NCBI RefSeq assembly: GCF_018617485.1
Contig: NZ_JACSKH010000001.1
Location: forward strand, 310,001-374,000
Length of the DNA stretch: 64,000 nt
Direction: 5' to 3'
Source: Exiguobacterium sp. s124
GTDB taxonomy: Bacteria; Bacillota; Bacilli; Exiguobacteriales; Exiguobacteriaceae
In this document: positions 1 to 64,000 of the stretch, piece by piece
Position numbering within the stretch: position 1 is the stretch's first letter
How the letters are laid out: the number at the start of each line of letters is the position of its first letter
Made by a program: the position numbers and the translations under genes
The notes under the pieces: generated by a model
What the model was told of the DNA's origin: nothing
Databases searched by the model: none
Seen by the model: only the letters and a program-made list of their open reading frames with translations

Positions 1-136
1 AGAACCAATTTACTTTTTTGATAAAAATATTATTGAAATTTAATATCTTGAATAGGAAAATATTATTAATATGTATTCGATTTTTGGTAATAGAAGGGAT
101 ATAGAGATCACAATCGAAACCGAGGTGTAAACGAAC

Positions 137-1204
137 ATGTTCATCAGTCTAGTCGCCAATTCGTGTATTGCGTTTACTGGGATTTATTTTATATCTAAGA
201 TTGTGAATCACCGTACGAACTATCTTCTTTTAAAAAAATTCTTCATCGGAATCTTATCTGGATGTCTGGGGATCTTTTTGATCACGCAAGGGGTGTTGTA
301 TGAAGAGGTTGTGAAAATTGACTTTCGTTACCTCGCGCTCATCCTGATTGGATTCTATCGGTTAGTTTCTCCATTATTCATTGCAGCGACCGTCATTTCA
401 ATCTATCGATTCAGTTTTGGTCTGAATCTACAATCCATCGTGGCTTGTATCGCCATCTTTCTTATCGCAATTGGAATTGTCATGATTTATCGAATCGCTC
501 GACTTGAACAGAAATTTCTTCTATTCGGAATCATGCTGAATCTATGGGCTTGTCTCATCGCTTTTTTTGCCATCTATACGAATGGTGGCTTTACAGGGAG
601 TGCATTCGCTGTCGGTCTATTAGTCGTGAGCATTAGTTTCCCGGTAGGCCTTTTAATCACCTTTTTAAATATCGATGTCTATTTGATTAACCAACGCGTG
701 AAAGAGTATAAAGTGTCGGCCGAGACGGATCATTTAACAGGATTAGCGAACCGTCGGGCATGGGAGATGCAGATGAAGAAGTTCAAAGAGCGTGCATTGA
801 TTTGCAATGTGTTGATTCTCGACATCGACCACTTCAAACAAATCAATGATCGATTTGGTCATTCGAATGGGGATGAGATTTTAAAACAGTTCGCGCAACT
901 TCTGTATCGAGAAACGAGGGACCACGATATTAAAGCGCGAATCGGAGGAGAAGAGTTTGGGATTTTGATACCGATGCTCTCCCATTCGGAGATTATGAAC
1001 GTAGCAGAACGGATTCGGCGAAGTATCTCGAAGCACGAATTTAAACTGCTCGATGAACGAGTCATTCATATCTCCGTATCGATTGGGATTGCCAATGGAA
1101 AGAGTGAAAATCTGCAGCACATGATTCATTTAGCAGACGATTGTTTGTATCGTGCGAAAAATAGTGGGAGGAACTGTACGCACATTAACGAAACGGTTGT
1201 GTAA
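137..1204 (+). CDS. membrane-bound diguanylate cyclase (GGDEF)
   Basis: A 355-residue protein with about six hydrophobic membrane segments in residues 1-180 and a GGDEF domain in about 190-350. The active-site motif reads GGEEF near residue 269, and an RDHD sequence nine residues before it fits the RxxD inhibitory site that binds c-di-GMP. DHLTGLANRRAW starts the domain. It should make c-di-GMP from two GTP at the membrane, with product inhibition. The ATG follows a GAGGTG ribosome site. The next gene, 27 bases downstream, is a GGDEF-EAL protein, so the two are probably cotranscribed and may work as a synthase/hydrolase pair. The N-terminal sensory region is not one I can name. Confidence 0.88.
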   Translation: MFISLVANSCIAFTGIYFISKIVNHRTNYLLLKKFFIGILSGCLGIFLITQGVLYEEVVKIDFRYLALILIGFYRLVSPLFIAATVISIYRFSFGLNLQSIVACIAIFLIAIGIVMIYRIARLEQKFLLFGIMLNLWACLIAFFAIYTNGGFTGSAFAVGLLVVSISFPVGLLITFLNIDVYLINQRVKEYKVSAETDHLTGLANRRAWEMQMKKFKERALICNVLILDIDHFKQINDRFGHSNGDEILKQFAQLLYRETRDHDIKARIGGEEFGILIPMLSHSEIMNVAERIRRSISKHEFKLLDERVIHISVSIGIANGKSENLQHMIHLADDCLYRAKNSGRNCTHINETVV

Positions 1205-1231
1205 TTCTTTAATGGAAAGGAAGTATGGTGA

Positions 1232-3523
1232 ATGAAGATGACAAAACAGCCCATTTTCTTATGGTCAATCCTGACCGGTGGTGTTCTTCTGTCTCTTATC
1301 CTCGCTAATGTGATTGAATTGTTAGAAGGGTTACGTTATTTGAGTGTGACATTCATTATGTTGTTAGGTCTTCGTATTTCTGTTGAATCGTTAATGATCT
1401 GGCGAAAAAACAAAAGTGATATCCCTTTCTTTTGGCTACTATTCGGTATTGCGTTCACGTGTTTCTGGATGTATCGATCGCTTTACGAACTTTATATTCA
1501 ATCTGACACGTTCATGCCGTACATGGTTGTCCTAGTCGTTGAAATCATGAGTTTCATCTCACTTTTCATTGCGCTTCTATACAAATTGAGTAAGCGTAGG
1601 TTACACGGAAAAGGAAAATCCTATGTATTTGATCTGCTGATTTACTTAACCATCCTTACAGCGATGATGATACAGGGATCGATGTTCCTCAATCAATCGG
1701 TCCACTACGATTTTATGGCGCACCAATATTTAAATAGTACAGTTCAAGTTTTATATACAGGCGTACTCATCACGATCCTGACCATCTTCTATTTTAATAA
1801 AATTGAAATGAACAATCGAAATACTACACAGGTTTTAGTCGGGCTGACATTGATCGTCTGCATTGATTTTGTAAAGTATCCGATTTATCACACGTCACAA
1901 CCAGTGTTGGTTATGTTGGATTACCTGACATGGCTTCTTTCGTTTTTGCTCATCTCAAACGCCGTTCACAATCAGTTGACAGGGCGGAATACCACAAGAA
2001 TCAAACCGAAGCGTCGAGAAAAGATGATTTTTTGGTCAGTCCGCGAGTTGTTGTTGCCGACTTTTGCGATTTTTGTGTTGCTTATATTGACCCTTGCGAG
2101 CTCGGGGTGGGATGTCGATTTATTTGGTCTTGCCGGATTGATTTGTATCCCGCTGTTCATGGCAAAACAGTTCGTGGTGTCGCGTGATAATACCCGCTTG
2201 GTCGAGAATCTCGAGCAGATCGCATATCGGGATAAAGTGACAACACTAGGGAATCGAGATGCATTTCTTCATATGTTACATCAAGAACTTGTATCATATG
2301 AAGACTCTAAAAAAGCGATCGTCATCTTGAATGTGAACCGCCTGAAAAAAATAAACGATACGTATGGTCATCGGTTCGGCAATGAGGTCATCCGAGAGTG
2401 TGTGCATAAGATCAAAGAGAATATAGATCCAGACCATGAATTGTTCGTCCTCGGGGGTGGGGAGTTTGCCTTCCTGTATACGATGACGACATCAGAGGAG
2501 ATGGAGAGCAACTTGCACCAAGTGTCTCAAGCGTTCGCAACGCACGTTCATATCAATCAGCGTGATGTGTTAGTGTCCATCCGGATTGGTGTCTATGAAA
2601 TCAATCACTCAGAAGACACGGTGACAAGCATTCTAGAAAAGGCGGATATCGCTCTCAAAAAAGCGAAAGAATATCCAACTCATTCGGTCGTCATCTTCAA
2701 TGAATACCTTCAATCAAGCCTCATTCGAAAAATGAAGATTGAAAAGGAACTGCGTCACGCTTTGGCGAATGATGAATTCGATGTCCATTATCAACCGAAA
2801 TTTTGTTTGAAGGATGATTCGTTGGTCGGGGTCGAGGCGTTAGTTCGATGGGAGAATGAACACCTCGGGAAAGTCGGTCCGGGTGAATTCATTCCGATTG
2901 CGGAACAGATGGGGTTAATTTATGAAATTGGCGAATGTGTGTTTCGTCAGGCCGTTGGGCAGTGTCTGAATTGGAATCAATGGCTAGATGAACCGATTTC
3001 GGTATCCGTCAACGTTTCCGTTTTACAACTGGAAGATCGACGTTTCGTCGGTATGATTGAGGATGCAATTCAACAAATTGGAATCCCCCCAGAGTTAGTA
3101 GAATTAGAAATCACTGAAAGTGTGGCGCAAAATTTAGACGAGAATCGCATCACGTTGAGCCAATTGAAGCAAATCGGTGTGAAATGCTCCATCGATGACT
3201 TCGGAACAGGATATTCTTCACTGAATGTACTTGAACAACTCCCAATCGATACGCTGAAAATTGATAAATCGTTTATCGACCGGCTGAATCATCGAATCAG
3301 TCAATCTGTCATCGAGACGATTATTCATTTATGTACAGTGCTCAACCTTGAAATTGTGGCAGAAGGCATCGAGTCAAAAAACCAGGCAGACGTGTTGAGA
3401 GAGATCGGCTGTAATATCGGACAAGGCTATTACTTCTCAAAACCGCTCAATCAACGCGATATGAGTCAGTTATTGAGAAACTACTCGAAAGAAAACAAGA
3501 AACGGGTGGCCCGTCCATCTTGA
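1232..3523 (+). CDS. membrane GGDEF-EAL protein, probable c-di-GMP phosphodiesterase
   Basis: 763 residues: about eight hydrophobic segments in 1-325, a GGDEF domain at about 335-490 and an EAL domain at about 505-750. The cyclase motif is GGGEF near residue 407, with Gly replacing the usual Asp/Glu, so cyclase activity is probably lost. The EAL half looks intact: EALVRW near 535, NVSVLQL, ITES, IDDFGTGYSSL, KIDKSF and AEGIE are all present. The likely role is hydrolysis of c-di-GMP to pGpG at the membrane, with the degenerate GGDEF possibly a GTP-sensing regulatory domain (known for such hybrids; inferred here). It follows the diguanylate cyclase closely and is closed by a strong terminator. 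Confidence 0.87.
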   Translation: MKMTKQPIFLWSILTGGVLLSLILANVIELLEGLRYLSVTFIMLLGLRISVESLMIWRKNKSDIPFFWLLFGIAFTCFWMYRSLYELYIQSDTFMPYMVVLVVEIMSFISLFIALLYKLSKRRLHGKGKSYVFDLLIYLTILTAMMIQGSMFLNQSVHYDFMAHQYLNSTVQVLYTGVLITILTIFYFNKIEMNNRNTTQVLVGLTLIVCIDFVKYPIYHTSQPVLVMLDYLTWLLSFLLISNAVHNQLTGRNTTRIKPKRREKMIFWSVRELLLPTFAIFVLLILTLASSGWDVDLFGLAGLICIPLFMAKQFVVSRDNTRLVENLEQIAYRDKVTTLGNRDAFLHMLHQELVSYEDSKKAIVILNVNRLKKINDTYGHRFGNEVIRECVHKIKENIDPDHELFVLGGGEFAFLYTMTTSEEMESNLHQVSQAFATHVHINQRDVLVSIRIGVYEINHSEDTVTSILEKADIALKKAKEYPTHSVVIFNEYLQSSLIRKMKIEKELRHALANDEFDVHYQPKFCLKDDSLVGVEALVRWENEHLGKVGPGEFIPIAEQMGLIYEIGECVFRQAVGQCLNWNQWLDEPISVSVNVSVLQLEDRRFVGMIEDAIQQIGIPPELVELEITESVAQNLDENRITLSQLKQIGVKCSIDDFGTGYSSLNVLEQLPIDTLKIDKSFIDRLNHRISQSVIETIIHLCTVLNLEIVAEGIESKNQADVLREIGCNIGQGYYFSKPLNQRDMSQLLRNYSKENKKRVARPS

Positions 3524-3542
3524 TGAAGAAAGAGCATTAACG

Positions 3543-3583
3543 GAAAGTAGCGCATCGGTCATCCATCCGATGCGCTACTTTTC
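3543..3583. terminator. bidirectional rho-independent terminator
   Basis: Fifteen-base perfect arms (AAAGTAGCGCATCGG and its complement) around an 8-base loop, with A-rich left and T-rich right flanks. It sits between the convergent GGDEF-EAL gene and the deacetylase gene and can stop transcription from both sides. Confidence 0.9.
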
Positions 3584-3608
3584 TGTAAAGTGGTAGACGA
3601 TTGGTTAG

Positions 3609-4343
3609 TCACGGAGTAGCGCTGTCACTGACGTAGGGCTCCCATCCATCCGAAAAGTTGTGCGGCGTCTGGATGCCTTCTAACGTCCGAAATTCATAAT
3701 CTCGCTCCTTCGCATAGCGGATGATCGTATCAAGTGCTTCTGGCGTCATCGAATGATCGTGTGCCAAGATGATGGAGGCAATATTCGCCACACGATTCGC
3801 CTCGAGACGATTGAACACGCGTTGCTCCACGCTGGCGTTGTCCTTCTTATAGATATGATCGAGACTACCAACATTCCAGTCCCAAATCGCAAAACCGGCT
3901 TCATCCATCGCTTGCCAATGCGCAGGCGTCATACCTGCATCACTGCCGTAAATCGTCCGGGCCATATTCGTATGAATTCCCGTTACCTCGTAAATGAGAC
4001 GTTGTACGTCCTTCATCTGACGGACGGCCGTCATCGGTGACGCATAAAACTCTTCGCGTTCGTGTGTCATCCCGTGTAAGGCGATGAGATGACCTTCGGC
4101 GACGATGCGTCGAATAAGATGCTCATTCCCTTTGATATTCTTTCCGAGAATGAAAAAGGTCGCTTTCACCTGATGCTTCTTCAAGACATCGAGCAGCTTT
4201 CCCGTTTTCCAGTTCGGTCCGTCATCGAGCGTCAAATAGATGAGACTCGGGTCGTTATACGCTTTCGGCTCCGGGATTGCTGCCTGTGACAAGGAACCGA
4301 TTAATAAAAAAATAGACATGAGTAAAAGAACGCGTTTCTTCAT
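3609..4343 (-). CDS. secreted polysaccharide deacetylase (NodB fold)
   Basis: I start this gene at the ATG preceded by GAGGGAG. An upstream in-frame start at 4376 would add 11 residues before the signal peptide. The 244-residue product begins with KK/R and a hydrophobic stretch ending SLSQAA, a secretion signal or N-terminal anchor. The NodB motifs are visible: LTLDDGP (general base and metal Asp pair), HGMTHE (metal His pair) and ARTIYG (third motif). It should remove acetyl groups from peptidoglycan or another GlcNAc polymer outside the membrane. The substrate cannot be told. It faces the upstream c-di-GMP genes convergently. Confidence 0.85.
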   Translation of the reverse strand: MKKRVLLLMSIFLLIGSLSQAAIPEPKAYNDPSLIYLTLDDGPNWKTGKLLDVLKKHQVKATFFILGKNIKGNEHLIRRIVAEGHLIALHGMTHEREEFYASPMTAVRQMKDVQRLIYEVTGIHTNMARTIYGSDAGMTPAHWQAMDEAGFAIWDWNVGSLDHIYKKDNASVEQRVFNRLEANRVANIASIILAHDHSMTPEALDTIIRYAKERDYEFRTLEGIQTPHNFSDGWEPYVSDSATP

Positions 4344-4466
4344 TCGAATGAAAACTCCCTCGAGACGATTAAACAAGTGACAGGGTATCGGTATGAAGCA
4401 TAGATTATCACAAAAGGAGTTGAAGACGAAGCAAAAAATGCCCCTGAAGTGGAGATCTGAGTCGGT

Positions 4467-4937
4467 TCATTTCAAGATAGGGAGCTCGTAAATTTGTTCA
4501 TCCATCTCTGTCATGGAATAGGTGAAGTTCAATTTTTTCAATAGCGCAATGGACGCCTCGTTCGTCTCAAGGACACCGGCCTTGAATGCTTCTGCTCCTT
4601 GGTCGGCCAAGTGATGAATCAAGCCCGACATCACCTCGAACGCATAACCTTGACGGGCGCGTGTGGGCGCGATCGTATAGCCAATCCAATACGTCGTCTC
4701 TTCCTGCTGAATATACACGTCCCCAATCAGTTCACCTGTCGTTTGGTCGATGATGGCGAGTTGCGCGCCTTGATGTAGCGATGGTTTACCGAGTAGGGCG
4801 CTCTCATATTCTTCACGGGTGAGCCCTTTGAACGATTGATGCTTCATCCAGTCTAAGTCGTTCCGATAGGTCATGAACGATTCGATGTCCTGTCGTTCAA
4901 ACGGACGGATGAGACAGCGGGTTGTCATGAGTTGCAT
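4467..4937 (-). CDS. GNAT N-acetyltransferase (RimJ/RimL-like)
   Basis: The start is the ATG after AGGAGGAACAAACG. Longer in-frame readings to 5099 run into the gntK terminator and have no ribosome site. The 156-residue product has the RimJ/RimL-type opening (CLIRPFERQDIESFM) and a GNAT acetyl-CoA region around QGYAFEVMSGLIHHL followed by VLETNEASIALLKKLNF. It probably transfers an acetyl group from acetyl-CoA to an amine. The substrate is unknown. It is likely a single-gene unit on the minus strand. Confidence 0.8.
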   Translation of the reverse strand: MQLMTTRCLIRPFERQDIESFMTYRNDLDWMKHQSFKGLTREEYESALLGKPSLHQGAQLAIIDQTTGELIGDVYIQQEETTYWIGYTIAPTRARQGYAFEVMSGLIHHLADQGAEAFKAGVLETNEASIALLKKLNFTYSMTEMDEQIYELPILK

Positions 4938-5018
4938 CGTTTGTTCCTCCTGTAACGTTTCATTCTTTCCTCTCAGTGTACCGTTGATGATGCAGATAGG
5001 GTAGAGGGTTGATGCATA

Positions 5019-5054
5019 CAAAGACCCGTCAATCGAGTGACTGACGGGTCTTTG
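5019..5054 (-). terminator. terminator downstream of gntK
   Basis: Thirteen-base arms CAAAGACCCGTCA / TGACGGGTCTTTG around a 10-base loop, starting 8 bases after the gntK stop codon on the minus strand. The arm itself supplies the short T-rich end. Confidence 0.8.
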
Positions 5055-5061
5055 TTCGAAC

Positions 5062-6561
5062 TTATACATGCTTCCGCTGAAATGCAGAAATGGCTTCATA
5101 CTCTTCCGACAGATGACGCGACAGACGGATGTAGATCGGCAAGAGCTCCCGATAGACGTTCGTCGCTTCCATGTTCGGTGTATGCTCGTGGGTCACTTGC
5201 GGCACTTCTTGGAACTCCTCGATATCCCCGAAGGCGTATTCCCCGAGCATGACGGCCCCGAGGCATGAACTCTCGTGACTTTCCGGCACGACGACCGGTG
5301 TGTCGAAGATATCTGCCATCATCTGGCGCCAGAGGCTCGACTGGGCGAATCCACCGGTCGCATGGATACGGTTCGGTGCGCCCGTCAACTCATCGAGTGC
5401 GAGCATGACCGTATAGAGGTTAAAGATGACACCTTCCAACACGGCACGGATGAAGTGCTCCCGTTTATGGTGGATGCTGAGCCCGAAAAACGAACCGCGG
5501 GCGTTCGAATCCCAGAGTGGGGCGCGCTCACCCATCAAATACGGATGAAACAACAGCCCGTCGGCACCCGGCTTGACCGTCTCGGCGATACGGGTCAACA
5601 CATCGTACGCGTCGATGCCGAGGCGTTTCGCCGTCTCGACCTCGCTCGCCGCGAACTCGTCACGGAGCCAGCGGAGGATGATGCCGCCGTTATTGACCGG
5701 TCCACCGATCACCCAATGCTTATCCGTCAGCGCATAACAAAAGATGCGACCTTTCGGATCTTCGACGGGTTCCGAGACGACCGTCCGGATGGCGCCGCTC
5801 GTCCCGATTGTCACAGCGACGACACCTTGTTCGAAGGCACCGACCCCGAGGTTCGAGAGCACGCCGTCGCTTGCCCCGATGACGAGAGGGAAGTCCCAGC
5901 CGAGCGTCTCGGTCACGTCAGGCGTCACCTGCAAGACTTCCGTCGTCGGAACGAGTTCGGACAGACGCTCTGGCGTCACACCGGCAACGTCAAGTGATTC
6001 CGCGTCCCAATCGCATTGTTTCAAATTGAACAGTCCCGTCGCCGAGGCGATGGAATGGTCGACGACGAAGCGTCCCGTCAACCGATAGAAGACATATTCT
6101 TTGATGGAGACGAACTTGTCCGCCTGCGTAAAGACGTCAGGATGCTCCGCTTTCAACCAGCGTAGCTTCGAAAGCGGTGCCATCGGATGAACCGGGGTGC
6201 CGGTGCGCATGTGAAGAGCACTCGCGTCAAAGTCGCGTTTGATTTCTTGCGTATACGGGTTCGCCCGACTGTCTGCCCATGTGATGCTGTTCGTGAGCGG
6301 GCGTCCTGACGCATCGAGTGCGATCAAGCTGTGCATCGCCGAACTGAACGATGCGAAGCGAATCGGACCGTCCGCTTTGGCACGGACCGCCGAAACGGCT
6401 TCGAGCACGGCCCCATAGATGACGACCGGGTCTTGCTCGGCCGTCTCCGTATCGGGTGTGAGAAGCGGATACAACACGTTATGTACCGCCAGTTGTTGAT
6501 GACCGTTGAACAGGACGGCTTTCGTACTCGTCGTCCCGATATCGACCCCAATCGTAAACAC
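5062..6561 (-). CDS. gntK: gluconokinase (FGGY family)
   Basis: 499 residues, the usual length for FGGY carbohydrate kinases. The N-terminal phosphate-binding motif GVDIGTTSTKAVLF, a central GASDGVLSNLGVGAF and C-terminal ATGGFAQSSLWRQ are typical of gluconate kinases. It phosphorylates gluconate to 6-phosphogluconate in the cytoplasm. The start is a GTG with AGGAAG upstream. It is 16 bases downstream of gntP and ends at a terminator, so gntP-gntK form one operon. The substrate rests on the permease and the nearby 6-phosphogluconate dehydrogenase. Other FGGY sugars are less likely. Confidence 0.9.
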   Translation of the reverse strand: MFTIGVDIGTTSTKAVLFNGHQQLAVHNVLYPLLTPDTETAEQDPVVIYGAVLEAVSAVRAKADGPIRFASFSSAMHSLIALDASGRPLTNSITWADSRANPYTQEIKRDFDASALHMRTGTPVHPMAPLSKLRWLKAEHPDVFTQADKFVSIKEYVFYRLTGRFVVDHSIASATGLFNLKQCDWDAESLDVAGVTPERLSELVPTTEVLQVTPDVTETLGWDFPLVIGASDGVLSNLGVGAFEQGVVAVTIGTSGAIRTVVSEPVEDPKGRIFCYALTDKHWVIGGPVNNGGIILRWLRDEFAASEVETAKRLGIDAYDVLTRIAETVKPGADGLLFHPYLMGERAPLWDSNARGSFFGLSIHHKREHFIRAVLEGVIFNLYTVMLALDELTGAPNRIHATGGFAQSSLWRQMMADIFDTPVVVPESHESSCLGAVMLGEYAFGDIEEFQEVPQVTHEHTPNMEATNVYRELLPIYIRLSRHLSEEYEAISAFQRKHV

Positions 6562-6577
6562 ACAATCACTTCCTAAC

Positions 6578-7921
6578 TTAGATGATAAATAGGCTAATCA
6601 AGAACACGACGGCAAAGCCGGTGAGCCCGATAATCGTTTCCATGATCGTCCATGACTTGAGCGTATCTTTGACGTCGAGACCGAAGTAACGGTTGACGAG
6701 CCAAAAGCCTGAATCGTTGACGTGCGAGAGGACTGTCGCCCCTGAGGCGATGGCGATGACGATCAAGCCGAGCGCCGCGCCCGTGATGTTTTGAATTTCA
6801 AGTAGTGGTGTGATGAGTCCGGCTGCTGTGACCATCGAGACCGTTGCCGACCCTTGGGCGACACGGACGACCGTTGCAATCAAGAAGGCGAGGACGATCG
6901 CCGGAAGTGGTGAACCGGCCATCATTTCGCCGAGGACGTCACCGACACCTGAGTCGATGAGCACTTGTTTGAACACACCACCGGCCCCTGTGACGAGGAT
7001 GATGATTCCGGCTGGCTCGAGAGCTTTCGTTGCAATCTCTTGGACTTCGTCACGTGAATATCCACGACGTGTGCCGAGGAAGACAAACGTGAGAAGCGTC
7101 GCAATCGTCAAGGCGACGAACGGATGTCCAAGGAACGTCAAGAAGTCACGGACGGCGTTCCCTTCGTCTAAAAGAACCGCTGATAATGTGTTCGCTAAAA
7201 TTAACACGAGCGGGATCAAGATGAGCGATAAGATCATTTTGAAGCTCGGTAATTCTTTCGATGTATCGATTTCTTTGAATTCCATGTAGTCCGGAATCGT
7301 CACATGGATCTTCTTAGCAATATACTTCCCAAAAATAGGACCGGCTAAAATCATCGACGGAATCCCGGCGAGAACACCGAACAAGATGACCCAACCGAGG
7401 TCGGCACCAATCAAGTTCGCAACGGCGATCGGACCAGGTGTCGGTGGGATGAAACTGTGCGTGACCGCGAGACCCGCGAGGAGCGGAATCCCATAGTAGA
7501 GAAGCGAACGGCCCGTCTTTTTAGCGAGACCATATACGATTGGAACGAGAATGATGAAACCGACATCGAAGAAGACCGGGACAGCGACGATGAACCCGGT
7601 GATACCGAGCGCCCATTGTGCCTTGTCTTCCCCGAACTTACTGACGAGCGTCTGGGCGAGGCGTTCCGCGCCACCCGACACTTCAAGCATCTTCCCAAAC
7701 ATCGCGCCGAGACCGACGACGACGGCGACGAAGCCGAGCGTTCCGCCCATCCCGTTCTGGATGGAGGCGATGACGTCTCCGAGCGGCATGCCGGCCGCGA
7801 CCCCGACGATGAGACTGACGAGTAACAACGAAACGAATGCGTGAAGCTTTGTGCGAATGACTAAAAATAAGAGCAAGAAGATCCCGGCTAAGGCAATCAA
7901 AATAAGTGTTGAGCCAGACAT
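6578..7921 (-). CDS. gntP: gluconate:H+ symporter (GntP family)
   Basis: 447 residues, almost all hydrophobic, with about twelve or more membrane segments and the GntP-family signatures VPVFFDVGFIILVPI and HSFIPPTPGPIAVAN. It imports gluconate. Its ATG follows AGGGGGAA. A CcpA-type cre box lies 27 bases upstream within a plausible promoter, so it is probably repressed by preferred carbon sources. A hairpin separates it from gnd, which suggests gntP-gntK can be transcribed apart from gnd. Confidence 0.92.
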   Translation of the reverse strand: MSGSTLILIALAGIFLLLFLVIRTKLHAFVSLLLVSLIVGVAAGMPLGDVIASIQNGMGGTLGFVAVVVGLGAMFGKMLEVSGGAERLAQTLVSKFGEDKAQWALGITGFIVAVPVFFDVGFIILVPIVYGLAKKTGRSLLYYGIPLLAGLAVTHSFIPPTPGPIAVANLIGADLGWVILFGVLAGIPSMILAGPIFGKYIAKKIHVTIPDYMEFKEIDTSKELPSFKMILSLILIPLVLILANTLSAVLLDEGNAVRDFLTFLGHPFVALTIATLLTFVFLGTRRGYSRDEVQEIATKALEPAGIIILVTGAGGVFKQVLIDSGVGDVLGEMMAGSPLPAIVLAFLIATVVRVAQGSATVSMVTAAGLITPLLEIQNITGAALGLIVIAIASGATVLSHVNDSGFWLVNRYFGLDVKDTLKSWTIMETIIGLTGFAVVFLISLFII

Positions 7922-7943
7922 TGAGTATTCCCCCTAAATTCCG

Positions 7944-7972
7944 AATATGTAACCGTTTACAGTTTCTTGCAA
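7944..7972 (-). promoter_or_regulatory. candidate gntP promoter
   Basis: On the minus strand, TTGCAA (-35) and CATATT (-10) are separated by 17 bases, and the cre box fills the spacer. The -10 matches consensus at four of six positions, so this is tentative. Confidence 0.45.
7948..7961. promoter_or_regulatory. cre box (CcpA operator) upstream of gntP
   Basis: TGTAACCGTTTACA fits the CcpA consensus TGWAANCGNTNWCA at every position and is a near-perfect palindrome. Its position between -35 and -10 predicts carbon catabolite repression of gntP-gntK. Confidence 0.8.
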
Positions 7973-7977
7973 AGGAG

Positions 7978-7999
7978 AAGGTCATTTCCCCGTGACCTT
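7978..7999 (-). terminator. hairpin between gnd and gntP
   Basis: Seven-base arms AAGGTCA / TGACCTT with an 8-base loop just after the gnd stop on the minus strand, followed by a broken pyrimidine tract (TCTCCTTT). It could be a leaky terminator separating gnd from the gntP promoter. Confidence 0.45.
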
Positions 8000-8010
8000 T
8001 TCCGCATTTC

Positions 8011-8892
8011 TTACTTCTTGACGACCGCGTGACCACCGAACTCGTTACGGAGTGCGGCGACGACTTTACCTGAGAATGTATCGTCCTCGAGTGAGCGATA
8101 GCGCATCATGAGCGACAAGGCGATGACCGGTGCTGCTGCCTGAAGGTCGAGCGCTGTCTCAATCGTCCACTTGCCTTCACCTGACGAGTGCATGACCCCT
8201 CGAATCTCATCAAGCTTCGCATCTTTCTTGAAGGCGTTCTCCGTGAGCTCCATGAGCCAAGAGCGGACGACCGACCCGTGGTTCCAGACGCGTGCGACTT
8301 GTTCGTAGTCGTAATCGAACGGGCTCTTCTCTAAGATGTCGAACCCTTCCGCAATCGCCTGCATCATCCCGTACTCGATTCCGTTATGGATCATCTTCAA
8401 GAAGTGACCGCTTCCGGCAGGTCCCGTATATAGGTAACCGTTCTCGACAGACAAGTCTTTGAAGATCGGCTCGATCGTTGGCCACGCGTCTGCGTCGCCC
8501 CCGACCATTGTACAGGCGCCATTCCGTGCCCCGTCCGTCCCGCCGCTCGTCCCGCAGTCGAAGAACTTGATATCCTTCTCGGCGAACTGCTCGGCGCGTG
8601 CGACCGAGAGCTTGTAGTTCGAGTTGCCGCCATCGATGACGATGTCGCCCGGTTCGAGTCGCTCATACAATTCAGCGAGTACTTCTTCCGTGACGTCGCC
8701 GGCAGGGACCATCGCCCAGATGACGCGTGGCGTCGATAACTTGTTCACGACGTCCTCGAGTGTCGGTACGATGGTGAACGCGTCCGATGTGACGTCCCCG
8801 ACGTCCGTCCCGACGACCGTATGTCCGTGGTCGCTCAAGTTGAGCGCCAAGTTGTAGCCCATCTTTCCTAATCCAATCAAACCAATTTCCAT
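8011..8892 (-). CDS. gnd: 6-phosphogluconate dehydrogenase, decarboxylating (short type), copy 1
   Basis: 293 residues, the short form of the enzyme (the classic form is near 470). Rossmann motif GLIGLGKMGYNLAL opens the protein, SGGTDGARNGACTMVGG is the substrate-binding signature and the C-terminus ends GGHAVVKK. It oxidises 6-phosphogluconate to ribulose 5-phosphate and CO2. It lies upstream of gntP-gntK in the same direction, completing gluconate entry into the pentose phosphate pathway. Its promoter is flanked by two exact copies of a box also present in the rpiR promoter, so it is probably controlled by that regulator. A close paralog lies at 17130-18011. Confidence 0.92.
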   Translation of the reverse strand: MEIGLIGLGKMGYNLALNLSDHGHTVVGTDVGDVTSDAFTIVPTLEDVVNKLSTPRVIWAMVPAGDVTEEVLAELYERLEPGDIVIDGGNSNYKLSVARAEQFAEKDIKFFDCGTSGGTDGARNGACTMVGGDADAWPTIEPIFKDLSVENGYLYTGPAGSGHFLKMIHNGIEYGMMQAIAEGFDILEKSPFDYDYEQVARVWNHGSVVRSWLMELTENAFKKDAKLDEIRGVMHSSGEGKWTIETALDLQAAAPVIALSLMMRYRSLEDDTFSGKVVAALRNEFGGHAVVKK

Positions 8893-8910
8893 ATTGTCAC
8901 CCCTGAAAAA

Positions 8911-8921
8911 GAATTTTTTTC
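8911..8921. promoter_or_regulatory. candidate RpiR-regulator operator, gnd-proximal
   Basis: GAATTTTTTTC, identical to boxes at 8974 and 11599. It has the GAA...TTC symmetry seen in operators of RpiR-type regulators (inference). It lies just downstream of the candidate gnd -10, in the untranslated leader. Confidence 0.55.
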
Positions 8922-8934
8922 CGTCTCTGTATTT

Positions 8935-8962
8935 ATCTTATCAAAATAAATTCGATTTACAA
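8935..8962 (-). promoter_or_regulatory. candidate gnd promoter
   Basis: On the minus strand, TTGTAA and TAAGAT are separated by 16 bases and lie between the two 11-bp boxes. Confidence 0.55.
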
Positions 8963-8973
8963 GCGGAATCGCG

Positions 8974-8984
8974 GAATTTTTTTC
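8974..8984. promoter_or_regulatory. candidate RpiR-regulator operator, gnd-distal
   Basis: Second exact GAATTTTTTTC, 63 bases from the first (about six helical turns, same orientation) and upstream of the -35. It shares the longer GCGGAATTTTTTTC with the box at 11599. Confidence 0.55.
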
Positions 8985-8996
8985 TTTTTTGGGCAT

Positions 8997-9025
8997 AAAA
9001 AATCGACCCCCGAGGTGGAGGTCGA
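8997..9025 (-). terminator. terminator of the MHYT-PAS-GGDEF-EAL gene
   Basis: On the minus strand a TCGACC/GGTCGA stem is followed by six T residues, directly after the stop codon region of the large signalling gene. Confidence 0.7.
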
Positions 9026-9030
9026 ACGCA

Positions 9031-11502
9031 TCAACTTGAAGATGCTTTTTTGAATTGCTGGAAGAAGACTTCAATGTCTTCCGCCGGCAATGGGCGATTG
9101 TAATAATATCCTTGCGCCTGGTTGCATGATTCGGCTTTTAAGAAAGCGACTTGATTCTCCGTCTCGACACCTTCCGCGATGACGTTCAAATCAAGCTCAT
9201 GCGCCATGCGGATGATTGTTTTGACGAGGGCGGCATCTTTTTCGTCGCTCTCAATATTTTTCGTAAAGTGCTGATCGATCTTCAACGTGTCGATTGGGAA
9301 CAGCTTCAAGTAGCTGAGCGACGAATATCCGGTCCCGAAGTCGTCGATGGAGAGGTGGACACCGAGGGCGACGAGCTCGTGCATCGTCTCGATGGCACGG
9401 TCCGCACTCTGGATGACGCTCTCGGTCAACTCGAGTTCTAAGTACTGTGCCTCGAGACTAGAAGCAGCGAGCGCACGACTGACCACTTCCGGTAAATCTT
9501 TTTGGGCGAACTGGATGGCCGAGATGTTGACGGCGACCCGGAACGGGGGAATGCCGGCATCTTGCCACGCTTTGTTTTGACGACATGCTTCATTCAGGAC
9601 GAACTCGCCGAGGCGGTGGATGCTTCCCGTTTCTTCGGCGATTGGAATGAATTCACCAGGCGAAACCATCCCGAGTTCCGGGTGTTGCCAGCGCACGAGC
9701 GCTTCCATGCCAATCACCATTTCCGACTCTAGTTGAATCTGTGGTTGATAGTGGACCGTGAATTCACCACGTCCGATACCTTTGCGGAGTGCCATCGACA
9801 AGTTTGAGCGACGAGACACGGATTCGTTCAATTCGTTCGTGAAGAACTGATAGCCGTTCTTTCCGTCAGCCTTCGCCCGATACATGGCGATGTCGGCGTT
9901 CTTGATCAACTCCTCTGCCGTATCCCCATCGGATGGATAGAGACTGATGCCGATCGAGGCGCCGGTGAACACTTCCTCGTTCTCGAGTTCGAACGGGGGA
10001 TGGAGGACATTGATCAGTTCTTGTGCGCGATGGGCCGCCAAGTTACTTTTCGTAAGGGGCGACAAGATGATGAATTCATCTCCACCGAGACGGGCGAGCG
10101 TGTCCGACTTTTGAATCGTCGATTGGATCCGGGTCGTCACCTGTTTCAAGAACTGGTCGCCGATCGAGTGACCGAAGCGGTCGTTGATCACTTTGAAGTT
10201 GTCTAAGTCGATATAGTACAACGCGAACGGGTCTTGCTGGGACTGACCGAGTAGGGCATCGAGTCGGTCACTGAACAGACGGCGGTTCGGGAGACCCGTC
10301 AATGGGTCCAAATAGACGAGGTCGTTGATTTGCGCCTCGATTCGTTTCCGTTCACTAATGTCACGGATGATGCTGCTGAAGAAGATACCCTTGTCCGTCT
10401 TCCACGTCCCGAGCGACATTTCAATCGGGACTTCGACACCGTCTTTCCGTAAGCCGATGAGTTCCACCGTCTGACCGATGACGCGTTTCTCACCCGTCGT
10501 TTCATAACGTTGCATCCCACGTTCATGGGCGTCCCGGAATCGTTCCGGGATAATCGTGACAATCGACTGACCAATCATCTCCTCGTGTGTATATCCGAAC
10601 AAATCGGTCGCCCCTTGATTCCATTGAAGGATGACGCGGGTATGGTCGGCGACGATGATGGCATCAGAGGCTGACTCGATGATGGATTCGAACTTCATCT
10701 CGAGCTCTTCCGATTGTGCCTCGAGCTGTGATGCCGTTCGGAGTGAGATGTACATAATTACGAACAAGGTCATGACGCTCGCTGCGATGACGTAGGCGAG
10801 AAGGGTGCTATCGACCGCATAGCCACTCATCGGTTTGACGACTCCTTCTGTCGGCGTGAAACGGGCAGCGCCCATCCCGACGTAGTGCATGCCGGAAACG
10901 GCGACACCAATCAAGACCGAACTGGCGAGACGACGCCAATGAAACCGTGAGACGTTCGGGATATAGAAGAGGATATACAATCCAACGAGCGAAGCGGCGA
11001 ACGCGACGATGGCAGAAGCGACCCACATGACCGGGTCATACGAGAGGACCGCATTCATCTGCATCGCTTCCATGCCGATATAATGCATCGAGACGACCCC
11101 GATACTGATCAAGAAGGCGCAAAAGACGAGTTGTGTCGGTCGTGTCTCAGGATGACTGATGATCCAGAAGGCAAGACCAGAGGCGACGACGGCCGGCACG
11201 ATTGATAATAAGACGATGCCGAGGTGATACGTCACGTCGTCGTTTAGATGGAACGCCAACATGCCGATAAAGTGCATCGCCCAAATTCCGAGGCCGAGGC
11301 TAAATGCACCGGCTACAATCCAACTGAATCGTGAGGCATATTTCGCATATTTTAAACGACTGCTAATATCGAGGGCGACACCGGCAGCAAAGATGGCGAC
11401 AGCAATGGAAAGAATAACGAGTGGTAAGTTGTACGAGCTACTGAGGTGATGTTCGATTCGAAACAGTCCTTTCAATTTCAAATGGTACAAAGAGTGAAGC
11501 AA
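9031..11502 (-). CDS. MHYT-PAS-GGDEF-EAL signalling protein
   Basis: Up to 823 residues. An MHYT membrane sensor (about 25-245) contains the motifs MHFIGM, MHYIGM and MHYVGM, proposed in this family to bind copper and sense O2, CO or NO. A PAS domain (about 265-390), a GGDEF domain with intact ARLGGDEF and an EAL domain with EALVRWQH, IDDFGTGYSSL and AEGVE follow. Both catalytic halves look intact, so it may make or degrade c-di-GMP. The start is uncertain: several TTG codons fall in the first 13 codons, none with a clear ribosome site, and family members usually begin close to the EHHL at residues 17-20. It is divergent from rpiR. Confidence 0.88.
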   Translation of the reverse strand: MLHSLYHLKLKGLFRIEHHLSSSYNLPLVILSIAVAIFAAGVALDISSRLKYAKYASRFSWIVAGAFSLGLGIWAMHFIGMLAFHLNDDVTYHLGIVLLSIVPAVVASGLAFWIISHPETRPTQLVFCAFLISIGVVSMHYIGMEAMQMNAVLSYDPVMWVASAIVAFAASLVGLYILFYIPNVSRFHWRRLASSVLIGVAVSGMHYVGMGAARFTPTEGVVKPMSGYAVDSTLLAYVIAASVMTLFVIMYISLRTASQLEAQSEELEMKFESIIESASDAIIVADHTRVILQWNQGATDLFGYTHEEMIGQSIVTIIPERFRDAHERGMQRYETTGEKRVIGQTVELIGLRKDGVEVPIEMSLGTWKTDKGIFFSSIIRDISERKRIEAQINDLVYLDPLTGLPNRRLFSDRLDALLGQSQQDPFALYYIDLDNFKVINDRFGHSIGDQFLKQVTTRIQSTIQKSDTLARLGGDEFIILSPLTKSNLAAHRAQELINVLHPPFELENEEVFTGASIGISLYPSDGDTAEELIKNADIAMYRAKADGKNGYQFFTNELNESVSRRSNLSMALRKGIGRGEFTVHYQPQIQLESEMVIGMEALVRWQHPELGMVSPGEFIPIAEETGSIHRLGEFVLNEACRQNKAWQDAGIPPFRVAVNISAIQFAQKDLPEVVSRALAASSLEAQYLELELTESVIQSADRAIETMHELVALGVHLSIDDFGTGYSSLSYLKLFPIDTLKIDQHFTKNIESDEKDAALVKTIIRMAHELDLNVIAEGVETENQVAFLKAESCNQAQGYYYNRPLPAEDIEVFFQQFKKASSS

Positions 11503-11593
11503 TGAAAAAGTGCTTCATTAGAGTAGCACATCAAACAATCCGACTTCCTGTCTCCTTTTGTAAGGTGGGTCAATCTTTTGAGCGAATCACACA

Positions 11594-11622
11594 TTGCGGA
11601 ATTTTTTTCGAAACGGTATCGT
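11594..11622 (+). promoter_or_regulatory. candidate rpiR promoter
   Basis: TTGCGG and TATCGT are separated by 17 bases. The GAATTTTTTTC box sits between them, so the regulator probably represses its own gene. Confidence 0.45.
11599..11609. promoter_or_regulatory. candidate RpiR-regulator operator (autoregulatory)
   Basis: Third exact GAATTTTTTTC, placed in the promoter spacer of the regulator gene. Copies at 8911 and 8974 link the regulator to gnd. Confidence 0.55.
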
Positions 11623-11651
11623 TAAGTGAAGAAGAGAAAGGGTGATTCTTG

Positions 11652-12500
11652 ATGGAAACGATGAACGGGACGGCCCGCATCCGTGGCGCCTATTCGACAC
11701 TGAGTAAGAAAGAGCAACGCATTGCCGATTATATTTTAAAACAACCAGAACAAATCATTCATCATACGATCAATCAAGTGGCAGACGACCTCGATGTCGC
11801 CGAATCAACCGTGTTCCGCTTTTGTCAGCGCGTCGGATTCAAAGGCTACCAGGCGCTAAAAATTGCCCTCGCCTCGGATGTCGTCGCCCCGCTTCAAGAC
11901 ATCCATGAAGACATCACGGAGACGGACACGGCGCTCGAAATTGCGGAGAAAATTTTTTCGACGAACGGGAAGACGATTGAGTCGACGCGTCAGATTTTAG
12001 AAGGGGGTTCTCTTGAGAAGGCGATCGAATTGTTCCTCGGGGCACGTCGCATCGAATTTTTCGGAAGTGGTGGCTCGGCCGTCGTCGCACTCGATGCGTA
12101 TCATAAGTTTGTCCGCAGCGGGCTTCAGGTGAGCGCGATTCTCGAGTCGCACATGCAGCTCATGTCTGCCTCGCAATTGACGACAGAGGACGTCGCCGTC
12201 GTCATCTCGCACTCGGGTGCCTCGAAAGAAACGCTCGATATCGCGAAACTCCTAAAAGAAAAAGGTGTGCTGATGATTGCCATCACAAACTATGCGAAGT
12301 CGCCCCTCTCGAAAATCGCGGACGTATCCCTCTATACTGTGTCCCAAGAGACGGCGTTTCGTTCAGAGGCGCTCGCTTCCCGAATCGCTGAGCTCAGTTT
12401 GATTGATGCCCTGTTTACGGCTGTCATGATGCGGCGCGGGGAAGCGGCACGGATGTCTCTCCAACAGATGCGTGAGGCGATTTCAATGCGCCGAATCTGA
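11652..12500 (+). CDS. RpiR-family regulator with SIS domain, probable gluconate/6-phosphogluconate sensor
   Basis: 282 residues. The N-terminal helix-turn-helix domain (about 1-80) includes VADDLDVAESTVFRFCQRVG. A SIS sugar-phosphate isomerase-fold domain (about 115-250) contains FFGSGGSAVVA and ISHSGASKETLD. The family senses phosphosugars through SIS. The ATG follows AAAGGGTGA, and a TTG three bases upstream is also in frame. The box shared by its promoter and that of gnd suggests it controls gnd in response to 6-phosphogluconate or a related pentose-pathway intermediate (inference). It is divergent from the MHYT gene. Confidence 0.85.
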   Translation: METMNGTARIRGAYSTLSKKEQRIADYILKQPEQIIHHTINQVADDLDVAESTVFRFCQRVGFKGYQALKIALASDVVAPLQDIHEDITETDTALEIAEKIFSTNGKTIESTRQILEGGSLEKAIELFLGARRIEFFGSGGSAVVALDAYHKFVRSGLQVSAILESHMQLMSASQLTTEDVAVVISHSGASKETLDIAKLLKEKGVLMIAITNYAKSPLSKIADVSLYTVSQETAFRSEALASRIAELSLIDALFTAVMMRRGEAARMSLQQMREAISMRRI

Positions 12501-12583
12501 AGAAAACAGGGTTAACTTCTACAAAAAGGTGGAAATTATATACTCTGAGGACAACGAGAGGCTTAGAGAGAGAAGGTGGACCG

Positions 12584-12970
12584 ATGAACCATATTGATTT
12601 TTTATCTTCCGACCATTACAACGAGTTCAAACGGTTAGCACAACGGCTCACGGATCCTGGTAGTACCAGTCGCGAATATTATGCCGCGCTGTACGTCATT
12701 GCGGGCAACCCGCACATCCGAGAATGTTTGCTTCCTTATATAGACCTCGAGGCAGGGAAGATTCGAACCTCTACGATCATCGATGACAACTCGTTCGATA
12801 AACGAGAGTTTGTACTCGCCAAACTCGTCATACATTTGTATAACTCAAAAGAGTGGGTCCTTCCGACCGAATTGATTGCCTTACCGGAAGAGGACTATAA
12901 ATTAGCGATGCAGGCGATCACGCTTTGCCGAAATGAACAATTTGACGGGGTCACGATCCCGAGCGACTGA
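12584..12970 (+). CDS. conserved hypothetical cytoplasmic protein
   Basis: 128 residues with a good AGAAGGTGG ribosome site and a terminator after the stop, so a real gene. No signal peptide or membrane segment is seen. The pattern (FLSSDHYNEFKRL, YYAALYVIAGNPHIREC, KLVIHLYNSKEW, LPEEDYKLAMQAITL) resembles a small helical family of unknown function found in Firmicutes, possibly DUF6075. That assignment is from memory and weak. It lies 83 bases after rpiR with no clear terminator between, so read-through is possible. Confidence 0.7.
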   Translation: MNHIDFLSSDHYNEFKRLAQRLTDPGSTSREYYAALYVIAGNPHIRECLLPYIDLEAGKIRTSTIIDDNSFDKREFVLAKLVIHLYNSKEWVLPTELIALPEEDYKLAMQAITLCRNEQFDGVTIPSD

Positions 12971-12972
12971 CG

Positions 12973-13005
12973 ACACCCTGTTATGTAGAATGGCAGGGTG
13001 TTTTT
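12973..13005 (+). terminator. rho-independent terminator
   Basis: ACACCCTG / CAGGGTGT stem with a 13-base loop, followed by a T run, directly after the preceding stop codon. Confidence 0.82.
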
Positions 13006-13030
13006 CGTCTACCCAAAAGGAGGAGAGCGT

Positions 13031-14593
13031 GTGTCACTGAATACGTCGATGTTGACTATCTTGCTTGTGCTCTTATTGCTGATTATGACCGGACCTCCGC
13101 TATTGATCTATTATTTTTGGTGGCGTGACCGAAACCAGCGTGAGCATTCTGTCCTTCGAAACTTCCCAATCCTCGGGAAATTGCGTTATATGTTCGAAAA
13201 GATGGGTCCCGAGCTCCGGCAATACTTATTTTTGAATGACAATGAGGCGAAGCCGTTCTCGCGGAACGAATACGAAGCAGCCGTCATTGCAGGGAAATAT
13301 AAGTCACGCATCATCGGATTCGGGTCAGAGCGAGACTTTGAAGCGGGCGGATTCTACCTTCAAAACGCGCTCTACCCGACGAATCGGAACGAACTCCGCG
13401 TCGACAATTCAACCAAGGTATCGACGTGGGTGTATGAACTCGATGAAGATAACCTTTTCACCCGAAAAGAGCATCTCGTCGAACGTGACATTTCTCCATA
13501 CTTGTTAGCAGAGGAAGACACGATTGTCATCGGGAAAGAGACATGTCGAGAGCCGTTCCATGTCCGAGGGCTCGTCGGCCAGTCGGCGATGAGCTTCGGC
13601 TCGCTCGGGGACAAAGCGATCACGGCCCTCTCGATCGGGCTCGGACGTGCAGGTGGGACATGGATGAACACTGGGGAAGGTGGATTGTCGGACTATCACT
13701 TGAAAGGAAATGTCGATATCATCTGCCAGATCGGTCCGGCGCTCTTCGGCGTCCGGGATGAGGACGGAACATTTTCCGTGGAGGCGTTCAAACAGAAGAG
13801 CGAACTTCCGCAAGTGAAGGCGTTCGAATTGAAACTCGCACAAGGGGCGAAGACGCGCGGGGGACATATCGATGGGTCGAAAGTGACCGACGAGATCGCC
13901 CGTATCCGTCATGTGCGGGTCGGGGAGACGATTGACAGTCCGAACCGCTTCTCCGAATTTCAGACACATACGGAATTGCTGGCATTCGTCGAGAAATTGC
14001 GTGAAATCGGCGGGAAGCCGGTGGGTATCAAGCTCGTCGTCGGCAATATGAAAGATATCGAATCACTCGTCCATGAGATGGCGACGTCTCAGACCGTACC
14101 GGACTTCATCACGATTGATGGGAGCGAGGGCGGGACGGGCGCGACGTATCAGGAGCTCGCCGATACGGTCGGCTTGCCGCTGAAGGCGGCACTCCCATAC
14201 GTGCATCGACTCTTGATCGAGCACGGTCTTCGGGACCAGGTCAAACTGTTCGTCTCAGGGAAACTCATCACGGCGGATAAGGTCGCGATTGCACTTGCGC
14301 TCGGTGCCGATCTCGTCAATATCGCCCGCGGGCTCATGTTCAACGTCGGCTGTATCCAGGCACAGGTGTGTCACACGAACCGGTGCCCGGTCGGTGTCGC
14401 GACGACCGACCCAAAACTGCAACGTGCCCTCGTCGTCGACGAGAAGAGCTTTCGAGTGACGAACTATATTATCTCGCTCCGGGAAGGACTGTATAATATG
14501 ACGGCCGCGGCCGGGGTCCGTTCCCCGACGGAACTGTCAGAGGAACATGTGATGTATCAGGAGCCGGACGGACGTGTAAGGACGATTGAATGA
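13031..14593 (+). CDS. glutamate synthase large-subunit-like FMN protein (YerD-like)
   Basis: I start at a GTG preceded by AAAAGGAGGAG. The longer reading from 12998 begins inside the upstream terminator. The 520-residue product has one N-terminal membrane segment (about 5-30) and then the FMN-binding synthase domain of GltB: GEGGLSDYH, SEGGTGATYQELA and the exact C-x5-C-x4-C cluster motif CIQAQVCHTNRC followed by PVGVATTDP. It lacks the glutaminase and C-terminal domains of true glutamate synthase. It is like the stand-alone membrane-linked YerD group, whose reaction is not established. It ends 5 bases from the convergent phosphoesterase gene. Confidence 0.83.
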   Translation: MSLNTSMLTILLVLLLLIMTGPPLLIYYFWWRDRNQREHSVLRNFPILGKLRYMFEKMGPELRQYLFLNDNEAKPFSRNEYEAAVIAGKYKSRIIGFGSERDFEAGGFYLQNALYPTNRNELRVDNSTKVSTWVYELDEDNLFTRKEHLVERDISPYLLAEEDTIVIGKETCREPFHVRGLVGQSAMSFGSLGDKAITALSIGLGRAGGTWMNTGEGGLSDYHLKGNVDIICQIGPALFGVRDEDGTFSVEAFKQKSELPQVKAFELKLAQGAKTRGGHIDGSKVTDEIARIRHVRVGETIDSPNRFSEFQTHTELLAFVEKLREIGGKPVGIKLVVGNMKDIESLVHEMATSQTVPDFITIDGSEGGTGATYQELADTVGLPLKAALPYVHRLLIEHGLRDQVKLFVSGKLITADKVAIALALGADLVNIARGLMFNVGCIQAQVCHTNRCPVGVATTDPKLQRALVVDEKSFRVTNYIISLREGLYNMTAAAGVRSPTELSEEHVMYQEPDGRVRTIE

Positions 14594-14598
14594 TTTGG

Positions 14599-15582
14599 TC
14601 ACTGTGTTCGGGCAGTCGCTTTATAGCTACGTTGAACGAACGATTCGAATAGAGACGAATCTTCTAATAAACGTCGACCACTCATACACATCCGGCGCGG
14701 CCGCAGCTTCGCATGACTCGGCGTGACGAAATAGTCGTCAGGATACGTGTGAAGCAGGTGACGAATCAGGCTTTGAATCGTATCATAGTCATCCGGAATC
14801 CATTCTTTCTTCATGGAGGGAATGTTATCAAGCGTGAGTCGAATGTGGTCACCGTTTCGAATGAACGGATTCACACAGACGCGTCTCGTTTGAGCTCCTT
14901 GAAACACATGAAACGTGTGCGTGACAGTGTCACCCTCAATCGAACCGATGACATACCCGGTTTCCCAAGCCTTGCCGCAACCGTCCCATACCGAAAATAA
15001 GTGTCCAGGATACACGATGGTCGTATTCAATCGCTCAATCACGTCGTACCGATGATGATCTCCGAGTGCGACATATGCGAACGAATGACGTTGAAGACGT
15101 GAGGTTGAAAAGGCACCGACACGCCCATGACTGAGTAATAGATTCGGATGTGTCGCATCGAGCGGGGGGATTCGTTCAAGTGCTTCAGTCAGACCGATTT
15201 GGTTCGACGTGCAACTGATACCATAAATCCCAATCCCGAGTTTCGGCTCGAATCGATACGCTGGTTCTACAAAACAGTGGACATGAGGAATCGTCTCCCA
15301 TAATTCTTTGTCACGATGGCGATTGACGTCATGTTCACCGAAGACGATATAGACGGACGCACCGAGAGCCGTCCATTCTTCTAAATAGGGAATAAGGTCA
15401 TCCGAATCACTCACTTCGATGTCGCCGGCGATCAGAAATGCAGCAATATCGTGCTCACGAATGACCGAGGCGAGTTGTTGGAGTTTTTCGCGCTGAATGT
15501 CAAAGCTCTTTCGTTCTGCATGAATCGCATCCCCTGTATGCCGAGCGTGATGGAGGTCGGCAATGTGTAGAAAGTTTGGCAT
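14599..15582 (-). CDS. metallophosphoesterase (SbcD/YhaO-like)
   Basis: 327 residues from the ATG nine bases after GAGGAG. Calcineurin-like motifs are present in order: HIADLHH (DxH), LIAGDIEVSD (GD), FGEHD (GNHD with Asn replaced by Glu), LLSHGRVG and LGDHHRYD (GHxH-like). Gene length and the C-terminal PRRMCMSGRRLLEDSSLFESF fit the Mre11/SbcD/YhaO nuclease group. No SbcC-type ATPase gene is next to it, so a stand-alone nuclease or phosphodiesterase is possible. The Glu in the third motif may alter metal binding. It is divergent from the FMN reductase gene. Confidence 0.78.
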   Translation of the reverse strand: MPNFLHIADLHHARHTGDAIHAERKSFDIQREKLQQLASVIREHDIAAFLIAGDIEVSDSDDLIPYLEEWTALGASVYIVFGEHDVNRHRDKELWETIPHVHCFVEPAYRFEPKLGIGIYGISCTSNQIGLTEALERIPPLDATHPNLLLSHGRVGAFSTSRLQRHSFAYVALGDHHRYDVIERLNTTIVYPGHLFSVWDGCGKAWETGYVIGSIEGDTVTHTFHVFQGAQTRRVCVNPFIRNGDHIRLTLDNIPSMKKEWIPDDYDTIQSLIRHLLHTYPDDYFVTPSHAKLRPRRMCMSGRRLLEDSSLFESFVQRSYKATARTQ

Positions 15583-15701
15583 ATACATCAACTCCTCGAC
15601 CAAAGAATTCTGCTTCACATGAACGAAATCCTTTGAATGGTATTAAGAAGCGGAATGAACGGGAACACGTAACTGTTGAAGATTATTCAAGGAGGGGTTC
15701 C

Positions 15702-16316
15702 ATGAAAGCTCTATTTTTGAATTGTACGCTGAAGGATGGCGACACGACGTCGCATACGGAAGGGTTAATCCGAGATATTTTACCGCATTTTGATGCGCTC
15801 CAGGTCGATTCGGAGATTGTTCGAATCGTCGACTACAACATCGCGTTCGGGGTCACAGAAGATGAAGGGGACGGGGATGAATGGCCACAGATTTTCGAGA
15901 AAGTGAAAGGGGCAGACATCGTCGTCATCGGGACGCCACTCTGGCTCGGGGAGAAGAGTAGTGTTGCGACGCAAGTGGTCGAACGGTTATACGGGGGCAG
16001 CGGCTTGACGAACAAGTCAGGCCAAGCCATCTACTACAACAAAGTCGGCGGGGTCGTCGTCACCGGGAATGAGGACGGGGCAAAACATGCATGTGCCGGC
16101 ATTTTATATGCCTTGTCCCACATCGGTTTCACCGTGCCGCCAAACGTCGATACGTATTGGGTCGGAGAGGCGGGACCAGGCGACTCGTATATCGACGCCG
16201 GGCGCGAAAATGCGTTCACGAAGTCTCACGGAAAGACGATGGCATATAACCTCGTCCATTTCGCGAGAATGCTGAGAGCACATCCGATCCCGGCAGAAGG
16301 CAATACGATGGAATGA
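15702..16316 (+). CDS. NADPH-dependent FMN reductase/flavodoxin-fold protein
   Basis: 204 residues from an ATG after AAGGAGGGG. Upstream in-frame codons overlap the divergent gene and lack a ribosome site. The flavodoxin-like fold shows LFLNCTLKDGDTTSHTEGLI (phosphate loop), VIGTPLWLGEKSS and GGVVVTGNEDGAKH. It likely binds FMN and reduces flavins, quinones or azo/nitro compounds with NAD(P)H. The physiological substrate is unknown. It is monocistronic with a strong terminator. Confidence 0.82.
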   Translation: MKALFLNCTLKDGDTTSHTEGLIRDILPHFDALQVDSEIVRIVDYNIAFGVTEDEGDGDEWPQIFEKVKGADIVVIGTPLWLGEKSSVATQVVERLYGGSGLTNKSGQAIYYNKVGGVVVTGNEDGAKHACAGILYALSHIGFTVPPNVDTYWVGEAGPGDSYIDAGRENAFTKSHGKTMAYNLVHFARMLRAHPIPAEGNTME

Positions 16317-16320
16317 CGAC

Positions 16321-16348
16321 AGTAGCGATGAGGATCGCTACTTTTTTT
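16321..16348 (+). terminator. rho-independent terminator
   Basis: AGTAGCGAT / ATCGCTACT stem with a GAGG tetraloop followed by seven T residues. Confidence 0.9.
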
Positions 16349-16545
16349 GTGCCAGGCACGCAATGGTGAAAATCCACTCCCCTTTTGGTTAAAATTGGAT
16401 TTCATGGACAGTAAAAGAAATTATAATGTAGAGAGAAGTCACATGAATAAAAATTTCGAGAGGGATGATGAAATGCAGAGTAGGTCGAGTCTAAAGCGAA
16501 TAATGAAAACAACGATGAACTACCGACAATCCGCTTATGAACAAA

Positions 16546-16587
16546 CAAACCCTGCTCAATCACATCATTGTGACCAGGCAGGGTTTT
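16546..16587. terminator. terminator of the DUF1643 gene
   Basis: AAACCCTGC / GCAGGGTTT outer stem with an inner TCACA/TGTGA stem, T-rich on both strands. It lies just past the stop codon of the minus-strand gene. The 200 bases before it on the plus side hold only a weak 82-codon reading frame that I do not accept as a gene. Confidence 0.8.
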
Positions 16588-16589
16588 CT

Positions 16590-17099
16590 TCATAGCTGAT
16601 ACGGCACTGGAATCAAACTTTTTGATAAATACAACGGATGTCGCGGATAGTTGCCGGTAGTGGTCACTTTAAGACAATGAGGCGACTGATGTTGGACGAG
16701 CTGGTAGACGTCCTGCATTCGGGACTGTGCAGTCGGGGTAGTAATGGCATCCCCCCAAGCTAAAATGACGGCGGCGGAATGGTCTGCCGCAAAACGAATA
16801 TACGAATCGTTATCTGGACCGATTGGGTCATTCACCTGATCAAGCGACTTCACATCCGGGGCAATCATGGCGTACAAATTGACGACTTTCAATCCATCAA
16901 ACCCCCACAGTTTTGCATAGTGGATGCAGCGTCTGAGTGTCGGTTCGGTCTGTGTGACGTCACCGATACTCGGATGAAACAGGATGAACGTAATGAAGTG
17001 ACCGCCGGGGCTCCAATTGCATTCGAACAAATAACGGTACTGATTCGTCTCGTCGATGGTTATTTTGACGTGATAGTTCGCATTCCATGATGGTGTCAT
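16590..17099 (-). CDS. DUF1643 family protein
   Basis: 169 residues. The family pattern is clear: FILFHPSIGDVTQTEPTLRRCIHYAKLWGFDGLKVVNLYA (quoted only to place it near residues 40-80), then a DNDSYI and ILAWGD segment and a C-terminal HPLYLSKSL. The ATG follows AGAGGAAG. It starts 30 bases after the second gnd gene in the same direction, so they are likely an operon. DUF1643 proteins are small cytoplasmic proteins of unknown function, often found near mobile or nucleic-acid genes. No function can be given. Confidence 0.8.
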   Translation of the reverse strand: MTPSWNANYHVKITIDETNQYRYLFECNWSPGGHFITFILFHPSIGDVTQTEPTLRRCIHYAKLWGFDGLKVVNLYAMIAPDVKSLDQVNDPIGPDNDSYIRFAADHSAAVILAWGDAITTPTAQSRMQDVYQLVQHQSPHCLKVTTTGNYPRHPLYLSKSLIPVPYQL

Positions 17100-17129
17100 G
17101 ATGCTTCCTCTTTTCTAAGATGTCGTTCA

Positions 17130-18011
17130 TCATTTTTTCTCGACTGCGTGTCCACCAAACTCATTTCTTAGTGCGGCGACGACCTTACCGGAGAATGTGT
17201 CATCTTGGAGCGAACGTTGACGCATCATGAGCGAGAGAGCGATGACCGGTGTCGGCACATCATATTCGAGCGCCGTCTCGACCGTCCACTTCCCTTCGCC
17301 GGACGCATGCATGACCCCACGGATGTCATCGAGCTTCGCATCTTTCGAGAAGGCGCTCTCCGTCAGTTCCATGAGCCACGAGCGGATGACCGAGCCATGG
17401 TTCCAGACACGGGCGACGTCCTCATACTCATAGTCGAACAGGCTCTTCTCGAGCACTTCAAACCCTTCGGCAATCGCTTGCATCATGCCGTATTCAATCC
17501 CGTTATGGACCATCTTCAGGAAGTGACCACTCCCACTCGGTCCGGCATACAAATAACCGTGATCCGTCGAAATGTCTTGGAACAACTGCTCAATCTTTCC
17601 GAACGCTTCCATGTCCCCGCCAATCATCGTACATGCCCCGTTCCGGGCTCCATCCATGCCGCCACTCGTCCCGACGTCAAAGAAGTAAATCAATTTTTCT
17701 TTAAAGTGGTCGGCTCGGCGCATCGACTCTTTATAGTTCGAGTTACCCCCGTCGATGACGATGTCCCCGGGTGAGAGAGCGTCATACAAGTCATTCAACA
17801 CATGTTCGGTCACTTCTCCTGCCGGTACCATCACCCAGACGACTCGCGGCGCCTTCAGTGCCTCGACGACATCTTCAAGTGACGCTTTCGTTTCAAACTG
17901 ACTTGTTGAGACGTTCCCTGGGTCGTACCCATATACGCGATGTCCATTATCCGTCAAGTTGAGGGCCAGATTCAGTCCCATCTTTCCAAGTCCGATCATG
18001 CCGATTTCCAT
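17130..18011 (-). CDS. gnd: 6-phosphogluconate dehydrogenase, decarboxylating (short type), copy 2
   Basis: 293 residues, the same length as the copy at 8011-8892 and very similar along its length (GMIGLGKMGLNLALNLTDNGH, SGGMDGARNGACTMIGG, C-terminal GGHAVEKK). It should catalyse the same oxidative decarboxylation of 6-phosphogluconate. The upstream region has a GGGGTGGAA ribosome site but no copy of the 11-bp box found before copy 1, so the two are probably regulated differently: this one constitutive, the other gluconate-induced (inference). Cofactor preference cannot be decided by eye. Confidence 0.9.
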   Translation of the reverse strand: MEIGMIGLGKMGLNLALNLTDNGHRVYGYDPGNVSTSQFETKASLEDVVEALKAPRVVWVMVPAGEVTEHVLNDLYDALSPGDIVIDGGNSNYKESMRRADHFKEKLIYFFDVGTSGGMDGARNGACTMIGGDMEAFGKIEQLFQDISTDHGYLYAGPSGSGHFLKMVHNGIEYGMMQAIAEGFEVLEKSLFDYEYEDVARVWNHGSVIRSWLMELTESAFSKDAKLDDIRGVMHASGEGKWTVETALEYDVPTPVIALSLMMRQRSLQDDTFSGKVVAALRNEFGGHAVEKK

Positions 18012-18071
18012 TTATTCCACCCCATTCATCAGATTTGTTCTCCTAATAGGGTTACCCGAAACAATCGAGGT

Positions 18072-18284
18072 TCAAAAGAGCGGTTTGATTGGATCGACAC
18101 GATAAGCGAGAATCTGTGATACTGGAAGCGATTCGCCGTCTGACAGTGTAATTTCCCCGGTCATTGGATGCAAGGATTGGAGTGTACGTTCAAACGTTTT
18201 GTGTGCATTATATTCGGAACTGCCATATACGATAAACTCACAAGATTGGTCTTGCTCTAAAAAGCATGTCACGATGAATTGCAT
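18072..18284 (-). CDS. small hypothetical protein
   Basis: 70 residues with a good AAGGGGA ribosome site. It is soluble with no membrane segment: MQFIVTCFLEQDQSCEF, YNAHKTFERTLQSLHP, ILAYRVDPIKPLF. I do not recognise the family. It lies 60 bases upstream of the second gnd gene in the same direction and might be cotranscribed. Confidence 0.6.
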   Translation of the reverse strand: MQFIVTCFLEQDQSCEFIVYGSSEYNAHKTFERTLQSLHPMTGEITLSDGESLPVSQILAYRVDPIKPLF

Positions 18285-18698
18285 CGATTAATCCCCTTAT
18301 GTATGAAATGAGTTACTCTTCTATACATATTTTACAAAAAATGAAACAAACGTACCATTATGTTTTCTGAAAATAAGGAAAAGGAACTATAAAAAATGAC
18401 AAACTGTCAAAATTCTTTCAATATTGGCATAAAAAATCGGGATATCTTTTGAAATCGCGACCAATGGCTTAGTACCGTTGTATGAAGCAAAACTACTTCC
18501 TAAAAAAGCTTATGTTATGATAGACAACAACTTGCTAAACTTTCAAAAAGCCTTGTCGATACTAGCGATGTGAGCAATCAACATCGCAAGAGAAGTATTT
18601 ACCTCTTTTATAAAAAAGCGGAAAAGTCTGTCGATTCAGAGTGATAAAATGAAACCTGTGTCAATTACGGTCAATTGGGGATAGAAAGGTGCTATGTC
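18285..18698 (+). other. intergenic region with LCP leader elements
   Basis: About 410 bases with no supported gene. It holds a TGACA-AAC-TGTCA inverted repeat at 18397-18409, an extended -10 (TGTTATGAT) at 18513-18521 that may start the LCP transcript, and a GCGATG/CATCGC hairpin at 18565-18587 in the long untranslated leader. The function of the repeat and hairpin is unknown. Confidence 0.5.
18513..18521 (+). promoter_or_regulatory. extended -10 promoter element of the first LCP gene
   Basis: TGTTATGAT matches TGnTATAAT at all but one base. No good -35 is visible. Confidence 0.4.
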
Positions 18699-19655
18699 AT
18701 GGAAGAGCAAAAGCCAAAGAAGAGAGTCAAGAAACGTCGTCGTAAAGTGTCGCCTGCGAAGCGTATCGCCATCATCGCAGGTGCTGTCATCGGAGTGTTC
18801 CTGCTCATCGGAGCCGGGATGGCCTACTATTTATATAATCAAGTTGATACAACGGTCGACCGTTTGAACGAATCGGCCGGTCTCAGTCCCGATCGGATGA
18901 ACCAGCAGACGATCTCAGACAAGAAGCCGGTATCGGTGTTACTCCTCGGGGTCGACCGTCGTGCGGACGAGCAAGGACGTAGCGACTCGATTATCGTCAT
19001 GACGCTCAATCCGAACTCGGATGAGAGCGCGATGCTCAGCATCCCGCGTGATACGAAGACGGAGATCGTCGGCAAAGGAACGATGGACAAAATCAACCAC
19101 GCCTACGCGTTCGGCGGAGCCGAGATGGCGATGGATACGGTCGAGAACTTCCTCGGCATCCCGATCGATTACGTCGCGGAAGTCGACATGAAAGGTTTCC
19201 AGGACGCTGTCAACTTATTCGGCGGCGTCGACGTGACGAACAAGTTCGCCTTCACGTCGGGTGAGTATACGTTCGAACCGGGAACGGTCAACCTCGATGG
19301 TGCAGAGGCACTCGCTTACACGCGGATGCGTTATGATGACCCGAACGGAGACTTTGGTCGCCAGGAACGCCAACGTGACGTCATCACGGCACTTGTCGAC
19401 AAAGGGACGGACAGCTTCTCGATTGCACGTTTCAACAACATGCTCGACGTCCTCGGCAACAACGCCAAGACGAACGTGACGTTCAAAGACATTCGGACGC
19501 TCTCGAGCGACTACATGACGGCTTTCAAAAACCAAAGCGTCCTTCGCCTTGAGGGTAGCGGTGGCAAAGAAAGTGACGGCATCTACTATTGGAACCCAGA
19601 CGAGGCATCACTCGACGAAGTAAAGTCGTACCTCGGACAATTGATGGAACAATGA
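18699..19655 (+). CDS. LytR-CpsA-Psr (LCP) family wall-polymer ligase, copy 1
   Basis: 318 residues from an ATG after AGAAAGGTG. A very basic cytoplasmic tail (KKRVKKRRRK), one membrane anchor (about 25-48) and an extracellular LCP domain follow. LCP signatures: VLLLGVDRR, GRSDSIIVMTLNP, LSIPRDTKTEI, INHAYAFGG and AYTRMRYDDPNGDFGRQERQ. LCP enzymes transfer undecaprenyl-linked teichoic acid or capsule to peptidoglycan. The exopolysaccharide locus 5 kb downstream provides a possible substrate. The paralog at 20678 is highly similar. Confidence 0.9.
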   Translation: MEEQKPKKRVKKRRRKVSPAKRIAIIAGAVIGVFLLIGAGMAYYLYNQVDTTVDRLNESAGLSPDRMNQQTISDKKPVSVLLLGVDRRADEQGRSDSIIVMTLNPNSDESAMLSIPRDTKTEIVGKGTMDKINHAYAFGGAEMAMDTVENFLGIPIDYVAEVDMKGFQDAVNLFGGVDVTNKFAFTSGEYTFEPGTVNLDGAEALAYTRMRYDDPNGDFGRQERQRDVITALVDKGTDSFSIARFNNMLDVLGNNAKTNVTFKDIRTLSSDYMTAFKNQSVLRLEGSGGKESDGIYYWNPDEASLDEVKSYLGQLMEQ

Positions 19656-19660
19656 CAGCG

Positions 19661-19693
19661 GCACTCGATTCGGATGAATCGGGTGCTTTCGTT
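19661..19693 (+). terminator. rho-independent terminator after LCP copy 1
   Basis: GCACTCGATTC / GAATCGGGTGC stem (one T-G pair) with a GGAT loop, followed by TTTCGTTT. Confidence 0.8.
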
Positions 19694-19727
19694 TGTGGCA
19701 TAATGAAAAGAAAAAGGAGTGACGGCC

Positions 19728-20573
19728 GTGCTCGATCGACTGACCCGACTCGCCATCGATGTGAGACATCGCTTCAAGGACCACCATATCAATGACTATA
19801 GCGCCACGCTCGCTTTCTTCTGGTTTCTCGCCATCTTCCCGACGTTCTTCGTCCTGTTCGCCGTCATGTCATGGTTCAAGATCGACCAGGCACTCTTGAT
19901 CGAGCAGATCGAGACACTTGTCCCGGGATCGAGCGTGCGCGACATGCTGTCGATTGTCTATGACGTCAGTGGCAACTTGAATAGCGGACTCGTGTCAGTC
20001 AGTGCTATCATCGCCTTTTGGTCCGCATCGAACGGGACGGCCCGTCTCGTCAAACTGACCGTCTTCGCCTACGGGGAGACCGAGGCGCGCGGATACGTGT
20101 GGCGTCGGCTGATTGGCTTGATGACGATTCTTGCCGGTAGTATCGGGGCTGTGATCCTCATCGTGTTCCACGTCTTCAGTCAAGAGTTCCTCGACTTGTT
20201 GTATGCCTTTTATCCGCCCGTCGAGGAGTTCGATCGATTGTCGACCGTGACACGGTACACCGTCTCGACAATCATCTTAATCGTCGCGTTCTCGTTTTTC
20301 TATAAGATTGCCCCGCAGCAGCGTGTCCGGTTTATCGAGACACTTCCTGGGGCCATCTTTGCCGTCATCTCCTGGCAACTGTTGTCGACCGGCTACAGCA
20401 TTTACGTCGAGCGCTTCTCGATCCTTGGGGACACGTACGGCACGATCGGTGTCGTCATTTTGCTTCAAATCTGGCTTTATTTGACGGCGGCGACGATGCT
20501 CATCGGGGCAGAAATCAATGCTGCTTGGCCATATCATATGCATCGGACAAAAATGAAGACACATTTCCCATAA
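19728..20573 (+). CDS. YihY/virulence factor BrkB family membrane protein
   Basis: 281 residues from a GTG eight bases after AAAAAGGAG. A GTG at 19719 overlaps the ribosome site and is unlikely. Six membrane segments and the family pattern are present: YSATLAFFWFLAIFP near the start, then IIAFWSASNGTARLV and GTIGVVILLQIWLYLTAATMLIGAEIN near the end. The family was once called RNase BN, but this is known to be wrong. The transport or envelope role is undefined. It lies between the two LCP genes. Confidence 0.85.
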   Translation: MLDRLTRLAIDVRHRFKDHHINDYSATLAFFWFLAIFPTFFVLFAVMSWFKIDQALLIEQIETLVPGSSVRDMLSIVYDVSGNLNSGLVSVSAIIAFWSASNGTARLVKLTVFAYGETEARGYVWRRLIGLMTILAGSIGAVILIVFHVFSQEFLDLLYAFYPPVEEFDRLSTVTRYTVSTIILIVAFSFFYKIAPQQRVRFIETLPGAIFAVISWQLLSTGYSIYVERFSILGDTYGTIGVVILLQIWLYLTAATMLIGAEINAAWPYHMHRTKMKTHFP

Positions 20574-20590
20574 TAACTGGAAAGAAATGA

Positions 20591-20618
20591 TTAGCATTTT
20601 TTGGAGACATGCTATAAT
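20591..20618 (+). promoter_or_regulatory. promoter of the second LCP gene
   Basis: TTAGCA, a 16-base spacer and a perfect TATAAT, 60 bases upstream of the LCP start codon. Confidence 0.65.
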
Positions 20619-20677
20619 CCAATGTAGAGTCTGGGAAAAGATATACTAACTGAACTTACGAAAGAAGGTGGCCCGAT

Positions 20678-21601
20678 ATGGCGAAACATCAGAAGAAATC
20701 ACGGTGGAAACTCATCCTTGGCATCACAGCGGGCGTACTGACACTCATACTTGTCGCAGGCGGTCTGTTCGTCTGGTCGATGGTCGACGAGGTCAATGAC
20801 ACGGTGACGAAAGTGAACGACAACTTACAGATCAGCCCGGAACGAAAACAAGTCGAGACGATTGAAGAGAAGCGTTCGGTGTCTGTACTTCTGCTCGGGA
20901 TTGATCGACGCGGGACTGAACAGGGACGAAGCGACTCGATCATCGTCCTGACACTGAACCCTGACACGAATGAAGGGGCGATGCTCAGCATCCCGCGTGA
21001 CACGAAGACGGAGATTGTCGGTCGCGGGTACCGCGATAAGATCAACCATGCCTATGCATTCGGCGGTGCCGAGATGGCGATGGACACGGTCGAGAACTTT
21101 TTAGATATCCCGATTGATTATGTCGTCGAGGCAGACATGGAAGCATTCACAGAAGTTGTCGACGCGCTCGGCGGGGTCACCGTCATGAACAAGTTCGCGT
21201 TCAGCTCAGACAACTATACGTTCCCTGTCGGTGAAGTGACGCTCGATGGACAGAAGGCGCTCGCCTATACACGGATGCGCTATGATGACCCGAATGGGGA
21301 CTTCGGCCGCCAAGAACGGCAACGGGAAGTCGTCGCGGCCATCATCGAGAAGGGACGCTCGGACTTCTCGCTAGACAAGGTGACGAATCTGTTAGACGTT
21401 GTTGGCAACCGGGCGAAGACGAATATCGAGTTCAACGAGCTCGTGACACTGTCGACGGACTACATGGGTGCGTTCCGCAACGCGAGCACGCTCCGCATCG
21501 AAGGCGGCGGTGGACTCGAGTCGGACGGCGTCTATTATTGGAACCCGGACCCGGCGTCACTCGAGGGGATCCAGACCGAATTGAAACGTTTGATGGAATG
21601 A
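20678..21601 (+). CDS. LytR-CpsA-Psr (LCP) family wall-polymer ligase, copy 2
   Basis: 307 residues, ATG after GAAGGTGG. One N-terminal membrane segment (about 10-33) and a complete LCP domain: VLLLGIDRR, GRSDSIIVLTLNP, LSIPRDTKTEI, INHAYAFGG, AYTRMRYDDPNGDFGRQERQ. It is plainly a recent duplicate or close paralog of copy 1, with a shorter cytoplasmic tail. It has its own promoter and terminator, so the two may be expressed under different conditions or act on different polymers (teichoic acid versus exopolysaccharide). Confidence 0.9.
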   Translation: MAKHQKKSRWKLILGITAGVLTLILVAGGLFVWSMVDEVNDTVTKVNDNLQISPERKQVETIEEKRSVSVLLLGIDRRGTEQGRSDSIIVLTLNPDTNEGAMLSIPRDTKTEIVGRGYRDKINHAYAFGGAEMAMDTVENFLDIPIDYVVEADMEAFTEVVDALGGVTVMNKFAFSSDNYTFPVGEVTLDGQKALAYTRMRYDDPNGDFGRQERQREVVAAIIEKGRSDFSLDKVTNLLDVVGNRAKTNIEFNELVTLSTDYMGAFRNASTLRIEGGGGLESDGVYYWNPDPASLEGIQTELKRLME

Positions 21602-21627
21602 GTCGTCCGATCAGGGCGGCTTTTTTT
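21602..21627 (+). terminator. rho-independent terminator after LCP copy 2
   Basis: Seven-base stem GTCGTCC / GGGCGGC (two G-T pairs), 5-base loop and seven T residues. Confidence 0.85.
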
Positions 21628-21685
21628 GTTTTGAAATCGGTGAGAAGTGAAAAAAGGTAGAGAGATAGTAGAAGGAGGGAATCGT

Positions 21686-22876
21686 ATGGACTGGCAACAG
21701 ATTGAACCGATTATTATGAAATGGACGACGCATTCACAAGAGGCGTGGCAGCGTCTGTTCGATAAATGGGAGAGTCACACGTGGCATGACCACGAGGCAC
21801 CGAGCGAGAAGACGAACGTCCTACTTATCGATGCGAGTCTCGTCACGACAGAAGGAAAACCGGACATGGGAGCGCTTCATGACGTCCTAGCCAAGCATGT
21901 GGCGGGTACGATCAGCGACTTGCATCTCGTCTCACTATTTCCGTACATCGGACGGCAGACGGACACGGCGGTCGACCCGCGCATCCGATTGTACGAGGAC
22001 CTTGGTGAATTGAGCGACGACTTTCAGCTCATGTATGAACTCGCCCCGGTTGCCTATAACGCGGAGCAATTCGACCTACTCGCCGAGACAGACGCACTCA
22101 TCGAGCGTCTCGCTTACGGGGCGACGAAAATTCGCGTCCATGCCCAGTCGTTCCGCGGGATGACGAAAGAACAAGTGAGGGACGTGCTCCAGCTTTGGCA
22201 TACGGTCTTACATCACTATAAGCCGAACGGTCAGCTCATTCTCGCGGAAGACGGGCTCGATGAGGCGAAGAGTTATATCGAAGTGGTCGACGCGGTTTGT
22301 CATTTCGATTTGGCGAGTCATGTGACGCTCGCACTCGCGCAAGGAGAGGCGACGCGTTTAACGGAGTGGGCACGGAAGATTGCGGCACCGCCAGAAGGGA
22401 AGACGTACTTCCATTTCTTGTCGAGCGCCGAACGCGACCCGTTCGAGAAGAATCTGTTGGAGTCTCACGAACCGATGCTCCTCGCCGCCCACAGCATCCT
22501 GTTCTCGCTACAAGGGATTCCGTCCGTCGACTATCGGACGCTCTTTGGCGTCACCGGTCCGACCGATCATGACGAACTCGTCCATGGATTGAAGAAAGAA
22601 GAGACGCGATTGAATCGCTTCTCAAGGATCATGGGGCAATTGAATGTGAAGCGCGCGGAACCGCCCTTGTCCCCATATGCCACGCAGCAAATCTTGGACG
22701 TCGACAAGCACGTCTTTGCCGTCGAACGTCAACTAGACGGACGGACGGTGCGTCTCTATACGAACGTGAGCGACAAGGAAGTCGGATTGGATATTCAAGG
22801 AATGAGTTTATTCACAGGAGAACCGATTGACGGGATAAAACTCGCTCCATATGAATATGTATGGGTTCGTTTATAG
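21686..22876 (+). CDS. GH13 (sucrose-phosphorylase-like) protein lacking catalytic residues
   Basis: 396 residues from the ATG after AGAAGGAGGG. The plan follows GH13 subfamily 18 sugar phosphorylases: LHLVSLFPYIG near the N-terminus, GATKIRVHAQSF at the usual nucleophile region, AAHSILFSLQGIPSVDYRTLFG near the C-terminal third, and a C-terminal beta domain ending SLFTGEPIDGIKLAPYEYVWVRL. In active members the nucleophile region reads IRLDA; here the Asp is His. The fourth region, normally SHDG, reads SSAERDP. It is therefore probably a non-catalytic relative, or has a different chemistry. It is also shorter than the usual 480-500 residues. No sugar transporter is next to it. Confidence 0.6.
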   Translation: MDWQQIEPIIMKWTTHSQEAWQRLFDKWESHTWHDHEAPSEKTNVLLIDASLVTTEGKPDMGALHDVLAKHVAGTISDLHLVSLFPYIGRQTDTAVDPRIRLYEDLGELSDDFQLMYELAPVAYNAEQFDLLAETDALIERLAYGATKIRVHAQSFRGMTKEQVRDVLQLWHTVLHHYKPNGQLILAEDGLDEAKSYIEVVDAVCHFDLASHVTLALAQGEATRLTEWARKIAAPPEGKTYFHFLSSAERDPFEKNLLESHEPMLLAAHSILFSLQGIPSVDYRTLFGVTGPTDHDELVHGLKKEETRLNRFSRIMGQLNVKRAEPPLSPYATQQILDVDKHVFAVERQLDGRTVRLYTNVSDKEVGLDIQGMSLFTGEPIDGIKLAPYEYVWVRL

Positions 22877-23001
22877 GACTTTTGAATTAAAAATCGGTTT
22901 CGATTAATAGGTTTATTGACTCATATGATGGATAGGTGGAAAATGGAATAGTAGGAAGGCTTTACACATCAAGAATTAGTCATAAAAGGAGCAAATTTCC
23001 A

Positions 23002-23340
23002 TTGGATTCATCTTTTTATCTTATGATGTTTCGATTAACAATGCAGTCGTTTACGTACTGGATGGTCGCGATTTTATTCCTGTCTTGGGGCGCATACCTC
23101 ATCTTTTACTTATTGGACCGAGAGCGTGCGAACGTGTATCGGACGTGGTGGCGGATTAGTTTCTATTCGGTCTTCCTCGGTCTCACGGTACTTGGATATG
23201 TGTGGGAGAAATTCATGATTGCGGATGTATGGAAGTTCATTGGCATCGCCTTGCTCGTGGGGGGCATCGACTTCGGGCTGATGTCACGAAAAGGAAAAAC
23301 GCATCAAAAAAATCAGCTGACGGAAGAACAATCGTTCTAA
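23002..23340 (+). CDS. small membrane protein of unknown function
   Basis: The best start is a TTG ten bases after AAAAGGAG, giving 112 residues. ATG codons at 23023 and 23026 lack a ribosome site. Three hydrophobic segments are seen (about 20-40, 52-72 and 78-92) with positively charged linkers, ending in a hydrophilic tail KGKTHQKNQLTEEQSF. I do not recognise the family. Its last 12 codons form the left arm of a strong terminator. Confidence 0.6.
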   Translation: MDSSFYLMMFRLTMQSFTYWMVAILFLSWGAYLIFYLLDRERANVYRTWWRISFYSVFLGLTVLGYVWEKFMIADVWKFIGIALLVGGIDFGLMSRKGKTHQKNQLTEEQSF

Positions 23341-23357
23341 CGTCAGCTGATTTTTTT
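23306..23357 (+). terminator. terminator overlapping the end of the coding sequence
   Basis: Seventeen-base perfect arms (left AAAAAAATCAGCTGACG) with an inner AGAAC/GTTCT hairpin and seven T residues. The left arm lies inside the small membrane protein gene. The run of As makes it bidirectional, so it also protects the convergent gene at 23483. Confidence 0.9.
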
Positions 23358-23482
23358 AGTTATATCTGTTCGGGTTTTTCGACTGCCAGTTCCAAGCGTC
23401 ACGGCACATGTCACGAATGTCATGCTTCGCTTCAAAGCCAAGCAGAGATTGAACGCCTCGACTCTAGTCGTCAAAAACACCT

Positions 23483-24718
23483 TTAATTGTCTAGTTTGGT
23501 CACACGTACACGTGTCGACTCATTTTCTTTCACAAAGAGGCGGAGCGAATAGTTTTGACTTTCATAGACGACACCGTCCTCAATCTCGTACGTTGGTTCT
23601 CCAAGTTTGAGGAACATTTCTTTCGTTTGGATCGTACTTGGCCAGTCAATCGCTTCGACCCGTCCGTTTTGGATGGTGAAGAAGATACCATTATAAATCA
23701 AATATTCGTTCAAGTCATCTGAGTCCAAGCCATACGGTTCCCCGACGACCTCGACGAGCTGATCTCTCGTCATCTCTAGGTAAGCTTCTGCTGGTTCGTA
23801 TAAATATACTTGGTCAACACCGACCGTTAGCCATTTCAATAAATCTGGGTCACTAATTGAGAGTCCTGACCATTCCGTGACGACTTCATCTCGTGACACC
23901 CAACCGGTCAAATTATTGACCCCTAGATCAAGAAAGAGGGCGTCGTCACGTTCTTCAAGGACATCGTAACGGTCCCCGATGTCGGCGACATACACAACGT
24001 CTTCGCTGTTCGGCTCACTGAGGAGCGGGGTATGTTTGACGCCAATCCATACTTCTTCAAGTACCTTCGTTTCGGCGACTGGTTCAGGTTCTGGTGTGGC
24101 AGGCTCTTTCGTGACAGTCGGTGTCGATGACGGTTCGAATAGGTCTGAAATCATAGGATAGGCTACATACCCACCGACAGATAAAAGGATGATTGCAAGT
24201 AACCCAATCAACCAGCCACGACTTTTCTTTTTAAGGGGTCGAGCAGGTTTAATCTCACGATGTGATTTCATACGTTCCGTACGTGAGGGAATCGTCGACT
24301 CTGGGACGTAACGTGGTTTCGTCGGTGTCGGATCAATGGGTGTCTCGGCTTCCGATTCTACCTTTTCCTCAGAGGTCATTGCCTTCGGGACGACCGGTTC
24401 GACCAAAGGCGGTGGTGTGGGTCCAATCGTTTGCGGCATGACAACCTCGGATTGGAGCATCTCGCTCTTCTCTAGCAAAGCGACGTAATAGGTCAAAAGG
24501 TCTAGATCCGTCTTTCCTTCTTTCAGCCAATTTGAAAAGTCTGTAGCTGACTTCTCTTCGACGGAGAGTGAATCGTTTGTCTCTCCGGTCAGTTCATGAT
24601 AAGAGGCGGCAAGTGATTTGCCGGCTGCTAAGTTTTTCTCAATACGTTGCTGGACGACGTCTCGCGTTTGTCGGTCGAGTTTGGCGTACAGCTGGAGTAG
24701 GCGCTCACTTACATGCAC
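23483..24718 (-). CDS. single-pass membrane protein with SH3-like extracellular domain
   Basis: 411 residues from a GTG after AAGGAGGAG. Residues 1-95 are a helical cytoplasmic domain; 96-165 are a Pro/Glu-rich linker with a basic KKK patch. A membrane segment (about 168-190) is followed by a PEPEP linker, then an SH3b-like region (about 215-265, including VKHTPLLSEPNSEDVVYVADIGDRYDVLEERDDALFLDLG, cited by position only) and a C-terminal domain around EMTRDQLVEVVGEPYGLD. This is a cytoplasm-to-wall arrangement. I cannot name the family. It is divergent from the exopolysaccharide operon, with about 195 bases between, so a link to envelope polymer assembly is possible. Confidence 0.7.
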   Translation of the reverse strand: MHVSERLLQLYAKLDRQTRDVVQQRIEKNLAAGKSLAASYHELTGETNDSLSVEEKSATDFSNWLKEGKTDLDLLTYYVALLEKSEMLQSEVVMPQTIGPTPPPLVEPVVPKAMTSEEKVESEAETPIDPTPTKPRYVPESTIPSRTERMKSHREIKPARPLKKKSRGWLIGLLAIILLSVGGYVAYPMISDLFEPSSTPTVTKEPATPEPEPVAETKVLEEVWIGVKHTPLLSEPNSEDVVYVADIGDRYDVLEERDDALFLDLGVNNLTGWVSRDEVVTEWSGLSISDPDLLKWLTVGVDQVYLYEPAEAYLEMTRDQLVEVVGEPYGLDSDDLNEYLIYNGIFFTIQNGRVEAIDWPSTIQTKEMFLKLGEPTYEIEDGVVYESQNYSLRLFVKENESTRVRVTKLDN

Positions 24719-24821
24719 TAGGGGTCTCCTCCTTTGTTAAGTTCTTCCTTTCAAAGTTTAGCAGATTTACATGTCAAAAAACCCATTTTTTTAAAAACGG
24801 GTCATCAACCGATGAAAATTT

Positions 24822-24830
24822 TGCTATACT
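24822..24830 (+). promoter_or_regulatory. extended -10 element before the exopolysaccharide operon
   Basis: TGCTATACT matches TGnTATAAT except one base, 84 bases before the first gene of the locus. The -35 is poor. Confidence 0.4.
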
Positions 24831-24913
24831 GTTCTGGTATTGTCATTTTAAATATTATCTGCGGGAATTTTCCAGCAGTGAATTTATTGGAACAAAGGAG
24901 AGAAGGACAGAAT

Positions 24914-25636
24914 ATGAACGAAGAAACGATTTCCCTTGGAGAATTGTTCTCCATCTTGAAGCGGAGCAAATGGCTCATCGCAAGTTTAACCATCCTCGCA
25001 GCACTCATTGCCTTTTTAGTGAGCTCATTTGTGATCAGCCCGACGTATGAGGCGTCGACGCAAGTGCTCGTCGCACCGAAAGAATCACAGAACAACATGA
25101 TCGACAGCAGTCAAATCCAATCGTCGGTCACACTCGTCAACACATATCGTGTCATCATTCAAAGTCCAGCCATCCTTGAACAAGTCCAAGAAAATGTCGT
25201 CGGGGCACCTGACAACATCAGTAACTTGATCACCGTGAACAGTGAACAAAACTCACAAGTCATCAACATCGCTGTCCAACATACGAGCCCGGTCATCGCA
25301 ACGGATATCGCGAATGAAATCAGCCGTGTTTTCTCAAAAGAAGTACCTGAACTCATGAGCGTCGATAACGTCAAGGTACTGTCGGACGCGAACGTGCCGA
25401 TGTTCCCGGTCAAACCGAACATTCTATTGAATACAGCAATTGCAGCAGTTCTCGGGATGATGATTGGGATCGCCATCGCCTTCCTTAAAGTCGTTCTCGA
25501 CCGTCGCATTAAGACGGAACAAGATGTCGAGACGATTCTCGAACTTCCGGTACTCGGCTCAATCCCGGTCATCGACCGTGTCGAAATGAAAAAGCAACGT
25601 CAAGCGAATGTGAAGGGGGAAGAGGTCCGTGTTTAA
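24914..25636 (+). CDS. Wzz-type polysaccharide co-polymerase / BY-kinase modulator
   Basis: 240 residues from an ATG after GGAGAGAAGGACAG. Two membrane segments (about 20-40 and 173-195) flank an extracellular region, with a short Arg-rich cytoplasmic end, the arrangement of CapA/YveK/EpsA proteins that activate a separate tyrosine kinase. It sets polymer length in Wzx/Wzy systems. The kinase gene overlaps its stop codon by eight bases. Confidence 0.87.
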   Translation: MNEETISLGELFSILKRSKWLIASLTILAALIAFLVSSFVISPTYEASTQVLVAPKESQNNMIDSSQIQSSVTLVNTYRVIIQSPAILEQVQENVVGAPDNISNLITVNSEQNSQVINIAVQHTSPVIATDIANEISRVFSKEVPELMSVDNVKVLSDANVPMFPVKPNILLNTAIAAVLGMMIGIAIAFLKVVLDRRIKTEQDVETILELPVLGSIPVIDRVEMKKQRQANVKGEEVRV

Positions 25637-26345
25637 GTTTGGGAAGAAGAAATCAAAACATGTTCAGTATGATAAGACAGGCCGCGACTTGATCACGGTT
25701 CATAAACCAAAGTCACCAATCTCAGAGCAATATCGGACGATCCGGACGAACCTCGAGTTCACCGCCGTCGATGACGAATTGCAGACAGTAGCCATCACAT
25801 CATCATCGTCAGGTGAAGGAAAGTCAACGACAGCATCAAATTTGGCAGTCGTCTATGCCCAACAAGGTAAGCGTGTCTTATTGATGGACTGTGACATGCG
25901 TCGTCCGACGGCTCACTTTACGTTCCGTCTCTCGAACGGGATCGGGCTCTCGACCGTCCTTGCAAAAAAGACGACGCTTGATAAAGCAATCCATTCGACT
26001 CAAGTCGAGAACTTGGAATTGATGGCAGCGGGACCGATTCCGCCGAACCCCTCCGAGTTGCTCTCGTCTAAAATGATGGACCGAACGCTCAATGAATTGA
26101 AAGAACATTACGATGTCATCATCTTGGATGCACCACCGATGATGCAAGTTGCGGACACGCGCCTGTTGGCACGTAAAGTGGACGGCGTCGTCCTCGTCGT
26201 CGGCTGTGACAAGTCAGATCGTCAGATGGTCGTCAAAGCGAAAGAACAGTTGGTCCTTGCAGACGCCCACATCCTTGGTGTCGTCCTTAACAAGCGCGAA
26301 CCACAAGGTAGCGACGATTACTACTATTACTACGCGTATGAATAA
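25629..26345 (+). CDS. BY-family tyrosine-protein kinase (CapB/EpsB type)
   Basis: 238 residues from a GTG that overlaps the previous gene. Walker A SSSGEGKSTTASNLA (about residue 57), Walker A-prime VLLMDCDMRRPT and Walker B VIILDAPP define a bacterial tyrosine kinase. The C-terminus DDYYYYYAYE is the autophosphorylated Tyr cluster. It works with the upstream modulator to drive polymer assembly and is reset by the downstream PHP phosphatase. Confidence 0.93.
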   Translation: MFKFGKKKSKHVQYDKTGRDLITVHKPKSPISEQYRTIRTNLEFTAVDDELQTVAITSSSSGEGKSTTASNLAVVYAQQGKRVLLMDCDMRRPTAHFTFRLSNGIGLSTVLAKKTTLDKAIHSTQVENLELMAAGPIPPNPSELLSSKMMDRTLNELKEHYDVIILDAPPMMQVADTRLLARKVDGVVLVVGCDKSDRQMVVKAKEQLVLADAHILGVVLNKREPQGSDDYYYYYAYE

Positions 26346-26360
26346 AAGGAGAATCACGCC

Positions 26361-27128
26361 ATGATTGATATCCATTGTCATCTTCTCCCGGCCGTCGATG
26401 ATGGTCCGGGAACGGTCGAACAAACAATCGAGATGGCGAAGCGCGCCGTTGAGGAAGGGGTGACCGCAATCGTGGTCACCCCCCACGCGTTTCACCCTCA
26501 ATTTGAGACGGAAGACTTAAACGTTCAAGAAGCAGCAGCGACACTTCAAAACGTCTTACGCCAAGAAGCCATAAAGCTCGACATCTATCCAGGTCAAGAG
26601 ATTCGTGTGTTCGGAGATTTGGTACAAGCGTTAGAAGATGGAGAGGCACTCTCGCTAGCAGGATCACGTTACGTCCTCGTCGAGTTTCCAAGTGATACGG
26701 TCCCGGCATATGCCGAGCAATTGTTCTTCCGGTTACAGGCAGAAGGCTACACGCCGGTGATTGCCCATCCAGAACGCAATAAAGAACTCGCGACAAACCC
26801 GAAACGATTAATGGACTTTGTCTCGTCAGGTGCTTTGTCGCAAGTGACAACGAGTAGTCTGACAGGGGAGTTCGGACAAAACGTGAAAGAGATTGCGTTT
26901 GTTTTCTTACGGAATGGTTTGAGCCAACTTGTAGCTTCCGATGCGCATAGCACAGGACGTCGAACGTTCTACTGGGAAGAAGCGAAACAAGTCGTTACAG
27001 ATGAATTAGGAGCAGGACGTTGGGAGACATTAGTGGAGAATGCAGAAGCGGTAGTGAAAGACGAGTTCGTCTTTGTCGATCCCCCGATTCTTCCGACAAA
27101 GAATTGGCGAGGGAAATGGAAGAAGTAA
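26361..27128 (+). CDS. PHP-type tyrosine-protein phosphatase (CpsB/YwqE type)
   Basis: 255 residues, ATG after AAAGGAG. The PHP metal motifs are visible: DIHCHLLPAVDDGP, VVTPHAF, IAHPERN and SDAHS. It dephosphorylates the Tyr cluster of the BY-kinase, allowing cycles of polymerisation. It lies 16 bases after the kinase, so modulator, kinase and phosphatase form one module. Confidence 0.92.
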   Translation: MIDIHCHLLPAVDDGPGTVEQTIEMAKRAVEEGVTAIVVTPHAFHPQFETEDLNVQEAAATLQNVLRQEAIKLDIYPGQEIRVFGDLVQALEDGEALSLAGSRYVLVEFPSDTVPAYAEQLFFRLQAEGYTPVIAHPERNKELATNPKRLMDFVSSGALSQVTTSSLTGEFGQNVKEIAFVFLRNGLSQLVASDAHSTGRRTFYWEEAKQVVTDELGAGRWETLVENAEAVVKDEFVFVDPPILPTKNWRGKWKK

Positions 27129-27251
27129 TCTCCCTATTTCCACATAAATAATTGACAATTAATGACTTTTATGATTTTTGTCGACACTTGTCGAACGAAA
27201 ATAGGTTTTAATTCCCTTACCTTGGTTTTTTCATTAGGTCAAAAGTGTTAA

Positions 27252-27274
27252 CCTTAAAATATATTTTAGTAAGG
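27252..27274 (+). promoter_or_regulatory. possible antiterminator hairpin
   Basis: The arms CCT and AGG enclose a perfect 14-base palindrome (TAAAATATATTTTA, 27255-27268). Its right arm overlaps the left arm of the following terminator, so only one of the two structures can form at a time. Confidence 0.4.
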
Positions 27275-27296
27275 ATGTTAAAATCATCCTTTTTTT
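27271..27296 (+). terminator. terminator/attenuator in the exopolysaccharide operon leader
   Basis: AAGGATG / CATCCTT stem, 7-base loop and a T run, between the phosphatase gene and the 4,6-dehydratase gene. It may end the regulatory module transcript or act as an attenuator with the overlapping 27252-27274 hairpin. Confidence 0.6.
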
Positions 27297-27348
27297 CTAT
27301 AATTGACCGAATTAGACAATCATTAAATTTCATAAGGGGGGATTATCG

Positions 27349-29241
27349 TTGTCGCTACCTGATTTAGGTCGTAAGTCGTTACGTACAGGTGTACTGGTTA
27401 GTTTAGATATGTTTGCCATTCTATCCGCCATGTTCATCTCTTATTTTTTCCTGTATCCATTAGAATTTATTCAAAATATCGATCGCAATCATTTTATCGA
27501 AACAGCCATTTCGTATAGTGCCATCTTTATCATCATGGCAGGTATCAGTCGGCTTTATCGAGTGGCTTGGCGGTTCGCCAGTATGACGGAAGCAGTTCGT
27601 CTAGCGATGACACTCGCATCGAGCACACTCCTGTTATACATACTACAATTCGCTGTATATGGCGAAGCGATGGAGCGCATGTTGTTCTTGAGCTGTTGTC
27701 TCTCATTACTCATGCTAGGTGGGATTCGTCTCGGTTCACGAATTTATGTGACATGGAAACAAGATCAGATGTCTATTTTACGTGGACGAAAAATGAAACG
27801 CAGAAAAGATGAGAAGCGAACGCTCATCATCGGAGCTGGGCAAGCTGGTCGGATGTTGGTGCGTCAAATGAAATATTCTGATAATCACCGGATGAATCCA
27901 ATTGGTTTTTTAGATGACAACAAGCACCTTCAAACATTAACGGTGAACGATGTGAAAGTAATTGGTACACTTGGACAACTTGAAGAAGTCGTCGAGAGTG
28001 AAGCCATCGATAAAATCGTGTTTTCGATTCCGTCGATGAATTACCAAGAGCGAGTCGCGCTAATTCAACGTGCGAAGAAAGTATGTACGAATGTTCATAC
28101 GCTTCCGATGATTGAAGAAGTGGCAGCGGGTAGAATCTCTGTCAATCAAATGCGTGAAGTATCAATTGAAGACCTCCTCGGTCGTGAACCGGTCGAGTTA
28201 GATATTACAGGTATTCAAGCAGAGGTCGAAGGGAAGACGGTTTTGGTGACAGGTGCTGGTGGATCGATTGGATCCGAAATCTGTCGCCAAATCTTAAAGT
28301 TTAACCCGGACCGCTTGTTACTACTTGGTCATGGGGAAAATAGTATTTATCTCATCGAACGCGAGCTACGTGAAGCAAAGATTGAAGCCGAACTGATTCC
28401 AGTCATTGCAGATATTCAAGACGTGGAGCGATTAAGAGAAGTGTTTATGACGTATACACCACATCTCGTCTTCCACGCCGCAGCGCATAAGCATGTTCCT
28501 TTAATGGAAGCAAACCCGTATGAGGCGGTGAAAAACAACATTTATGGAACAAAAAATGTTGCAGAGATGGCCGATGAATATGGGGCTTCACGCTTCGTCA
28601 TGATTTCTACGGATAAAGCCGTCAACCCGACGAACGTCATGGGCTCGACGAAACGAATCGCTGAAATGGTTGTTCAACATTTAGCGAAATCGAGTGAAAC
28701 GAAATATGCGATTGTTCGATTCGGAAATGTACTAGGAAGCCGTGGTTCGGTCATTCCATTATTCAAGTCACAGATTGAAAAAGGTGGTCCAGTGACTGTG
28801 ACGCATCCAGATATGACACGTTACTTCATGACGATTCCAGAGGCGAGTCGACTCGTCATTCAAGCGGGAACACTCGCAAATGGTGGAGAAGTATTCGTCC
28901 TTGATATGGGAGAACCGGTGAAGATTGTCGACTTAGCACGGAATATGATTCAACTGAGTGGCTTCACAGAAGAACAGATTGCGATTCGATTCAGTGGTAT
29001 TCGTCCTGGTGAAAAGATGTACGAAGAATTGTTGAAGGAGGGCGAAGTCCATCCGGAAGCAGTGTATCCAAAAATCTTCACAGGGATTGTTACCGAAGAG
29101 CCTGATTTAGACGGCAAACTTGAAGATATGAATCGGTTGATGACGGACGAAGCGCTTAGCTTATATCTTGTAAACTGGGCGAATGATTGCCTTGACCGAT
29201 TTGAACACAAGCAAACAGCAGACTATAAAGAAACGGTTTAA
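27349..29241 (+). CDS. membrane UDP-GlcNAc 4,6-dehydratase-like protein (CapD/EpsC type)
   Basis: 630 residues. The start is a TTG after AAGGGGGGATTA. Four membrane segments (1-130), a Rossmann CoA/NAD-like region (IIGAGQAGRML, about 155-280) and a C-terminal SDR domain from VTGAGGSIGSEICRQI (about 300). The catalytic stretch reads STDKAVNPTNVMGSTKR, with Met in the place of the usual SDR Tyr and the TDK motif, as in PglF/CapD dehydratases. It converts UDP-GlcNAc to the 4-keto-6-deoxy sugar for the priming residue. Downstream genes supply a reductase and priming transferase. Confidence 0.9.
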   Translation: MSLPDLGRKSLRTGVLVSLDMFAILSAMFISYFFLYPLEFIQNIDRNHFIETAISYSAIFIIMAGISRLYRVAWRFASMTEAVRLAMTLASSTLLLYILQFAVYGEAMERMLFLSCCLSLLMLGGIRLGSRIYVTWKQDQMSILRGRKMKRRKDEKRTLIIGAGQAGRMLVRQMKYSDNHRMNPIGFLDDNKHLQTLTVNDVKVIGTLGQLEEVVESEAIDKIVFSIPSMNYQERVALIQRAKKVCTNVHTLPMIEEVAAGRISVNQMREVSIEDLLGREPVELDITGIQAEVEGKTVLVTGAGGSIGSEICRQILKFNPDRLLLLGHGENSIYLIERELREAKIEAELIPVIADIQDVERLREVFMTYTPHLVFHAAAHKHVPLMEANPYEAVKNNIYGTKNVAEMADEYGASRFVMISTDKAVNPTNVMGSTKRIAEMVVQHLAKSSETKYAIVRFGNVLGSRGSVIPLFKSQIEKGGPVTVTHPDMTRYFMTIPEASRLVIQAGTLANGGEVFVLDMGEPVKIVDLARNMIQLSGFTEEQIAIRFSGIRPGEKMYEELLKEGEVHPEAVYPKIFTGIVTEEPDLDGKLEDMNRLMTDEALSLYLVNWANDCLDRFEHKQTADYKETV

Positions 29242-29258
29242 CTTATGGAGAGTGAACA

Positions 29259-29891
29259 ATGACATACATTGAGCAGAAACGAAAAATTGATTTTATGTTA
29301 GCGTTGATTGGTTTAATCGTCTTATCGCCTTTATTTATAGGAATTATGATTGCTATTAAACTCGAATCAAAAGGACCGGTCTTTTTCAAACAGAAACGTG
29401 TAGGGATTCGTCAATCTCATTTCAATATTTTAAAGTTCCGTACGATGCGGATTGATACACCGAAAGACACACCGACGCATCTCTTGGCTGATCCAGATCA
29501 ATATATTACTAAAATCGGTAAGTTTTTACGTAAAACGAGCCTTGATGAGTTGCCACAAATCATCAATATTCTAAAAGGTGAGATGGCAATCATTGGACCA
29601 CGTCCAGCATTGTGGAATCAGTATGATTTGATCGAAGAACGAGAAAAGTATCAAGCCAACAATGTATTACCAGGTTTGACAGGGTGGGCCCAAATCAACG
29701 GGCGGGATGAACTACCAATTGAATATAAAGCTCAACTCGACGGGGAGTACATTAAAAGAATGACGTTTTGGATGGATGTGCAGTGTTTTATTGGAACGAT
29801 CTTTAGTGTATTGAAAGGCCACGGAGTTGTTGAGGGTGGAACAGGGATGATGAGTAAAGAAATTGCTTCTACAAAAGAGAACGAAAAATGA
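29259..29891 (+). CDS. undecaprenyl-phosphate sugar-1-phosphate transferase (priming transferase)
   Basis: 210 residues, a small PglC-type monotopic transferase: one N-terminal hydrophobic hairpin (about 10-33), KQKRVGIRQSHFNILKFRTM, KTSLDELPQIINILKGEMAIIGPRPAL and PGLTGWAQINGRDEL. It transfers a sugar phosphate to undecaprenyl phosphate, starting repeat-unit synthesis on the inner membrane face. The neighbouring dehydratase suggests the sugar is a 6-deoxy-N-acetyl sugar (inference). Confidence 0.9.
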   Translation: MTYIEQKRKIDFMLALIGLIVLSPLFIGIMIAIKLESKGPVFFKQKRVGIRQSHFNILKFRTMRIDTPKDTPTHLLADPDQYITKIGKFLRKTSLDELPQIINILKGEMAIIGPRPALWNQYDLIEEREKYQANNVLPGLTGWAQINGRDELPIEYKAQLDGEYIKRMTFWMDVQCFIGTIFSVLKGHGVVEGGTGMMSKEIASTKENEK

Positions 29892-30760
29892 AAAGAGTAC
29901 TAATTACGGGACAAAACAGTTACGTCGGGAATTCATTCAAACAATGGATTAATGAACACCATTCATCATCTATTCAAATAGACAGTATCTCTGTTCGTGA
30001 TGACAGTTGGAACAATATACAGTTTTCAACTTATGATACAGTCCTACATGTCGCTGGAATAGCTCATGTACCCTCTAATGACAATATGAAAGCTCTTTAT
30101 GAAGATGTGAACACAAAACTCCCTTACAATATTGCTGAAAAAGCAAAACGGGAGGGTGTTAAGCAGTTTATTTTTATGAGCAGCATGATTGTTTTTGGAA
30201 ATGGCGATATTAATAATCGATTGATTGATGAGTATACTTCACCTAAGCCTATTGATGTTTATGGTGAAAGTAAATTGAATGCAGAAAAATTGTTGAATCA
30301 ACTAGAAGATTCAAATTTTCACCTTGCAATCATGAGACCGCCAATGGTTTATGGTCCAAATTCAAAAGGCAATTTCCCTATGTTGCTGAAATTTGCAAAT
30401 AAAGTACCCTTTTTCCCTTCGTATTCTAATGAGCGAAGTATGATTTTTATTGATAATTTAACGGAGTGTCTAACACAAATCATTCTAACTGAATTTTCAG
30501 GGGTGGTGCATCCTCAGAACCCTCAGTACATGAATACGAAAGACATCATTAAATGGATTCGTGATTGTCAGAACAAGCCAACACTTTCGGTACATTTTGT
30601 AAACCCTTTAATTACTCTTGGTATCAAAAAGAGTAAAACACTTCAAAAAATATTTGGGGATTTTGCTTATAACCAGAAGCTTAGTAAGCTACCTTTTGAA
30701 TACCAAATTGTAGACTCGCAAGAATCAATAAGACAGGTTGTAGAAAAAACTTATGAATAA
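29888..30760 (+). CDS. SDR-family nucleotide-sugar reductase/epimerase
   Basis: 290 residues, overlapping the previous gene by four bases. An extended-SDR N-terminus (VLITGQNSYVG), a serine-rich active-site strand (FIFMSSMIVFG) and YGESKLNAEK (YxxxK) are all present. Length and place fit the 4-ketoreductases that act after a CapD-type dehydratase to make UDP-QuiNAc or UDP-FucNAc. An epimerase role cannot be excluded. From here to 40.8 kb the sequence becomes clearly AT-rich. Confidence 0.8.
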   Translation: MKRVLITGQNSYVGNSFKQWINEHHSSSIQIDSISVRDDSWNNIQFSTYDTVLHVAGIAHVPSNDNMKALYEDVNTKLPYNIAEKAKREGVKQFIFMSSMIVFGNGDINNRLIDEYTSPKPIDVYGESKLNAEKLLNQLEDSNFHLAIMRPPMVYGPNSKGNFPMLLKFANKVPFFPSYSNERSMIFIDNLTECLTQIILTEFSGVVHPQNPQYMNTKDIIKWIRDCQNKPTLSVHFVNPLITLGIKKSKTLQKIFGDFAYNQKLSKLPFEYQIVDSQESIRQVVEKTYE

Positions 30761-31844
30761 AAATGTATTAATTTTAGTCAACCATGAAGTTGTTATTTAT
30801 AATTTCCGCAAAGAATTAGTAGATAAATTAATTAAAGAAGGTCATCGTGTCACGATTTCATGTCCTACTGGTTCAAAGTTAGAAGAGTTAGCATCTATGG
30901 GATGTCATATTATTCAACAACCGATTGATCGCCGTAGTATCAATCCAGTAAAAGATGCCAAACTTTTCTTTGATTATCTAAGAACAATGCTAAAAGTTCA
31001 GCCCGACGTTATATTAACATATACGATTAAGCCTAATATTTATGGTGGAATGATTGCCTCCTTACTTAAGATTCCTTTTGTTTCAACAATTACGGGGTTA
31101 GGTTCGGCACTCCATAAAGAATCGTTATCCAAAAAGTTAATGATTAGTTTGTATAAAGTTGCATTGAAAAAAGCATCAACAATCTTTGTTCAAAATAAAA
31201 GTAATCTCATGTTCTTAATTGAGAACGGATTTAATGAAAGCCAGCTTCAGCTCGTATCAGGTTCTGGAGTCAATCTAAAAGAATTTAAGATGCGACCTTA
31301 TCCGAGCCTAGAAGCACCGATCCAAATTTTATTTATTGGACGAGTGATGAAAGAAAAAGGTGTATATGAGTTAATCTCTGCTGCTAAATTACTACAGGAA
31401 AAGGGACATCAAGTTGAGTTTAAGCTTGCTGGATTTTTAGATGATGGTTTTCAAATGAGCGATGAACACGTACCCGGAAATGTGAAACTAGTCGGTGCAA
31501 TCAAAGATGTGAGGGAAAGTATTGAATCTTCACATGCCATTATTCTTCCGTCATATCATGAAGGAATGTCGAATGCATTGCTTGAGGCAGCTGCTACAGG
31601 AAGACCATTGTTGGCTTCTGACATCCCCGGGTGTAATGAAATTATAGATGATGAGCTAAATGGATACGTTTTTGATGTCAAATCGACTGAAAGTATCGTA
31701 GAGAAAACAGAGAAATTTCTCCAACTACCACATGAGCACAAAGTTCTTATGGGACAAGCGTCCCGCAATAAAGTAACGCTTGAATTTGATCGCGAAAAGA
31801 TTGTCGATACATATTACAAGAGAATAATGGAGGTTTCAAAATGA
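30753..31844 (+). CDS. glycosyltransferase family 4 (CapM/PglA-like)
   Basis: 363 residues. N-terminal KNVLILVNHEVVIYNFRKEL and TYTIKPNIYGG are typical of CapM/PglA-type transferases that add the second sugar. The GT4 nucleotide-sugar region includes ILFIGRVMKEKGVYELI and the E-x7-E signature as PSYHEGMSNALLEAAATG. It is cytoplasmic and membrane-associated, and overlaps the upstream gene by eight bases. Confidence 0.87.
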   Translation: MNKNVLILVNHEVVIYNFRKELVDKLIKEGHRVTISCPTGSKLEELASMGCHIIQQPIDRRSINPVKDAKLFFDYLRTMLKVQPDVILTYTIKPNIYGGMIASLLKIPFVSTITGLGSALHKESLSKKLMISLYKVALKKASTIFVQNKSNLMFLIENGFNESQLQLVSGSGVNLKEFKMRPYPSLEAPIQILFIGRVMKEKGVYELISAAKLLQEKGHQVEFKLAGFLDDGFQMSDEHVPGNVKLVGAIKDVRESIESSHAIILPSYHEGMSNALLEAAATGRPLLASDIPGCNEIIDDELNGYVFDVKSTESIVEKTEKFLQLPHEHKVLMGQASRNKVTLEFDREKIVDTYYKRIMEVSK

Positions 31845-33178
31845 ACACACAAGTTGTACATAAAGACTTATACCAGCAGATTGTAACCAAGCAAGCCAAT
31901 ATATCATTGATTGGACTCGGATATGTAGGAATGCCAATCGCAGTAGCATTTGCAAAAAAAATTAACGTGATTGGTTTCGACATTAGTAGTGAAAAAGTAG
32001 AATTGTATAAGAACGGAATTGATCCGACTAAAGAAGTTGGTAATGATGCAATCAAGCAAACCACTGTTGAATTTACTTCTAATGAAGAAGACTTACAAAA
32101 AGCAAAATTTCACATAGTCGCAGTACCTACTCCTGTGAATGCGGATCATACTCCTGATCTCCGCCCCATTCAAGGTGCAAGTCGAACACTTGGTAAGAAT
32201 TTGACTAAAGGATCGATTGTAGTTTACGAGTCAACTGTTTATCCAGGTGTCACTGAAGATATTTGCGTTCCCATTCTTGAAGAAGAATCAGGATTAAAAT
32301 GTGGTGTTGATTTTAAAGTAGGTTACTCACCTGAGCGAATCAATCCAGGGGATACAGTTCATCGTCTAGAAACAATTATTAAAGTAGTATCAGGTATGGA
32401 TGAAGAATCATTAGATATCATTGCCAAAGTCTATGAATTAGTTGTAGACGCAGGTGTATATAAAGCAGAATCGATTAAAGTTGCGGAAGCAGCAAAAGTC
32501 ATTGAAAACTCTCAGCGTGATATCAATATCGCATTCATGAATGAATTGTCGATTATTTTTAATAAGATGAATATTGATACAAAAGCAGTTTTAAAAGCAG
32601 CGGGAACGAAATGGAACTTCTTAAACTTCTCTCCAGGTCTCGTGGGTGGACACTGTATTGGTGTAGATCCGTATTATCTCACTTACAAAGCTGAGCAATT
32701 GGGATATCGTTCTCAAATCATTTTGTCTGGTCGTCGAATTAACGATGATATGGGCAAATACGTTGTTGAGAATCTGATCAAAAACTTGATTAAAGCTAAT
32801 GTCCCTGTTGCAGATGCAAAAGTTGCGATTTTAGGATTTACATTCAAAGAAGATTGCCCGGATACACGAAATACCCGGGTAATCGACATTGTAGAAGAAT
32901 TAAAAGAATATGGAATTACTCCTGTAATTGCAGATCCAGTAGCAGACGCTGAAGAAGCACACCATGAATATGGAATCATTTTCGATTCAATGGAAGATGT
33001 TCAAGATATGGATGCTGTCATCTTGGCAGTCGCACATAAAGAATTCATGGAACTATCTAACGAAAAAATTTCGAAATGGTTCAATCCTACAAATCAAAAG
33101 AAAGTACTTCTTGATATTAAAGGTGTGCTCAATCGACAAGATTATGAAACTAAAGAATATAAATACTGGAGACTTTAA
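31841..33178 (+). CDS. tviB: UDP-N-acetylglucosamine 6-dehydrogenase (TviB/WbpO type)
   Basis: 445 residues. The NAD motif GLGYVGMPIAVAFA opens the protein; the catalytic Cys is in GLVGGHCIGVDPYYL and the C-terminal UDP-binding region carries GFTFKEDCPDTRNTRV. It belongs to the UDP-HexNAc dehydrogenases that oxidise UDP-GlcNAc (or UDP-GalNAc) twice at C6 to the uronic acid. Followed by a TviC-like epimerase, it predicts UDP-GalNAcA synthesis. Confidence 0.9.
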   Translation: MNTQVVHKDLYQQIVTKQANISLIGLGYVGMPIAVAFAKKINVIGFDISSEKVELYKNGIDPTKEVGNDAIKQTTVEFTSNEEDLQKAKFHIVAVPTPVNADHTPDLRPIQGASRTLGKNLTKGSIVVYESTVYPGVTEDICVPILEEESGLKCGVDFKVGYSPERINPGDTVHRLETIIKVVSGMDEESLDIIAKVYELVVDAGVYKAESIKVAEAAKVIENSQRDINIAFMNELSIIFNKMNIDTKAVLKAAGTKWNFLNFSPGLVGGHCIGVDPYYLTYKAEQLGYRSQIILSGRRINDDMGKYVVENLIKNLIKANVPVADAKVAILGFTFKEDCPDTRNTRVIDIVEELKEYGITPVIADPVADAEEAHHEYGIIFDSMEDVQDMDAVILAVAHKEFMELSNEKISKWFNPTNQKKVLLDIKGVLNRQDYETKEYKYWRL

Positions 33179-33189
33179 GGGAGATCATT

Positions 33190-34161
33190 ATGGGATACGA
33201 AAATGTGAAGTTCGAAGAGAATGCGCTGTTTTTAGTGACAGGTGGTGCCGGATTTATCGGCTCCAACCTTTGTGAAGCAATCTTAAATAAAGGATATCGT
33301 GTAAGATGCCTTGATAATTTATCAACTGGAAACCCGAAACATGTTGAGATGTTTTTAGATAATGAGAACTATGAATTTATTGAAGGTGATATAAGAGATT
33401 TAGAAACATGCCTTGATGCTTGCGATGGGGTAGATTATGTACTACATCAAGCTGCTTGGGGTAGTGTACCGAGAAGTATTGAAATGCCTTTATTGTACGA
33501 AGAAATTAACATTAAAGGTACGTTAAACATGTTGGAAGCTGCAAGACAAAATGAGGTAAAGAAATTTGTCTACGCGTCAAGCTCTTCTGTATATGGAGAT
33601 GAGCCAACATTGCCGAAAGTTGAAGGAAGAGAAGGTAAAGTACTATCACCTTACGCATTAACTAAGAAGGTTAATGAAGAATATGCTCGTCTGTATACTC
33701 AATTGTATGGGTTAGACACCTATGGCCTAAGATATTTTAATGTGTTTGGTCCAAGGCAAAACCCTGAGGGGAATTATGCTGCTGTTATACCTAAATTTAT
33801 TAGTAGTTTAATAAATGATATATCTCCGATAATAAATGGAGATGGACTTCAAAGTAGAGATTTTACATACATAGAGAATGTAATAGAAGCTAATTTGAAG
33901 TCATGTGCAAATTCACAAAACGGTAAGAGTGCGGTCTATAATGTTGCTTACGGAGAGAAACACAGTTTACTTGACATTTTAAAGGTAATGTCGCTTTCAT
34001 TAGGAAGAAATGTTGAGCCTATATTTGAAAACTCTCGTTTAGGTGATGTGAAACATAGTTTAGCATGCATTAATAAAGCGAAACAAGAGATTCAATATTC
34101 CCCAGATTGGAGTTTTCAACAAGGGATTGAAAAAACTATTGATTACTTTCGAGGTATTTAA
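33190..34161 (+). CDS. tviC: UDP-GlcNAc(A) 4-epimerase (TviC/WbpP type)
   Basis: 323 residues, ATG after AAGGGAGATC. Extended SDR: TGGAGFIGSNLCEA, AAWGSVPRSI (a signature of the WbpP/TviC group), SSSSVYGDEP and YALTKK (YxxxK). It interconverts gluco and galacto forms of the uronic acid made by the previous enzyme. Adjacent tviB-tviC order matches Vi antigen and related loci. Confidence 0.9.
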   Translation: MGYENVKFEENALFLVTGGAGFIGSNLCEAILNKGYRVRCLDNLSTGNPKHVEMFLDNENYEFIEGDIRDLETCLDACDGVDYVLHQAAWGSVPRSIEMPLLYEEINIKGTLNMLEAARQNEVKKFVYASSSSVYGDEPTLPKVEGREGKVLSPYALTKKVNEEYARLYTQLYGLDTYGLRYFNVFGPRQNPEGNYAAVIPKFISSLINDISPIINGDGLQSRDFTYIENVIEANLKSCANSQNGKSAVYNVAYGEKHSLLDILKVMSLSLGRNVEPIFENSRLGDVKHSLACINKAKQEIQYSPDWSFQQGIEKTIDYFRGI

Positions 34162-34163
34162 TT

Positions 34164-35612
34164 TTGTCAAAATTTAAAGATGGGTTTAAATGGATGTTGT
34201 TATTGTCAACTTTTGCAATTCCAATACAATTTCTAATTTCTGTTGTTATTGGTAGAGTATCAGCAGAAGCGTTAGGCATATATGCTAGTGTTGAATTGAT
34301 ATTAAGCTTGATAGTGATTTTTATTTTTATTGGGGGAGAGTACACATTTATTAAATTTATTCCTAGATTTAAAAGTAAAAAATCATCTATAAATTTTTAT
34401 CTATCATCTCTTGTTGTATTATCTATACTTTATATTTTCATAATTTTATCTTTTGAATACACACGGGTATATTTTGAAGAAGAATTAAAAATAAGTCGTT
34501 TTGAAGCGCTATTTACCTACAAACTCTATTATTTAGGATACCTTTATCTTTTATGGTCAATTTCTGTTGCTTACTTAAAAGGGATGAACTCTTTGAAATA
34601 CGCAACAATATCACAAAAAATGCCAATTGTTATACCGTTAATTTATTTTTCCACTTCGATAATATTTGAATTTAGTTTATCTACGAGATCCCAAGTCATT
34701 TTATCATTCTATTTAATGACTATTGTTGGATTGTCACTTTCGCTTTACTTTATATACAAAGTTAAGAAAAATGATGAGATGATTTCAAATAAAATTAAAG
34801 AATATAAATCTAATAGTTTTAAAGAAATATTCAAATATTCATCTTATATATATTTATCAGGGATTGTTATTTTTATTTACGAAAAATTAGATCAAATAAT
34901 TATTATGGCTAACTTTAATATTGGGATATTAGGCATTTATTTTGCCTGCTATAAAATTTCTCTATTAGCAAAATTTATTCCGAAAACAATGAATCAATCA
35001 CTTTTACCCTCTTTTTCAGAAATGATATCTACAGACGATAAAACTAGCATTGAAAAATACCACAATAAGAACATAAAATTCAACCTAATATTTTCATCTT
35101 TAGTTAGCGGTTTTGTTGTTATATTTTCTGAAAATATTTTATCAGTGTATGGTATTGAATTTGCAGAGTACAGTTGGCTATTAAGTGGACTTATTTGTCT
35201 GTTCTTTTTAGGCGCTCCAGGACAAGTGAACACGAATTTAATTGGTATTATTGGTGACGGGAAAAAAATGTTGACGATAAGTGCTTTTGTTGTAGTTGTC
35301 CAATTATTATCAATGTATTTAGCAATTAGTTATATAGGCTTGTGGTCGATATTACTAGCTCGTTTTTTAGCTGTTGTATTAAATCAAATATTAACAAATT
35401 ACGAATTAAGGAAATTATATAAAGTACACAGGAATGGTATGACTTATTATTTAATAAGCACTCTATTAATAATATTCAGTTTTATAGAACATTCAAGTTT
35501 AATAAGTCAAATAATTCTTCTGTTTATTTATATATTTATAATAACAATAATGTATTTTAATGAACTAACTACCTTAATTAAAAAAATGAAAATCGAGGTA
35601 CTTCAAAAATGA
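34164..35612 (+). CDS. wzx: Wzx-type polysaccharide flippase
   Basis: 482 residues, nearly all hydrophobic, with about 12-14 membrane segments and the MOP/PST layout (RVSAEALGIYASVELILSLIVIFIF at the N-terminus, given by position only). The start is a TTG two bases after the previous stop with a weak ribosome site, suggesting translational coupling. It flips lipid-linked repeat units across the membrane. It is one of the most AT-rich genes here. Confidence 0.85.
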   Translation: MSKFKDGFKWMLLLSTFAIPIQFLISVVIGRVSAEALGIYASVELILSLIVIFIFIGGEYTFIKFIPRFKSKKSSINFYLSSLVVLSILYIFIILSFEYTRVYFEEELKISRFEALFTYKLYYLGYLYLLWSISVAYLKGMNSLKYATISQKMPIVIPLIYFSTSIIFEFSLSTRSQVILSFYLMTIVGLSLSLYFIYKVKKNDEMISNKIKEYKSNSFKEIFKYSSYIYLSGIVIFIYEKLDQIIIMANFNIGILGIYFACYKISLLAKFIPKTMNQSLLPSFSEMISTDDKTSIEKYHNKNIKFNLIFSSLVSGFVVIFSENILSVYGIEFAEYSWLLSGLICLFFLGAPGQVNTNLIGIIGDGKKMLTISAFVVVVQLLSMYLAISYIGLWSILLARFLAVVLNQILTNYELRKLYKVHRNGMTYYLISTLLIIFSFIEHSSLISQIILLFIYIFIITIMYFNELTTLIKKMKIEVLQK

Positions 35613-36145
35613 GAGTAATTGCAAAGTTTTTTTATCAGATGCTATTTGAGTCACTATCTTCTCTCACTAATGTTTTTCCTGATAATGAGATTGGAAATCG
35701 AATTAGAGGGAAAGTGATTGGTCTTTTTTTTAAGAAAAAAGGGGCGAATTTACAAATTTCAAAAAGAACTCATATTTTATATCCTAGAAAAATATCGGTA
35801 GGAAATGATATTTTTATTGGTTATGGTGCATGGATTAACGCACAGGGAGGGATGATACTTGAGGATGAAGTAATGGTGGGACCTCTTACTTGTATTGTTA
35901 CTGGTAATCATACTGCTCAAGGTCAACCTTTATCGTATCGATTTGGTGATCATAAAAAAGAATTAGTCAAAATTGGACATGGCTGTTGGATTGGGAGTCA
36001 CTCGGTTGTATTACCGGGAAGTAACCTTCCTGCAGGTTGTTTAATAGCAGCTGGGGCTGTAGTTACTAAAAAACATAATCTATTAGAAAATCATATCGGC
36101 GGTGGAATACCTTTGTCTAGTATAAGATCTGGAGGAAACAATTGA
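35609..36145 (+). CDS. hexapeptide-repeat acetyltransferase (WcaF/Maa type)
   Basis: 178 residues overlapping the flippase gene by four bases. Left-handed beta-helix repeats include IGYGAWINAQGG, VMVGPLTCIVTGNH, HGCWIGSHSVVLPG and AGAVVTKK. It should O-acetylate a sugar in the polymer with acetyl-CoA. The acceptor is unknown. Confidence 0.85.
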   Translation: MRVIAKFFYQMLFESLSSLTNVFPDNEIGNRIRGKVIGLFFKKKGANLQISKRTHILYPRKISVGNDIFIGYGAWINAQGGMILEDEVMVGPLTCIVTGNHTAQGQPLSYRFGDHKKELVKIGHGCWIGSHSVVLPGSNLPAGCLIAAGAVVTKKHNLLENHIGGGIPLSSIRSGGNN

Positions 36146-37368
36146 TGAAAAAGTTGATAAAAAATAATGTTATAAAGTTTATAAATGCGCCTGAAAAGGA
36201 CATACTTAGCTCGCAAACTTTGTATGAAGCCTTATTAACAGCCTTAGATATGTATGAAAGTTGTACGAATGAAAATGATAAAGTTTTCTGGGAGGACGAA
36301 AGCTTTAAATTAGCGAATCTCATTAAAAATACTCAGTTACCGAATGGAGGATTTGATTTAGGCTATAACTTTCTTTTCGGTAAAGGTCTTGAAAAAACTT
36401 ATAGTAAAGAAGCAACTACACCAGAAGTACTATCAGTGTATGCATTATACCGCTATACAGAGACTTTTGGACTTGAAAAATCTTCATTTATTTCTGCAAG
36501 TATTGAAAATGGAGTAAATTGGATACTGAATAACATTATAGCTATAGACAATTATTATGCGATTCCATATGCCCCTCACACTTATGATAAAGTGCACATT
36601 ACTAATGGTGTTTCATTTGCTATAGGTGCACTTGCTTACTATGTTAAGGATAATAAAAAAGATGAAAGAGCAGTAGAAGTATTTAATGGAATGATAGAGT
36701 TTATGTACGATCAACTTGAGAGCTCTGTGTCTGGAAATGGCTCGTATTGGCCATATTTTTATCAAAATGGCTCCGAGAAAGAAAAAGAGTTGATAAATGA
36801 TAAAGTTGATAATTATCATATAGCACAGCAGTTAAAGTATCATTGTGTCGCGTATAAATTAGTACCAACTGCAAAAAACCTGGAAATAATAAAACTTGTA
36901 AGTGAATACTTATTTTCCAAAATTGATAATAATATGTTTATTCCCTATACAGAAAACGGAAATAAAAAAAGTTCAAAGATAGATATGTGGGGTTATACGT
37001 CAATAATTAAAGCATTTATTGAAGTGAATCATATTTTAAAAGATGAAAAATATATTATCCTTTCTAAAAAAATTGTCAAAAAAGTAATAAATCATTCTTG
37101 GAATGGGGAATATTTCTATCCTATCCTTGATGAAAGATTTAGAGCGTTTGATAAGAATTTTTATCCGAGATCTGATGCTTGGGTGCTCCATTCATTAGCA
37201 CATTATTATAAAAATATTGAAAGAGATGAAGAAATATATAAAGTAATTTTTAAAGGATATACTTCAATTTCAGAAGTAAATTTCATTGGGTATGAGAACC
37301 ATACGCTTTCAAAGAGAAAAAAAGTATTTATTAAACTGTTAAGTGGCATTAAAAGAGGTAAAAAATGA
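36145..37368 (+). CDS. polysaccharide-locus protein with probable alpha/alpha-toroid fold, function unknown
   Basis: 407 residues from the ATG after TGGAGG (overlapping the previous stop as TGATG). No signal peptide or membrane segment. The sequence alternates helices with repeated aromatic/Gly turns (LPNGGFDLGY, TPEVLSVYALYRYTE, NGVSFAIGALAYYV, SGNGSYWPYFYQNG, HSWNGEYFYP, RSDAWVLHSLAHYY), the look of terpene-cyclase, GH88 or C5-epimerase type (alpha/alpha) barrels. It might modify or bind the lipid-linked sugar. I can assign no reaction. Confidence 0.55.
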   Translation: MKKLIKNNVIKFINAPEKDILSSQTLYEALLTALDMYESCTNENDKVFWEDESFKLANLIKNTQLPNGGFDLGYNFLFGKGLEKTYSKEATTPEVLSVYALYRYTETFGLEKSSFISASIENGVNWILNNIIAIDNYYAIPYAPHTYDKVHITNGVSFAIGALAYYVKDNKKDERAVEVFNGMIEFMYDQLESSVSGNGSYWPYFYQNGSEKEKELINDKVDNYHIAQQLKYHCVAYKLVPTAKNLEIIKLVSEYLFSKIDNNMFIPYTENGNKKSSKIDMWGYTSIIKAFIEVNHILKDEKYIILSKKIVKKVINHSWNGEYFYPILDERFRAFDKNFYPRSDAWVLHSLAHYYKNIERDEEIYKVIFKGYTSISEVNFIGYENHTLSKRKKVFIKLLSGIKRGKK

Positions 37369-38579
37369 AAATATCACTTATGACTCTTAATTATTTGCCG
37401 AATAAAGGTGGCTTAGTAAGTTATGTACAAAATGTATCTAAAGAAATAACTAAATCAAGCCATTCCGCAGTTGTTCATACTACTGATGGGAAGAATAGAG
37501 AGTTACCTGAATTAGAACGCATTGACGGTATTCAAGTTTACAGACATAGAGCGTTAAGTATGAAAGGGATTTTAAAATTATTTACTCCCTTTATTGTTCC
37601 TTTAAAACTATATAGCAGATTTAAATTAAATTTAGAAAAAGACGAATACGTAATTATTAGACATTTGTATTTTGCCATGGCATTAAGTCTTTTCAAAAAA
37701 AGAGATAATTTTATTTATATTATTCCTTTAATTGCTCCGCGTCTGCAAAGGATGAATATTAAACAAGTAAATACTTTCAAAAAAATATATTATTATTTTT
37801 TAATCCCTCAACTCTATCTAATCGAAAAATTTGCCTTAAATCGAATAAAAAATATAGCGACATTAAGTGATACAAAAAAAGAAGAGATTGTGGAATTTTA
37901 CAATATTTCTTCTAATAGGGTGCATGTAATTCCTCCAGGTGTAGACTTAGAGAAGTTTAAGCCATTAGTTAGTCAGGATGAAAAAGAAATGATCCTAAAA
38001 AATGAGGGATTAGAAATACTTAAGGAATTTAAAATTATTCTTACGGTTTGTAGATTATCTAATGAAAAAAATGTCACTTATGCTATCGATATGATTAGTC
38101 ATATGGGAGAAGGTTTCAAGTTAGTCATTGTGGGAGACGGTGAAGAATCTTCGAAGTTAAAAAAATATGTCATTGATAAAGAACTGGATGACAAAGTGAT
38201 TTTTGTTGGTTTCAAGTCAAATACTGAAGATTTCTACAGAATTGCTGATGTATTTATTTTACCAAGCAAATATGAAGGCTTTGGTCATGTATATTTAGAA
38301 GCTATGGCGTCGGGAATTCCTTGCATAGGACTTCAACATAATCCTCCTAATATTATCACAGCAACTCAAGAAATCATTAAACAGAATCAAACTGGTTTCA
38401 TTGATAAAGGTGAAAATTCCGAAGAATTAGCTAATAAACTAATTAGTTGGTTTCAAAATCCTCTTTTAGTCCAAGAGTATAGAAAAAATTGCAGAACATA
38501 TGTGGAAGAGAATCATTCTTGGAATACACATTTGACTTCTATTATTTCTTTATGGGAAATGAATGAAAGAGGAGATTAA
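37365..38579 (+). CDS. glycosyltransferase family 4
   Basis: 404 residues. N-terminal LNYLPNKGGLVSYVQNVSKEI is the acceptor Gly-rich loop; VIPPGVDLEKFKP, ILTVCRLSNEKNV and LPSKYEGFGHVYLEAMASGIPCIG give the GT4 donor region with its E-x7-E. It probably adds a sugar to the repeat unit in the cytoplasm. The gene overlaps the preceding stop codon. Confidence 0.87.
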   Translation: MKISLMTLNYLPNKGGLVSYVQNVSKEITKSSHSAVVHTTDGKNRELPELERIDGIQVYRHRALSMKGILKLFTPFIVPLKLYSRFKLNLEKDEYVIIRHLYFAMALSLFKKRDNFIYIIPLIAPRLQRMNIKQVNTFKKIYYYFLIPQLYLIEKFALNRIKNIATLSDTKKEEIVEFYNISSNRVHVIPPGVDLEKFKPLVSQDEKEMILKNEGLEILKEFKIILTVCRLSNEKNVTYAIDMISHMGEGFKLVIVGDGEESSKLKKYVIDKELDDKVIFVGFKSNTEDFYRIADVFILPSKYEGFGHVYLEAMASGIPCIGLQHNPPNIITATQEIIKQNQTGFIDKGENSEELANKLISWFQNPLLVQEYRKNCRTYVEENHSWNTHLTSIISLWEMNERGD

Positions 38580-38584
38580 ATAAT

Positions 38585-39847
38585 ATGTATGTTGAAGAAA
38601 GTTCAAAAAAAACTAATGATGTTATAATATTTAGCTTAATGTTACTTGTAATTTGGAAACCTACACCCACGATTTTATTGGGTGAAAGCTTAGGTTATAA
38701 ATTTGGCGATATTCTTTTGTTGATTACTATTATTAGCATTCTAGTACGAATAAAAAACATTATTAATCCTATGAATTTGAATTATATCTTTCTAGTATTT
38801 TTTATTTTTGTAGAGATTGTCTCGCTGTTTTTTTCTTCTTTAAGATTACCTGTAATACTTGATGATCTTTTTGAGTTATTTAGACCGGTGTTATATTTAC
38901 TTATTTATCTCACGGTATATTCTCTAGTTAACAACAGTATATTTTACAAAGATAGTATACGTAGAGTGTATATAGCACTTTTTATTTTTTTTGTGATAAG
39001 TGTATTTCAATTGTTCAATTTTTTGGGGACAAAAAATATCATGAGTTTCTTTTATGAAGTTAGTAAATCACGCACTTTTGATACAAGCGAATCCATTTGG
39101 CGACTTGCTAGTACTTTTACTAACCCAAACTACTTTTCATTTTTTCTTGCTATAACCTTAAGCTTTTTTTTTAGTGGAATACTAGTTTCGGAAAATATAA
39201 AGGAAAAGGTATGGAACTTAATCTTTTCTATCGTTGTTTTGTCTTTAGTACTTTTTACAGGTTCAAGAACAGGATTAGTTGCCTCGATAATTTCTGTACT
39301 AGGGATTTATTTTGTATACACTTTTAAAACATATAGAAAATCAACTCTATACAAATTTATATCAATCATTACATTTTTCTTACTTATGATTTTTATTACA
39401 TTTTATAGTCAAGACTTTTTGAATAGATTCGAAAGGTTTTCAGATGTGGAAAATATTAAATTTAATTTATATGTTAGATATGAAATTTGGTTTGAGGCGT
39501 TAGATAAGTGGAAACAAAGCCCTTTAATAGGAAATGGACCATATAAGTATTACATGGACACATTTGATAGTAACTATGTTTTAATGTTATACAGATATGG
39601 ATTGATAGGGTTAACATTATTTATATTATTATTCTTTTTTAATATTTTAAAATCTATCAAAAACGCGCACACTAAATTTTCTTTAGGGATGGTTGGTGTA
39701 AATATAGTTTTCATGATTTCGATGATTTCGGCAATTTCTTTCAACTTTATCCAATTGGGAGCTATCTATATTGGTTTAGTGGCTGTACAAGACAAGATAA
39801 TTTATTTAAATGAAAGAGGTAAGAATAATATTGAATATAAAAATTAG
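38585..39847 (+). CDS. wzy: Wzy-type polysaccharide polymerase (O-antigen ligase-like)
   Basis: 420 residues, about eleven membrane segments and a large loop near residues 275-330 with RYEIWFEALDKWKQSPLIGNGP, typical of the Wzy_C/O-antigen ligase fold. SFTNPNYFSFFLAIT and FTGSRTGLVASIIS are also family-like. It joins repeat units at the outer membrane face. It is placed with wzx in the locus, and sequence divergence is expected for this family. Confidence 0.82.
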   Translation: MYVEESSKKTNDVIIFSLMLLVIWKPTPTILLGESLGYKFGDILLLITIISILVRIKNIINPMNLNYIFLVFFIFVEIVSLFFSSLRLPVILDDLFELFRPVLYLLIYLTVYSLVNNSIFYKDSIRRVYIALFIFFVISVFQLFNFLGTKNIMSFFYEVSKSRTFDTSESIWRLASTFTNPNYFSFFLAITLSFFFSGILVSENIKEKVWNLIFSIVVLSLVLFTGSRTGLVASIISVLGIYFVYTFKTYRKSTLYKFISIITFFLLMIFITFYSQDFLNRFERFSDVENIKFNLYVRYEIWFEALDKWKQSPLIGNGPYKYYMDTFDSNYVLMLYRYGLIGLTLFILLFFFNILKSIKNAHTKFSLGMVGVNIVFMISMISAISFNFIQLGAIYIGLVAVQDKIIYLNERGKNNIEYKN

Positions 39848-40817
39848 TGTTGTGATAATCGGGAAAAATGAAGAAGACAATATTTTAAGAAATATAAATT
39901 CAATTAAAAATACAGTAGAATATAAAAAATCCGAAACCGAAATTTTGTATATTGACAGTGGATCTGAAGACAATACGATTTTTAATATAACATCTAATCA
40001 TAATGATATTAAAGTCTATAGAATTGAAGATGATGAAGTTAAAACAGCCTCAAAAGGTAGACACTTAGGAGCTCTATTATGCAAAGGTGAGTATATACTA
40101 TTTTTAGATGCTGACATGGAATTACACAATTTGTTTATAAGTCGAATTTTAGATGTTTCAAAAACGGATCCAGGTTTTATAGGAGGTATTGGAATTCGAA
40201 ATGATATATTTTTAAATAACGGTATAGAGGTATATAGAAAACAAAATGTTTATAATACTCTCAGTGAAAAAAAATGTAATCATTTCGGAGGAGCCCTCTT
40301 TATAAAAAGAGAATTTTTGATTGGAATAGGTAATTATGGTAGTTCTATAGTTGCAAATGAGGAAGCTGAATTAGATAGCAGGATAATACAAAAAGGTAAG
40401 TTTATTAAAGAATATCCCTTTCAAATGATTAATCACTACATCCGTATTGAAGATGATAAAAAAAGTTTGAAAAATATATTGTTTGGAAAGAGAAATCAAG
40501 GGATTGGACAGGGTTTCAGACATTCATTCTATTTCAAATCTACTTTTAGTTTCATCAAAAGATTCAATCTATTTTTCATAGCTTTTTTTGGTGATTTAAT
40601 TTCTCTTACTTTGGTTTTGGCTTCTGTAATAAATTATTCATTGTTTTTCATTGCTATACTAATTCAAATATCTTTGAGCATATTTTATATGAAAAACAGA
40701 AAATTGAAATTTTTTGTACTACATAAAATATACGCTCTTCATTTTTTCAAAGGAGTACTTAATTATAAATTGGGTAACAAAATTAACTTTGTGAGAATTG
40801 ACAACTATAAATATTAA
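39831..40817 (+). CDS. glycosyltransferase family 2
   Basis: I prefer the TTG about ten bases after AAAGAGG; an ATG at 39810 has no separate site. 328 residues, with a GT-A domain (ISVVIIGKNEEDNILRNINSI, EILYIDSGSEDNT, FLDADMELHN) and two hydrophobic C-terminal segments (about 245-285). It overlaps wzy by 17 bases. It adds a sugar to the lipid-linked unit. It is the last gene of the locus. Confidence 0.82.
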   Translation: MNIKISVVIIGKNEEDNILRNINSIKNTVEYKKSETEILYIDSGSEDNTIFNITSNHNDIKVYRIEDDEVKTASKGRHLGALLCKGEYILFLDADMELHNLFISRILDVSKTDPGFIGGIGIRNDIFLNNGIEVYRKQNVYNTLSEKKCNHFGGALFIKREFLIGIGNYGSSIVANEEAELDSRIIQKGKFIKEYPFQMINHYIRIEDDKKSLKNILFGKRNQGIGQGFRHSFYFKSTFSFIKRFNLFFIAFFGDLISLTLVLASVINYSLFFIAILIQISLSIFYMKNRKLKFFVLHKIYALHFFKGVLNYKLGNKINFVRIDNYKY

Positions 40818-41294
40818 TAATTATGTATAGTGCAAAATAGTAGTGGTTCTTACAAAAAAATGGTGAGCGATAAGAGCGATTGTCTAAAGTTGCTCGCTCA
40901 TTTTTGCAATATCAATGAACAGGGCTCAGTGTAGACATTAAGTTTTTTTACAATTTTTAGGCTTTTGCCTTTATACGCTTCTGCCGAAACAATGTTTTTC
41001 TGCTTTTCATTACTACACACGAGTGGTTTTGCGATGTACAAGATGGAAATCCTAAGCTCTAAGTAGCTCTCTATTTTCATACGTTCGAACAAGGTAGGTA
41101 AGATGGTTGTATTTCAAAGTGATATCTTTCGTTAGAGTGTTTGTGTAGTAACTTCATTCTACGTGAGGGTGTCACTATATTTTTTTACATTCACGTTCTG
41201 GTGTTGTAATTAATTTCATAATTTATCGCTTCTAAAAAATGAAATATTAGTTACAAACGATTAAACTATGAATCTATTTTCCGATATATAGAAT
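40818..41294. other. intergenic region between exopolysaccharide and lasso-peptide loci
   Basis: About 480 bases, AT-rich, with no supported gene. At 40864-40905 a TGAGCGA/TCGCTCA stem with a 23-base loop and T run may terminate the exopolysaccharide operon. A 64-codon reading frame on the minus strand (40898-41092) has no ribosome site and matches nothing I know. The promoter of the lasso cluster must lie toward the right end, but no clear -35/-10 is visible. Confidence 0.5.
40864..40905 (+). terminator. possible terminator of the exopolysaccharide operon
   Basis: TGAGCGA / TCGCTCA arms, long loop and five T residues. Confidence 0.5.
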
Positions 41295-42416
41295 ATGAAA
41301 ACAACTCACATTAATTCAAAAAATAGTATACATGAGCGAACTATATCTAAATTTTTATTTACTTTAACAAAATCGACATATTCATATAATCATACGGATG
41401 GAGAATCGTTTATAGATAGCATCATGTTTCATCGAATTTATCCAAGCTCGTTAGAACTTTCATATCTGAGACAAATTCAAATTAAAAATAACATGCAAAT
41501 GCTACAGACGAAGCGGCAATTATGTCTTATTGCTCAACTATTTGAGCAAGAGAACATTCCAATGATCTGTCTGAAAGGTCCAGTCATCTTATCAAAAGCA
41601 TATGATGCTAACGTTGGAAGAATTATGCGTGATCTCGATTTACTTGTGTCTCCGAAACATATCGAAGAATCTGCTAATCTTCTTCAAAGTCTCGGTTATG
41701 TCACGACAGACGATTTAACTGATTTTAACTATCGACAAAAAAATCATCATTATATCTTCACTCATCAAGAGTCAAATCATATCGTAGAACTCCATTGGCG
41801 ACTTTTTCCGAGTATTGTCGAAGAGCCTGATTTTTCACTGCTGTGGAAATCGCGTGATTCGATTGAGATTGCTGAACAAAAGATCAATTGTTTAAATGAC
41901 GAACTCCTTTTCACTTATTTAATCGTACATGGCTCAAAACATGGCTGGTTTAGATTGAAATGGTTATTTGATATTCATCAATTTTTACAACAACCTTTGA
42001 ACTGGAAGCGCGTTGCCTATATCACTGATCAATGGAAAATTCAGCACATGATGGGACAAGCTATGATTCTCATCGAAACTCTGTTTGAACAAGATGCACC
42101 TGAACCGTTGAAACGATATATGAACTCGAAAAAAGCTCGAAAGATGGCTCAGATTGCTTTAGTAATGGTGGGTGAGAAAATGAATCCAGAAGAGGCTAAT
42201 CGACAGTTTTCGCATTATCTGTTTTGGAAACGGTACTTTTTCTTGATTCGACCACGCAGTCAGCGTGTATCTTACATACTTCATCACTTTATCCCTACAC
42301 AACAAGATCGAGATATACTGACCATTCCGAACCGACTTCAATTTTTGTATATACCGTTGCGACCTGTAACATTTCTAATGAGACGTCGTGTAGCTAAGAG
42401 AGGAAATCAATCATGA
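41295..42416 (+). CDS. lasso-peptide-associated nucleotidyltransferase family protein (NTP_transf_5)
   Basis: 373 residues with the NTP_transf_5 pattern: IPMICLKGPVI, GRIMRDLDLLVSPKHIEES (with the DLD metal-binding pair), HHYIFTHQESNHIVELHWRLFP. No good ribosome site precedes the ATG, so the start could be later. It overlaps the cyclase gene by four bases (ATGA). In Firmicutes lasso clusters such as pseudomycoidin, such proteins are reported to modify the phosphorylated C-terminus of the peptide. The same role is inferred here because a matching kinase gene is present. Confidence 0.8.
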   Translation: MKTTHINSKNSIHERTISKFLFTLTKSTYSYNHTDGESFIDSIMFHRIYPSSLELSYLRQIQIKNNMQMLQTKRQLCLIAQLFEQENIPMICLKGPVILSKAYDANVGRIMRDLDLLVSPKHIEESANLLQSLGYVTTDDLTDFNYRQKNHHYIFTHQESNHIVELHWRLFPSIVEEPDFSLLWKSRDSIEIAEQKINCLNDELLFTYLIVHGSKHGWFRLKWLFDIHQFLQQPLNWKRVAYITDQWKIQHMMGQAMILIETLFEQDAPEPLKRYMNSKKARKMAQIALVMVGEKMNPEEANRQFSHYLFWKRYFFLIRPRSQRVSYILHHFIPTQQDRDILTIPNRLQFLYIPLRPVTFLMRRRVAKRGNQS

Positions 42417-44257
42417 GTGCAATCTTTGGCATGTTGGGTTCTACCTCTGCCTCAAATGGAGTAAGGGCTCTCCGATCATCTTTTACCACAAAATATGAAT
42501 GTGATCGATCTGCGATTTGGTTCAATGAAACATGTGGACTAGGGACACTCGAACAATGGATCAATAAGGAGGAAGAACACTCGCCACAACCTTTTCGGTT
42601 AGATTCGCTCATCATCGTTTTTGATGGAATGTTAGACTACCGAGACGATTTAAAAGAAAAGTTAAATGTAGGATTTCAAGAGAAGTCTACGGATGCCGAA
42701 CTCGTTGCGAAATCTTTCATGAAGTGGGGAATCGAATGCGTTGAGCACTTGATGGGTATCTTTGCGTTTGCTGTGTATGACGAATCGATAAACGAGATGT
42801 GGATTGTTCGAGACCGGCTAGGGGAACGAGCAGTCTGTTACACCCATCGGGAAGATGGACTGATGTTTAGTACCACGCCTAAACCGATTGCCACTTACTA
42901 CGATTACGACATCAATGAAACATTTTTAAAGCAGTATGCCGTTTCACCGATGCAGTTAAAGACACATGATCCTTACATAGCGCCTTGGGAAAAGATTCAA
43001 TACGTACCTCCTGGTCATGTTTTGCATTATCAACAGGGGAATGTGACTTTGAAAGAATATTGGGCGTATCAATCACAACCAGAACGAACTTTTCGTTCAG
43101 AAGAAGAGTGCCATGAGGAACTTGATAAAATTCTAGAAGAGGCAACTCGTACTTGTACCCGAACAGATGGAGAAGTTGGTTTGATGTTGAGTGGTGGACT
43201 CGACTCGACGACAGTTGCTGCTTATGCTGCACCGCTCTTGCAACGTGAAGATAAATCTCTGCATGCGTATACGCACGTTCCTCTCTCAGAGTATGAGGAT
43301 TCTGCAGAGATACTCGGAAATGAACGGCCGCTCGTCGAAGAAGTGTTGAAGTATTACCCTTCGATTAAACCAAACTGGATTGAAAACCGAGAGCGAAACG
43401 CTTATAACACGATGGATGACTGGTTAGAAATTTTGGAGATGCCTTATGGATTCTTCATAAATGCTCCATGGTTACTCAGCATCCATGAAACTGCTAAGAA
43501 TCAAGATGTGCGAGTCATGTTGAATGGGAAACATGGCAATTGTACGATTTCATATGGTTCAATTGGAGTTTATTACTCAGAGTTATTTAGAAGCGCCCAA
43601 TTCTCAGAGATGATAAAAGAATTTTATGCATTGCTGAATAATGGTATGAGTGTCTATACTGCTTCAAAAAAAATATTTGGATCCGTTATATTAAGTTATA
43701 AAATTTCGCATAAAAGTGAACGATTGTTAAAAAAGCATATAAGCAAATTTCTGTCGATTGATCTTCGAAACAAGATAACATATAGGCATTTGAATCTCAA
43801 TGAACATAATGTGAAAGAACGCTTAAGTGACTCGTATGAGAGAGATCATTTTCATTTTCATGGTGTATTTTCGACAATGTGTTCTCTGCGTTTTAATTGT
43901 GTTGTACGCGATCCATTGTCCAGTATTCAGTTAATTGATTTTTGTTCTAGTCTCTCTTCTGATTACTTTGCTTCAAAAGGAGTCTCAAAAAAGTTAGTGC
44001 GGTCATTAATGAAAAATCGTTTACCTCTTAAAGTACTAGATATGAATCGTCCTAGAGGTCGACAATCCGCAGATTGGAATTTTCGTTTGATCAATAGTCA
44101 GAATAGTATTATGAATGATTTACAAATAACAAAATCCAATCTGATTTCAATAGAATCTCTAGATAAGTTGTGGAACAGTTTGAGTAAAGACATATGGACA
44201 ATGAACTTCATGTTTCGAAGAATTATTATTCATAAATTCAAAGGAGGTGAGAGTTAA
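42413..44257 (+). CDS. lasC: lasso peptide macrolactam synthetase (asparagine synthetase homolog)
   Basis: 614 residues. The N-terminal glutaminase-like domain starts MSAIFGML, where catalytic Cys2 of true asparagine synthetase is Ser, as usual in lasso cyclases. The C-terminal ATP-pyrophosphatase domain has LMLSGGLDSTTVAAY (PP-loop near residue 259). It adenylates the ring Asp/Glu side chain and closes the isopeptide bond with the core N-terminus. The gene overlaps both neighbours: ATGA with the nucleotidyltransferase gene and TAATG with the precursor gene. Confidence 0.92.
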   Translation: MSAIFGMLGSTSASNGVRALRSSFTTKYECDRSAIWFNETCGLGTLEQWINKEEEHSPQPFRLDSLIIVFDGMLDYRDDLKEKLNVGFQEKSTDAELVAKSFMKWGIECVEHLMGIFAFAVYDESINEMWIVRDRLGERAVCYTHREDGLMFSTTPKPIATYYDYDINETFLKQYAVSPMQLKTHDPYIAPWEKIQYVPPGHVLHYQQGNVTLKEYWAYQSQPERTFRSEEECHEELDKILEEATRTCTRTDGEVGLMLSGGLDSTTVAAYAAPLLQREDKSLHAYTHVPLSEYEDSAEILGNERPLVEEVLKYYPSIKPNWIENRERNAYNTMDDWLEILEMPYGFFINAPWLLSIHETAKNQDVRVMLNGKHGNCTISYGSIGVYYSELFRSAQFSEMIKEFYALLNNGMSVYTASKKIFGSVILSYKISHKSERLLKKHISKFLSIDLRNKITYRHLNLNEHNVKERLSDSYERDHFHFHGVFSTMCSLRFNCVVRDPLSSIQLIDFCSSLSSDYFASKGVSKKLVRSLMKNRLPLKVLDMNRPRGRQSADWNFRLINSQNSIMNDLQITKSNLISIESLDKLWNSLSKDIWTMNFMFRRIIIHKFKGGES

Positions 44258-44361
44258 TGAAATTAGAATGGAATGAACCAGTTCTAGAAGAACTAGATGT
44301 GAAAGAAACGGCAGAGAGTGGTATCCCAGGTGGTTCAGACTTGTTTGCAGAAACATCATAA
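44257..44361 (+). CDS. lasA: lasso peptide precursor (short ORF)
   Basis: A 34-codon gene with a strong AAGGAGGTGA site (44241-44250), its ATG overlapping the cyclase stop codon. The leader has the B1-recognition residues Trp5, Pro8 and Leu10 (replacing YxxPxL) and Thr18. Taking this Thr as the conserved -2 residue, cleavage after Ala19 leaves the 15-residue core ESGIPGGSDLFAETS. Asp9 would then close a nine-member ring with the N-terminal amine, and Ser15 is the phospho-acceptor. Glu at position 1 is unusual. Starting at Ser2 (eight-member ring to the same Asp) or Gly3 (seven-member ring) would also be chemically possible. Phe11 or Leu10 could plug the ring. The assignment as precursor is firm from place and pattern. 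The exact core is inferred. Confidence 0.88.
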   Translation: MKLEWNEPVLEELDVKETAESGIPGGSDLFAETS

Positions 44362-44378
44362 TTTAACAGTAAGAAGTT

Positions 44379-44402
44379 GCCTTCCCACATTCGTGAGAAG
44401 GC
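44379..44402 (+). terminator. hairpin after the precursor gene (probable attenuator)
   Basis: GCCTTC / GAAGGC arms with an inner CAC/GTG pair, followed by a mixed TCCTTTATT tract rather than a full T run. It would favour a high level of precursor message while allowing some read-through to the exporter and maturation genes. Confidence 0.6.
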
Positions 44403-44431
44403 TCCTTTATTAATGGAAAGCGAGTCAATTC

Positions 44432-46156
44432 ATGAACTTATCCCAAATGATTCATGACGTGAAAACGTTCATTCAATATATGTATCAAGCGTTTCGAAGT
44501 GATGTGTGGCAAGTCATCGTATTGAGTAGCTTCAATGCGCTGTTGACTGGGGCGGGAATATTGATGATTCTGCCCCTCTTATCTTTAACGAGTCTGCCCC
44601 TTCCGAATCAAACAAAGGTATGGATGACCTTTCCAAGCGATTGGTCGTTCTCTAGACAGCTTGCGGTCGTCCTCGTCTTATATTTTGTACTGATTTGTAT
44701 GAGTGTCTGGGTGAACCGAAAGGCGACGTTAGCAAGTGTCTCGCTCTTACAACGCGCTGTCCAGACATTACGAGGTGATTTATTCACGAGTCTTTTCTCG
44801 GCTGAAACCTCAGATGTTGTGCAAACTTCACAAAGTCGATATATCAGCCTATTTACTGTTGAAATTAACCGAATTAGTTTAGGTATCCAAGGGATGATTC
44901 AACTCATGACACTAATCCTTGTGGCGATACCGCAACTGTTGATTGCGTTCTATTTGTCTCCTATGCTCACGATGTACGTGTGGATTGGTGGCGCACTATT
45001 GTTCGTCGGGTTTTATCAATCGATGAAACATGTCAGGCAACTTGGAATCTCATTGCAACATCTCAATCGTGACTTGCAACAAGCAGTTCAGGATCAATTG
45101 AATGGGATGAAAGAAATCAGGTCGTACGGGGCAGAACAGAGACATATCTCAGACTTTCAGGAGACGACCGAAGACATTCGACAAAACATTACAGCATTCA
45201 CGGTCCAACAGACGAAAGTCGATAGTGCCTTTAAAATCGGGGCGGCGCTTCTCATTAGTCTCTTCCTCGGTTTTGGTCTATTGGCATTCAGTCAAGATAT
45301 CGCATCTTTACTTGTGATTCTCTTGATTTTTAGTCGACTTTGGCCGTCATTTTCCAATGCGCAGCGACATCTTCAATCTATTTTGTCGGCGTTACCGAGC
45401 TTTGAGGCGTATCATCAAGCGCTTGCTCAGTTACAACAAAGCGACTCGAAGCATTCAGTTGAACCGATTTCATTTGCGCGCGAACTACGCTTTGAAAACG
45501 TGTCGTTCCAGTATCCGGAGCACCGTGGATTCTCGCTTCAACACATTGATATTACGATTCAAGCAGGGACGACCGTAGCACTGACAGGACACTCAGGTTC
45601 AGGGAAAAGTACTTGTCTTGATTTATTGCTAGGGTTTCATCAACCGACGAGTGGTCGTCTGTTGATTGATGACCGCGTGCTATCCTCTGTTGATCAAACT
45701 GCATGGTTCGAGCTGATTGCGTACATCCCTCAACACCCTTATTTGTTTGATGGGACCATTGAGGAGAATCTTCGAAAGTGGCATCCAAATCTGACAGATG
45801 AAGCACTGCACGAGGTCATTGACATGGCAGAGGCTACCTTTGTCTATAATCTACCGAATGGTTTGCAGACGAGAATCGGTGACTTCGGTCACTCTTTGTC
45901 TGGTGGAGAACGTCAGCGCATTGTGCTTGCACGAGCTTTGGCCAAGCGTCCAAAACTGTTGATTTTGGATGAGGCGACAGGGGCTGTCGATGAAGCTCAA
46001 GAAATGAATATTTATCAGACGTTGCATCGTCTGAAACACGAGATGACAATCATCTACATCACGCATCGAAAAGAAGTTTCGCAGTTAGCCGATCAAATGA
46101 TTTATTTAGAACAAGGAAAGATTGTGAAGCGGGGTGATTTATATGCACCATTATGA
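44432..46156 (+). CDS. lasD: lasso peptide ABC exporter (fused membrane and ATPase domains)
   Basis: 574 residues: six membrane helices (about 20-310) and a C-terminal ATPase with Walker A GHSGSGKST, signature LSGGERQR and Walker B LLILDEA. It resembles CydC/lasso D-type half-transporters that act as homodimers. It exports the mature peptide and gives self-immunity in known systems. Its 3' end overlaps the start of the kinase gene. Confidence 0.92.
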   Translation: MNLSQMIHDVKTFIQYMYQAFRSDVWQVIVLSSFNALLTGAGILMILPLLSLTSLPLPNQTKVWMTFPSDWSFSRQLAVVLVLYFVLICMSVWVNRKATLASVSLLQRAVQTLRGDLFTSLFSAETSDVVQTSQSRYISLFTVEINRISLGIQGMIQLMTLILVAIPQLLIAFYLSPMLTMYVWIGGALLFVGFYQSMKHVRQLGISLQHLNRDLQQAVQDQLNGMKEIRSYGAEQRHISDFQETTEDIRQNITAFTVQQTKVDSAFKIGAALLISLFLGFGLLAFSQDIASLLVILLIFSRLWPSFSNAQRHLQSILSALPSFEAYHQALAQLQQSDSKHSVEPISFARELRFENVSFQYPEHRGFSLQHIDITIQAGTTVALTGHSGSGKSTCLDLLLGFHQPTSGRLLIDDRVLSSVDQTAWFELIAYIPQHPYLFDGTIEENLRKWHPNLTDEALHEVIDMAEATFVYNLPNGLQTRIGDFGHSLSGGERQRIVLARALAKRPKLLILDEATGAVDEAQEMNIYQTLHRLKHEMTIIYITHRKEVSQLADQMIYLEQGKIVKRGDLYAPL

Positions 46157-47039
46157 AGTGTTCGGGTTACAGGTATCGTCGGAGATTGAATTGGATGAAG
46201 TCCCCATTGGTGTCGGAGGGGACGTCTGGATTCGAAAAGGCGAAGTCCATCGTCCGAATCAAGCAACATTTGAAAATGATGTATATGCGATCGAGGAACA
46301 ACTATTCTATTTACATATCCCTGAAGTGGGAAGATTTCAAGTTGAAAACGGGCAAACGATTACGGTTGATCCCTATCCTGACGCGACGACAGAACAATTG
46401 AAGCTTTATCTACTCGGCTCATGCTTAGGTTGTCTACTCCACCAACGTCAAGTAGTCCCGCTCCATGGGAGTGTACTCGATATTGAAGGGCACGGGCTTC
46501 TTATTACGGGTCAATCAGGGGCGGGTAAATCTACGATCGCCAATGCGATGATCGATAGAGGGTATCCTTTCGTGACGGACGATGTCGCTGCTATCGCGTT
46601 CAAAGAAGATGTCCCATACGTGCATCTAGCGTACCCATCTCAAAAGCTATGGGAGGATGTCGTGACACGCTGGGAAATTGAAACAACGAGGGGAGTCACA
46701 CGTCAAGTCGAAGGACGTACCAAATTCTCGGTCGTTCGACAACAAGCATTCGCAAAAGAGATGGTTCCACTTCAGTTTATTTTTGAAGTGAGTCCGGTTC
46801 AAGATTTAACCGATGTACAGATGTGTCACGTTACAGGGATCGAGAAAATTAAAACGTTGCTGACGCATACCTATCGAAACAAGCTGCTTGTGCACCTTCG
46901 CCCGCATGAATCGTACTTACAACAGATTATGCGTATCGCAAGTCATATCCATGTATTTCGAATCGAGAGACCAATCGGTATACCGTTAGAACAGCAAATT
47001 TGTGACATGATGTTAGAACAACTACATGTAAAGGTGTGA
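46143..47039 (+). CDS. lasK: lasso peptide C-terminal serine kinase (HPr kinase-like)
   Basis: 298 residues from the ATG after GCGGGGTGA (a GTG at 46134 is also in frame). The HPr kinase-like P-loop reads GQSGAGKST near residue 122 and the preceding strand has PLHGSVLDI. In paeninodin-type clusters such kinases phosphorylate the side chain of the C-terminal Ser of the precursor. The precursor here does end in Ser, which fits. The N-terminal half has no match I can name. Confidence 0.87.
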   Translation: MHHYEVFGLQVSSEIELDEVPIGVGGDVWIRKGEVHRPNQATFENDVYAIEEQLFYLHIPEVGRFQVENGQTITVDPYPDATTEQLKLYLLGSCLGCLLHQRQVVPLHGSVLDIEGHGLLITGQSGAGKSTIANAMIDRGYPFVTDDVAAIAFKEDVPYVHLAYPSQKLWEDVVTRWEIETTRGVTRQVEGRTKFSVVRQQAFAKEMVPLQFIFEVSPVQDLTDVQMCHVTGIEKIKTLLTHTYRNKLLVHLRPHESYLQQIMRIASHIHVFRIERPIGIPLEQQICDMMLEQLHVKV

Positions 47040-47047
47040 ATGATACG

Positions 47048-47326
47048 ATGACAATCAATGAATCGACAACAGTAAAACAAAATCCAAATATGTTAACGAC
47101 ACCGATGGACGGTGAAATCGTGATGATGAGTATCAAACATGGCAAGTATTATAGTATTGGAAAAACGGGGGTCGCCATTTGGGAAGAGGTTGGAGAAGGA
47201 CGTACCGTTCAGGAGATTGTGAGTCGTTTATGCGAGCGTTATGAAGTGGATGCTGATGTGTGTAAGCGAGATGTGATTGCATTTGTTGAACAAATGGCCT
47301 CGAAAGAAATCGTTTTGGTGCGATGA
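47048..47326 (+). CDS. lasB1: PqqD-like lasso leader-recognition protein (B1)
   Basis: 92 residues. I take the ATG after AAAGGTG; a GTG at 47036 overlapping the kinase stop is possible. The PqqD/RRE winged helix pattern is clear: NMLTTPMDGEIVMMSI, YYSIGKTGVAIWEEVGEGRTVQEIV, YEVDADVCKRDVIAFVEQM. It binds the precursor leader and presents it to the B2 protease and the cyclase. It overlaps the protease gene by four bases. Confidence 0.9.
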   Translation: MTINESTTVKQNPNMLTTPMDGEIVMMSIKHGKYYSIGKTGVAIWEEVGEGRTVQEIVSRLCERYEVDADVCKRDVIAFVEQMASKEIVLVR

Positions 47327-47736
47327 AACCGAGGCGTAGTGTACAGGAATACGTTTTAGCCTTCGAGGCGTTTTGTCTTCTAGGGATTGCACGTGCGTGC
47401 ATCTTATTCCTTCCGTTTCCTTTTGTTTCAAATGGATTAGGTACAGACAACCCCATTCAGATACGAGAGAAAAATGAGCATCGTATGTTAAATGTCAAAT
47501 TGGCGATCGCAAGAGCCAGTCGTCACACTCCGTGGACGAGTAATTGCTTGGCACAGTCGTTGACTGCTGCTTGGATGCTTGGAAGGCGACAGATTTCTTC
47601 GAGTACGTATTTAGGTGTGAAACGAGATGACAATGGATCTATGATTGCTCATTCGTGGACCGTTTCGGGAGAACAATTCATTACAGGCAAAAAAGGGCAT
47701 GAATCTTTCCATGTGACCCAAACGTTTTATAGATGA
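47323..47736 (+). CDS. lasB2: transglutaminase-like lasso leader peptidase (B2)
   Basis: 137 residues. The catalytic Cys lies in HTPWTSNCLAQSL (about residue 75) and the catalytic His in AHSW (about 110), the Cys-His arrangement of lasso B2 proteases. It cleaves the leader after the residue following the conserved Thr, using ATP-independent cysteine protease chemistry with B1. It is the last gene of the cluster and is followed by a strong terminator. Confidence 0.9.
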   Translation: MKPRRSVQEYVLAFEAFCLLGIARACILFLPFPFVSNGLGTDNPIQIREKNEHRMLNVKLAIARASRHTPWTSNCLAQSLTAAWMLGRRQISSSTYLGVKRDDNGSMIAHSWTVSGEQFITGKKGHESFHVTQTFYR

Positions 47737-47738
47737 GG

Positions 47739-47772
47739 GCGAACATCCGAGTGATTCGGATGTTCGCTTTTT
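47739..47772 (+). terminator. terminator of the lasso-peptide operon
   Basis: Twelve-base perfect arms GCGAACATCCGA / TCGGATGTTCGC, 5-base loop, T run. Confidence 0.92.
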
Positions 47773-47803
47773 GTATTCGCCTCTTGAATTTAGATGTGCT
47801 TAT

Positions 47804-48721
47804 TTACTTCTGTTTTTTTACAAATTTACTAACCTCCCGATTCTTCGCATTCAATATTTCGATCGTCTCTTGATTCTGTTCTTTCAAGATGTGCAGATAC
47901 AACTCCGTCGTCTCGGTCGAGGCATGCCCGAGTAAACGGCTGATTTTCGTGATTTTGACATCTGCGTTATAAAGTTCCGTTGCGAAGCTGTGACGGAGTA
48001 CGTGGCTCGTGATTCCAAAGCCGAGCTGTTCTTTAGACACTTCCAGGAGATACTCATTCACATAATTCGCACGAACTTTTGACCCGTTCGGCATGATGAA
48101 CAAGTATGGCGAGTCCGTGTCTGACTTTGGCCGCTCGATTTGGATATAACGCTCCAACGATTTTCGGATTCGTTCGGTCATCGGCACTTCCCGCATTTTA
48201 TTCCCTTTCCCATGTCGGATGATGATGTCGTTCGACTCAAACGACACGTCCTCGAGTTTCAAATCCAACGTCTCGCTGATTCGGAAGCCGGCGTCACAAC
48301 CGATCAAAAAGATGTTATACAACGTCGCATTGTGCGCATGGTATAGCAGCTGATTCACTTGTTCACGGCTTAAACTGACGGATTGCCGTTTTGCTTCGGC
48401 ACCGGATACATTGACGAATACAAATGGATTACGTGTGATCCACCCTTGATTGACCGCATAAACCATGAAGGTTTTAAGCACACTCGCATATTTTTTAATC
48501 GTGTTGTGTGCTCGTTCCTCACGTATATGTTTGTCTCGATATGAGAACGCGTGTGCCTCGTCCACGTCTTTCAGAAACACCACATTCGACTGTTGCATCA
48601 TCTTCTCAAATCGGCGTAACGTGTTCCGATACGTCTTCACCGTCTCAGGGGAGCGTTGTTGCCGCACCTCCACATCTTCCAGGTAACGTGTGATCGCTTC
48701 TTTGATTTGAATCGGTTCCAT
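47804..48721 (-). CDS. tyrosine recombinase/integrase (XerC/D-like)
   Basis: 305 residues. N-terminal SAM-like core-binding domain (about 1-95), then a catalytic domain with the Arg in GCDAGFRISETLDL, the HxxR box HVLRHSFATELYNADVK, the LLGHASTETTELYLHI segment with its His and the Tyr nucleophile. ATG follows GAAGGAGTG. It forms an operon with the sigma-like gene upstream (7-base gap). Its role may be excision/integration of the neighbouring AT-rich island or resolution at a specific site. No obvious attachment-site repeat was found. Confidence 0.9.
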   Translation of the reverse strand: MEPIQIKEAITRYLEDVEVRQQRSPETVKTYRNTLRRFEKMMQQSNVVFLKDVDEAHAFSYRDKHIREERAHNTIKKYASVLKTFMVYAVNQGWITRNPFVFVNVSGAEAKRQSVSLSREQVNQLLYHAHNATLYNIFLIGCDAGFRISETLDLKLEDVSFESNDIIIRHGKGNKMREVPMTERIRKSLERYIQIERPKSDTDSPYLFIMPNGSKVRANYVNEYLLEVSKEQLGFGITSHVLRHSFATELYNADVKITKISRLLGHASTETTELYLHILKEQNQETIEILNAKNREVSKFVKKQK

Positions 48722-48727
48722 TGTTGT

Positions 48728-49180
48728 TCACTCCTTCGAATACAACTCTTCTCGCAACTCACGTTGAACGTCCGCCTTATACGCCCGCAATCGGCTTGCG
48801 GAGTAGGCGAGCGTCTGTTCCGTGCCGTCAATCAGGTGACAGAGAAGTTCGAAGTGGCGTGGGGTTAAATTCTTGCGCTGTTCGTCTAACCAGTCGAACA
48901 GATGGCGTTCGGATGTCATGCATTGCTCGGGGAGCCGTTCGGCCGCGACCTCATGTTTCAAGTGTCGGGCGTTCTTTTGTTGCTGGTTCAAGATGGCCCC
49001 ACGGATGCGCTGGAAGCAGTACGTCTTCGACAGCGTGCAACCTCGGTTCAAGGCTTCCCATAAGGCGATGCGGGCGATTTGTACACAGTCATCTTGTTCG
49101 TTCGGGTGGATGTTCAAGTGGCGGATGACGTAATGGATCATCGGCTCCCATTCTGCGATTTGTTCGTCAATCGTTTTCAT
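48728..49180 (-). CDS. small sigma-70-family-like regulatory protein
   Basis: 150 residues. The first half resembles sigma region 2 (MIHYVIRHLNIHP, DDCVQIARIALWEALNRG, FQRIRGAILN). The second half (LTPRHFELLCHLIDGTEQTLAYSASRLRAYKADVQRELREEL, 130-149 region included) resembles region 4. This is a short sigma-like protein of the kind found in mobile elements. It may turn on the recombinase gene that follows. Whether it binds core RNA polymerase is not known. Confidence 0.7.
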   Translation of the reverse strand: MKTIDEQIAEWEPMIHYVIRHLNIHPNEQDDCVQIARIALWEALNRGCTLSKTYCFQRIRGAILNQQQKNARHLKHEVAAERLPEQCMTSERHLFDWLDEQRKNLTPRHFELLCHLIDGTEQTLAYSASRLRAYKADVQRELREELYSKE

Positions 49181-49891
49181 GTTCGGTTCTTTTCCGAGCG
49201 CTCTTTCATATTCCTAGGTTAGGGCGAGTATAAACGCTATTCCCCCCGCCTAGCGACCGCCCTTATCACACATAAGCTCAGGGGATATCTCCGATAACAT
49301 GAGGATTAAGGTGACAGAGGCGTTAAGCATTGGTGTAACAACGACGGAAAGGAGAAGAATAGCGTTTCTTTCCTGATGGCGTTGTATTAACCGGGTGAAT
49401 GATTCAATCTGATCATTTGTATTATGGAGAAGAAATAATACTTTCCGAATTATCCACACATCATCTATAAAAACGAATTTTAGATTTAATTAAGATTAGC
49501 GAGGTGTATTTATTCGTTATTTTGTTATTTAATATAACAAAATTGTTTGTGAAATCTTGATGAACAAAGACCAACAACCAGACTTGACCGCAATCCATAC
49601 AACATCAACTGTGAGACGCGAGACATGTTGTAAAGCATGTCATCTCATCGTGGAAATAATACTCTTGATGAGCAGTCAATTAGATAGGAAATTTACTTTG
49701 TACATAGTAATCAATACATTTTGATTTTATTTCAGTAATGTCGGCAGCATTATTTCACTAACATTTCGTAAAAGCCACTCCTAGTTTGATTCCGCACAAA
49801 TATTTTGGAAATAAGTTTATATTTTACATTTTTAATTCTTTAGAGTTTTTTATTGTATAATATATGTAAAATAAATCAAAGGAGTTTGTTT
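49181..49891. other. intergenic region with inverted repeats between recombinase operon and DprA operon
   Basis: About 710 bases, increasingly AT-rich to the right. Noted structures: an 11-bp inverted repeat AAACGCTATTC (49232-49242) / GAATAGCGTTT (49357-49367); a 10-bp perfect inverted repeat ATTTTGTTAT / ATAACAAAAT (49519-49543); and a GACATG/CATGTC hairpin at 49622-49641. A TATAAT at 49856-49861 may drive the DprA operon. A 69-codon minus-strand frame (49250-49459) lacks a ribosome site and is not called. Confidence 0.45.
49856..49861 (+). promoter_or_regulatory. candidate -10 of the PRTase-DprA-HAD operon
   Basis: Perfect TATAAT, 31 bases before the first start codon. No convincing -35 is visible. 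Confidence 0.4.
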
Positions 49892-50428
49892 ATGATTTCA
49901 AAACAAATTTTTAAAAAGTGTAACGATGTGCATTATCTGAACTATTATCATCCCTATCGTATACAAGGAGATAGAAACCCTAATTTTAACGACTTCAGTG
50001 GTAGGATTTTGAATTTGAAAGATAATAAAGATAAAGATATCCAGCATTTTTTCCTGGAGATGAACACTGGATTAAACAGCAGGAATGTAGTGATTTGTGT
50101 TGTACCATCATCAGATAGTAGCAAAGTTGATAGTGGCATTAAAAAATTAGCACAAAAATTTGCAAACTTTGGTGAACGTATTGATGGTACGTCTTGCTTG
50201 CGGAGACATACAAGTGTACTAAAGGCCGCACACGGAGGAAGTCGTGATGTTGAAACACATTTAAGAAGTATTGAAGTAACTAACAATGTAATAATTAGAG
50301 ATAGAGAAGTAATATTACTAGATGATGTTTGTACAAGTGGAAGTTCATTAACCGCATGTGAAATTTTATTAAAAAATGCCGGTGCGTCAAATGTTCACAA
50401 GGTAGTAATAGGGCTGACATTTAGATAG
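49892..50428 (+). CDS. ComF-like phosphoribosyltransferase-fold protein
   Basis: 178 residues from the ATG after AAAGGAG. A PRTase fold with VVICVVPSSDSSKVDSG and the PRPP loop VILLDDVCTSGSSLTAC (about 138-154, intact DDxxTxGxS). A ComF-like zinc domain is not seen. The first gene of a three-gene AT-rich operon, it is followed by a DprA-like and a HAD gene. It probably binds or uses a phosphoribosyl nucleotide. In this context a nucleotide-signalling or defence role is suspected (inference). Confidence 0.78.
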   Translation: MISKQIFKKCNDVHYLNYYHPYRIQGDRNPNFNDFSGRILNLKDNKDKDIQHFFLEMNTGLNSRNVVICVVPSSDSSKVDSGIKKLAQKFANFGERIDGTSCLRRHTSVLKAAHGGSRDVETHLRSIEVTNNVIIRDREVILLDDVCTSGSSLTACEILLKNAGASNVHKVVIGLTFR

Positions 50429-50443
50429 AGGGGGTAGTATCAA

Positions 50444-51628
50444 TTGAACAATGATGTATGGTTAGCGATCTCTAGTATCTCTGGAATAGGTACTAAAACA
50501 CTTTTGAAAATTTATTTAAGTTCTCCTAATCTAACAAAAGAAAATTATTTTGAAGAGGCAAAAAAGATTAACTTTGAAAAAATCGGGGTTAGAAAAAACT
50601 CTATATCGTTTTTACTAGACTCTGACTATATGAATCAAAAATTTAAAAAGGCAACTTCTCAAATCGAAATTTATAAAGAAAAAGGAATTGAGGTAATTTC
50701 TCTTTCTGATAAACGATATCCTATTGCATTGCGTGTAATTGATGACCCTCCAGCGGTATTGTACTGCAAAGGAAACATTAATCTTTTAGCACAGAATAAA
50801 CAAATTGCAGTAATAGGTACACGTAATGCCACTGCTAAAGGTATGAATGCTGCAGGAAAAATTGCGGCTTCCTTTAGTGATTTAGGATACGTAATAGTAA
50901 GTGGACTAGCAACAGGAATTGATACTGGTGCTCATCTAGGAGCTCTTGAAAGTAATGGATATACAATTGCGGTACTAGCAGGCGGTGTAGACGACTCATC
51001 TATTTATCCCAAAGAAAACATAGATTTAGCAAAAAGAATATTGAGTAAAGAAGGATTGCTTCTTTCAGAATATGCACCTGGCACACGCCCAAATAAGTCC
51101 TCATTCGTACAAAGAGATCGAATCCAAAGCGGTTTAAGTTTAGGTATATGTCCTGTACAGACTGACATTAAAGGAGGAACACAGCACACTATTCAGTATG
51201 CATTTACTCAAAACAGGATAGTATTCTGTCCAGTTCCTTCTGAACTAGACCATGAAAAAATAGATGTATACAGAGGAGTTCATCAATTAATCAATGAAAA
51301 AAAAGTGTATGTAATAAAAAATAAAAACGATTATAAAGTGATTGATGAAATCCTATTAAAAAAGTGGAGAGAGTTGCTGCAAAAAAATGATTCATCTTTT
51401 TTGAATGAAAAAGTTTATACGCTTCCAGTTATTGAAGTTAATAGTTCGCAATTAGACATGTTTGGAAATGATAGTTTTTCTGATCTCTTAGTTTCAGTTA
51501 ATAGCGATGATATTTCGCAAAATGTTCTTCGATATATTGAAATATGTCGAAAGCATAACATTACCTTAAATGAGTCTATCGACATCTTAAAACAATTATG
51601 GAGGAAAGATGGAAATGAGAAAATATAA
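50444..51628 (+). CDS. divergent DprA/Smf (SLOG-superfamily) protein
   Basis: 394 residues from a TTG after GAGGGGG (spacing 9). N-terminal helix-hairpin-helix (AISSISGIGTKTLLKIY, 9-25), then the DprA Rossmann domain: VIGTRNATAKG, IVSGLATGIDTGAHLGAL, LAGGVDDSSIYPKEN, LLLSEYAPGTRPNKSSF. The canonical FPxRNR reads FVQRDR and is followed by a KGGTQHT segment. A roughly 130-residue C-terminal region has no match. The chromosomal competence DprA is normally elsewhere. DprA loads RecA on single-stranded DNA. SLOG-fold relatives are also thought to sense nucleotides in conflict systems. It overlaps the HAD gene and is preceded by a PRTase. Confidence 0.82.
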   Translation: MNNDVWLAISSISGIGTKTLLKIYLSSPNLTKENYFEEAKKINFEKIGVRKNSISFLLDSDYMNQKFKKATSQIEIYKEKGIEVISLSDKRYPIALRVIDDPPAVLYCKGNINLLAQNKQIAVIGTRNATAKGMNAAGKIAASFSDLGYVIVSGLATGIDTGAHLGALESNGYTIAVLAGGVDDSSIYPKENIDLAKRILSKEGLLLSEYAPGTRPNKSSFVQRDRIQSGLSLGICPVQTDIKGGTQHTIQYAFTQNRIVFCPVPSELDHEKIDVYRGVHQLINEKKVYVIKNKNDYKVIDEILLKKWRELLQKNDSSFLNEKVYTLPVIEVNSSQLDMFGNDSFSDLLVSVNSDDISQNVLRYIEICRKHNITLNESIDILKQLWRKDGNEKI

Positions 51629-52130
51629 GGGTATTATTTTTGATTTAGATGAAACATTGGTTGATACCACAATGTTAGCAGGATTTAGAGAAAGTCGGAA
51701 TTGGTCACTTTGTTACGCAAATATCAATAAAACATTACTTTATGAAAATGTGGATGTATTACTCAAAAAAATCGGAGATAGCCAAATTAAAATTGGGGTA
51801 GTAACAATGTCTCCGCAATCGTATGCAAGAAAGGTTCTATCATACCATAAGATTAAATATGATGTTTTAATTGCTTATCATGATGTGAAAAATAGAAAAC
51901 CACATCCAGAACCAATGTTAAAATGTTTGGAAAGGTTAGAATTGTTAGCGTCCGAGGTGATTAGTTTAGGTGATGATGCAAAAGACATTAAGTCTTCTAG
52001 ATCAGCAGGAATTGACGCAATTGGTCTAGATTTGAATTCACAGCGCCGAGGCAATTTAATTAGCGCTGGAGCCCAACGGGTGTTTGATAATTATTACGAA
52101 ATCGATGAGTTTATATTCGAAGGAAAGTAG
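51609..52130 (+). CDS. HAD-superfamily hydrolase
   Basis: 173 residues; ATG after GGAGG, with an alternative ATG at 51615, overlapping the DprA gene by 20 bases. All four HAD motifs are present: DLDETL, the Thr in VVTMSP, Lys in RKPHPEP and GDDAKDI. It is small, with a short cap, and likely dephosphorylates a small phosphoester such as a nucleotide. Tight overlap with DprA points to a joint function. Confidence 0.83.
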   Translation: MEMRKYKGIIFDLDETLVDTTMLAGFRESRNWSLCYANINKTLLYENVDVLLKKIGDSQIKIGVVTMSPQSYARKVLSYHKIKYDVLIAYHDVKNRKPHPEPMLKCLERLELLASEVISLGDDAKDIKSSRSAGIDAIGLDLNSQRRGNLISAGAQRVFDNYYEIDEFIFEGK

Positions 52131-52159
52131 ATTAGAAATAAAACAGTAAAGTTATATGG

Positions 52160-52189
52160 TTACCCAATAAGCGCTTTCATCAATATGAT
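52160..52189 (+). promoter_or_regulatory. candidate promoter of the ROK regulator gene
   Basis: TTACCC and TATGAT with an 18-base spacer holding a cre-like box. A TATACT overlaps the right end. Confidence 0.45.
52166..52179. promoter_or_regulatory. cre-like box (CcpA) upstream of the ROK gene
   Basis: AATAAGCGCTTTCA, whose reverse complement TGAAAGCGCTTATT matches the cre consensus at most positions. It lies between the -35 and -10. Confidence 0.6.
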
Positions 52190-52226
52190 ATACTAAGAAA
52201 AAAGAAAAGAAATGGGTGGAGTAGTC

Positions 52227-53378
52227 ATGGGGAACACAACACCACGCAACTCCAAATGGATGAGGTCCTACAATCGGGCGCTCATCCTTCGGCTCATCCG
52301 GCTCCATCAGCCGGTGTCCCGCGTTGAGCTCGCCAAGAAGACGAGTTTGACGAAGCCGACGATCTCGAACATCGTCAACGAACTGAAAGAAGAAGGACTG
52401 ATCAATGAACGGGAACTCGGCGTCTCGAGTGGGGGACGACGTCCGATCATGCTCGAACTCGCAGCGAGCGACCGTTTCGTCATCGGGATCGATGCGACGC
52501 AGCGAAAGCTTCATGGAGTCGTCACGAACATCCACGGGGAACTGCTCGACGAGGCATGGCATGATGAGCGATTCGACACGAACGAGGAGTTCATCGACGC
52601 CATCGTCGCGCTCTACATAACACTGAACGACCGCACGACAGGCGATGTCATCGGACTCGGCGTCTCCGTGCACGGGATGGTCGAGGCGGGTGACGGGGTC
52701 GTCTTGTTCGCACCACGTTTCCATTTACATGACATCCCGCTTAAGCGCGAACTCGAGACACGTCTCGGCCAGCATGTCTTCGTCGAGAACGATGTCCGGA
52801 CGCTCGCGCTCGGTGAACTGTATTTCGGGGAAGCCATCGGCATCGAGGAGTTCTTTTATGTGTATGCCGGGTACGGGATTGGGGGAGCGTATGTCCATGC
52901 GGGCGAGTTGATCGATGGGGAGCATCACATCGCCGGTGAGATCGGACATATGCGCATCATGCTCGACGGACCAATCTGTTCATGCGGCAACCGTGGTTGT
53001 CTAGAGGCGGTCGCGGGGGAGCGCGCCATCTTGAACGAGGCACGCCAACTCGCGCATGACTTGACGCTCGAGGACCTCCGTGATTCTGTAAGCTCGAATC
53101 AAGACGTCCAAAAGCTATATGAACGGGCCGGTGAATATATCGGAATCGCCACATTGAATATGATCCATCTGTTGAATCCGGGTCGAATTCTTCTCGGGGG
53201 TCCACTCTTCAACTATGCGCCGGACGTCGTGACGAATATCCAGGAGCGCGTCGCCCAGACGGCGCTCACGCTCGACGCCCGCCAGACCGACATCCGTGTC
53301 GTCTCGTGGAACGCCAACCAAGGCGCGCTCGGGGCCGCGGCGCTCATTACGAACGAGATGTTCGGTGAAATTCAATGA
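52227..53378 (+). CDS. ROK-family transcriptional repressor of the galactoside operon
   Basis: 383 residues from the ATG after GGGTGGAG. An N-terminal winged helix (LILRLIRLHQPVSRVELAKKTSLTKPTISNI, residues 18-48) and a ROK sugar-kinase-like domain with the zinc motif CSCGNRGCLEA near residue 250. XylR/NagC-type proteins bind a sugar and release an operator. It is divergently placed just before the galactoside genes in the same direction, and a XylR-like operator lies downstream. The inducer is probably galactose or a galactoside (inference). Confidence 0.87.
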   Translation: MGNTTPRNSKWMRSYNRALILRLIRLHQPVSRVELAKKTSLTKPTISNIVNELKEEGLINERELGVSSGGRRPIMLELAASDRFVIGIDATQRKLHGVVTNIHGELLDEAWHDERFDTNEEFIDAIVALYITLNDRTTGDVIGLGVSVHGMVEAGDGVVLFAPRFHLHDIPLKRELETRLGQHVFVENDVRTLALGELYFGEAIGIEEFFYVYAGYGIGGAYVHAGELIDGEHHIAGEIGHMRIMLDGPICSCGNRGCLEAVAGERAILNEARQLAHDLTLEDLRDSVSSNQDVQKLYERAGEYIGIATLNMIHLLNPGRILLGGPLFNYAPDVVTNIQERVAQTALTLDARQTDIRVVSWNANQGALGAAALITNEMFGEIQ

Positions 53379-53387
53379 AATCACGAC

Positions 53388-53417
53388 TCGTCTTTCTCCT
53401 AGAGAAAGGCGATTTTT
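53388..53417 (+). terminator. terminator of the ROK gene
   Basis: Eleven-base arms TCGTCTTTCTC / GAGAAAGGCGA (one G-T pair) with a 3-base loop, followed by five T residues. Confidence 0.85.
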
Positions 53418-53429
53418 AATTTCTTTATA

Positions 53430-53443
53430 AGAAAGCGTTTACA
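53430..53443. promoter_or_regulatory. cre box (CcpA operator) of the galactoside operon
   Basis: AGAAAGCGTTTACA matches the consensus at all but the first base. It overlaps the -35, which predicts catabolite repression. Confidence 0.75.
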
Positions 53444-53467
53444 AGATAAATAAGAGCGTGCTATAGT
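53438..53467 (+). promoter_or_regulatory. promoter of the galactoside operon
   Basis: TTTACA and TATAGT separated by 18 bases; the cre box overlaps the -35. Confidence 0.55.
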
Positions 53468-53477
53468 CTATGTGTAG

Positions 53478-53502
53478 TTAGATAATAAATTTAATTTACT
53501 AA
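53478..53502. promoter_or_regulatory. candidate ROK (XylR-type) operator
   Basis: A 25-bp imperfect palindrome of the form TTAG-N17-CTAA just downstream of the -10. It has the same length and ends as the known xyl operator of XylR, a ROK protein. Confidence 0.55.
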
Positions 53503-53544
53503 GTAAGGGGTGACACTCTCAACGACACGTTTGGAGGGGTAGCG

Positions 53545-53991
53545 ATGCAAAAAGAGACACCATTGAAAGACCAGTTCCACGCGATCTTCGGTCGCTACGG
53601 GGCGACCCGATTGTTCGCACGACACGATGTCGCCTTCGACGAAATGGAAGCGTTCACAGGCGATGAGACGAGCATGATCATCACGCGTTCAAGACGCGAC
53701 GGCATCTTTCGTCTTTATGACGATGAGACGCGTGACATCCGCTTGTTCCGGGCATCGACGCTCTCGCATGACGTGTCGTTCGACGACATGGACGGCCTGT
53801 TCGAGCTTTTGCTTTGGCGTTTGAAAGAACAGGACGCATTGCCGTTCGGGGCGGACCTTTACGTCGTCGGCCCATACATAGACGGACCGAAGCTCGATTT
53901 GGAACTGATCGCGTACACGTTAACACGGCTCGGGGATCGCCCGATGCCAGACCATCTTATTCGGGAGTTATGCCATCGGATCGTGGCGTGA
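53545..53991 (+). CDS. hypothetical protein, first gene of the galactoside operon
   Basis: 148 residues, ATG after TTGGAGGGG. Soluble, mixed alpha/beta: TRLFARHDVAFDEMEAF, GIFRLYDDETRDIRLF, LPFGADLYVVGPYIDGP, LIAYTLTRLGDRPMP. No family recognised. It lies between the operon promoter and the substrate-binding protein gene and reads in the same direction, so a role in sugar sensing or use is possible. Confidence 0.65.
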   Translation: MQKETPLKDQFHAIFGRYGATRLFARHDVAFDEMEAFTGDETSMIITRSRRDGIFRLYDDETRDIRLFRASTLSHDVSFDDMDGLFELLLWRLKEQDALPFGADLYVVGPYIDGPKLDLELIAYTLTRLGDRPMPDHLIRELCHRIVA

Positions 53992-54016
53992 CAACACATT
54001 CAAAAGGAGAATGAAC

Positions 54017-55318
54017 ATGAAAAAAACGACGATTGCTCTCGCATCATCTGTCTTAATGCTCTCATCTTTACTCGCTGCCTGCGGCGATGACGAACAAGCG
54101 GCGGCGACAACGGAAGACGGCAAACCGGTCATCACATGGTGGGGCTGGGCGCCACAACCTGAAGTCGGGGAAGAAATGGCGAAAGCGTTCAACGAATCGC
54201 AAGACGACTATGTCGTCAAATTCAAGCGTCTCGAAGACTACGAGCAACAGCTCCAAGTCGCGATGCTCGGTGGTGACGGTCCGGACGTCATCGGTCTAAA
54301 GGAACCGATGATTCCGCAATACAAGGATCGCCTCGTGCCAGCGAAAGACTACATGGACAAAGCAGCCGGCGAAGGTTGGAAAGAAAAATTGATCGAGCTC
54401 GGCGTCGAACAGACGACGGTCGACGGGGAGCAGTATGCGGTACCGGTCGGCTTCACGGGACAGGCTTACCTCATGTACAACAAGACGCTCCTCGACAAAT
54501 ACGGTGTGACACCACCGAAGACATATGATGAGACGGTCGCGGCGATTGACAAGATCAACGCATCAGGCGACAAGGTCATCCCGATGCAACTCGGCGCGAA
54601 AGACGCATGGGTCGGTGTCGACGTCTTCAACGTCTTGAGCCACCAGGTCGCACCAGGCTACATCCAGGACGTGCTCGCAGGTGACGCGAAGTGGACGGAC
54701 AAAGAGATGGTTGAGACGGCTGAACTTTGGCAACAACTTTACGAAGACAAAGTGTTCCAAGAAGGGGCATTGGGTCTCGCGACATACATGGACGGTATGA
54801 ACAACTTCTTCGACAAGAAAGCCGCGATGTGGATCATCGGTTCATGGGAAGCCCACTCGATGACGACGGTCGAGAAGCGTGACAAGTGGAACAACTTCGA
54901 AGACGAGATCGGTTTCGTTCCGATGCCGAACCTCGCAGGTGGTACAGAACAACCGGTCATCGCTTCAATCGACATGGCACTCGGTGTCAACAAAGAGTCG
55001 AAACAACAAGAAGGCGCGGCTGCCTTCATCGCCTACATGACGCAAGGCGAGGGCCAAGCGCTCTACATGGAGAAGTTTGAGATGGCACCAGCCGTCAAAG
55101 ACATCGAAGTGGCGTACGAAGACAAGTTCACGAACGACGTCGAACGCGAGTCTTATGAAATCTTGAACGAGACGGTGAAGAACGCTGTCGCGGGACGCGG
55201 AATCCGTGACCCGAAAGTGTACGACGCACTCGGGAAAGAACTTCAAAACATCGCTGCCGGACAAGATGCGAAAGAAGCACTCGCACGCATCCAAGCGATC
55301 GCAGACCAAGGTAAATAA
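54017..55318 (+). CDS. ABC transporter sugar-binding lipoprotein
   Basis: 433 residues from the ATG eight bases after AAAAGGAG. The lipoprotein signal ends LLAAC (Cys22), followed by an acidic linker and a family-1 solute-binding domain: TWWGWAPQPE, EDYEQQLQVAML, PDVIGLKEPM. It is anchored outside the membrane and binds a galactoside, judged by the downstream enzymes. A terminator-like hairpin follows, which would give this component a higher level than the permeases. Confidence 0.9.
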   Translation: MKKTTIALASSVLMLSSLLAACGDDEQAAATTEDGKPVITWWGWAPQPEVGEEMAKAFNESQDDYVVKFKRLEDYEQQLQVAMLGGDGPDVIGLKEPMIPQYKDRLVPAKDYMDKAAGEGWKEKLIELGVEQTTVDGEQYAVPVGFTGQAYLMYNKTLLDKYGVTPPKTYDETVAAIDKINASGDKVIPMQLGAKDAWVGVDVFNVLSHQVAPGYIQDVLAGDAKWTDKEMVETAELWQQLYEDKVFQEGALGLATYMDGMNNFFDKKAAMWIIGSWEAHSMTTVEKRDKWNNFEDEIGFVPMPNLAGGTEQPVIASIDMALGVNKESKQQEGAAAFIAYMTQGEGQALYMEKFEMAPAVKDIEVAYEDKFTNDVERESYEILNETVKNAVAGRGIRDPKVYDALGKELQNIAAGQDAKEALARIQAIADQGK

Positions 55319-55323
55319 TCGAA

Positions 55324-55362
55324 CGAGCGCCAGTAGCCAGACTCACTGGCGCTCGATTTTTT
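55324..55362 (+). terminator. intercistronic terminator/stabilising hairpin
   Basis: CGAGCGCCAGT / ACTGGCGCTCG arms, 10-base loop and six T residues between the binding-protein and permease genes. Confidence 0.85.
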
Positions 55363-55385
55363 GAATCTGAAAGTGAGGGAACCTT

Positions 55386-56339
55386 ATGCAGCAAGCAACC
55401 GATTTGACCAAGTCCAAGCCGAAGCTCACGTCGGTACCACCGAGCGCGCCGAATCCGATCCGCAAAAAAGAGCGGATGAAGCAGAACTTGATCGGCTGGG
55501 CGTTCGTCGCCCCGACCGTCCTGTTCGTCATCGCATTCATCTACTACGGGATTTTCTATAACGCCTATCACTCGCTCTTTTCATGGGACGGGATCTCGTT
55601 TGAGAAAGTGTATGTCGGTTTTGAGAACTTCGGACGCATGTTCAAAGACCCAGAATTTTATAACGCGCTCAAGAACACGGGCATCTTCACCGTCTTGACG
55701 GTCACGATTCAGGCAGGTCTCGGGCTCGTGTTGGCCTATTTGCTCCACACGAAAGGCGTGGGTCGGACGTTCTTCAAATCGGTGTTCTTCTTCCCGGTCG
55801 TCTTAAGCCCGGTCGTCCTCGGGGCGGCGTTCACGCAAATCTTTGACTTCCAGTTCGGCTACATCAACGAATTCCTTCGCATGATCGGTCTCGGTGCCTT
55901 TGAGCAGAACTGGCTCGGCGACCAAGACGTTGCGCTCTATGCGATCATCTTGATCAACATCTTCCAATGGACGGGCTCGTCGATGATCATGTATTACATG
56001 GCGATGCTCGCGATCGAACGGGAAGTGTTCGAGGCGGCCAATATCGACGGGGCCGGGTTCTGGCGCACGCTTTGGAGCGTCGTCTTCCCGAACTTGAAAG
56101 GAACGACGTTCACGCTGACGATCCTCGGGGTCATCGGTGGTCTGAAGACGTTTGATATCGTCTGGATCTCGACGCAAGGGGGACCGGGTAACTCGACCGA
56201 AGTCATCTCGACGTACCTGTTCCGGAAATCGATGTTACATCAAGAAGTCGGCTACGCCAGTGCCGTCGCTGTCATCTTGCTTGCAATCGCACTCGGCATC
56301 ACGTACTTCCAAATGCGTGTACAGAAGAAAATGGATTAA
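55386..56339 (+). CDS. ABC sugar permease, MalF type
   Basis: 317 residues; ATG after GTGAGGGAA. Six membrane segments after a 40-residue hydrophilic N-terminus. The permease EAA loop reads EAANIDGAGFWRTLWSVVFPNLKG. It is paired with the MalG-type permease 12 bases downstream. The importer lacks its own ATPase here; in Bacillales a shared MsmX-type ATPase usually serves such importers. Confidence 0.9.
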   Translation: MQQATDLTKSKPKLTSVPPSAPNPIRKKERMKQNLIGWAFVAPTVLFVIAFIYYGIFYNAYHSLFSWDGISFEKVYVGFENFGRMFKDPEFYNALKNTGIFTVLTVTIQAGLGLVLAYLLHTKGVGRTFFKSVFFFPVVLSPVVLGAAFTQIFDFQFGYINEFLRMIGLGAFEQNWLGDQDVALYAIILINIFQWTGSSMIMYYMAMLAIEREVFEAANIDGAGFWRTLWSVVFPNLKGTTFTLTILGVIGGLKTFDIVWISTQGGPGNSTEVISTYLFRKSMLHQEVGYASAVAVILLAIALGITYFQMRVQKKMD

Positions 56340-56351
56340 GGGGGAGAACAG

Positions 56352-57137
56352 ATGGAACTACAAACGAAAAAAGGAAGATGGTTCACCAATATCGGTCTGT
56401 CGCTCATGGCAATCCTCTGGTTGTTCCCGATCTTCGTCATGTTCAAGGAAAGCTTACGTGTCAACGGCTTTGAAAACTATATCGCGACGCTTCAAAATCC
56501 GAACTTCCCACAGTTCGTCTTGAACAGCTTCATCGTCGCGTTCTTCATGATTTTGATCTCCATCTCATTCCTCGCCTTCGCAGCGTTCGGCTTCTCGAAG
56601 CTTCAATTCGCCGGGAAACGCCTATTGTTCAATCTCGTCTTGGCAGGGTTGATGTTACCGGTCGCCTCGCTCATCGTGCCGCTCTTCTTCACGTTGCGCA
56701 CACTGGACGGGCTCAACAGCTACTGGGGATTGATCGGTGCCGAGATCGCCTTCTTCCTACCGTTCGGACTTATGCTCATCAAGAGTTACTTCGACGAATT
56801 GCCGAACGAATTGATGGAAGCGGCGCATATCGACGGGGCGTCGACGTTCCAAATTTTCTATAAAGTCATGATGCCGCTCGCCAAACCGGCACTTGCGACA
56901 GCAACGATCTACGCGTTCCTCAACTCATGGAACGAGTACTTGATGGTCCTCACGTTCATGACGGACCCGGCCAAGCAGACGGTGACGATGGCACCGACCT
57001 TCTTCACGGAAGCGCTCGGCGGGGACCCTGGTAAACTGTACGCCTCGCTCGTCTTGATCAGCTTGCCGACGATGGTGTTTTATATCTTCTTCCAACGCTT
57101 CTTACAAAAAGGCATGACTTCGGGAGCGGTCAAATAA
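56352..57137 (+). CDS. ABC sugar permease, MalG type
   Basis: 261 residues, ATG after AAGGGGGAG. Six membrane segments; the EAA loop reads EAAHIDGASTFQIFYKVMMPLAKP. It forms the heterodimeric channel with the preceding permease. It is slightly shorter than the usual 275-280 residues. Confidence 0.9.
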   Translation: MELQTKKGRWFTNIGLSLMAILWLFPIFVMFKESLRVNGFENYIATLQNPNFPQFVLNSFIVAFFMILISISFLAFAAFGFSKLQFAGKRLLFNLVLAGLMLPVASLIVPLFFTLRTLDGLNSYWGLIGAEIAFFLPFGLMLIKSYFDELPNELMEAAHIDGASTFQIFYKVMMPLAKPALATATIYAFLNSWNEYLMVLTFMTDPAKQTVTMAPTFFTEALGGDPGKLYASLVLISLPTMVFYIFFQRFLQKGMTSGAVK

Positions 57138-57155
57138 TCGATTGAGGTGAACAGC

Positions 57156-59144
57156 ATGTATTTAGGAGTAGATTACTATCCAGAACAGACGGACCGTGCG
57201 CTTTGGAACGAGGACGTCCGCTTGATGAAAGAACTCGGCGTCAACGTCATCCGTATGGCTGAATTCGCATGGACGATGATGGAACCTGCCGACGGCGAGT
57301 TCGACTTCTCATTTTGGGACGAGGTCGTCGAGACGTTCGGTGAACACTTTGACATCGTCCTCGGCACGCCGACGGCGACACCGCCCGCATGGCTCATCGA
57401 GAAGTGTCCGGAAATCCTCCCGGTGACGAAAGATGGCGTCCGCATCAGCTTCGGTGCCCGTCGTCACTATACGGTCAACAGCCCGATTTATCGGGAGTAC
57501 TGTGAACGCATCACCCGCAAGATGGCGGAACGGTACGGTCGTCATCCACGTGTCATCGGCTGGCAGACGGACAACGAGTATGGACATGAACAGTCGGACC
57601 GCTCGTACGGCGACGTCGACCAAGTGGCGTTCCAGGCATGGCTAAAAGAACGCTACGAGACGCTCGACGCGCTCAACGCGGCTTGGGGGACCGTCTTCTG
57701 GAGCCATACATATACGGCATGGACACAGATTCCGGTCCCTCGCACCGTGTTCCAAGAACATAACCCGTCACTCCTCGTCGATTTCGACCGCTTCTGTTCG
57801 GATGCGTATCGCTCGTTCAACAAGCTCCAAGTCGACACGCTCCGTCCGCTCATCCACGAGGACGCGTTCATCACGCATAACCTCGTCTATAGCGACATGG
57901 CGATCAATCAGCAACAGATGGCCCAAGACCTCGACTACGTCTCGTTCGACAACTATCCGGTTTGGGGCGGGTTGCCAGAACCGAACCGTTTCGAGAAAAC
58001 GGCGCACGACCACGACCTGTGCCGTTCGTCGAAACAAGGCAAAGGATTCTGGGTGATGGAACAGTTGAGCGGGGCCCAAGGATGGAGCCGCATCGGTTAC
58101 TTACCACGACCAGGCCATATCCGTCTCTGGACACATCAGGCCGTCGCCCGTGGCGCCGAGGCGATCGTCTATTTCCGATTCCGCGCCGCGGACTTCGGGA
58201 CGGAGGAGTTCTGTCACGGCATCATCGATCATGACGGGAAGCCGAAACGGAAATTCGAAGAAGTGAAGCACGTCATGTCGGAGCTTCACGCACATGGCGA
58301 CATGATTAACGCGGCTACGTACAAGTCAGACGTAGCGGTCTATTTCGACCAAGAGAACCTATGGGCGTGGACGCACCAACCGCATTCGGATGCGTTCAAC
58401 TTCAAGCAAGAGTTCGTCCGCTTCTACGGCGCGGCCGTCCGTCAAGGTGTCAACACGGACATCGTCTTCCCAGGGGACGCGCTCGACTCGTATAAGCTCG
58501 TCATTGTCCCACTCTATTTCCTCGGGAATGACGTGTTCGACGAGACGCTCATCGACTATATCGAGAACGGTGGGAACGTCATCTTCACCTACCGCACAGG
58601 AGTGAAGGACCCGATTAACCGTTGTCATAACCTCACGCTCCCTGGCAAATTCGCCGAATACGCCGGGATTGAGATCGACGAGTACGAGAGCTTACAAACC
58701 GTCCAGTCGAACGAAGTCCGGCTCGGGGACCAAGTGTCTGAGGCGAACATCTGGTGCGACTTGATCACGCCAAAGGGTGCCGAAGTGTTAGCGACTTACG
58801 GGCAGGCGTTCTATAAAGGGACGGCAGCGATCACACGCCATACGTACAAAGGCGACGTGACGTATATCGGCTCATCGGTCGACGATGCGATGCTCGACAC
58901 GGTCTATCATGAGGCGCTCACACGCGCCGGGATTGACGCGAACCGACTCCCGGACGATGTCGAGAAAGTCGACCGTCACGGGGACGGGCAGTTGATCCGC
59001 TTCTATATGAACCATTCGACGGAGGTCACGTCATCCGTCGAACTCGATGGCACGTGGCAGACGCTTGACGGAGAGACGATGACTGGCACGCTCGAACTCG
59101 AACCACTCGCGGTCTTCCTATTGAAACAGGAGGTGGGGGCATGA
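57156..59144 (+). CDS. beta-galactosidase, GH42
   Basis: 662 residues from the ATG after GAGGTGA (a GTG at 57147 overlaps that site). GH42 features: IRMAEFAWTMMEP, the acid/base Glu in GWQTDNEYGHE (near residue 140) and the nucleophile Glu in WVMEQLSGAQGW (about 305). A trimerisation domain and small C-terminal beta domain follow. It hydrolyses terminal beta-galactosides (galactan or lactose-like) in the cytoplasm, since no signal peptide is present. It overlaps the GH36 gene by four bases. Confidence 0.93.
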   Translation: MYLGVDYYPEQTDRALWNEDVRLMKELGVNVIRMAEFAWTMMEPADGEFDFSFWDEVVETFGEHFDIVLGTPTATPPAWLIEKCPEILPVTKDGVRISFGARRHYTVNSPIYREYCERITRKMAERYGRHPRVIGWQTDNEYGHEQSDRSYGDVDQVAFQAWLKERYETLDALNAAWGTVFWSHTYTAWTQIPVPRTVFQEHNPSLLVDFDRFCSDAYRSFNKLQVDTLRPLIHEDAFITHNLVYSDMAINQQQMAQDLDYVSFDNYPVWGGLPEPNRFEKTAHDHDLCRSSKQGKGFWVMEQLSGAQGWSRIGYLPRPGHIRLWTHQAVARGAEAIVYFRFRAADFGTEEFCHGIIDHDGKPKRKFEEVKHVMSELHAHGDMINAATYKSDVAVYFDQENLWAWTHQPHSDAFNFKQEFVRFYGAAVRQGVNTDIVFPGDALDSYKLVIVPLYFLGNDVFDETLIDYIENGGNVIFTYRTGVKDPINRCHNLTLPGKFAEYAGIEIDEYESLQTVQSNEVRLGDQVSEANIWCDLITPKGAEVLATYGQAFYKGTAAITRHTYKGDVTYIGSSVDDAMLDTVYHEALTRAGIDANRLPDDVEKVDRHGDGQLIRFYMNHSTEVTSSVELDGTWQTLDGETMTGTLELEPLAVFLLKQEVGA

Positions 59145-61207
59145 TCGTTCGTCACGACAATCGGTTCGCCCTCATCGGGACGAATCTCACATACGTGTTC
59201 GATGTCGATGCACGCGGTCGTCTCGTCCATCAGTATCTTGGCGGACGTCTGCATGAATCGGACATCACCGAACTGCCTGACGCGCGTGTGTTGCACTCGT
59301 CGTTCGAGACGCCTGAAGGGGTGGCCGCTTACGAGTTCAGCTCGTTCGGCGATCTCGTCTATACGGAATCGACGTTGAAGAGTCATACGTCGACGGAACG
59401 GTTGCATGCCTTTTCACTCGGTGATGCGCGAATCGATGGAGAGACGCTCGAACTCGATTTGGTCGATTCGATCCAGTCGCTTCACGTGACGCTCCAGTTC
59501 ACGCTTCATCCGGCGTACGACATCATCGCCCGCAAGATGACGGTCACGGCAGGCGAGACGGTGACGCTCGAGAGCGCGCAGTCGTTCAGTCTCGGACTCA
59601 TTGAGCGCGACATGCGACTCAGCCATTTCAGCGGGGCGTGGACGAGCGAGTTCCAGCTCCAACAAGGTCCGCTCCTCCCAGGCAAGAAGACGATCGAGAG
59701 TCGTCGTGGGTTGACGAGCCACCAAAGCAATCCGTGGTTCGCACTCGACAGTGACGCGACGGAGACAGATGGGGAAGTCGTTTACGGCTTCCTCGGTCAC
59801 TCTGGCAACTGGGCGATCCATTTCGAGAAAGACCAGTTTGGCTTCACACAAGTGACGGGTGGGATCAATCCGTTCGACTTTGCGAAGACGCTTCAAGCGG
59901 GGGAATCGTTCACGACGCCACCGGCCTATATCGGCTATACGCAACGTGGGTTCGGTGGCATGAGCCAGAACGCTCACGACTTTGAGCGCGACGTCATCAT
60001 GCCGGAAACGACACGTGACGTATTGCGTCCGGTCCTATACAACTCGTGGGAGGCGACCTATTTCGATGTCAGCGAGGACGGACAGAAACGTCTCGTCGAC
60101 GAGGCGGCTGCGATCGGCTGCGAGTTGTTCGTCGTCGATGACGGTTGGTTCGGCGAACGTCACTCGGACGCAGCCGGACTCGGGGATTGGCATGTCAACA
60201 CGACGAAGTTCCCGAACGGGCTCGACCCGCTCGTCCGCTACGTCGAGGAGAAAGGTCTTCAGTTCGGGCTATGGGTCGAACCGGAGATGGTCAACCCGGA
60301 TTCTGACCTGTATCGGGCTCATCCGGAATGGATTTACTATACGGACGGACGCCCGTCGACGACGTCGCGGAACCAGTTCGTCCTGAACCTCGCCTTGCCT
60401 GAGGTCGAGGCGCATGTGACAAAATGGCTCGACGAGTTACTCGAACGTCACGCGATCCGTTATATCAAGTGGGACATGAACCGCGCCTTCTCAGAACCGG
60501 ACAGTCCGCACTTAGGTGACGCAAAAGAACTGTGGCTCCGTCACGCGGAAGCTGTGTATCGTATCCTCGACACGTTGCGGGAGAAACATCCGGACGTCGC
60601 GTTCGAGTCATGCGCCGGTGGCGGTGGACGGATTGACCTCGGTGTCCTCTCGCGCGTCGAGCAAGTCTGGACGAGCGACAACACGGACGCACTCGATCGC
60701 CTCACGATTCAAGAAGGTTTCTCATACGCCTATAACGTCAAGATGATGAGCTGCTGGGTGACGGACGCGCCGAACTGGTTGAACAACCGTTCGTTGCCGC
60801 TCGCTTACCGGTTCGTCAGTGCGATGCAAGGCACGCTCGGCATCGGTGGCAACCTGCTCGAGTGGACGAAAGAAGAACTGGCGGAAGCGAAAGAGTGGAT
60901 TGCGACGTATAAGACGATCCGTGCGATTGTGCAACACGGGACGAGTCATCGTCTCGCCTCGCTCAAACGGGATGGCTTTCACGCCGTCGGCTATACGGAT
61001 GGCGAAGACTATGTCGTCCTCGTCAACGCCGACCGACGCCAATATGGGAAGAACCGCTTGCGCGTGAAACTTCGCGGGCTTGACCCGGAACGGACGTACG
61101 AACTAGAAGGGCGCCGCGTGAGCGGACGCTATTTGATGGAACAAGGCATAAACCTCACACAACAAACAGACTATGACGCATATTGCCTGGTCATCCACCC
61201 GGCATGA
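59141..61207 (+). CDS. alpha-galactosidase, GH36
   Basis: 688 residues, a little shorter than the 720-750 common in this family. An N-terminal beta-sandwich is followed by the barrel: LYNSWEATYFD, VVDDGWFG, the nucleophile Asp in IKWDMNR, ESCAGGGGRIDLG and the acid/base Asp in WTSDNTDA. It hydrolyses raffinose, melibiose or similar alpha-galactosides to galactose. It is cytoplasmic and works beside the GH42 enzyme. Confidence 0.93.
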   Translation: MIVRHDNRFALIGTNLTYVFDVDARGRLVHQYLGGRLHESDITELPDARVLHSSFETPEGVAAYEFSSFGDLVYTESTLKSHTSTERLHAFSLGDARIDGETLELDLVDSIQSLHVTLQFTLHPAYDIIARKMTVTAGETVTLESAQSFSLGLIERDMRLSHFSGAWTSEFQLQQGPLLPGKKTIESRRGLTSHQSNPWFALDSDATETDGEVVYGFLGHSGNWAIHFEKDQFGFTQVTGGINPFDFAKTLQAGESFTTPPAYIGYTQRGFGGMSQNAHDFERDVIMPETTRDVLRPVLYNSWEATYFDVSEDGQKRLVDEAAAIGCELFVVDDGWFGERHSDAAGLGDWHVNTTKFPNGLDPLVRYVEEKGLQFGLWVEPEMVNPDSDLYRAHPEWIYYTDGRPSTTSRNQFVLNLALPEVEAHVTKWLDELLERHAIRYIKWDMNRAFSEPDSPHLGDAKELWLRHAEAVYRILDTLREKHPDVAFESCAGGGGRIDLGVLSRVEQVWTSDNTDALDRLTIQEGFSYAYNVKMMSCWVTDAPNWLNNRSLPLAYRFVSAMQGTLGIGGNLLEWTKEELAEAKEWIATYKTIRAIVQHGTSHRLASLKRDGFHAVGYTDGEDYVVLVNADRRQYGKNRLRVKLRGLDPERTYELEGRRVSGRYLMEQGINLTQQTDYDAYCLVIHPA

Positions 61208-61229
61208 GCGATGGAAGGGATGAAGCCGC

Positions 61230-62414
61230 ATGCTTTCATTTGACATGGAACAGCTGAGACAACAATTCGAGGAGGTATTCGCCGCACCAGCGGATCGGTC
61301 GTTCTTCGCGCCGGGCCGCATCAACTTGATCGGCGAGCACACCGACTATAACGGGGGGCACGTCTTCCCGTGTGCAATCACGTTCGGGACGTACGGTCTC
61401 GTGAAAAAACGCGAGGACGACGTGATTCGTGTCTACTCGCTCAACTTTGAAGAGGTCGGCATCGTCACGTTCCCGGTGACGGACGATGCGTATGAGGCGA
61501 GCCACGATTGGGCGAACTACGTGAAAGGGGTCGTCACGCTTCTTCGTAAAGACGGACACGACATCAATGGGTTCGACTTTCTTCTCGCGGGCAATATCCC
61601 GAACGGGGCGGGTCTCTCGTCATCGGCCTCCCTCGAACTCGTGACGGCTTATATGTTAAATGAAGTGTACGGTCTCGGTCTCGAACGGCTTGACCTTGTC
61701 CGGCTCGGGCAACGGGTCGAGAACACGTTCATCGGCGTCAACAGTGGCATCATGGACCAGTTCGCCATCGGGATGGGCAAGGCCGAACAGGCGATGCTCC
61801 TCGATTGTGAGACGCTCCATCATGACTATGCGCCGATCTCGCTCGACGGGTACGACATCGTCATCATGAACACGAACAAACGTCGGGAACTCGCCGACTC
61901 GAAATATAACGAACGTCGACGCGAATGCGACACGGCGCTCGGGTTGATTCAACCCAAACACGAGGTGGACGCTCTCGGACAGTTGTCGATGGATGCGTTC
62001 GAACAGGTCGCGATTGACTTGCCGGAGACACTTCGCAAACGGGCACGTCATGCCGTCTCGGAGAACGAGCGGACGAAACTCGCTTACACCGCCCTGCAGG
62101 AAGGACGCCTTGAGACGTTCGGTCAGTTGATGAACGCCTCGCACGCCTCGCTCCGGGACGATTACGAAGTGACTGGTCTTGAACTCGACACGCTCGTCGC
62201 AGCCGCGCAAGGCTGTGACGGTGTCATCGGTGCCCGCATGACAGGTGCTGGATTCGGTGGCTGTGCCATCGCCATCGTCCGTCAAGACAAGACGGAAGCG
62301 ATGATTCAAGAGACGTCGGACCGTTATGTGGCGACAATTGGCTATGCGCCGACGTGTTACATCGCCTCGGTCGGGGACGGTGTCCGAGAACTCGTAGAGG
62401 AGGAAGTGAAATGA
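61230..62414 (+). CDS. galK: galactokinase
   Basis: 394 residues. The signature PGRINLIGEHTDYNGG, the GHMP ATP loop AGLSSSASLELV and TGAGFGGCAIAI are all present. It converts galactose to galactose 1-phosphate. The ATG follows GGAAGGGATGA. It overlaps galE by four bases. Confidence 0.95.
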   Translation: MLSFDMEQLRQQFEEVFAAPADRSFFAPGRINLIGEHTDYNGGHVFPCAITFGTYGLVKKREDDVIRVYSLNFEEVGIVTFPVTDDAYEASHDWANYVKGVVTLLRKDGHDINGFDFLLAGNIPNGAGLSSSASLELVTAYMLNEVYGLGLERLDLVRLGQRVENTFIGVNSGIMDQFAIGMGKAEQAMLLDCETLHHDYAPISLDGYDIVIMNTNKRRELADSKYNERRRECDTALGLIQPKHEVDALGQLSMDAFEQVAIDLPETLRKRARHAVSENERTKLAYTALQEGRLETFGQLMNASHASLRDDYEVTGLELDTLVAAAQGCDGVIGARMTGAGFGGCAIAIVRQDKTEAMIQETSDRYVATIGYAPTCYIASVGDGVRELVEEEVK

Positions 62415-63415
62415 GTGTACTCGTTGTTGGCGGTGCCGGATATATCGGTTCGCACGCCGTTCGTGCCTTGTTGAAAGAAGGGGAAGACGTCGTCATCCTC
62501 GACAATCTGCAGACAGGACATGTCGAGTCGATTCCGCACGATGTCCGTTTTTATGTAGGCGACTTGCGTGACCGCGCGTTCGTGAAAGACGTGTTTGTAA
62601 AAGAGACGATCACGGACGTCCTCCATTTCGCGGCGAATTCGCTTGTCGGCGAATCGATGACGGACCCGCTCGCCTACTATGACAATAACGTTTTCGGAAC
62701 ACAGATCCTTCTCGAGACGATGCGCGATACCGGGGTGAAGCGCATCGTCTTCTCCTCGACGGCTGCGACGTACGGGGACCAGACGGTCATGCCGATCGAT
62801 GAGACGGCGCTCACGAATCCGACGAATACGTACGGGGCGACGAAGCTTGCGATGGAGTCGATGATTCGCTGGTGTGACCAGGCGCATGGGATTCGCTCGG
62901 TCGCACTCCGTTACTTCAACGTCGCCGGCGCGATTGCGACCGGTGAGATCGGTGAAGACCATGACCCGGAGACGCATCTCGTCCCAATAGTCCTTCAAGT
63001 GGCGAACGGGCAGCGTGACGCGATCACCGTGTTCGGTGACGACTATGCGACAGAAGACGGGACGTGTATTCGCGACTACATTCACGTCCAAGACCTCGTC
63101 GACGCGCACATATTAGCGCTCCGTTATTTACGAGAAGACGGTGCGAGTGACGTCTTCAACCTCGGGACGGCGAACGGTCTATCGGTGCTCGAAATCATTG
63201 AGGCGGCACGCCGCGTGACGGGACATGACATCCCGGTCCGACTCGGGGAACGCCGTGCCGGCGACCCGGCCAAATTGATCGCCTCGTCTGAGAAGGCGAG
63301 ACGCATCCTCGGATGGACACCGACCCGTTCAGACGTCGAGACGATTTTGACGGACGCATGGAACTGGCATGCGACCCATCCGTTCGGTTATCAGGTGAAA
63401 GAGGTGAGACGATGA
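62411..63415 (+). CDS. galE: UDP-glucose 4-epimerase
   Basis: 334 residues from the ATG after AGAGGAGGAAG. Extended SDR: VVGGAGYIGSHAVRAL, SSTAATYGD, YGATKLAME (YxxxK) and RYFNVAGA. It interconverts UDP-galactose and UDP-glucose. An upstream in-frame start at 62354 lies within galK. It ends by overlapping galT. Confidence 0.94.
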   Translation: MSVLVVGGAGYIGSHAVRALLKEGEDVVILDNLQTGHVESIPHDVRFYVGDLRDRAFVKDVFVKETITDVLHFAANSLVGESMTDPLAYYDNNVFGTQILLETMRDTGVKRIVFSSTAATYGDQTVMPIDETALTNPTNTYGATKLAMESMIRWCDQAHGIRSVALRYFNVAGAIATGEIGEDHDPETHLVPIVLQVANGQRDAITVFGDDYATEDGTCIRDYIHVQDLVDAHILALRYLREDGASDVFNLGTANGLSVLEIIEAARRVTGHDIPVRLGERRAGDPAKLIASSEKARRILGWTPTRSDVETILTDAWNWHATHPFGYQVKEVRR

Positions 63416-64000
63416 TCGACGTGACGATTGAGGCACTCGTTGAGGCGGCGATTCGTGCAGAGCTCATTGATGAGCAGGACCGTATCTATTCGCGGAACCG
63501 TGTGCTCGCAAAACTGAACAAGCTTGATTTTGATGTCCCACGTTTTGTGTCGGAGATGCAGATCCCTGAGTTGCTCGAGCAATTGGTCGCGTATGCGGTG
63601 GAGACGAACATCATCGAGCCAATCCTTGAGGAAAAAGACCGTTTCATGGCAGAAATCATGGATATCTTCGTCTCGAAGCCGTCGGAAGTGACACGTCGTT
63701 TCAATGAACTCCGCGAGACGGACGTCACAGCGGCGACGGACTATTTCTATCGGATGAGCCAGGCGTCAAACTATATCCAGACGCGGCGAATCGCGAACAA
63801 CATCACGTACAAGGCACCGACCCGCTACGGCACGCTCGACATCACAATCAACTTGTCGAAGCCGGAGAAGGACCCACGTGAGATCGCACTCGCCCGGACA
63901 CAACCGACGCCGACGTCGAACTATCCGAAAGGACTGCTCGCGATTGAGAACGAAGGATACGGCGGTCACTTGAAGCACCCGGCGCGTGCGAACCATCGCA
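63412..64000 (+). CDS. galT: galactose-1-phosphate uridylyltransferase, 3' end outside the window
   Basis: The first 196 codons are present. The sequence resembles the Firmicutes class of GalT: VEAAIRAELIDEQDRIYSRNR, MQIPELLEQLVAYA, LITINLSKPEKDP-like (ITINLSKPEKDPREIALAR) and TPTSNYPKGLLAIENEGY. It converts galactose 1-phosphate plus UDP-glucose to UDP-galactose and glucose 1-phosphate, completing the Leloir pathway with galK and galE. The ATG overlaps the galE stop codon. Confidence 0.9.
   Translation, partial: MIDVTIEALVEAAIRAELIDEQDRIYSRNRVLAKLNKLDFDVPRFVSEMQIPELLEQLVAYAVETNIIEPILEEKDRFMAEIMDIFVSKPSEVTRRFNELRETDVTAATDYFYRMSQASNYIQTRRIANNITYKAPTRYGTLDITINLSKPEKDPREIALARTQPTPTSNYPKGLLAIENEGYGGHLKHPARANHR

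What the first reader, a model, noticed from the sequence alone, without database searches (positions are those of the whole stretch)
41295..47736. Complete lasso-peptide cluster with both a C-terminal kinase and a nucleotidyltransferase
Gene order is nucleotidyltransferase, cyclase, precursor, exporter, HPr-kinase-like, B1, B2, with overlapping starts and stops except after the precursor. This matches paeninodin and pseudomycoidin type clusters, in which the kinase phosphorylates the terminal Ser and the nucleotidyltransferase is reported to add a sugar. The core has no match I can recall, so the product is probably new.
Basis: partly seen in the sequence, partly recalled or inferred. Interest (0 to 1): 0.82.

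Follow-up and report, generated by a model that had tools for sequence, protein, structure and literature searches.

The report
Short-core lasso peptide cluster, Exiguobacterium
A bacterium of the genus Exiguobacterium carries, inside its sugar-coat gene region, a complete set of genes for making a very short, knotted or looped peptide whose last residue is probably phosphorylated and then joined to a sugar; the kind is known, but this is an unusually short and differently arranged form.

Summary
In detail: window 41295-47736 is an intact seven-gene operon, nucleotidyltransferase (N), cyclase (C), precursor (A), ABC exporter (D), HprK-like kinase (K), B1, B2. The precursor just passes NCBI's paeninodin-family model (28.2 bits, cut-off 27). 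It has the WxxPxL leader, Thr(-2), acceptor Asp9 and C-terminal Ser. So this is a paeninodin-family cluster in an Exiguobacterium, related to pseudomycoidin by its nucleotidyltransferase. The family is known and common, and its frequent location in polysaccharide loci is published (PMC13381572).

What is new is the variant. The gene order N-C-A-D-K-B1-B2 occurs in 2 of 83 loci, both Exiguobacterium. The predicted 15-residue core ESGIPGGSDLFAETS is the only one of 99 distinct cores starting with Glu; 99 of 99 end in Ser. Its kinase falls in a supported clade of five whose cores are all 14-17 residues; the other genes do not clearly show that clade. A stem-loop after the precursor is kept in E. 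algae. The cluster lies at the variable end of an exopolysaccharide locus.

Phosphorylation and glycosylation are inferred by homology. Threading, product and role are untested.

The parts
41295..42416 (+). N: NTP_transf_5 nucleotidyltransferase (PsmN-like), 373 aa; D113, D115, E165 invariant in 42 of 42 aligned homologues
   Evidence: AlphaFold model pLDDT 88.9 with nucleotidyltransferase fold
42413..44257 (+). C: lasso-type macrolactam cyclase (asparagine-synthetase-like), 614 aa, with the motif LSGGLDST
44257..44361 (+). A: precursor, 34 aa; leader MKLEWNEPVLEELDVKETA, predicted core ESGIPGGSDLFAETS (E1, D9, C-terminal S)
   Evidence: alignment with E. algae precursor
44379..44402 (+). stem-loop (GCCTTC-C-CAC-ATTC-GTG-A-GAAGGC) in the gap between A and D; a similar one in E. 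algae
   Evidence: z -2.96 and -3.93; spacer sequences; position
44432..46156 (+). D: ABC exporter, 574 aa
46143..47039 (+). K: HprK-like kinase, 298 aa; H108, K129, D146, D147 present
47048..47326 (+). B1: discrete RRE / PqqD-like leader-binding protein (GTG start at 47036 also possible)
   Evidence: best solved relative 9x90
47323..47736 (+). B2: leader peptidase, transglutaminase-like, 137 aa; C75, D102, H110 conserved in 5 of 5 aligned
41278..41288 (+). TTTCCGATATA just before the N start; TTCCGATATA stands at the same distance (6 nt) from the start in E. algae; candidate promoter or regulatory element
24734..40817 (+). exopolysaccharide locus (Wzz-, CpsD-, CapD-, UGDH-, Wzx-, Wzy-like and glycosyltransferase genes) whose downstream end holds the cluster; context, not part of the operon. 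These gene names are my own reading of the ORFs, used as labels; they were not run against a family library

Best explanation
A paeninodin-family lasso-peptide operon of a short-core type. B1 binds the WNEPVL motif of the leader; K phosphorylates the hydroxyl of the C-terminal Ser15 of the precursor, perhaps more than once; B1 and B2 cut the leader after the residue that follows the conserved Thr(-2); C activates the side chain of Asp9 and joins it to the amino group of Glu1, giving a nine-residue ring with a six-residue tail (LFAETS); N modifies the phosphorylated serine, most likely ending in a sugar linked through phosphate; D exports the product. The stem-loop after A probably raises precursor transcript over the downstream genes. 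The product is probably used at the cell surface together with the polysaccharide made by the adjoining locus. Shown here: genes, motifs, conserved operon, kinase clade, location. Inferred from characterised relatives: each enzymatic step and the cut site. Guessed: threading with so short a tail, the stem-loop's effect, the polysaccharide connection and the role.
For: Family models for A, B1 and B2 above cut-off; WxxP leader, Thr two residues before the predicted core, Asp9 and terminal Ser as in the relatives, where 99 of 99 distinct cores end in Ser and 84 of 99 have an acid at position 9 (the four rows dropped there also end in Ser). Kinase keeps the His-Lys-Asp-Asp residues reported as essential (passages of PMC9266682). 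B1's best solved relative is 9x90, which PMC13381572 names as PbaB1 bound to a WxxP leader. B2 Cys, Asp and His conserved in 5 of 5. Only one PqqD domain was found in the whole genome, so B1 serves this cluster. Operon kept in E. algae with a precursor of the same design.
Against: Glu at core position 1 was seen in no other of 99 cores and in no passage read; residues seen experimentally were Gly, Cys, Ser, Ala, and lately Asn (passages of PMC12670498). So the cut could lie one residue later (Ser1, ring of 8). A six-residue tail is short for a stable threaded lasso, so the product could be an unthreaded lariat. The precursor passes NF033524 by about one bit, and in the whole-genome scan only with neighbouring residues counted. 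The cyclase is below the NCBI cut-off (but so are all six tested). I made no test of expression and have no mass data.
Confidence: 0.8

Rival explanations
1. Same cluster, but the leader is cut one residue later (Thr at -3), giving core SGIPGGSDLFAETS with Ser1, an eight-residue ring closed at Asp8 and a six-residue tail.
For: Ser is an experimentally known first residue whereas Glu was not among those named in the passages read. In relatives 10 of 99 cores have no acid at positions 6-9 but one at 10 if Thr(-2) is assumed, which would fit a cut shifted by one in some members.
Against: The distance from the leader Trp to Thr is 13 residues in 98 of the 99 distinct cores, the window and E. algae included (14 in L027), and 84 of 99 have an acid at position 9 by Thr(-2); in E. 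algae the shift would give a seven-residue ring.
Confidence: 0.2
2. The product is a branched cyclic (unthreaded) phosphopeptide, not a lasso: the tail is too short to be held in the ring.
For: Tail of six residues after the predicted acceptor in the window, E. algae and L027 (cores). No call tests threading.
Against: Phe11 in the window and Phe12 in E. algae could serve as plugs (inference); 14-residue xanthomonin-size lassos are known (recalled; only the title of a paper on a seven-residue ring was seen, in a reference list).
Confidence: 0.3
3. The cluster is decaying or silent in this genome.
For: Divergence from E. algae is much higher (51-70% identity) than that of the genes on the downstream flank (80-97% for seven genes from the ROK-like to the alpha-galactosidase-like gene, 87% for the sigma-like gene); no expression data.
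Against: All seven frames are open with kept catalytic residues, kept stem-loop and kept precursor design.
Confidence: 0.07
4. N is a LicD/FKRP-like phosphotransferase: it transfers hexose-1-phosphate from an NDP-hexose to the peptide, rather than a glycosyl group or a nucleotide.
For: The AlphaFold model of N is a nucleotidyltransferase fold, with weak matches to FKRP, a nucleotidyltransferase-fold enzyme that transfers ribitol phosphate from CDP-ribitol (activity recalled; Foldseek E 0.007; VIA Z 6.8).
Against: Better matches are to ANT(2")-Ia, LnuA and MenT enzymes, which transfer nucleotides (activities recalled or from the entry titles); Z under 8 may be only a common arrangement.
Confidence: 0.25

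Closest known systems
Paeninodin cluster (Paenibacillus dendritiformis; known to me from reviews, original paper not held)
   Same: Precursor model, split B1/B2, HprK-like kinase acting on a C-terminal Ser, lasso cyclase
   Different: Core of 15 residues; the 95 cores outside the short-core clade have 20-49; Glu first; a nucleotidyltransferase in the operon; exporter between A and K. Paeninodin's own genes were not compared here
Pseudomycoidin cluster (Bacillus pseudomycoides; passages of reviews PMC9266682 and PMC8498205; original not held)
   Same: Has both a kinase (PsmK) and an annotated nucleotidyltransferase (PsmN)
   Different: PsmN and the pseudomycoidin precursor were not compared here; one review places the nucleotidyltransferase gene of such Firmicute clusters between B2 and D, whereas here it is first
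P. alginolyticus pba and lpp clusters (PMC13381572)
   Same: pba is paeninodin-like with a WxxP leader, beside polysaccharide genes; lpp shares kinase, NTP transferase, exporter and RRE
   Different: No second PqqD/RRE domain and no SipW-like peptidase over cut-off in this genome, so no sign of an LPP system
Exiguobacterium algae S126 cluster (L026/L006)
   Same: Same seven genes, order and chromosomal site; A-D stem-loop
   Different: 51-70% protein identity; core AAGMFTMDATDFSS, ring of 8 by Thr(-2)

Membership tests
Paeninodin family lasso peptide (NF033524) | precursor over curated score | tested here: met
   28.2 bits, cut-off 27; marginal. E. algae 27.1; the three other short-core precursors 11.9-15.3, below it
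Paeninodin family lasso peptide (NF033524) | WxxPx[L/V] leader motif | tested here: met
   WNEPVL; same motif in the relatives (whose search required it)
Paeninodin family lasso peptide (NF033524) | Thr(-2) and acidic acceptor at 7-9 | tested here: met
   KETA|ESGIPGGSD: Asp9; the cut site itself not tested
Paeninodin family lasso peptide (NF033524) | kinase with His-Lys-Asp-Asp and C-terminal Ser substrate | tested here: met
   Ser15; 99 of 99 distinct cores end in Ser. Phosphorylation itself not tested
Paeninodin family lasso peptide (NF033524) | split B1 (RRE) and B2 (peptidase) | tested here: met
   NF033536 and NF033537 over cut-off
Lasso peptide cyclase (NF033535) | score over curated cut-off of 525 | tested here: not met
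   217 bits; but 6 of 6 paeninodin-type cyclases scanned fail too (217-389 bits), one of them annotated as lasso cyclase, so the cut-off does not decide
Lasso peptide | threaded ring-and-tail product | not testable with these tools
   needs the peptide
Pseudomycoidin-type (phosphoglycosylated) | PF14907 nucleotidyltransferase in the cluster | tested here: met
   162.7 bits, cut-off 31.2. That PsmN belongs to PF14907 is assumed, not tested
Pseudomycoidin-type (phosphoglycosylated) | hexose on the phosphoserine | not testable with these tools
   needs mass spectrometry
Linear polyphosphorylated peptide (LPP) | YxxP precursor, SipW-like peptidase, own RRE | tested here: not met
   leader is WxxP; one PqqD domain only; signal peptidase hit 30.6 bits against cut-off 51.85
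Nucleotidyltransferase fold | metal-binding carboxylates and fold | tested here: met
   D113, D115, E165 in 42 of 42; MenT1 Z 13.1, ANT(2")-Ia Z 11.5, LnuA Z 10.2. That these three residues are the metal ligands is inferred from the DxD pattern, not measured on the model

The most novel reading that the evidence does not exclude
The polyphosphorylated C-terminal serine is a stand-in for a nucleoside triphosphate. The kinase builds seryl-di- or triphosphate on the peptide; the nucleotidyltransferase, whose fold and carboxylates are those of enzymes that act on NTP-Mg, then uses the peptide as donor and transfers peptidyl-seryl-phosphate to a sugar hydroxyl, releasing pyrophosphate. The natural acceptor would be the exopolysaccharide made by the adjoining locus, so that short lasso or lariat peptides decorate the capsule. 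This would explain why such kinases add several phosphates and why PsmN gave one or two hexoses in E. coli (a free sugar or a disaccharide as acceptor; both results as told in a review), why removal of lppN changed nothing in the foreign host, and why such clusters often sit in capsule loci.
Probability: 0.13. Interest if true: 0.85.

Novelty: new variant of a known kind. Interest (0 to 1): 0.42.

Why it matters
The biological role of paeninodins is stated to be unknown and their link with capsule loci untested (PMC13381572, discussion read). A 15-residue member with one copy of every part, no second RRE found in the genome, and a sister species with a related but different core is a small, tractable system for asking three open things: what the NTP_transf_5 enzyme does to the phosphoserine, whether so short a tail is threaded, and whether the peptide ends up on the polysaccharide. 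In the short-core kinase clade three of five precursors score below the NCBI model, so annotation by that model would miss them.

Tried and rejected
Gene order as evidence for pseudomycoidin type: rejected, order differs from that of 81 of 83 loci. LPP system in the same genome: looked for with PqqD and SipW-like models, nothing over cut-off beyond the cluster's own B1. XerC-like recombinase (47804-48721) as a part of the cluster: rejected; a match at E 1e-40 occurs in 13 of 19 genus genomes, while the cyclase is in 2 of 19 and the kinase in 2 of 38 of the order. Close plasmid relatives: only distant kinase matches, 12 records, all under 60% identity. Sequence search of N (profile of three) against solved structures: no match up to E 1; the fold search answered instead. 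B2 against solved structures: one match, a hemagglutinin by weak scattered pieces, taken as chance. Short-core clade for other genes: not shown. Outside E. algae the window's cyclase scores best with ordinary paeninodin cyclases (L030, L039 and others), B1 and B2 likewise with mixed loci; N has L029 next, D has L029, L154, L027 next. So the clade claim rests on the kinase alone. The first tree warned that long branches meet at the window pair, and its careful search did not finish, so the quick tree was used; the second is also a quick one. In one search the short label was also on second, very divergent kinases of L027 and L029, which lie elsewhere. A 14-residue core outside the clade exists (L154), so short cores arose more than once. 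Polysaccharide-gene count near the kinase: 42 of 80 loci have at least one homologue of the window's 14-protein set within the fetched flanks, 38 none; no control was run, so only the published statement is relied on. The promoter scan gave fewer sites than shuffles (12 against 19.2) and the terminator scan 8 against 4.6 (sd 2.4), without the A-D stem-loop; neither was used.
Full report
What was checked. Pfam names all but the precursor, and NCBIfam names the precursor, B1 and B2 over cut-off; the precursor of 34 residues is an NF033524 (paeninodin family) member by about one bit. The coordinates 41295-47736 are right. The kinase start at 46143 overlaps the exporter's end; B1 may begin at 47036 (GTG) or 47048 (ATG).

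Which organism. The window lies in a 2.8 Mb genome. The nearest cluster, in the same genus, is on a contig that the named collection calls Exiguobacterium algae S126. The cyclase is found in 2 of 19 genomes of the genus and the kinase in 2 of 38 of the order, both times the window's genome and E. algae.

The precursor. Leader MKLEWNEPVLEELDVKETA carries WxxPxL. Taking Thr at -2, as in the relatives, the core is ESGIPGGSDLFAETS. E. algae has AAGMFTMDATDFSS after the same kind of leader. From 80 kinase loci of named genomes (the best 80 of 334 confirmed stretches), two plasmid loci and the window, a pattern search found 106 precursor rows; four were dropped because no cyclase or kinase label lay within 2.6 kb (all four end in Ser), and three were duplicates, leaving 99 distinct cores. 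Of these 99, all end in Ser; first residues are Ala 38, Gly 18, Asn 17, Leu 11, Gln 4, Tyr 4, His 3, and one each of Glu (the window), Met, Ser, Thr; 84 have an acid at position 9. The pattern required the WxxP motif and a following Thr, so it cannot show precursors that lack these. In five of the 80 loci (L028, L064, L076, L080, L085) it kept none on the + strand; in L028 and L064 one stands on the other strand.

Core length and clade. Cores of the window, E. algae, Thermoclostridium L027, Metabacillus L029 and Lachnoclostridium L028 have 15, 14, 14, 17 and 17 residues; the other 95 of the 99 have 20 to 49 (L028 is not among the 99). In a quick maximum-likelihood tree of 89 kinases these five lie together with SH-aLRT 100 (with a long-branch warning), and with 99 in a second quick tree of 37 kinases (28 chosen by me from the first 89, plus nine new ones, mostly clostridial). 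One more short core (14, L154) is elsewhere in the tree. The tree is for the kinase only; by score, the cyclase, B1 and B2 of the window do not point to the same loci. Three of the five precursors score below the NCBI model.

Enzymes. The kinase keeps H108, K129, D146 and D147, the residues that a review reports as imperative in the lasso kinases (passages of PMC9266682). B1's closest solved relative is 9x90, which PMC13381572 describes as PbaB1 with a WxxP leader (results parts 1-3 and discussion read; results part 4 not read). B2 keeps C75, D102 and H110 in five of five. In N, D113, D115 and E165 are invariant in the 42 sequences given to the alignment, out of 61 that passed my filter. Its AlphaFold model (mean pLDDT 88.9) matches nucleotidyltransferases: MenT1 Z 13.1, ANT(2")-Ia Z 11.5, LnuA Z 10.2; FKRP is found weakly (E 0.007; Z 6.8). 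The part of N beyond residue 275 is hardly covered by these matches.

Operon and location. The only gap, between A and D, folds better than all 200 shuffles in the window (z -2.96) and in E. algae (z -3.93). Next to the N start, TTCCGATATA is shared by both species; it occurs twice in the window (0.21 expected), and the longer form TTTCCGATATANAR once in the genome. The cluster lies between the exopolysaccharide genes and a set with XerC-like, sigma-like, ROK-like and galactosidase-like genes (XerC-like and sigma-like by Pfam, the others by my reading). In two genomes of the genus without the cluster (regions L161-L163 of G001 and G007), the same XerC/sigma/ROK set stands 4-5 kb from the nearest gene that matches the window's polysaccharide set, and no ORF of those regions matches the lasso genes; what lies in the 4-5 kb was not identified. 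Against E. algae, seven genes from the ROK-like to the alpha-galactosidase-like one are 80-97% identical and the sigma-like gene 87%, whereas the lasso genes are 51-70% and the XerC-like gene 42%. So the cluster behaves as a part of the variable cassette of the polysaccharide locus. GC of the polysaccharide stretch 29259-40817 is 31.5%, of the cyclase's second half 31.8% against 43.3% for its first part; in E. algae 41.2% and 47.6%.

What is known. PMC13381572 gives paeninodins in 344 of 9173 Bacilli genomes, often with capsule loci, role unknown. Reviews PMC9266682 and PMC8498205 (passages) describe PsmK and PsmN. PMC12670498 (passages) names Gly, Cys, Ser, Ala as examples of observed first residues and reports Asn as a first; PMC7549694 (passages) gives Gly 62%, Ala 16% and Leu 7% at the first core position. 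A search for Exiguobacterium with lasso peptide found 10 papers, nine listed, none about an Exiguobacterium lasso cluster by title or start of abstract; bodies were not read. That is the basis for saying that I found no description of it; journals outside the library were not searched.

Judgement. The finding is real and correctly read in kind. It is a short-core, differently ordered variant of a known family, of moderate interest. The most novel reading, that polyphosphoserine acts as an NTP mimic for N and that the peptide is joined to polysaccharide, is not excluded by anything seen here, but nothing here tests it.

Noticed in passing
L042, L049, L060, L062, L065, L078, L079, L087, L092, L099 (precursors): 10 of 99 distinct paeninodin-type cores have no acidic residue at positions 6-9 and the first one beyond that at position 10 when Thr(-2) is assumed (for instance ASTVWGPYTD, ADPRNGNHLD). 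Either the leader is cut one residue later or natural ten-residue rings exist; the review passage read mentions a ten-residue ring as an analogue made in vitro, and one library search found no other paper.
   Followed up: partly
L027 5851-6771, L029 7216-8133: Second, very divergent HprK-like kinase beside the main one, with a sulfotransferase-like gene next to it, in two members of the short-core clade (the sulfotransferase reading is mine, not searched).
   Followed up: no
L028 7365-7496: Precursor encoded on the opposite strand to the other cluster genes in a Lachnoclostridium MAG.
   Followed up: no
window 43541-44254: Second part of the cyclase gene is 31.8% GC against 43.3% for the first, and protein identity to E. 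algae drops to 25% in one 60-residue block; possible exchange of the substrate-facing part together with the core.
   Followed up: partly
window 41279-41288: TTCCGATATA six bases before the start codon of the first gene, shared with E. algae; I see no clear Shine-Dalgarno sequence there.
   Followed up: partly
window 47804-49180: XerC-like recombinase and a sigma-70-region-2 protein at the border of the variable polysaccharide region; the recombinase is widespread in the genus and may mark the border.
   Followed up: partly
L043, L044, L066, L084: Additional WxxP precursors ending in Ser far from any cyclase or kinase label, e.g. KFWPPRDPDPDNPGEPGEEPGSGLES.
   Followed up: no
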